A DNA stretch of 22,631 nt from a virus: IMG/VR virus record IMGVR_UViG_3300034198_023315, positions 1-22,631 of that record; one strand, given 5' to 3'. Position numbers and translations under genes: made by a program. The notes under the pieces are model-generated. The model searched no databases and had not been told where the DNA came from. It worked only from the letters and a program-made list of their open reading frames with translations. This document shows positions 1-22,631 of the stretch, one piece after another; within the stretch, counting starts at the first letter, position 1; every line of letters starts with the position of its first letter.

Positions 1-1
1 T

Positions 2-670
2 AGCGTTAGAGTATCTGGTGACATATATATCTCTGGAAATAAAGTTTTAACTGGAACTAATCTAGCTTTAACTGGAAGCACTCTTGATAACAAAATAAAT
101 AGCTTAAGTGGTTTATTTACAGGATTTACTGGAACTTTAGATGCTACATTTGCAAGTGATGCTCAATTATATACTACTGGTAGCACTTTAGACAACAAGA
201 TAAATTCACTCAGCGGAAATTTAACAGCAAATTACGCCACAATAACAAATCTCGCAAGTACTGGCTCAACTTTAAATACAAAGATGGATAATCTTAGTGG
301 AGTTTCAGTATTAACATTTGGCAATCAAACTATCTCTGGTATTAAGACTTTTGCTTCTCGCCCAACAGTAAATGGTACTGGAGTTTTATTGAGTGGCGAA
401 GGAATAGCTTCACTAATAACAATTCAAGACGAAGGATCTTCTCAAGGCTCTGCTTCTACGTTAAATTTTGTTGGAGCTGGAGTATCTGCTTCTGTTGGTG
501 GATTAATAGCTACAATTACTATAAATGGTGGTGCTGGAATATCTCTTGTATCTCCTCCACCTACCCCAAATAGCGCTGGAACATCTGGTCAAATTGCATT
601 AGATCAAAATTACTCATATTTTTGTATATCTGATAATAATTGGCGTAGATCAGCAATTGGTTCTTGGTGA
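2..670 (+). CDS. Tail fibre protein, C-terminal part (5' end outside window)
   Basis: The reading frame is open from the first bases of the window to the TGA at 668-670, so the start lies upstream; the first internal ATG at 284 is not a credible start because the same repeat pattern continues before it. The visible 222 residues are rich in Ser, Thr, Gly and Asn. Three copies of a 14-residue repeat of the form TGSTLDNKINSLSG come first, then a segment with NQTISGIKTF and VNGTGVLLSGE, which resembles shaft motifs common in phage fibres. A Gly-rich beta segment follows, then a Pro-rich hinge (SPPPTP) and a C-terminal module ending in YFCISDNNWRRSAIGSW, which resembles a terminal module seen in many aquatic-phage structural proteins. 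The role is probably adsorption as a trimeric fibre. The fibre class is well supported; its place on the virion is not known. Confidence 0.75.
   Translation, partial: SVRVSGDIYISGNKVLTGTNLALTGSTLDNKINSLSGLFTGFTGTLDATFASDAQLYTTGSTLDNKINSLSGNLTANYATITNLASTGSTLNTKMDNLSGVSVLTFGNQTISGIKTFASRPTVNGTGVLLSGEGIASLITIQDEGSSQGSASTLNFVGAGVSASVGGLIATITINGGAGISLVSPPPTPNSAGTSGQIALDQNYSYFCISDNNWRRSAIGSW
71..112 (+). repeat. Fibre shaft repeat, copy 1
   Basis: This copy encodes TGSTLDNKINSLSG in frame. It is the first of three copies in the fibre gene. Confidence 0.8.
176..217 (+). repeat. Fibre shaft repeat, copy 2
   Basis: This copy encodes the same 14 residues as copy 1 but uses different synonymous codons, for example GAC for GAT and CTC for TTA. 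The protein repeat is therefore kept while the DNA has diverged. It starts 105 bases (35 codons) after copy 1. Confidence 0.8.
260..301 (+). repeat. Fibre shaft repeat, copy 3 (diverged)
   Basis: This copy encodes TGSTLNTKMDNLSG and starts 84 bases (28 codons) after copy 2. Spacing is therefore 35 and then 28 residues, both multiples of 7, which fits a heptad-like coiled-coil shaft (inference). Confidence 0.7.
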
Positions 671-697
671 TATTATTTATAAATAAAATATAACATA

Positions 698-706
698 TAG
701 TGTAAT
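698..706 (+). promoter_or_regulatory. GTGTAAT motif upstream of the head-tail gene cluster
   Basis: The sequence TAGTGTAAT lies in the 43-base gap between the fibre gene and the next gene. Only 7 bases separate GTGTAAT from the ATG at 714, and no Shine-Dalgarno sequence is visible there. It is one of five identical heptamers found in plus-strand gaps and is proposed as a late promoter element. A T4-late-like TATAAATA at 678-685 is also present, but such strings are expected by chance at this base composition. Confidence 0.45.
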
Positions 707-713
707 TTATTAT

Positions 714-1226
714 ATGATTATAAATACAGTAACATCTATTGCTCAAGAAATATACGAAGAATTGGGTGAACCTAGTGATCTTAGTATTGCAGCTATAGCC
801 GCTTGGGTAAGAAGAAATATTGGTGGACTTGGTAATTTAATAAATAGACAATTCGAAGTTAATAGTGCTACTTTGGAGATTAATCCCAATCTTGGTGACG
901 CTGAAAAATATATATTTAAAAAAATGTATTCTGTATATTTTTTCGACCTTAGAATCAAAAGTACAGGGAGTCTAGCCTCAACAGACTTTATTACAATTAA
1001 AGATGATATTGGTAGCGTTCAAAAAGCTAATAAAAATGAAATCTTAAAAAGTTACATATCAGTTAGAAAACAAGAATATGATGAGTTGCAAGATTTTGTT
1101 AATAAATATGAACTTAATGAAGTTACTCCTTTACAAGTTGCTGGAGATGATACTATTCCAGGAGTTTATGATCCAGTTGGAAGGAATGCCTTTCGCAATA
1201 TAAGAACAATTTGGTACTCAGCATAA
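714..1226 (+). CDS. Putative head-tail adaptor protein
   Basis: This 170-residue protein starts with an amphipathic helical segment (SIAQEIYEELGEPSDLSIAAI, then a WVRRN stretch) and is followed by more predicted helices with many charged residues. That pattern is typical of head-tail connector or adaptor proteins that dock under the portal. It is the first of four plus-strand genes separated by 0 to 4 bases, leading to the tail tube gene, which is the normal place for adaptor, stopper, completion and terminator proteins. The ATG at 714 is the first start after the GTGTAAT motif and has no clear ribosome binding site. The role rests on position and general character, not on a signature motif. 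Confidence 0.5.
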   Translation: MIINTVTSIAQEIYEELGEPSDLSIAAIAAWVRRNIGGLGNLINRQFEVNSATLEINPNLGDAEKYIFKKMYSVYFFDLRIKSTGSLASTDFITIKDDIGSVQKANKNEILKSYISVRKQEYDELQDFVNKYELNEVTPLQVAGDDTIPGVYDPVGRNAFRNIRTIWYSA

Positions 1227-1230
1227 CACT

Positions 1231-1671
1231 ATGAGCTTTATAAACTCAACAGCTGCGGCAGAATTTTCGCAAGATTATGATAATTTTTTTACTTATTTTT
1301 CCAGACCTTTTATCGTTCATAAAGACCCAGTAAGAATTGTAGAACAAGTTCAAAGTGCGCCATTATATGGTTATGGACAATCTTCAGATGCAGTGAATTT
1401 TACCTATATTCCTGTAACTGGAATTTTTAATGGAAGAATTTATTATAATAATTCTAACGATACAGATGTTGTTAATAGTGACTTAAAATTAGTTTTTGTA
1501 AAAGGAGATGTTACATTAAAAGTTAAACAGGATGCAAGAGATTTTATTGCAAACGGAAGAACTATAAAACTTGAATTTGATGGAAAAACTTGGAATGTTA
1601 TCACAGAAGATATTGTTAAAAAATATTTAAATAATACATATTATGTATATGGATTGGAGCAAACAAAATAA
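1231..1671 (+). CDS. Putative head-closure (stopper) protein
   Basis: This 146-residue, mostly beta-strand protein carries a YFSRPFIVHKDP segment near residues 22-33 and a C-terminal part with RTIKLEFDGKTWNVITED. Small beta-barrel stoppers of the SPP1 gp16 type occur at this position, immediately after the adaptor gene. It begins 4 bases after the upstream stop codon and ends one base before the next start, so it is almost certainly co-translated with its neighbours. No decisive motif is visible. It could instead be another neck component. Confidence 0.45.
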   Translation: MSFINSTAAAEFSQDYDNFFTYFSRPFIVHKDPVRIVEQVQSAPLYGYGQSSDAVNFTYIPVTGIFNGRIYYNNSNDTDVVNSDLKLVFVKGDVTLKVKQDARDFIANGRTIKLEFDGKTWNVITEDIVKKYLNNTYYVYGLEQTK

Positions 1672-1672
1672 T

Positions 1673-2263
1673 ATGGCTGCTAAGATTAATTTTAAACAAT
1701 TAAAAGAAGAAGTAGCAGCTTCATATGAGGCAAATTTAAAAAAAGAAGCAGTTATTTTTGCTCAAGAAATTTTAAAAGAAAATCTAGATCAATATATAAA
1801 TGAAATACAAGATCACCCCGTATCCAAAGAATTAAATAGTGGTCCAGATGGAGAAAATATTAGTAATACTTTAAATGGAAAAGAAAATCTTTTTGCATTT
1901 ATTGGATTTGATAGTCAAGATGAACCAGTTAATGATCTTACTAACTTAATCAAACAAAATACATTTTTAGATAAAAAATCAATTTTTGATAGAAAAACTT
2001 TTCAATTAAAATTTAATGTATTTACTCCTTCTTTAGATGAAATAAAATCTCAAACACCTCTTCCATTTGAACGAGGAAGAAGCTGGGTAAAGGGTGTCGA
2101 AGATGGTATTTCTGGATTTGGATATTATGTTTATGGCTTGGTATTTCCATCTAGTAGATCTGGAAGAGGAATTCAATCTAAAAATAAAGTTAGAGTTGCT
2201 GCGTATAGACCAGTAAGATATATGACAGAGCTTTATACGAAATTTATAAAGAATTTAAAATAA
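1673..2263 (+). CDS. Putative tail completion or neck protein
   Basis: The chosen start is the ATG at 1673, giving MAAKINFKQL and 196 residues. An in-frame ATG at 1643 lies inside the preceding gene and would add ten residues of poor character. The N-terminal half is helical and Lys/Glu-rich (residues 1-50). The C-terminal half contains SRSGRGIQSKNKVR and a PVRYM segment, a basic Gly/Ser/Arg stretch similar in style to HK97 gp10-type tail completion proteins. It sits between the putative stopper and the putative tail terminator, which fits a tail completion role. The family assignment is tentative. Confidence 0.45.
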   Translation: MAAKINFKQLKEEVAASYEANLKKEAVIFAQEILKENLDQYINEIQDHPVSKELNSGPDGENISNTLNGKENLFAFIGFDSQDEPVNDLTNLIKQNTFLDKKSIFDRKTFQLKFNVFTPSLDEIKSQTPLPFERGRSWVKGVEDGISGFGYYVYGLVFPSSRSGRGIQSKNKVRVAAYRPVRYMTELYTKFIKNLK

Positions 2264-2264
2264 A

Positions 2265-3134
2265 ATGACACCACAATTTGATAATATTTTAATGACTAGC
2301 ATGCTACTTTGGTTAGATAACAAAGTGTCAACTAATGGACAAGCTTATACAAATTTTCAGAGCGTATTTTATCCCCTTACTAATATGTTCTATGGATACT
2401 ATACATACGGTGCTCCATTAAAGCAAATGGTTATAGACTCTTCTATAAGTGGTGCAAATATCATAAGTGGAGTTTATGTTAATGGAGTTTTTACAATTCC
2501 TGGACAAAATAATTTAAGTGGAATTAATGCTTCTGAGGGTCAATTATATTTTAGTCAACCCATAAGTAATCCTACTACAGCTTTAAGTGGTAATTATGCT
2601 GTTAAAGATTTTAACATGTATTTGACTAGTAAAACTGAAGAAAATTTATTATTTGAAACACAATATCAAATTAATCCTAAAACATATCAAAATCCTACTG
2701 GATTACCAGTTGGTTCAGAGACCTATCCTGTTATATATTTAAAATATCAAGGTGGTAAAAATAAGCCCTTAGCTTTTGGTGGATTTGATCAAACAATTAG
2801 TAATGTTAGAGCAATCATATTATCTGATAGCGTATTTAGTCTAGACGCTGTAACAAGTATAATGAGAGATACTGCTCGCGAGATAATACCATTAATATAT
2901 GCAAATGAAATGCCATTTAATTCATTAGGCTCAGTTAATACCTCAAATAATATTTTTAATTATATTAATTATACAGCAAATAAAGCTAATACTGATGATT
3001 ATCTGTATATTAATGAAGTCAATGTTAGTAAAACTGATACAAGGATAGTTAGCGCTACCAATAGCTTAAATAGAAATGTATATTCTGCTTTTGTTGATTT
3101 TGAGGTATCAAAAAATAGATACCCAAGGCAATAA
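2265..3134 (+). CDS. Putative tail terminator or neck structural protein
   Basis: This 289-residue protein begins one base after the previous stop. The central part is Gly/Ser/Asn-rich (SGANIISGVYVNGVF, then a segment with PISNPTTALSG), and the C-terminal part ends in a beta stretch, SAFVDFEVSKNRYP. It is the last gene of the connector cluster and lies just before the tail tube gene, where tail terminator proteins (lambda gpU, SPP1 gp17) are encoded. It is about twice the length of those proteins, so it may carry an extra domain or be a different neck component. I do not recognise the family. Confidence 0.4.
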   Translation: MTPQFDNILMTSMLLWLDNKVSTNGQAYTNFQSVFYPLTNMFYGYYTYGAPLKQMVIDSSISGANIISGVYVNGVFTIPGQNNLSGINASEGQLYFSQPISNPTTALSGNYAVKDFNMYLTSKTEENLLFETQYQINPKTYQNPTGLPVGSETYPVIYLKYQGGKNKPLAFGGFDQTISNVRAIILSDSVFSLDAVTSIMRDTAREIIPLIYANEMPFNSLGSVNTSNNIFNYINYTANKANTDDYLYINEVNVSKTDTRIVSATNSLNRNVYSAFVDFEVSKNRYPRQ

Positions 3135-3162
3135 AAAAAATAGAAAATAAATAAAAAAAATG

Positions 3163-3169
3163 GTGTAAT
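3163..3169 (+). promoter_or_regulatory. GTGTAAT motif upstream of the tail tube gene
   Basis: GTGTAAT lies 31 bases upstream of the tail tube ATG, after an A-rich stretch (3135-3160). A good Shine-Dalgarno-like GGAGA at 3180-3184 follows, 9 bases before the start codon. A promoter here would let the abundant tube protein be transcribed separately from the connector genes. Confidence 0.45.
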
Positions 3170-3193
3170 AACTGTAAATGGAGAAATACTAAT

Positions 3194-4342
3194 ATGGCAA
3201 GAAATCGTATAATTTATCAATCAGAAGCAGTTTACGCTGGACCCTCACCAGCAACAGGTTACCACTACGGAACATTCACACCTGGAATCGGTGGAAACAG
3301 TAATGTACCAGATCAAAATCGTAATCTAGTTCAACAGCTACAAAGAATTCAAACAGCTAATTATAGCTTTACAGTAGATCGCACAGATGTTAATCAATTC
3401 GGACAATTAGCAGCTATTGATCGTGTAATTTTAACAAATCCAACAGTTTCATTAGATTTTAGTTATATTAATTCAAATCTTTCCAATGAAAATGACCTAG
3501 GATTCACAATTGCTTCTGGAAGTAGTGATTCGACTGTTTCTGCTATTTCTGGATTCTTAAATAAAACTTCAGACGAAAGAAATTATTTTATTCGTACGAC
3601 TCCAGAAGGTACGGATGCAGTAGGATTCACAGATGGTTCTTCTGCAAATAACGGAGTCATTGGAATCGGTAATGCATTCTTAACGTCCTACTCAACAGAA
3701 GGTTCTGTTGGTAATTTCCCAACAACAACTATAAATGTTGAAGGTTTGAATATGAATTTCCAAAACGGAATTAGTGGAAATTTTGTTCCAGCAGTTAATC
3801 CTGAAAATGGATCAGCTTTAACAAATTATTACCAATTAGCTCAAGCTGTTCAAAATGTTGGAATTGGAAGTGGAAGCGCAATTAGTGCTCTACGCCCAGG
3901 AGATATTACATTATCATTAAGTAATACATTAGCTAGCGGAGTTGATGTAAACACAATGAATATTCAAAGTTATACATTAAGCTTTGATCTAGGTCGTACA
4001 CCAATTCAAAGACTAGGAAATAAATTCGCATTCACAAGAGAAATTGACTTCCCATTAACAGTAACATTAAGCGTTGATGCTCAAGTCACAACAATGAATG
4101 CAGGAAATTTAGCAAATCTTGTAGTCGATGATTCTGCCACTTATAATCCATCAATCACAATCAAGAGTCCTTCCGACTCTAATCTTACTATGGCAAAATA
4201 CATCCTTAAGGGTGCAAAATTAGATAGTCAAGAGTATAGCTCTGATATTGGTAGCAATAAATCTGTTAGTCTTACATTCAGCGCTCAAGTTGGTGGCCCA
4301 CAAGACACTGCAAATGGATTATTTATCAACGGACAATTCTAA
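3194..4342 (+). CDS. Major tail tube protein (two tube-like domains)
   Basis: This 382-residue protein has two related segments. One spans residues about 50-95 plus 160-190 (VDRTDVNQFG, SLDFSYINS, FLTSYS...FPTTTINVEG). The other spans residues about 256-300 plus 336-366 (NIQSYTLSFDLGR, REIDFPLTVTLSVDA, SVSLTFSAQV). The duplicated beta-rich layout, the position before the chaperone and tape measure genes, and the strong signals around it (GGAGA site, terminator) mark it as the tube subunit that polymerises into the tail. Codon use is distinct: 13 of 19 Phe codons are TTC, against 2 of 19 in the related gene at 21040, as expected for a highly expressed gene. No homology search was possible; the assignment rests on position, expression signals and the internal duplication. 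Confidence 0.75.
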   Translation: MARNRIIYQSEAVYAGPSPATGYHYGTFTPGIGGNSNVPDQNRNLVQQLQRIQTANYSFTVDRTDVNQFGQLAAIDRVILTNPTVSLDFSYINSNLSNENDLGFTIASGSSDSTVSAISGFLNKTSDERNYFIRTTPEGTDAVGFTDGSSANNGVIGIGNAFLTSYSTEGSVGNFPTTTINVEGLNMNFQNGISGNFVPAVNPENGSALTNYYQLAQAVQNVGIGSGSAISALRPGDITLSLSNTLASGVDVNTMNIQSYTLSFDLGRTPIQRLGNKFAFTREIDFPLTVTLSVDAQVTTMNAGNLANLVVDDSATYNPSITIKSPSDSNLTMAKYILKGAKLDSQEYSSDIGSNKSVSLTFSAQVGGPQDTANGLFINGQF

Positions 4343-4366
4343 TAAATAATACATAAATTAAGTTAT

Positions 4367-4402
4367 AAAATAACCCTCACGTTCTCGTGGGGGTTATTTT
4401 TT
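4367..4402 (+). terminator. Rho-independent terminator after the tail tube gene
   Basis: A 13-bp stem pairs 4369-4381 (AATAACCCTCACG) with 4386-4398 (CGTGGGGGTTATT), with one G-U pair and a TTCT loop at 4382-4385. It is followed by a run of T residues to 4402. This is the only strong intrinsic terminator I see in the window. It separates the tube transcript from the chaperone genes. Confidence 0.92.
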
Positions 4403-4409
4403 GTGTAAT
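4403..4409 (+). promoter_or_regulatory. GTGTAAT motif fused to the terminator T-tract
   Basis: GTGTAAT starts on the base after the terminator T-run and lies 44 bases upstream of the ATG at 4447. A purine-rich leader follows, with an AAAGG site at 4433-4437. The arrangement suggests that transcription ends and restarts at one point. Confidence 0.45.
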
Positions 4410-4446
4410 TCAAGTTAAGGTAAGGGTTAGATAAAGGTAAAAGATT

Positions 4447-4671
4447 ATGGAAAACGATCCTATAAAAGACATGACTCTTTTTCAGATAAAGAGAAAAATT
4501 ACAAGTATATATAAGAACTTCTTTTTTATTCTTGAAGATTTAGGTGATTCTGGTTATAATATAAATGATGAAACTTATCAAAAAATACGCAAAAGAATCC
4601 TTGATAATGCTAATGATGCAGTACGAGAGATAGAAGAAAATTTCAGTAAAATCAATATAACGCTCAAATGA
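4447..4671 (+). CDS. Small helical protein upstream of the tape measure gene
   Basis: This 74-residue, charged, mostly helical protein has no motif I recognise. The start is supported by AAAGG at 4433-4437, nine bases upstream. Its stop overlaps the next start in an ATGA tetranucleotide (4668-4671), so the two are translationally coupled. Genes between the tube and tape measure genes usually encode tail assembly chaperones, and its small size and charge are compatible with that role. This is inference from position only. Confidence 0.6.
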   Translation: MENDPIKDMTLFQIKRKITSIYKNFFFILEDLGDSGYNINDETYQKIRKRILDNANDAVREIEENFSKINITLK

Positions 4672-4943
4672 AAACCAAGAAATTAAATTATAATTTTCCT
4701 ATAGATGAGATAATTGAAGGAAATCTTTCTGTACAAAGTATACAAAAAAGCTTAAAAGATAACTTTGGAATTTTAAAACCAAGTTTAACCACCTTTAAGA
4801 ATCCCAATTTTATTAAAAATTATCAAAACTGGGATGATAACAAAAAACATCAATTTATTAAAACAATTGGTGGAGTAGTTTACTATGGTAAAATTAAAAA
4901 TTATTTACAAGATTTAGTTAATAATAATGGAGAAAAAATATGA
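4668..4943 (+). CDS. Small basic protein of unknown function in the chaperone region
   Basis: This 91-residue protein is Lys- and Asn-rich, with a short PIDEIIEGNLSVQSIQKSL segment near the N-terminus and a helical C-terminus. It overlaps both the gene before it and the gene after it by ATGA (4668-4671 and 4940-4943), so all three are probably translated as a coupled set. I do not recognise a family. A role in tape measure folding or tail initiation is plausible from position only. Confidence 0.6.
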   Translation: MKTKKLNYNFPIDEIIEGNLSVQSIQKSLKDNFGILKPSLTTFKNPNFIKNYQNWDDNKKHQFIKTIGGVVYYGKIKNYLQDLVNNNGEKI

Positions 4944-5695
4944 AAACAATGTTTGAATTCGATATCTATCAAGAAAAGGAAATTGAAAAAGTAGATGTTT
5001 CTACTAATGAAAAAGGCGAAGAAGTAAAAGTTACTTCCAAGGTTAAAACGACCGTTCCAGTTAAGTTAGCTATCAAAAAACCAACAAGAAGTTTATTTGA
5101 TGAAGCAGAGTTATTTTATGGTGTTAGACTTTCAGAAGGTATTAAAGCTGGACTATTAACTCGCGCTTTATTAGCTAAAAGATTTAATAATGATGGCGGA
5201 GTTCTAAGTGATGAAGAGCAAAAAGAGTATAATGATCTATATTTGGAATTCTTTAATTTACAAACTGAATTTCAAAGATTGTCTATTAAGGAAGAAGCTA
5301 TTAGAACAGAAGAAGAGAAAAAGCAAATTCAAAATGTTATTGAAAAAATGAACATTTCAAGAGAAAGACTTCAAAGATATGAAATGGCTCAAGCTAATCT
5401 TTTTGAACAAACCGCAGAGAATAGAGCGAGAAATAAGACTATTATGTGGTGGGTTCTTCAACTTAGTCTTATTCAAGGCGATGATAAAAAATTCAAAGAA
5501 TTATTCCAAGATGGAAATTATGAAGATAAGCTTAAAAGATATGATGAAATTGAAGAATCTGAATCTGGAGTAGAAAAAATTGCTATACAAAAACTTCTTT
5601 ATTTGATTAGTTTTTGGTATATTGGTAGGGCTGCTTCTCAAGAAGAATTTGAAAAACTTCTTAATAATTTACAAAGTAGCGAAACAAAAGAATAA
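4940..5695 (+). CDS. Putative tail assembly chaperone-region protein
   Basis: This 251-residue protein has an N-terminal beta segment (residues 1-45), a conserved-looking motif (KKPTRSLFDEAELFYGVRLS, about 48-67, then AGLLTRALLAKRF) and a long charged coiled-coil-like stretch (about 90-160). The C-terminal helix contains WYIGRAASQEEFEKL. It is translationally coupled to the gene before it. Its position before the tape measure gene suggests a tail assembly chaperone. The next gene is in the same frame but is separated by three in-frame stops (5693, 5702, 5705). I saw no slippery heptamer at the junction, so a lambda G/GT-type frameshift fusion is not supported here. Confidence 0.55.
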   Translation: MKTMFEFDIYQEKEIEKVDVSTNEKGEEVKVTSKVKTTVPVKLAIKKPTRSLFDEAELFYGVRLSEGIKAGLLTRALLAKRFNNDGGVLSDEEQKEYNDLYLEFFNLQTEFQRLSIKEEAIRTEEEKKQIQNVIEKMNISRERLQRYEMAQANLFEQTAENRARNKTIMWWVLQLSLIQGDDKKFKELFQDGNYEDKLKRYDEIEESESGVEKIAIQKLLYLISFWYIGRAASQEEFEKLLNNLQSSETKE

Positions 5696-5707
5696 AAAGG
5701 ATAATGA

Positions 5708-6718
5708 TTGCAAACTTTAGACAAAAACAAATTACGGCTTTTGTTTATTGATATATTAAAGGGTTATTCTTTATCTTATTATAAGAGCAATAAATTATAC
5801 TTCAAGCATAATACTAGTTTTGATTCGGGTGAAATAGATTATTTAAAGCAAGAGTTTATAGAGAAAGCCAAAAGAAATGGTCTTCCAACAGAAGATCAAA
5901 AAGAAGAGTACTTGATTTTAGAAGGTATTTGGTCTAAAGAAAATAACGAAAAAATTAAAAAATTAAAATCTGACATATCTACTCTTAGGCAAACTAAATC
6001 TAAATTATTTAAAAGTGATGATATAAATGAGTTTAATAGACAAATTGACCAAAAAAAATTAGAGTTAATAACTTTAGCTGTAGAAAGAAAAGATCTTCTA
6101 GGTTTTACTGTGGAAGATTACGCTAATAAAAAAATTAATGAATATTATATGTTTAACTCATTATTCAGAGATAAAGATTTAAAAGATAGATATTTCTCTG
6201 AACAAGAATTTGATGAATTAGAGAATAAAGAAATATCAGAAGTACTAGAAATTTATAATAATATAAATAAAAATTTTATAGAAAATAATCTCAAGAAAAT
6301 AGCTCTTTCAGCATATTATCTAAGTTTATTTAACCTTTGTGATGAAAATGCTTATAATTTATACGGAAAACCAATTATATATTTAACGTTTTATCAAATG
6401 GAGGTATTTGGATATGCTAGATATTTCAAAAATGCATTGTCTGAAGCTAAACATAAACCTAGTGATGAATATTATGAAGATCCAGATAAATTAATTGAAT
6501 GGCTTGAAAGTAGTAAGAACGTAGAAGAAGTTCTTAGTAAAAATGAAAATAATCAAAAGAAAACAGAAGGCGCAATTGCTACTTCTATAGTAGGTGCCAA
6601 AAAAGAAGATTTAGCTAAGATAGGTAAAGACGAAAATGGTATCAGTTTACATAAAGAAGCTCAGAAAAAAGGTGGAACTTTAAGCATGGAAGATTTAATG
6701 AAAATGCATGGAGCTTAG
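5708..6718 (+). CDS. Putative second tail assembly chaperone-region protein (TTG start)
   Basis: The best start is TTG at 5708, giving 336 residues. AAGGA at 5697-5701 sits six bases upstream, whereas the nearby ATG at 5704 is in another frame and stops after 15 codons. No in-frame ATG occurs near the 5' end. The protein is strongly charged and helical, with a coiled-coil-like section at about residues 75-125, a helical core (about 170-245), and a Lys-rich tail ending in GGTLSMEDLMKMHGA. It lies directly before the tape measure gene, where chaperones that coat the tape measure protein are expected. I do not recognise a specific family. Confidence 0.6.
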   Translation: MQTLDKNKLRLLFIDILKGYSLSYYKSNKLYFKHNTSFDSGEIDYLKQEFIEKAKRNGLPTEDQKEEYLILEGIWSKENNEKIKKLKSDISTLRQTKSKLFKSDDINEFNRQIDQKKLELITLAVERKDLLGFTVEDYANKKINEYYMFNSLFRDKDLKDRYFSEQEFDELENKEISEVLEIYNNINKNFIENNLKKIALSAYYLSLFNLCDENAYNLYGKPIIYLTFYQMEVFGYARYFKNALSEAKHKPSDEYYEDPDKLIEWLESSKNVEEVLSKNENNQKKTEGAIATSIVGAKKEDLAKIGKDENGISLHKEAQKKGGTLSMEDLMKMHGA

Positions 6719-6749
6719 TAGCAAATCCTATCATAATTAATAATATTTC

Positions 6750-6756
6750 GTGTAAT
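6750..6756 (+). promoter_or_regulatory. GTGTAAT motif upstream of the tape measure gene
   Basis: GTGTAAT lies in the 61-base gap, 30 bases before the tape measure ATG. Its last bases overlap the left arm of the small hairpin described in the next entry. Confidence 0.45.
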
Positions 6757-6774
6757 TCCTTATAGTAAAGGAAT
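6755..6774 (+). promoter_or_regulatory. Hairpin covering the tape measure ribosome binding site
   Basis: ATTCCTT (6755-6761) and AAGGAAT (6768-6774) form a perfect 7-bp inverted repeat with a 6-base loop. The right arm contains AAGGA (6768-6772), the only well-spaced Shine-Dalgarno sequence for the ATG at 6780. Pairing would hide the site. The stem has only two G-C pairs, so any effect is probably modest. If the transcript starts downstream of 6755, the hairpin would not form in full. Confidence 0.4.
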
Positions 6775-6779
6775 AAGGC

Positions 6780-9700
6780 ATGGCTAGGACTTCAGCTTCA
6801 ATTTCAGTAGGAGCGGATACAAGGCAACTCGAAAGAGACATTCAGAGCGCCTTGGCGCGTGATTTTAAATTCAAAGGATTGAATGAAAAAGCCTTTACTC
6901 AACCCCTAGGGCGAATTACTGGTGCATCTAATGAGTTTCAAAAATCGCTAGACGCTTCAAATGCTCGTGTTATTGCTTTCGGAGCCAGTGCTGGCTTAAT
7001 ATATAGCGTAGAGAAGGCTTTCTCGTCTTTAGTAAGAAGTACTATAGATGTAGAAAAATCATTAACTGATATTAATGTTATTTTGAATGTGAGTTCAAAA
7101 TCTTTAGCGGCTTTTGGCGGTGGTTTATTTAGTATTGCAAAAGACACCGCTCAGTCTTTTGATACAGCTGCTCAAGCTGCAACTGAATTTTCGCGTCAAG
7201 GTTTAGGTCTCGAAGAAACACTTAAAAGAACAAGAGACGCTCTTATATTAACTCGTCTAAGCGGATTAGATACTGTGGCTTCAGTAGAAGCATTAACTGC
7301 CACAATTAATAGTTTTAGTAATGCAGCTTTAGATTCTACCGCAATTATCAATAAATTAGCAAATGTTGATGCTGCATTTGCGGTGAGTTCTGCTGATCTC
7401 GCAGAAGCTATTAAAAGAGTTGGAAGCTCTGCTCAAGATGCTGGTGTTGATTTTGATGAATTATTAGGTATTGTTACCAGCGTACAGCAAACAACTGCTA
7501 GAGGTGGTGCTGTTATTGGTAACTCACTAAAAACAATATTCACAAGAATACAGAGAACAGATACTTTAGACCAACTTGAGCAATTAGGCATTCAAGTAAG
7601 AACATTAGAAGGAAATACTCTTCCAGCTATCCAAGTTCTAAATAATTTAGCTACAACGTTTAATCAGTTGAGCGATGGTCAACGTGCTCAAGTAGCAGAA
7701 ACTGTTGGAGGCGTTTTTCAAATAAACATTTTAAAAGCAGCTTTGTCAGATTTAGGTAAAGAGTATTCGGTTTATAATAGAGCTTTAGAGACTTCTGCTG
7801 GAGCAACAGATCAAGCTATAACCAGAAACCAGGCTCTAAATGAAACTTTATCAGCACTGATAAATCGTACGTTTGTTAATATAACTCAGCTTGGTGCAGA
7901 TTTTGGAAAAATATCTCTACAACCAACTTTTCAAAGTGGGCTTGAATTATTAAATAAAGGACTAGAATCCATCTCTTCAGACTCCCAAGGGATAGGAAGT
8001 AAAATTGCTAAAGGAATATTTGAGGGTATAGGCACTTTTGTGAGCGGTCCAGGAGCAATACTTGTAACTGCTGTATTTGGCAAATTATTTTTAAACTTAG
8101 CTAAGTTTGCTGGAGAATCTATAAAAGCTTTATTGAATTTAAATACCCAGTCGGAGCAACGCGCGCAAATACAAGCCAAAATAAATCAAGTATTGTCTCA
8201 AGAACCAGCGCTTGTTCAAGCAGTATTTAACAAACAAATAACCGTATTAGATGTAGAAAATAAAATTTTAAATATTATCCGACAACAAACAATAGAAAGA
8301 CAAAGAGCCGCGAGCATTGCCTCCACGCTAACTGGAGGACTAGTAGGAAAAGGGGTTACTGCCAAGGGAGGAGTATTAAAAGCTAAAAGCGGAGGATTTA
8401 TTCCTAATTTTGCTAGTTCAGAAATTTTAGGTGCATTAGCTGGTGGATACTCTCCTGGATATGTTCGTAAAATGAATATCCCTGGAGAAGGTTCTGTAAC
8501 TTATAATTCAGCAGAAAAAGTTAAAAAATTTCCTGGAATGAGTCAGCCAGCGATTATGCCTCCAATTCAAAGTGATGCTGGAAAAAATTATCAAAGTCAA
8601 TTTAATTCGGTATACGGCTTTAATCCATATGCAAGTAATGGATTTATACCTAATTTTGCAGATTATGTTATAAACAATAAAAGATTTTCTGCTTCTCAAA
8701 TTCCTTATGCGATTAAAACAAAAGCTATAACTCCAGAAGATGCAGCAAAAGCAGGGTATGTTAGATCTGATGTAAAGACTGCTCAAAGAAAAAGTAAGTC
8801 TGCATTAAATAAACCAACTCCACTGGATGTTAGTAGTATAGCTAGCGTATTATTGCCATTTATTGGATCTTCAAGAAAACTAGCTGGACCATTTTCTCCA
8901 AAAGGTAAATCTTCAGAATTTGCAATTACAAATGTGCCAGTTTATGGAATGAAAAAATCTGCTTTAGAAGGAGATTTAGCTGATGATAAAAGAAGATTAT
9001 TTACAAATATAACTAATAGTATTTTAGATAATACATCTGGTTTTATTGATACTTTAAAACCTTTAGGCAGAACTGTAAATAAAGGAACACTAGCTAGTGC
9101 ATTTTCTAGTTCTGGAGAAAAAGGCGCATATGGCGCAGTAAGAGGAGCAGTCGGTTCTGCTTTTGAAATTGGAGTGAAAACAGCATTAAATTATACGGCA
9201 TTAGATTCACAAAAAGGATTTGGAGATTTTGATGTTAGAGGTGGTAAAAATTTAAGAAATTTACAAAAATTATTTGGTTTTAGTACTGTTCTTGGAGATT
9301 TTAAAGGAAGTTTATCTAATGATAATTTACAAAGTTTTGCGAATAAAATCTATAAAGAAGTTGGAATGGGACAATTTGGAAGATTCAGTACAACCAAAGG
9401 TAAAAAAGCTTCTGGCGGATTTATTCCTAATTTTACAGCGTTAAATGATGCAATTGAAAGAGAAGCTGGCGCTGGAACTCCAATGTCAAGAATAAGAGTA
9501 GGTAAAGATTCTAGATTGACTTCTGCTTCGAATCCTCTCGGTTTAGGAGTTTATAATACAAAAGATGAACCAATGGGATTAGGTCAAGGTGTAGCAAGAT
9601 ATGGTTCAAGTAGAGCAAAAACTGCTGGAGCATCATCTGGATTTATCCCAAATTTTGTAAATATGCCATCAACATTTATGGGTGATCCAAACGCATTACA

Positions 9701-12700
9701 ATATCAAATAAGTGTATTGACGGAAACACAAAATAAATCAACAAAACAACTTATTAAAGATTTTAAAGATTTAAGTAGAGAAACAAAAAATGCGTCTAAA
9801 GGATTTGAAAGATTTGGTGGTGCTGCCCTAGCTTTTAGTTTTGGTTTACCAATAATTTTACAAACTTTATCTCAATTTAGTTCAAATGAAGATATTAAAA
9901 CTCAAGCTGCTATTGATGGAATAAGTACAGCTCTAAGTATGATAGGAACTGGAGCATTTGTCGGAGCTGGTATGGGAGCAAGGGGTGGTCTTTATGGTGC
10001 GGCTGCAGGGGCGGTTGTTGGTGGTGGAATAGGTGCTTATCAATTTTTGAAAGCTTTAAAAACAGAAGATCTAGTAAAACTTCAGAAAAATTTGCAATTT
10101 CTTCAAGATGAATTTCAATCTTCGCAATCTTCTTTACAAAAAGTTATTCCTCTTATTGAAGAATATAAGAGAGTCCAAGCTTCTGCTGCTGACGAACAAA
10201 CAAAAGCTTTTAATTTAGAAAAAATTGTAAATGAAATTTCTACTGGTCTTGGTCCTCTTGGAGAAGAGACTGTAAATCAAGTATTAGAAGCATTTAAAAA
10301 TGCAGATTATGATACTATTAGTTTGATTATTAATAAAAAATTAGCAGAAAGTAGCTCTAAACTTTCAAATGAAGGAGTTAGAATTTTATTAGAAGAATTT
10401 AAAACTAAGGGAAAAGTAATAGAAGATCCTACAACAGCTAAAGTTATAGGAAAAAGTTTATTATCTCTTCAAGAATCTACTGGAGAATCTGTAATAAGAA
10501 AATTAGCCGCAACAGAAGAAGGTAGACAAAGAATAGGCGCTGTTAGTAAAAGTTTAGAAAAATTATTAGAAGAAAGAACTCGATTAGAAACAGAACGAAT
10601 AGAAATGGAAAGAAAACCAATTCCAACGATAGCTAGAAAAAATGTTTTCGGTCCAGGTGGTGGTAGTGAATTACCTAGTTTTTCTGAAGGTATGGCTAAT
10701 TTTGATGAAGCTCCAACTACACCACGAATGCTAGAAGAAAAAGTAAAAAGTTTAAATACAAATTTAAATGATATCTTAAGCACTATTGAACCTCTTTACC
10801 AAGACGCAGAAGAAACAAGAGTAAAGTTTGCTGAATGGAGAATTGCTTCGGGTAGCACAGCTTTAAATCAAGAATCTAGTTCGGCTCTTATCGAGCAAAT
10901 TGTAAAAGATTTAAGATCTCAAGGAATTAGCACTAAAAAAATCGATGATATTCTTAAAACTAGCGCAATTGATAGTATTGAAGCTTACGTTCAAGCTTTT
11001 AGAAATAATACATTAACATTAAGAAAAGCCGATGAATTTGTTAAAAATACTTTATTTAAGAGATTGCAAGATCCTTTGGAAATTTTAGGCAAAGAACAAG
11101 GCGCATTAATACAAAAGATTGGAGAAGATATATTAACGCCATCTAGAAGAAATCGAGTATATGACGAAATAGATAAAGAAACAGAAAAACTTAGATCTCA
11201 ATTAAGTGACGAAACAATTCGAAGAGAAAGATTAGGCGCCCAGCTTGCAAATAAAGAAATAACAGAAGAGCAGTATCAAAAAGATATAGAAAAAACAATT
11301 ATTACCGAAGATCAATATAGGAAAAGATTAGAAGCTCTTCGCGAAAAGATATTATTAGACCAAAGAAAAGCTGGAGGGATATTTGCCGAAGACTTTAGAG
11401 GAGGAAGACAAGAGGCAAGAGAGGCTAGAATTCTTGGTCAAGAAACTCAATTACAAGATTTTGGTGCTTCATTTTTTGATCAATTTGATAATCGTGCTGA
11501 AGATTCATTTAGAGAGGCTCAACTTGGAGCAGCAGATACAGCAAGAACAATAAAGAGCGAATTTAATAATGCCTTTTTATCTTTTGCTAATGGAACAGCT
11601 ACTGCTAGTGATGCTTTTACAAGAATGGCTCTTAATATTAGCGATAAAATACAACAATTAGCTCTCGAATTTAGCACTAATTTAATTTTTGGAAAACTTT
11701 TTGGTAGTACAAGTAATATATTTGGAGGAGGTGGTGGAGGATTATTTGGAAGTTTATTTGGTAAATCAAAAGGCGGGTTAATTAAAGGTTATTCTACTGG
11801 TGGTAATGTAGTTGGTGGATCAGGAAATAAAGATGATATTCCAGCTATGTTGAGCGGTGGAGAATATGTTATTAGAAAGAGCGCTGTTAATAAATATGGT
11901 CAAGAATATTTGCAAATGTTAAATGAAGGAAAAGTCGAAAAACGTTCTGGTGGTGGATTTTTTGGTGTACTGGCTGCAATGGCCGCTCCTATAGTTGGTC
12001 AAAGTGCAGCAACAAACCCAACCGTTGGGTACCCAACCGCTACTTCTACAAGTATAGCTCCAACGTTTGGTATAAATGCAGATAAAAATAATTATTTTAA
12101 ATATGGCGGAAGAGTCCAAAGATTTGCATTTGGTGGAGAAACTCAATTTTTGGGTGAAAATGTATATAGATATAATGATCCTCTTTACCCAACTGCTGGA
12201 GAGAATATTATCGATCCAAGACTTGGTTTACAGGCTATTATTGATCCAAATAATCCCCAAAATAGAATAAGGCAAGAAAGAGAAATGGCATTATATGATT
12301 ATTTAAATTACGTAGCTGGAGTCAACGAATCAAATAGACAAGCACTGCAAGACAACATTAGAATGAATCAAGAAATTCAAGATCAATATAATCAACAAAA
12401 AAATGCAAAAAGTAGAGGTGCATATTATCAAGCTCTTTTGGGGGTTGGAGCTGCTGGATTAGGATTTTTAGCTAAAGGTGGAGAAGTTAGAAAATTTGCT
12501 TCTGGTGGAAGCAGCAAAGATGATATCCCAGCGATGCTTATGGGTGGCGAATTCGTAATGAGAAAAGAAGCAGTTAATATGTATGGCAAAAAATTCTTTG
12601 ATGATCTTAATTCTGGAAGAGCTAAAAAATTTGCAGATGGAGGAGCAGTTGGCAACGTTAGTGAAACAAATTCTAATAATTATTCTCCAACAAACAATGT

Positions 12701-12902
12701 AAGTGTTGTAGTTAATTTAAATCAAGAAGGGTCTACAACTGAAAATACTGAAACTAGTCAAACCGACAAACAGCAAAAAGACGCAGAAGAAACCAAAGAG
12801 CTTGCTGAAAAAGTAAAAACTCAAGTAATGAGGGTGATAACAGAGCAACAAAGACCTGGCGGATTATTGAGTTCAGCGGTTTATAGACAAGTAAAAAGAT
12901 AA
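6780..12902 (+). CDS. Tail tape measure protein with nuclease-like insert
   Basis: This 2040-residue protein is by far the longest in the window and follows the tube and chaperone genes. Residues about 60-380 form the helical tape-measure core (SASAD-type helices such as TAAQAATEFSRQGLGLEE and ARGGAVIGNSLKTIF). Hydrophobic segments lie at about 414-445, 1012-1033 and 1047-1093 and could enter the host membrane during DNA ejection. Four GFIPNF motifs start at Gly539, Gly621, Gly880 and Gly954. Between the second and third is a PD-(D/E)XK-like set: Glu796, Asp818, Asp840-x-Lys842 and Gln851. Residues about 1100-1650 are helical and charged. Two DDIPAML...GGE motifs follow at 1685 and 1914, and a helical tail ends near RPGGLL. 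The start is supported by AAGGA at 6768-6772. Confidence 0.92.
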   Translation: MARTSASISVGADTRQLERDIQSALARDFKFKGLNEKAFTQPLGRITGASNEFQKSLDASNARVIAFGASAGLIYSVEKAFSSLVRSTIDVEKSLTDINVILNVSSKSLAAFGGGLFSIAKDTAQSFDTAAQAATEFSRQGLGLEETLKRTRDALILTRLSGLDTVASVEALTATINSFSNAALDSTAIINKLANVDAAFAVSSADLAEAIKRVGSSAQDAGVDFDELLGIVTSVQQTTARGGAVIGNSLKTIFTRIQRTDTLDQLEQLGIQVRTLEGNTLPAIQVLNNLATTFNQLSDGQRAQVAETVGGVFQINILKAALSDLGKEYSVYNRALETSAGATDQAITRNQALNETLSALINRTFVNITQLGADFGKISLQPTFQSGLELLNKGLESISSDSQGIGSKIAKGIFEGIGTFVSGPGAILVTAVFGKLFLNLAKFAGESIKALLNLNTQSEQRAQIQAKINQVLSQEPALVQAVFNKQITVLDVENKILNIIRQQTIERQRAASIASTLTGGLVGKGVTAKGGVLKAKSGGFIPNFASSEILGALAGGYSPGYVRKMNIPGEGSVTYNSAEKVKKFPGMSQPAIMPPIQSDAGKNYQSQFNSVYGFNPYASNGFIPNFADYVINNKRFSASQIPYAIKTKAITPEDAAKAGYVRSDVKTAQRKSKSALNKPTPLDVSSIASVLLPFIGSSRKLAGPFSPKGKSSEFAITNVPVYGMKKSALEGDLADDKRRLFTNITNSILDNTSGFIDTLKPLGRTVNKGTLASAFSSSGEKGAYGAVRGAVGSAFEIGVKTALNYTALDSQKGFGDFDVRGGKNLRNLQKLFGFSTVLGDFKGSLSNDNLQSFANKIYKEVGMGQFGRFSTTKGKKASGGFIPNFTALNDAIEREAGAGTPMSRIRVGKDSRLTSASNPLGLGVYNTKDEPMGLGQGVARYGSSRAKTAGASSGFIPNFVNMPSTFMGDPNALQYQISVLTETQNKSTKQLIKDFKDLSRETKNASKGFERFGGAALAFSFGLPIILQTLSQFSSNEDIKTQAAIDGISTALSMIGTGAFVGAGMGARGGLYGAAAGAVVGGGIGAYQFLKALKTEDLVKLQKNLQFLQDEFQSSQSSLQKVIPLIEEYKRVQASAADEQTKAFNLEKIVNEISTGLGPLGEETVNQVLEAFKNADYDTISLIINKKLAESSSKLSNEGVRILLEEFKTKGKVIEDPTTAKVIGKSLLSLQESTGESVIRKLAATEEGRQRIGAVSKSLEKLLEERTRLETERIEMERKPIPTIARKNVFGPGGGSELPSFSEGMANFDEAPTTPRMLEEKVKSLNTNLNDILSTIEPLYQDAEETRVKFAEWRIASGSTALNQESSSALIEQIVKDLRSQGISTKKIDDILKTSAIDSIEAYVQAFRNNTLTLRKADEFVKNTLFKRLQDPLEILGKEQGALIQKIGEDILTPSRRNRVYDEIDKETEKLRSQLSDETIRRERLGAQLANKEITEEQYQKDIEKTIITEDQYRKRLEALREKILLDQRKAGGIFAEDFRGGRQEAREARILGQETQLQDFGASFFDQFDNRAEDSFREAQLGAADTARTIKSEFNNAFLSFANGTATASDAFTRMALNISDKIQQLALEFSTNLIFGKLFGSTSNIFGGGGGGLFGSLFGKSKGGLIKGYSTGGNVVGGSGNKDDIPAMLSGGEYVIRKSAVNKYGQEYLQMLNEGKVEKRSGGGFFGVLAAMAAPIVGQSAATNPTVGYPTATSTSIAPTFGINADKNNYFKYGGRVQRFAFGGETQFLGENVYRYNDPLYPTAGENIIDPRLGLQAIIDPNNPQNRIRQEREMALYDYLNYVAGVNESNRQALQDNIRMNQEIQDQYNQQKNAKSRGAYYQALLGVGAAGLGFLAKGGEVRKFASGGSSKDDIPAMLMGGEFVMRKEAVNMYGKKFFDDLNSGRAKKFADGGAVGNVSETNSNNYSPTNNVSVVVNLNQEGSTTENTETSQTDKQQKDAEETKELAEKVKTQVMRVITEQQRPGGLLSSAVYRQVKR
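8388..8414 (+). repeat. GFIPNF motif, copy 1 (tape measure protein)
   Basis: This site encodes SGGFIPNFA with Gly539 as the first residue of GFIPNF. It marks the start of a low-helix, Gly/Pro-containing region that interrupts the helical tape measure protein. Confidence 0.8.
8637..8660 (+). repeat. GFIPNF motif, copy 2 (tape measure protein)
   Basis: This site encodes NGFIPNFA at residues 620-627, 82 residues after copy 1. It lies just before the segment that carries the nuclease-like motifs. Confidence 0.8.
9411..9437 (+). repeat. GFIPNF motif, copy 3 (tape measure protein)
   Basis: This site encodes SGGFIPNFT, with Gly880 beginning GFIPNF. It closes the nuclease-like segment, 259 residues after copy 2. 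Confidence 0.8.
9636..9662 (+). repeat. GFIPNF motif, copy 4 (tape measure protein)
   Basis: This site encodes SGFIPNFVN, with Gly954 beginning GFIPNF. Copies 3 and 4 enclose a short module with REAGAG, SRIRVG and PLGLGVYN, after which the helical tape-measure pattern resumes. Confidence 0.8.
11832..11873 (+). repeat. DDIPAML motif, copy 1 (tape measure C-terminal region)
   Basis: This site encodes DDIPAMLSGGEYVI from residue 1685, followed by an AVNKYG stretch and a short LN-containing helix. The same module recurs 229 residues later. Confidence 0.75.
12519..12560 (+). repeat. DDIPAML motif, copy 2 (tape measure C-terminal region)
   Basis: This site encodes DDIPAMLMGGEFVM from residue 1914, followed by AVNMYG and a FFDDLNSG helix. 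The match to copy 1 covers about 40 residues, showing an internal duplication. Confidence 0.75.
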
Positions 12903-12903
12903 T

Positions 12904-14319
12904 TTATAATATTAATTTTGCTGAAAAGTTGATTAAATCTTTATCTGATATAATTTGAGATTTATTTATAGAAGGATTTTCATTTAAATATTCATTTAAA
13001 TTTCCTAAATCATAAGAATATTTGAATAATAATGTAATATAATCTTTTCCATCAATATTTGTTTTATATTTTTCACTATATTTTAAATTATTACTTGTTT
13101 CTATATAGAACTTCTCATTATTATAAAAAGTGGTTATAAATTCGATATAAATATTGCAAGTATCGCTATTTTCTTCGATTTCAATGATTTTGGCTTGAAG
13201 TACTCCTTGATTTTGAAGGTAATCTAAGTCAATAGCTACGTCTTCATAGGAGGCTAAGTCTTTGCTATAAAAGCCTAAATATCCCTTTTGTAAGTTATAA
13301 TTATTGTCAAGTACATCGTCTGTATTTAAATCATTAGATAAACATATAGTTTTGTTGATTTGATCTTTGTTTAATAATGGAAAATAGCTATTAAATACCA
13401 TATCATTAATTGATAAATCTGAAATTAAACTGTTTGAATTTAAGCTTTGATTATTGAATAAATATAAATAATTTTGATAAAACGCCAAGGTTTCGTTATT
13501 TACAGATTGTTTATATATTTTGCCAATATTAAATGTTTGATTAGGAAAATACTCTTCATATAAATTATTAATATCTTCCTGAGATTCTCTTGGTCTTAAA
13601 AAGTTATATAATTCTGATTGAAGGTAATTAAGTGGAATAATTTTAATATTTAAATTTTCAGATATCTCAACAATATCACTTTCAATAAAAGGTATTGTTA
13701 GTAATGCGGTTGAATCGTTAACATCAAGCCATTTTTCTTCTACTCTTTCGGTGAATAGATTTGTTAATTTTTTATTTTTAACTAACTTATTAGAAACTTC
13801 ACTTAATACAAGTAAAGAATGTATTTCTTGTTGTTTAAAATATTCTTTATCTAAAAGTAATTTCACGCTAATATAATCGCTACTACGGTAAATTTTATTA
13901 AATAAAATACTTTTATTCAAATTTTCAATTTCAGCATATTCAGCCTTTAGCTCAAAATCGCCTTTACCATCATTATTGTAATCTACTTCAAATTTTATTT
14001 TTTTAAAAAAACCTAATTTATTATTTAATTCTTTATATTTTAAATAATTATTTTCAAAATTATATTTAAAAATATTTTTAGTTTTATTTTTAGAAATCTC
14101 TACACTAAGCTTTGGTTTAAGCATAAAATCTTCATATTGAAGATTAGACTCCATAATAAATTCATGATTATTTAAATTTAAATTTTGATGAATAAGATAA
14201 TCATTTTCATTTTTTACTTTTACATTGTAAGTTGGAAACTGCGTATCAATTTTTAAAAAATCAGGAATATTTCTGATAGTTTGCCACTCTAAAGTTAAAT
14301 TTAAATTTTTTACTTTCAT
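12904..14319 (-). CDS. Distal tail-tip protein with N-terminal FN3-like domain
   Basis: This 471-residue protein is the last gene of the minus-strand tip operon and begins 3 bases after the J-like stop. Residues about 5-75 look like a fibronectin type III strand pattern (LNLTLEW, then FPTYNVKVKN). Residues 113-123 form an Asp/Asn/Gly loop, DYNNDGKGDFE, similar to calcium-binding loops of EF-hand or dockerin type. The rest is Asn-, Leu- and Ile-rich and I recognise nothing further. Because the J-like protein also ends in FN3-like sequence, this may be its distal extension encoded as a separate protein, perhaps contacting the receptor. Its stop codon lies one base from the tape measure stop on the other strand. 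Confidence 0.65.
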   Translation of the reverse strand: MKVKNLNLTLEWQTIRNIPDFLKIDTQFPTYNVKVKNENDYLIHQNLNLNNHEFIMESNLQYEDFMLKPKLSVEISKNKTKNIFKYNFENNYLKYKELNNKLGFFKKIKFEVDYNNDGKGDFELKAEYAEIENLNKSILFNKIYRSSDYISVKLLLDKEYFKQQEIHSLLVLSEVSNKLVKNKKLTNLFTERVEEKWLDVNDSTALLTIPFIESDIVEISENLNIKIIPLNYLQSELYNFLRPRESQEDINNLYEEYFPNQTFNIGKIYKQSVNNETLAFYQNYLYLFNNQSLNSNSLISDLSINDMVFNSYFPLLNKDQINKTICLSNDLNTDDVLDNNYNLQKGYLGFYSKDLASYEDVAIDLDYLQNQGVLQAKIIEIEENSDTCNIYIEFITTFYNNEKFYIETSNNLKYSEKYKTNIDGKDYITLLFKYSYDLGNLNEYLNENPSINKSQIISDKDLINFSAKLIL

Positions 14320-14322
14320 AAA

Positions 14323-17300
14323 TTAATAAACATTTGTACCAGAAGCTTGAACGCTGAAAACAGAAGCTTGATTGGTTAGATTGTATGATCCATTGAGCGC
14401 TGGAGTTCTTTCTCCGATATTATTTTCAGCGAATATTCTAAAATAATATGTGCCAGCACCAGTTGGTGTTATAAATGCTGGTATAGTGCCTATAGACCAA
14501 TCGAATCGACTTAAACCAGTTCTAAGTGTTGAAGGAGATATTGCATCAAATAAAAATGATTCTGGAGTTACAGTTGCACTTGTGAAATCAGAAAATGGTT
14601 TTATATATACATAATATAGATTATTACTTGCATTATTTGTTGGTGGTTGTATATTATACATTACGCTGTTAATTCCGCCTTGATTAGTAGTATAATGTGT
14701 TCCTGCTGGATTACTTAGATAAGAATTAGTAATAGGATCTCTAAATATTCCACTTAAAAATAAAGTAGGAGCAACTGGTGCAGCAGGTCTAAGTGGTACG
14801 TTAACTAAATCATTTACATTGTCAATATCTGCATATTTTTGATCATTATATTCAAGAGCGTTAACATTAAATATTTCTGGTTCTTTTTCTGTAATGGTTA
14901 ATACTCTATATTTTTTAGGTTTATTAAGAAATGATTCTAGGTAATATCCTGGATACAAGGCTCTGCCTTCATTGTTCATCTCAGACCTAGTATTAATTCC
15001 TGCTGTTGCATATCCAGAAGTATTTATATCTATATTCCAAACTGTGTTTTGCGGTAAACTATAACCGCTAACTATTAAACCGCTTGGAAAATTAAGTCTT
15101 ATATTATTAGAGTATATTCCAGATCCACTAGTTAAATAATTTTGTGGACTATTTATTTTAATAGATTGCAACTGACTTCTTCTAAAGAATGAACTATTTA
15201 ATCCTGTAACTCCAGAAGATGTAATATTAAAACCAGTAATATACAAGTCTCCAAGTTGTGTTCCAGGATTTAAATTATAAGTTGGAGTTAATATATTAAA
15301 TACAAATGAATTATTCATATTCGCACCAGTAATTGCGTATGTATTAGTAAAATTATATGGAGTATCTAATACTGCGTATCCACTAGTTAGCTCTAAAGTT
15401 CTTCCTGCGTAAGATTGATTTTTTCTATATTGATCATAAATTGAGATAACATCCCCTGGTCTTAAATAATTACCCTCTAGACCAACTTGAAAATCAACTA
15501 ATTCTGTTTCTGTGTTTTGAGTAGTTAAAAGCCATTTGCCAATTCTTTTTGCTTGACTACTGCTTGTGCAACCAAATGCAACAATTTCTGTTTCTCGTAT
15601 TCCATATTTTAATATTGAATTTTTGTCTTCTACGTATTCAATTGCTGGTTTAAAATTATCATTTTTATCATTAAATCTTACAGATGCTACTGTTTTTCTT
15701 GACTTTTTAGAAGCATCAGAATAATTGAATGTTCCTTCTATAACGCTACTATTATTAAAAAGATATATAGGCTCTTTTAATGAATCTTGAGATACAGTTA
15801 TTTGTCCAGCTGAATAATATACGATTGCTCTAAAAATGCTTGCCATATCGTTTAAAACTTTATAGGCTTCTTCTTTTGTATTAATATATAAATTACAAGT
15901 AAATCTAGGCTCCAAACCTCCAAGACCATCGGATACAAGTTCATCGCAATATTGACCAATTTCATATAAAGTCCATTTATCTGTTAAACTAGAATCAATA
16001 AATTTTCCTAATCCAAATCTATTGTTTATAATTAAATCATAAAAACACCAAGCTGGGTTATCAGTCCATGCAATTTTAAATTTTCCATTCCACGGACCAG
16101 TATAATTTCTAGCAACTGGATCATAATTTACTGGTATCTTAACTTTCAATAATCTTAATTTATATGTTCTCGTTGGAATATCATTAAAATATCTTGCATC
16201 AAATTTAGAATAAACTAAAGCAGTATCTGGATAAACAAAACGATCTGAATAAACTTCAGTTATACTATCTATTGATGTAGAGTTAAAAAGTCCACCGCCA
16301 GTGCTTTCTCTTGTTTTTTTAACAAGGTCTATAGCCCAACCAATTTGATTTGGAAAGATTTCAAACCAAGGAGTATTTTCTGCATAAGGTCTTAATGTTA
16401 TTTCATATGGAACTATTACTGGGCTATTAGCTATTTTTCCTTGGAGTTGAATAGTATCGATTGAATATCCTTCTCTTAAATAAGGTCTATATTTAGATGT
16501 ATCTAATAATATAAGACTATTATCTGAAAGAATTCTGTATATTGCAAATGTAAAAACTCCAATTTGCGGTTCAACATCTCCAGCGTTTGCTCCAGTTAGT
16601 ATTTGCTCATATAAACTGTTTATTTTTATATTTATTTTAAGTGATGAAACATCAGTGTTGTATACATAATAAGTTTTTGGTGTTAATATTTGAGTTCCAG
16701 TTAGTTGATAAAATCCATATAAAGTTTCATTTATACTTTTTGTTATTGAGGTTTGTAATGGTATTTTGTTTTGATCTACTTGTTTGCCAAAGTAATCTCT
16801 TCTTTCTTCATAAAGATTTAAATATGGATTATAAACTGTATGATCATTTGTTTTTTCGCCATATGTATATTTATAATTTACATATTGAAAATTATAAAAT
16901 CCTGCAAGATCTGTAATTGGAGTATCATTCCAAAATATTGATCTGGTTTCTGGATTACTGTAAGTTTGTTCATATGGTTGAAATCTAACACTAGTGTATC
17001 CTATATCTCCAATTGATTTTCCACTTAAATTTGGAATATATAATCCACTAACAAATCCTTCAATCGGACCCTCGCAAACTAAATCTAATACATTAATTTG
17101 ACCAATAGAAGTATATGCTCTTTGATCTTTGAATCTTTGAGTTAAACGTACTCCGTTAGTTTGTGGATCAGTTCCCGCTTCTACTGAGGCGACCGTACTC
17201 ACACCAAAAATAGTTTGTAAATCTGGCGCGCCAAAAGTATTCGCCCTAAAGAGTGCGCCATCTGCAGGGCTTCCATCTCTAGTACTAAATTTTTGAATAT

Positions 17301-17556
17301 TAGCCCCAGTCATTACAGCTAATACAGTATGCCTTGCAAGAAAACCACTTGGACCCCTACCATAAATATTTGGTGCGCCTGGATTAGAAGTCGGAACAGG
17401 TAACGCTGTACCACTAAAGCTTAAACATAAATTACCACCACCTACATCATCTTGAGCCGTGCTTTCTGGAAAATTATATCCACATACTCCTTGACCAACG
17501 TTTCCAGGAAATGCAAGGTACTGTAAACCATCTGCGTATTTATTTGGATTTCCCAT
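14323..17556 (-). CDS. J: Tail tip attachment protein, J-like (host specificity)
   Basis: This 1077-residue protein has the central tip layout of lambda gpJ: a segment near residue 155 with GQINVLDLVCEGPIEGF, and a core from Trp497 (WTDNPAWCFYDLIINNRFGLG). It then has a YKVLNDMASIFRAIVYYSAG stretch with the SQDS and beta-rich elements that follow it in this family. The C-terminal 150 residues (about 915-1070), with RPAAPVAP and YYFRIFAENNIGERT, resemble one FN3 domain. It follows the I-like gene with 4 bases between them, as in lambda. Its role is the central tip hub and receptor recognition. An N-terminal extension of about 150 residues, rich in Gly and Pro, precedes the conserved part. The start has no clear Shine-Dalgarno sequence. 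Confidence 0.9.
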   Translation of the reverse strand: MGNPNKYADGLQYLAFPGNVGQGVCGYNFPESTAQDDVGGGNLCLSFSGTALPVPTSNPGAPNIYGRGPSGFLARHTVLAVMTGANIQKFSTRDGSPADGALFRANTFGAPDLQTIFGVSTVASVEAGTDPQTNGVRLTQRFKDQRAYTSIGQINVLDLVCEGPIEGFVSGLYIPNLSGKSIGDIGYTSVRFQPYEQTYSNPETRSIFWNDTPITDLAGFYNFQYVNYKYTYGEKTNDHTVYNPYLNLYEERRDYFGKQVDQNKIPLQTSITKSINETLYGFYQLTGTQILTPKTYYVYNTDVSSLKINIKINSLYEQILTGANAGDVEPQIGVFTFAIYRILSDNSLILLDTSKYRPYLREGYSIDTIQLQGKIANSPVIVPYEITLRPYAENTPWFEIFPNQIGWAIDLVKKTRESTGGGLFNSTSIDSITEVYSDRFVYPDTALVYSKFDARYFNDIPTRTYKLRLLKVKIPVNYDPVARNYTGPWNGKFKIAWTDNPAWCFYDLIINNRFGLGKFIDSSLTDKWTLYEIGQYCDELVSDGLGGLEPRFTCNLYINTKEEAYKVLNDMASIFRAIVYYSAGQITVSQDSLKEPIYLFNNSSVIEGTFNYSDASKKSRKTVASVRFNDKNDNFKPAIEYVEDKNSILKYGIRETEIVAFGCTSSSQAKRIGKWLLTTQNTETELVDFQVGLEGNYLRPGDVISIYDQYRKNQSYAGRTLELTSGYAVLDTPYNFTNTYAITGANMNNSFVFNILTPTYNLNPGTQLGDLYITGFNITSSGVTGLNSSFFRRSQLQSIKINSPQNYLTSGSGIYSNNIRLNFPSGLIVSGYSLPQNTVWNIDINTSGYATAGINTRSEMNNEGRALYPGYYLESFLNKPKKYRVLTITEKEPEIFNVNALEYNDQKYADIDNVNDLVNVPLRPAAPVAPTLFLSGIFRDPITNSYLSNPAGTHYTTNQGGINSVMYNIQPPTNNASNNLYYVYIKPFSDFTSATVTPESFLFDAISPSTLRTGLSRFDWSIGTIPAFITPTGAGTYYFRIFAENNIGERTPALNGSYNLTNQASVFSVQASGTNVY

Positions 17557-17560
17557 AAAC

Positions 17561-18325
17561 TTAAAAAGCTAAAGCTTGTAAAGCTTCTTGACTTATTAAC
17601 TGACACCTAGAGTTAAATAAATACTGAGCATTTCCTGCATTATTAATTTGTAAAGTATTTGTATCAAAATTACCAGCATATGCTCTATAAACAATTTCAT
17701 AACTACTAAATACATTATTACCACCAACGATTAGCTCTCCATATCCTATTGGGACTGGACCACCTTCTCCTACGGTGTTTACTGGACCATTAAAAAGATA
17801 AGAGGTTGGTCCTCCAGCTTCACCCTGTCCATCTATTGGATTAGTTTGTTGAGCGGTAAAAGGAACAGATGGTGGGGGTTTTGATAATAATTCACTCGTT
17901 CCTGCTGCAATTAAAGCTAAACCAGCAAATCCAATAGCTACAGCTGGTAAAATAAATGGCGTAAATACAGCGACCGCTACCGCTGCAACAATTAGAGCTG
18001 CTCCTACGAATATTTTCCCAACTCCTCCAGAGCCTATAACAGAAGGGACAATATCTATTGTTTTTATTTTATCTTTAATATCTAAACAGAATTCAGAATT
18101 TTTTAATTCATTTATATCTTTAAACTCAGGAGATTCATCAAAAAAACTATTATTATCTGCTAAAATCTCATATTCATATTGATCTTTATTATATAATAAC
18201 CAATGTCTTAATTTTTTAGTATTTATATCTATAGCGTGCAAAGCTTCTGCCACAGAAGAAACATCTAATTCCCATGTTTCTCCCAAGTCTTCACCCAATT
18301 TACCATGCAAATTTACTGTTATCAT
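17561..18325 (-). CDS. I: Tail assembly protein, I-like
   Basis: This 254-residue protein matches the layout of lambda gpI. It has an N-terminal beta-grasp-like domain (residues 1-92, starting MITVNLHGKLGE), a long Gly/Ala/Val hydrophobic segment (about 103-145), and a conserved C-terminal block, SYLFNGPVNTVGEGGPVPIG, at 175-194, followed by YGELIVGG. The hydrophobic segment may interact with membrane or pack inside the tip. It sits between K-like and J-like genes as in lambda, and its ATG overlaps the K-like stop by four bases (ATGA), so translation is coupled. Confidence 0.88.
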   Translation of the reverse strand: MITVNLHGKLGEDLGETWELDVSSVAEALHAIDINTKKLRHWLLYNKDQYEYEILADNNSFFDESPEFKDINELKNSEFCLDIKDKIKTIDIVPSVIGSGGVGKIFVGAALIVAAVAVAVFTPFILPAVAIGFAGLALIAAGTSELLSKPPPSVPFTAQQTNPIDGQGEAGGPTSYLFNGPVNTVGEGGPVPIGYGELIVGGNNVFSSYEIVYRAYAGNFDTNTLQINNAGNAQYLFNSRCQLISQEALQALAF

Positions 18326-19047
18326 ATTTTTAACCTAAAGATTGAATCTGTATGCCTTTTATAAAAATTACAATAATTTTCGATTCTTGAGAAACCAAAC
18401 ATAGGTTGATGTAAAATTTTATCTTGTCCCATATACAATGCGAAATGTTTTGGTTTATGATCTCCAAAAGCATCTATTAAAAGTATATCGTGCAATTTAA
18501 GATCGCTTTTATTTTCTATAAGTTGGAAATTATTATTCTTATAAAATTTATATAATTCTGTTTTTATATCCATTTGTTCTAATGATTTTGAATAAAAATT
18601 ATTATCATACTTGAATTCTATAGACTTTTCTTTTTTATAAAATTCTTCAATTAATCTAAAACAATCATATTTTCCATGTTGATAGAATCTTCCAATATAT
18701 TCTTTTTTTATACTTATTGGTTCATGAATTTTAAATATTTTTTTATTTAAATTATACATTATAATTGGTAGACATAAATTTTCAGAGCAAGAAATATCTT
18801 GTTCAGAAAAATTTTCATTATCATTTATATGGCTATGATAAATATAAAGAATTTGATCTGAATATTTTTTTATTTTAATATAATCCAAAGAAGATATCAT
18901 AAAATTTTCTTTTTTATTTTTTGCAATATTTTCACATGGCATGCATATAAAATTATCATTTTTAAGTACTATAAATCCACAAATTTCTTCTGATGGATTT
19001 TTTGAACATTCTTTTATAATAAAATTTTTATTTTTTTTATCAATCAT
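18322..19047 (-). CDS. K: Tail tip hydrolase, K-like (JAB/MPN plus NlpC/P60)
   Basis: Two domains are visible in 241 residues. The N-terminal domain is a JAMM metallopeptidase-like fold: Glu21 in EEICGF, then His71-x-His73, seven residues, Ser81 and Asp84, which matches the HxHx7SxxD zinc motif exactly. The C-terminal domain is NlpC/P60-like, with catalytic Cys129 in YDCFRLIEEFY, His201 in KHFALYMG and His213 in the ILHQ segment. In lambda-type tails this protein belongs to the tip and is thought to act on cell wall during entry. Both active sites look complete. The gene starts 2 bases after the L-like stop and overlaps the I-like gene by ATGA. Confidence 0.9.
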   Translation of the reverse strand: MIDKKNKNFIIKECSKNPSEEICGFIVLKNDNFICMPCENIAKNKKENFMISSLDYIKIKKYSDQILYIYHSHINDNENFSEQDISCSENLCLPIIMYNLNKKIFKIHEPISIKKEYIGRFYQHGKYDCFRLIEEFYKKEKSIEFKYDNNFYSKSLEQMDIKTELYKFYKNNNFQLIENKSDLKLHDILLIDAFGDHKPKHFALYMGQDKILHQPMFGFSRIENYCNFYKRHTDSIFRLKI

Positions 19048-19049
19048 TT

Positions 19050-20435
19050 TTATGCTTGGGGTTGATTTGTTCCTGGAAATCCTCCGAATGGAAGAAATCC
19101 ATTTAAATAATTTTGATTCATATCTTTTGGAATTCCATGCGCTCTAATTCCAGTTGGATTTTCTGCTCCAGGTCTTCTTGGGAAATTAATTGGAACACCA
19201 TTTAAACCAGTTGCCCATAAACTTATTCTTTCGCCACTTCCAACCAAACTTACTATTCTATCTTTTGTTTGAGTCCAGTTCTCTCCATTTCTATCTGCTG
19301 GCCAAATAACTGGTCTAAAAGCTGGATTTTTTAACCATCTTAATCTACAAGCGTTTATATTTTTTGAACATGAATCAGCTGACCAGTAATTAGTATTTGG
19401 TGGAGCATTAAATGGATCAGATAAATGATTATTTAAACAAACATAATAAAATTTTAATCCTCTATTTTGTAAATAAATAAAATCTCCAGAAATATATGTT
19501 TGATTTTGAGACCATTGTCCAGAATTTCCAAGAGGGCCATTAGTTCCATAATTTGCTCCAGTTATTCTAAATATTGCTGAAAGATGTGCCCTACCTCCAG
19601 TAGGATTAAAAACGCTTCCAAAAAATAACTGATCATTTTCTGTAGCTACTGGTGGGGCAGTGTAAAGACCTCTTACTGTTATGGGAGAATTATCTATACC
19701 TGCATAAATTCCGCTGTGCAAATAAGTTAATCTGCTATTATATTCGTAACAGCATCCTTCTCCTCTATATTGAAATGGACATTTTTTAGCGTAAATTGTT
19801 CTTCCTGGTAATGTTAAATTTTCTATATCTAAAATTGTATTTAATTGATATTCAACTATATTCCTATTCTCAACCGTTTTTCTATCTACATAATAAATAT
19901 CTCTTGGTAGCTCTATTTCATATAATCCTTCATTTTTATTAAAAGGATTAATGTTATTAGAAAAATTTGCTTTATCGAGATATTTTAAAAATGTTTTAAT
20001 TCTACTAAATTTTGCACCAACAATATCTCCTAAACTTTGCATTTGCATTCTAATGTATCTGTAGAAAGAGTTAGAAGAATAATCTGGAGAAAGATTAGAT
20101 ATTGAAACTTTTGGAGTTGGTAGTGTTCCTGCAGAAGAATATTCAAAACCTTCTGAAAAAATTGGAAAAGGATAATAATAATTATTTTGCCATTTTAATG
20201 CTCCATATGGGTTATTTACGATTTTGAATAAATTATAATCATTATATATTCTAAATATTCCATTATTAATCGGTTGATCTCCATTATAATTAAAATTAAT
20301 AGTTGTAGGTGCTATTTCTGATAAATCAATTTCATATAAAATAACCTGTGTAGATGGTGTTAAAGAGCTAAGTTCGGTATTTAAAGATTGATTGCCACTT
20401 ACTATTAAATTATAAACTTCAGATGAGGTTGGCAT
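19050..20435 (-). CDS. L: Minor tail protein, L-like, with iron-sulfur cysteines and CBM-like insert
   Basis: This 461-residue protein has an N-terminal tube-like domain (about 30-210) followed by a Cys region: Cys219 (KKCPFQYRG), Cys228, Cys229, Cys356 (DSCSK) and Cys363 (ACRLRW). Lambda gpL binds an iron-sulfur cluster through four cysteines in its C-terminal domain, and the paired pattern here agrees with that. Between the two Cys pairs, residues about 308-351 form a CBM5/12-like module (W..NQTY..GDFI, then YYVCLNN and a terminal YW). The C-terminal end, LPFGGFPGT, is typical of the family. It lies between the M-like and K-like genes. It is longer than lambda gpL (about 230 residues), mostly because of the insert and the N- and C-terminal extensions. 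Confidence 0.87.
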   Translation of the reverse strand: MPTSSEVYNLIVSGNQSLNTELSSLTPSTQVILYEIDLSEIAPTTINFNYNGDQPINNGIFRIYNDYNLFKIVNNPYGALKWQNNYYYPFPIFSEGFEYSSAGTLPTPKVSISNLSPDYSSNSFYRYIRMQMQSLGDIVGAKFSRIKTFLKYLDKANFSNNINPFNKNEGLYEIELPRDIYYVDRKTVENRNIVEYQLNTILDIENLTLPGRTIYAKKCPFQYRGEGCCYEYNSRLTYLHSGIYAGIDNSPITVRGLYTAPPVATENDQLFFGSVFNPTGGRAHLSAIFRITGANYGTNGPLGNSGQWSQNQTYISGDFIYLQNRGLKFYYVCLNNHLSDPFNAPPNTNYWSADSCSKNINACRLRWLKNPAFRPVIWPADRNGENWTQTKDRIVSLVGSGERISLWATGLNGVPINFPRRPGAENPTGIRAHGIPKDMNQNYLNGFLPFGGFPGTNQPQA

Positions 20436-20439
20436 AATA

Positions 20440-20988
20440 TTAAACTGGTACTTCTATAAGATTTAAATCTATTTTATAGTTATTATATGACACATAGGAA
20501 GAACCCCATTCTGGAGCAATAAATCTAGTAGTTAAATTTGTTGATGATTTTGAATAAATCGTAGGCAAATTATATACAAAAGATTCTTGGCCATTTCTTT
20601 GTTGTAAAAAATGCAGAATTGAAACAGTTTCTTTTTCACTTCTATTGTCAAGAACTAATGAAAATTCTATTAAATTATTATTTATTCCATCATTAATTCT
20701 TTGTTCGTATCCATTTCCAAATTTATTTACTTTAATTCTTGGTTTAGTATTAATTTTTGCATCATAAGAAGGTTTCCACCAAAAATTAGGATATAATACG
20801 CTATTTAAAAGAATGTATCCATCCCAATCAAGTTGAAGATTCTCAGGAGTTACTGGATTATTCCCAGCCCCTGCATTAGAATCTATTATTGAATAATAGT
20901 ATTTTCCATCACTACCTAACACTATATCGTACTTGTTATAAGTACTCCCAGAATTCCAAGATGGAACTGTATCAAAAATACTAGCCAT
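20440..20988 (-). CDS. M: Minor tail protein, M-like, with N-terminal CBM-like module
   Basis: The C-terminal part of this 182-residue protein (about 67-182) carries the family signature of lambda gpM: PSYDAKI, KPRIKVNKFGNGYEQRINDG and FLQQRNGQESFVYNL. A short N-terminal module (about 8-57) has the Trp/Tyr spacing of a CBM5/12-type carbohydrate-binding fold (PSWNSGSTYNKYDIV, YYYSI, DW). The protein is expected to form a ring at the tail tip below the tube. It is the first gene of the minus-strand operon. AAGAGG and AAAGG stretches upstream of the ATG could serve as ribosome binding sites. Confidence 0.85.
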   Translation of the reverse strand: MASIFDTVPSWNSGSTYNKYDIVLGSDGKYYYSIIDSNAGAGNNPVTPENLQLDWDGYILLNSVLYPNFWWKPSYDAKINTKPRIKVNKFGNGYEQRINDGINNNLIEFSLVLDNRSEKETVSILHFLQQRNGQESFVYNLPTIYSKSSTNLTTRFIAPEWGSSYVSYNNYKIDLNLIEVPV

Positions 20989-21008
20989 ATACCTTTTACC
21001 TCTTATAT

Positions 21009-21015
21009 TTTACAC
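21009..21015 (-). promoter_or_regulatory. GTGTAAA motif upstream of the tip operon
   Basis: On the minus strand TAGTGTAAA lies 27 bases before the M-like start codon (20988), differing from the plus-strand motif only in its last base. It is the left half of the inverted repeat at 21011-21029. Confidence 0.4.
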
Positions 21016-21029
21016 TAAAAAGTAGTGTA
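21011..21029. repeat. Inverted repeat in the divergent gap (back-to-back promoter elements)
   Basis: TACACTA (21011-21017) and TAGTGTA (21023-21029) are perfect 7-base inverted arms around a 5-base spacer. Each arm is one copy of the GTGTAA motif facing outwards to its own gene. This explains the symmetry better than a transcript hairpin or operator, although an operator is possible. Confidence 0.6.
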
Positions 21030-21031
21030 AT
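21025..21031 (+). promoter_or_regulatory. GTGTAAT motif upstream of the second tube-like gene
   Basis: GTGTAAT is followed by only 8 bases before the ATG at 21040, and no Shine-Dalgarno sequence is present. The layout matches that at 700-713 almost exactly and suggests a leaderless transcript. Confidence 0.45.
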
Positions 21032-21039
21032 TATAATTA

Positions 21040-21846
21040 ATGTTTAATGTATATACTATAGAAAATCAGAACTTTTATCTAAATGATTCTTTGGTATCTG
21101 GAGTAAGAAGTTTTAATATTGGAGTTGATCTTAAAATAGCTCCTCAAATATCTATAAATGATTCAATTAACTATACAAAAGATGGTTTTCCAGTGGCTCA
21201 ATTTGATTTATCTTATATATTAAGTGATAGTGATAGATTTTTGCCTTATACTGGTGTTAATTCATTTTCTGGTAGAATTGAATATGGTGATAAATATGTA
21301 ACATTTACAAATGGATATTTAACTAACTATTCTTTCAATTATAAACTAGGAGAATATCCAACAGTTGATATAAGAGGAATTATTTTTAATTGGCCAGCTT
21401 CTGAAATATCTTTTATCTCAAAACCAGTAAATTTAAATACATTTAATGTTGGAGATCCGTGTTTTATAGATTCAAACCTAACGCTTTTCAACTCTAACCG
21501 AGTCCAATCTTTTGGAATTAATGTTGATGTAAATCGTATTGTTAATTACACTATTGGAAATTACTCACCAGATACTGTATATATTCAATATCCAATAAAA
21601 CAAGAAATTTCATTTAATAGTAGCGCAAGTAGTACTACGTTTGTATCGAATCTCCGTAATTTGCCAAATTCAGGGTACATTAGTCCTGATGTTGGGCAAT
21701 ACATATCAATAAAAAAATATCAGTCTAATATAAATTTAGCAACATTTGATTTACCTAATAATATACTTACTAATTTAAATTCTACATTTAGTAATGATAA
21801 TGAAGCTCAATATAATCAAACAAAAACGCTATACCTTCAACCATAA
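21040..21846 (+). CDS. Tail tube-like protein, paralogue of the major tube protein
   Basis: This 268-residue protein shows two segments matching the major tube protein at 3194. Residues 21-62 and 92-116 (SGVRSFNIGVDLK, QFDLSYILSDS, YLTNYS...YPTVDIRG) correspond to the first tube segment. Residues 154-193 (RVQSFGINVDVNR, YPIKQEISF) correspond to the second. It lacks the counterpart of tube residues 336-382. Unlike the tube gene it uses TTT for 17 of 19 Phe codons, so it is probably made in smaller amounts. Its place beside the tip operon suggests a minor ring that joins tube to tip, or a decoy or variant tube subunit. The function is inference. It is well preserved and has no internal stop. 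Confidence 0.65.
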   Translation: MFNVYTIENQNFYLNDSLVSGVRSFNIGVDLKIAPQISINDSINYTKDGFPVAQFDLSYILSDSDRFLPYTGVNSFSGRIEYGDKYVTFTNGYLTNYSFNYKLGEYPTVDIRGIIFNWPASEISFISKPVNLNTFNVGDPCFIDSNLTLFNSNRVQSFGINVDVNRIVNYTIGNYSPDTVYIQYPIKQEISFNSSASSTTFVSNLRNLPNSGYISPDVGQYISIKKYQSNINLATFDLPNNILTNLNSTFSNDNEAQYNQTKTLYLQP

Positions 21847-21873
21847 TTTTTAGATTTTTAATAATATATATAC

Positions 21874-21879
21874 TATAAT
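21874..21879 (+). promoter_or_regulatory. Possible TATAAT -10 element
   Basis: TATAAT lies 15 bases before the ATG at 21889 in a very AT-rich 42-base gap with no GTGTAAT motif. No convincing -35 element is present. In sequence this AT-rich the match may be accidental. Confidence 0.2.
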
Positions 21880-21888
21880 ATAATAAAT

Positions 21889-22362
21889 ATGACATTTCAA
21901 GAACTCCTCAATTCGCCAGTATTTTTTAATACTTTCATTAAGAATGATGTATTCTTTAATTCTCTTAAAGGTAAGTTTCCAGAAATTTTAGCTGATCTTA
22001 CTAGCTCTAGAGATAATCCAAATTGCTCTTGCAAGAATAGAGTAAAGGCTCATCTTCAAAGTAAAATTACTAGTGAAGAAGATTACTTTAATAATCTAAT
22101 AAATAACGAAGAAATAAAAAAATTATTAGAAGAAAAAGCAGAAGAAATTAAATCCTCTCAAGTACCAAGTGACCCAATGGAGAACCACTTTAAAATGATG
22201 CAAGAAAGCATGTTTAGAAATAGTGGCGGAAGAGTATTTGAGATTGGCAAATCTGAAGGGGATTGGAAAAATCTTGCTAAAAAATTAAGTGATGAAAAGA
22301 TTAGTTTTAAATCATTTTCTGTAGTTGAAAAAGAAGATAAACTAATTGTTTATTTTATTTAA
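21889..22362 (+). CDS. Hypothetical protein with CxC motif
   Basis: This 157-residue protein has an N-terminal helical part (residues 1-40) with several Phe residues, and Cys46 and Cys48 in the segment NPNCSCKNRV. A charged helical middle (about 60-105) and a short alpha/beta C-terminal part ending in a VEKEDKLIVYFI strand follow. I do not recognise a family. The cysteine pair is too small to define a metal site on its own. The stop codon abuts the next start directly, so the two genes are probably co-translated. No Shine-Dalgarno sequence is visible. Confidence 0.65.
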   Translation: MTFQELLNSPVFFNTFIKNDVFFNSLKGKFPEILADLTSSRDNPNCSCKNRVKAHLQSKITSEEDYFNNLINNEEIKKLLEEKAEEIKSSQVPSDPMENHFKMMQESMFRNSGGRVFEIGKSEGDWKNLAKKLSDEKISFKSFSVVEKEDKLIVYFI

Positions 22363-22631
22363 ATGTTTTATCAATTCTTAGCGTATTTATTTATTTGTTT
22401 GGGGGTGACTTATGCTTGGAGTGATACTGAGGTCGCTAGACCTTTTAGAAATTTCATAGCTAAAATACCATATATTCATAAACCTTTACTTTGTCATGAA
22501 TGCTCTAGTTTTTGGATATCTTTGGCTGTTAGTTTTTTTATTAATCCATTTGATCTGTTAACTTATACTTATTTTAGTAACTTATTAAGTGCTTTTTGTG
22601 GATTTTTTATTAATTTATATTTCGTTAGAAA
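22363..22631 (+). CDS. Small membrane protein with CHEC motif, DUF1360-like (3' end outside window)
   Basis: The ATG at 22363 directly follows the stop of the previous gene, and the frame stays open to the window edge (89 codons). A hydrophobic segment at about residues 3-18 is followed by a polar loop containing PYIHKPLLCHECSSFWISL, with Cys44 and Cys47. Further hydrophobic segments follow at about 50-60 and 70-88. The Leu-x-Cys-x-x-Cys-x-Ser-Phe-Trp pattern beside membrane helices resembles the DUF1360 family, whose function is unknown. It is probably an inner-membrane protein of the infected cell and not a virion part (inference). Confidence 0.65.
   Translation, partial: MFYQFLAYLFICLGVTYAWSDTEVARPFRNFIAKIPYIHKPLLCHECSSFWISLAVSFFINPFDLLTYTYFSNLLSAFCGFFINLYFVR

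What the first reader, a model, noticed from the sequence alone, without database searches (positions are those of the whole stretch)
9120..9345. PD-(D/E)XK nuclease-like domain embedded in the tape measure protein
Between the second and third GFIPNF motifs the protein stops looking like a helical ruler and shows an ordered set of catalytic-type residues. These are Glu796 in GSAFEIGV, Asp818 in GDFDV, Asp840-x-Lys842 in GDFKGS, and Gln851 after a short gap. The order E, D, D-x-K and a later Q is that of PD-(D/E)XK nucleases. Since tape measure proteins leave the tail with the DNA, a nuclease here could be delivered into the host at the start of infection, to cut host DNA or a competitor's. Alternatively it could act during assembly or have lost activity.
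Basis: partly seen in the sequence, partly recalled or inferred. Interest (0 to 1): 0.78.

Follow-up and report, generated by a model that had tools for sequence, protein, structure and literature searches.

The report
Nuclease-like module inside phage tape-measure protein
A virus of bacteria carries, inside the long protein that measures its tail, a module whose few invariant residues are those of a DNA-cutting enzyme, which suggests that such viruses may inject a nuclease together with their genome.

Summary
The residues named are real: E796, D818 and D840-x-K842 in a 2040-aa tape measure protein (TMP). In 121 related modules, five of 55 charged/amide positions are fully class-conserved: E796, D818, D/E840, K842, K/Q856; the next reaches 55%. 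This is the PD-(D/E)XK signature; Q851 is not conserved. A confident model (pLDDT 90.9, pTM 0.84) is alpha/beta, but no fold search matched: the motif is strong, the fold unproven.

The module is one of many in a "cargo bay" cut by GFIPNF motifs, starting at aa 509-652 in 142 of 143 TMPs, usually between hydrophobic segments. Of 78 bay-complete TMPs sampled by motif alone, 64 carry this family, 10 another E/D/(D/E)xK module (judged by eye), 4 neither. In 19 virus records the family lies only in TMP-sized frames; 793 genomes of two bacterial phyla gave no match. One pair of nine compared (window/L002) shows exchange of the bay: 88-100% DNA identity between flanks of 42-87%.

Best reading: a nuclease ejected with the TMP, acting at DNA entry. 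Delivery, substrate and activity are inferred.

The parts
6780..12902 (+). Tape measure protein, 2040 aa, no cysteine
   Evidence: PF10145 at aa 121-311, E 8.9e-28; TMP PHROGs; no Cys
8025..8081 (+). Hydrophobic, membrane-type segment upstream of the bay (aa 416-434)
   Evidence: Kyte-Doolittle, 19-residue window; one lies within 250 aa upstream of the bay in 78 of 79 TMPs
8394..8411 (+). GFIPNF motif 1 (aa 539-544), start of the cargo bay
   Evidence: first motif at aa 509-652 in 142 of 143 N-complete ORFs
8412..8639 (+). Linker module between motifs 1 and 2 (aa 545-620)
   Evidence: cluster of 41 segments of 76-135 aa
8640..8657 (+). GFIPNF motif 2 (aa 621-626)
8658..8759 (+). Small N-terminal mini-domain of the module (aa 627-660)
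   Evidence: pLDDT blocks 94-95 over its first 30 residues in model 1; its pattern is at the start of 8 of 580 segments
8817..9392 (+). Nuclease-like core (aa 680-871)
   Evidence: model 2: pLDDT 90.9, pTM 0.84; family alignment A4, 121 sequences
9165..9167 (+). E796, first catalytic-type residue, in a helix
   Evidence: 117 E + 4 D of 121; model helix 102-123, residue 117
9231..9233 (+). D818, second catalytic-type residue, just before a two-residue strand
   Evidence: 121 of 121; model residue 139, strand 140-141
9297..9305 (+). D840-x-K842, the (D/E)-x-K element, at the end of a strand
   Evidence: D/E 121 of 121, K 121 of 121; model residues 161 and 163, strand 159-162
9345..9347 (+).
   Evidence: 106 K + 15 Q of 121; model helix 168-183, residue 177
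9417..9434 (+). GFIPNF motif 3 (aa 880-885)
9435..9638 (+). Linker module between motifs 3 and 4 (aa 886-953)
   Evidence: cluster of 89 segments of 51-78 aa
9639..9656 (+). GFIPNF motif 4 (aa 954-959), end of the cargo bay; identity to L002 breaks here
9813..9869 (+). Hydrophobic, membrane-type segment downstream of the bay (aa 1012-1030)
   Evidence: within 250 aa downstream in 58 of 79 TMPs against 85 of 830 control windows

Best explanation
aa 680-871 of the TMP form a separately folding domain with an active-site signature of the PD-(D/E)XK type (E796, D818, D840-x-K842, K856), most likely a metal-dependent nuclease. It sits as a module, with GFIPNF joints, in a fixed cargo bay between two hydrophobic segments of the TMP. 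Shown here: the residues and their near-absolute conservation, the alpha/beta model, confinement of the family to TMP-sized frames in the records searched, the modular bay, and in one pair its exchange as a block. Inferred: the TMP is threaded unfolded through the tail tube, its hydrophobic segments insert in the inner membrane, the bay refolds on the far side, and the nuclease cuts host or rival nucleic acid where the phage genome enters, before any phage gene is expressed. Some relatives add other enzyme-type modules (acetyltransferase and others) to the same bay.
For: Signature: five of 55 D/E/K/R/H/N/Q positions class-invariant in 121 sequences, next 55%; full signature in 141 of 142. Model 2 puts E796 in a helix, D818 just before a short strand, D840 on a strand with K842 just after it, K856 in the next helix. 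Four other module clusters share only this catalytic half (hhalign single-comparison E 8.8e-8 to 8.8e-6). Another cluster (A5, 13 sequences) keeps E64, D101, (E/D)-x-K114 and K132, though 18 further columns are invariant there too. Prevalence: 64 of 78 motif-sampled TMPs. Confinement: 20 places in 19 of 20 virus records, all in open frames of 1762-3185 aa; 0 of 398 and 0 of 395 bacterial genomes. Bay position and flanks. Block exchange. Precedents: Tme, a TMP-related injection-system effector with endonuclease activity (PMC11126660, abstract and sections 10 and 12); the lambda TMP is labelled by proximity to ManZ during injection and associates with the host nuclease SNIPE (PMC13190303, passages).
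Against: No match to any PD-(D/E)XK structure by Foldseek (best E 1.6 in PDB, 1.2 in BFVD) or VIA-align (best Z 3.1 of 233 chains) despite a confident model; no convincing Pfam, PHROG, PADLOC or PDB-sequence hit. The model has a helix between the D818 and D840 strands and only a one-residue bridge between the E796 helix and D818, so the canonical core is not evident. Members were collected with a profile, which favours copies that keep the motif, and the K/R/Q class used for position 856 was set by me after seeing K and Q there. No virion, ejection or activity data were at hand, and how the phage DNA would escape is unexplained.
Confidence: 0.6

Rival explanations
1. The nuclease acts in the producing cell or on the phage's own DNA: during tail assembly, head-tail joining or genome entry it trims or nicks the leading DNA end, like a DNA-entry nuclease, rather than attacking host DNA.
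For: Near-universal presence in this TMP lineage (64 of 78, plus 10 with another such module judged by eye) suits a core step better than an optional weapon; the bay lies in the N-terminal half, and the N-terminal end is thought (recalled) to face the head and the DNA end. Tme's authors discuss a DNA-transfer role.
Against: Some modules sharing the bay look like host-takeover enzymes (GNAT E 7.2e-8; one SNase-like among 90 at E 1.9e-9; an ATPase match at E 5e-5 that is below Pfam's cut-off); four motif-sampled TMPs lack any such module by my reading.
Confidence: 0.18
2. The module is a selfish or homing-type nuclease that cuts TMP genes lacking it, which would explain the spread of the bay as a block; any effect on the host is secondary.
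For: The bay is nearly identical between the window and L002 while adjoining stretches are diverged; homing nuclease genes interrupt TMP genes in other phages (PMC10448857, passages).
Against: It is read in one open frame and no intein family is among the Pfam hits; a module that is not of this family was gained at the same kind of joint (161 residues in L023 against L020); no free-standing copies in 19 records.
Confidence: 0.08
3. The domain is an enzyme of another kind (or a binding domain) whose invariant E, D, (D/E)xK and K/Q serve a different chemistry; the resemblance to PD-(D/E)XK is convergent.
For: No fold match in PDB or BFVD for a model of pLDDT 90.9; the strand order is not clearly the canonical one.
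Against: The residue set, its order, the D/E and K/Q swaps and the 'GxxFE' helix are those of PD-(D/E)XK enzymes (recalled); several other bay modules show the same set.
Confidence: 0.12
4. It is an inert spacer or a degenerate nuclease that only lengthens the TMP.
For: It lies in a protein whose best-known role is structural.
Against: Invariance of exactly the catalytic-type residues although 114 of 120 relatives are only 13-41% identical to the window; no dead copy among 142 profile-collected members.
Confidence: 0.02

Closest known systems
PD-(D/E)XK (restriction-endonuclease-like) nucleases
   Same: Order E, D, (D/E)-x-K, then K/Q, with D/E and K/Q swaps; E in a helix, D-x-K at a strand.
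   Different: No convincing sequence or fold similarity to any held member; a helix between the D and D-x-K strands; lives inside a tape measure protein.
Tme, TMP-related effector of Streptomyces davawensis contractile injection systems (PMC11126660; abstract and sections 10 and 12 read)
   Same: An endonuclease domain carried by a TMP-related protein with predicted transmembrane segments, loaded in a phage-tail-like machine.
   Different: Tme's nuclease is EndA-like (DRGH, H-N-N) at the C terminus with an N-terminal DUF4157; the window TMP has no DRGH, its module is internal, and it belongs to a virus.
Polyvalent proteins (PMC5512222; passages read)
   Same: Several effector-type domains on one polypeptide thought to be delivered with phage DNA; DNases proposed to degrade host or rival DNA.
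   Different: The words 'tape measure' do not occur in the main text; here the carrier is the TMP itself, modules are cut by GFIPNF, and the commonest module is a PD-(D/E)XK-like domain.
Muralytic domains in siphophage TMPs (recalled)
   Same: Enzymatic domains embedded in a TMP.
   Different: Those act on peptidoglycan; here the residue set is that of a nuclease.

Membership tests
PD-(D/E)XK nuclease superfamily | Conserved E ... D ... (D/E)-x-K in order | tested here: met
   117E/4D, 121D, 79D/42E, 121K of 121
PD-(D/E)XK nuclease superfamily | Further Q or K in the helix after the (D/E)xK strand (in many, not all; recalled) | tested here: met
   K856: 106 K, 15 Q of 121, in the helix after the strand
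PD-(D/E)XK nuclease superfamily | Alpha-beta-beta-beta-alpha-beta core with the residues clustered | tested here: inconclusive
   Confident alpha/beta model, but no fold match and no coordinates to measure
PD-(D/E)XK nuclease superfamily | Profile link to a described family | tested here: inconclusive
   None convincing in Pfam (37 members), PHROGs and PADLOC (121 members each) or PDB sequences; the superfamily is known (recalled) for undetectable divergence
PD-(D/E)XK nuclease superfamily | Metal-dependent nucleic acid cleavage | not testable with these tools
   needs an assay
Siphophage tape measure protein | PhageMin_Tail/TMP homology, long ORF, tail-gene neighbourhood | tested here: met
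   PF10145 E 8.9e-28; phrog_4211 E 5.8e-47 and tail PHROGs 30, 31 and 32 in the neighbours
Tme-type CIS effector | C-terminal EndA-like nuclease with DRGH | tested here: not met
   no DRGH in P0001; the H-N-N motif was not tested as such
Tme-type CIS effector | N-terminal DUF4157 | tested here: inconclusive
   not among the three Pfam hits of P0001 at E <= 1
Polyvalent proteins | Several effector-type domains in one chain | tested here: inconclusive
   40 of 92 bay architectures have two or more non-linker modules; the window's bay holds one enzyme-type module plus linkers
Polyvalent proteins | Delivered into the host with the DNA | not testable with these tools
   no virion or ejection data
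Intein / homing intein | Splicing blocks around an endonuclease | tested here: inconclusive
   no intein family among the Pfam hits of P0001; no Cys in the protein

The most novel reading that the evidence does not exclude
A large lineage of phages uses its tape measure protein as a reloadable multi-enzyme carrier: a modular bay with GFIPNF joints at a fixed place between two membrane segments, nearly always loaded with a PD-(D/E)XK-type nuclease that occurs only there, plus optional further enzymes. After ejection the bay would be a membrane-tethered loop at the DNA entry channel, giving the phage enzymes in the cell before its first transcript.
Probability: 0.45. Interest if true: 0.9.

Novelty: new variant of a known kind. 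Interest (0 to 1): 0.8.

Why it matters
Tape measure proteins are usually described as rulers and entry channels. A near-constant nuclease-type module in a fixed, modular bay gives a testable case of a TMP delivering enzymes into the host, parallel to Tme in contractile injection systems. It also bears on TMP mosaicism: PMC10684548 (passages) reports that TMPs show mosaic signal but that no genuine recent case could be confirmed; the window/L002 pair is a candidate, with breaks close to GFIPNF motifs 1 and 4. The joints also mark where to look for, and test, other delivered domains.

Tried and rejected
Fold searches gave only unrelated rows: model 1 best E 1.4 and Z 2.6 of 73 chains; model 2 best E 1.6 in PDB, Z 3.1 of 233 chains, E 1.2 in BFVD. 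Profile A4 against PDB sequences gave four lectin/LS-24 chains at E 0.0018-0.022 and one proteasome chaperone at 0.42 (A2 gave similar lectin rows). The three alignments printed cover the GxxFE stretch and on to at most G833, without D-x-K, and a second FE repeat in each chain: rejected as chance. A1 gave one RTX-toxin chain at E 0.12: rejected. PADLOC and PHROGs gave scattered hits of one member each (best Cas4 E 0.0051; phrog_26403 E 8.6e-4, 25 of 72 families shown): not used. Pfam on A2: 17 families, one member each, best E 0.0045: not used.

Host: not found. tblastn of the domain and of parts of the TMPs of L025 and L086 against 50,697 phage records gave no match. The whole TMP matches 138 records; the 40 listed lie within aa 12-491. 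The J-like protein matches 1525 records, all below 60% identity, too broad to name a host. The motif in the genome collection: 13 stretches, one of them (L327, a 3960-base MAG contig) in a multi-motif ORF.

Against the exchange reading: of nine loci compared with the window by interval, only L002 has a bay much more alike than the stretch before it; for L003, L004, L020, L021 and L023 the bay is no more alike, L005 is mixed, and L001 and L137 are close throughout. The window/L002 pair is also near-identical at codons 1-40 and over most of codons 1561-2040, so the gene is a mosaic with several breaks. In L020/L023 identity does not break at the last motif but falls after about codon 1040.

Intein, helical ruler and dead nuclease were considered and set aside (see rivals). 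Activities of other modules read by eye (kinase, HAD, peptidase, ADP-ribosyltransferase-like motifs) are leads only: of ten segments tested, five (two of L109, L061, L044, L026) had no relevant hit, L027 had SNase at E 0.076, and the L047 ATPase match is below Pfam's cut-offs.

Literature: 'GFIPNF' in 0 papers; other searches. None of the titles or abstract beginnings listed describes a PD-(D/E)XK module in a phage TMP; the library holds only open-licence PMC papers, listings were capped, and most listed papers were not opened. Passages only were seen of PMC7824862, PMC12487901, PMC13190303, PMC5512222, PMC10448857, PMC10684548, PMC13232217 and PMC10240207.

Biases and dropped rows: the 142 rows count the window twice (also as L011). 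For A4 I passed 120 of 123 non-redundant hits plus the window (one L184 and two L223 segments left out); window and L002 in it are 98% alike. For A2 I left out L001, L002, L011 and L022 of 40 rows and trimmed L044 and L046. A3 holds 90 representatives from 289 unique segments. The 143 and 71 ORFs include repeats of one contig. In one search (77 of 92 with the module) some loci were found through the nuclease; one search drops these (69 of 85, or 64 of 78 without near-duplicates). The ten 'other module' TMPs rest on clusters picked by eye. The 20 records were picked by me from the loci.

Full report
What was checked. The window is a virus record of 22,631 bases, 30.3% G+C. The large ORF 6780-12902 (+) encodes a 2040-aa tape measure protein. 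No Pfam or PHROG family covers the region, and no phage record matches the domain by tblastn.

Relatives of the domain. Two scans of viral contigs gave 10 and 13 loci, largely the same contigs. Eight sequences aligned already showed FE, GDFDV and DFK invariant, but these were close (51-98% identical to the window). Of the 302 loci they added, some from one contig, 238 (102 of 120, 65 of 98, 71 of 84) lie in ORFs with at least two motifs. Cutting all multi-motif ORFs at the motif gave 580 unique segments. An iterated profile search found 141 segments of the window's family.

Conservation. In A4 (121 sequences, the others 13-98% identical to the window, 114 of 120 at 41% or less) the 55 D/E/K/R/H/N/Q positions fall in two classes: five are fully class-conserved (E796, D818, D/E840, K842, K/Q856) and the other fifty reach at most 55%. 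Of other residues G792 (121 of 121), F795 (109), F832 (99), G785 (87) and G833 (86) are the best kept. The set and its order are the PD-(D/E)XK signature (family knowledge, recalled), and the D/E alternation is where that family alternates. In the larger set 141 of 142 keep all five and the last has a gap at 856. A profile favours motif-keeping members, but main hits in whole records scored 65 to 153 bits, so a copy that had lost one residue should still be found; the absence of dead copies is informative.

Structure. Model 1 (aa 627-879, 37 sequences) had pLDDT 83.0 and pTM 0.67. Model 2 (aa 680-871, 121 sequences) had pLDDT 90.9 and pTM 0.84, with elements strand-strand-strand-helix-helix-helix(E796)-short strand(D818 just before)-helix-strand(D840, K842 just after)-helix(K856). 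But Foldseek and VIA-align gave no credible neighbour in PDB or BFVD. I could not read coordinates, so clustering is untested. I therefore say that it carries the PD-(D/E)XK signature and probably works like such a nuclease, and leave membership by fold open.

Independent support. Profile-profile comparison of A4 with other module clusters (the best 25 listed) gave four at hhalign probability 83-94% (single-comparison E 8.8e-8 to 8.8e-6); the fifth fell to 43%. The four align over 73-82 columns of the catalytic half and keep E (D in a member of one), D and D-x-K, with other N-terminal halves. Another cluster without detectable kinship (A5, 13 sequences) keeps E64, D101, (E/D)-x-K114 and K132, among 22 invariant columns. 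Reading cluster conservation by eye, several more show E..D..(E/D)xK.

The cargo bay. In N-complete ORFs the first motif is at aa 509-652 in 142 of 143 (repeats of one contig included; one outlier at 1480). The bay is 51-1007 aa long in 71 complete ORFs and the rest of the protein 1477-2547 aa. In 79 non-redundant TMPs a hydrophobic segment lies within 250 aa upstream of the bay in 78 and downstream in 58, but inside the bay in 6; control windows farther downstream had one in 85 of 830. In the window the segments are aa 416-434 and 1012-1030. GFIPNF is written with all four Gly and all four Pro codons, so the constraint acts at least partly on the protein.

Content. Among 85 bay-complete TMPs sampled by motif, 69 carry the window's family; of 78 after removing near-duplicates 64 do, 10 carry another module with E/D/(D/E)xK (clusters chosen by eye), and 4 carry neither. 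Among 90 representatives of the modules Pfam finds GNAT acetyltransferases (3 members, best E 7.2e-8), one staphylococcal-nuclease-like module (1.9e-9), one nucleotidyltransferase-related region (3.4e-8) and one HSP90/histidine-kinase type ATPase (5e-5, below Pfam's cut-off). Most of the 90 have no clear family.

Exchange. Window and L002 share 92-100% DNA identity over codons 541-860 and 88-92% over 861-940, but 60-87% over codons 41-540 and 42-69% over codons 961-1560. In protein, the bay intervals are 97.6, 97.7 and 91.9% identical against 80.9% before, and identity breaks right after motif 4. The pair is near-identical again at codons 1-40 and over most of 1561-2040, so the gene is a mosaic with several breaks. 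Of nine loci compared, L002 alone shows this pattern clearly. L023 carries one more module than its relative L020: 161 residues gained at motif 2, between intervals 98.8 and 90.8% identical. I read this as exchange of blocks at or near the joints, shown in few cases.

Confinement. Searching 20 whole virus records picked from the loci with A4 gave 20 places in 19 records, all inside open frames of 1762-3185 aa; the second place in G014 has the same frame length as the first. None of 398 genomes of one bacterial phylum and 395 of another matched; the virus records are the positive control. In held loci all 166 ORF hits lay in ORFs with the motif, though the loci were chosen around it.

Mechanism. 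Shown: a conserved active-site-like residue set in a confident alpha/beta domain, inside a TMP, in a modular bay between hydrophobic segments. Inferred: ejection, refolding, membrane anchoring and cutting. A folded domain of this size would not fit easily in a tail tube about 4 nm wide (recalled), so it should travel unfolded; the TMP has no cysteine, which fits. In lambda the TMP is labelled by proximity to the inner-membrane ManZ during injection, and the nuclease SNIPE associates with it (PMC13190303, passages), so TMP segments do reach the inner membrane. Tme shows that a TMP-related protein can carry an active endonuclease in a tail-like machine (PMC11126660, abstract and sections 10 and 12). 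The main gap is how the phage's own DNA escapes; timing, modification or substrate choice are all possible. The near-constant presence makes a general takeover or entry function more likely than an occasional weapon.

Verdict. It is a new variant of a known idea (enzymes delivered by phage structural proteins), with a carrier and a module family that I did not find described in the searches named.

Noticed in passing
window 12904-20988 (-): The tail-tip genes (phrog_31 J-like, phrog_32 and phrog_30) lie on the strand opposite to the TMP, unlike the usual co-directional tail operon (recalled).
   Followed up: no
window 12904-14319 (-): A 471-aa ORF directly convergent with the TMP has no Pfam or PHROG hit.
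   Followed up: no
window 4940-6718 (+): Two ORFs upstream of the TMP, where tail chaperones usually lie (recalled), are in the same frame and separated only by stops over about a dozen bases; readthrough or a separate start was not tested.
   Followed up: partly
L255:5593-10683 (-): The only N-complete multi-motif ORF whose first motif is far downstream (aa 1480 instead of 509-652).
   Followed up: no
L047:4352-6751 (-): An 800-aa bay module with a GHKL/HSP90-like ATPase match (E 5e-5, below Pfam's cut-off) next to the nuclease module in the same TMP.
   Followed up: partly
L223:202-6999 (+): A TMP whose bay holds two modules of the nuclease family in tandem.
   Followed up: no
window 8658-8759 (+): A small, confidently modelled mini-domain (aa 627-660) heads the module in some relatives and is replaced by other sequence in others; its pattern is in 8 of 580 segments.
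   Followed up: partly
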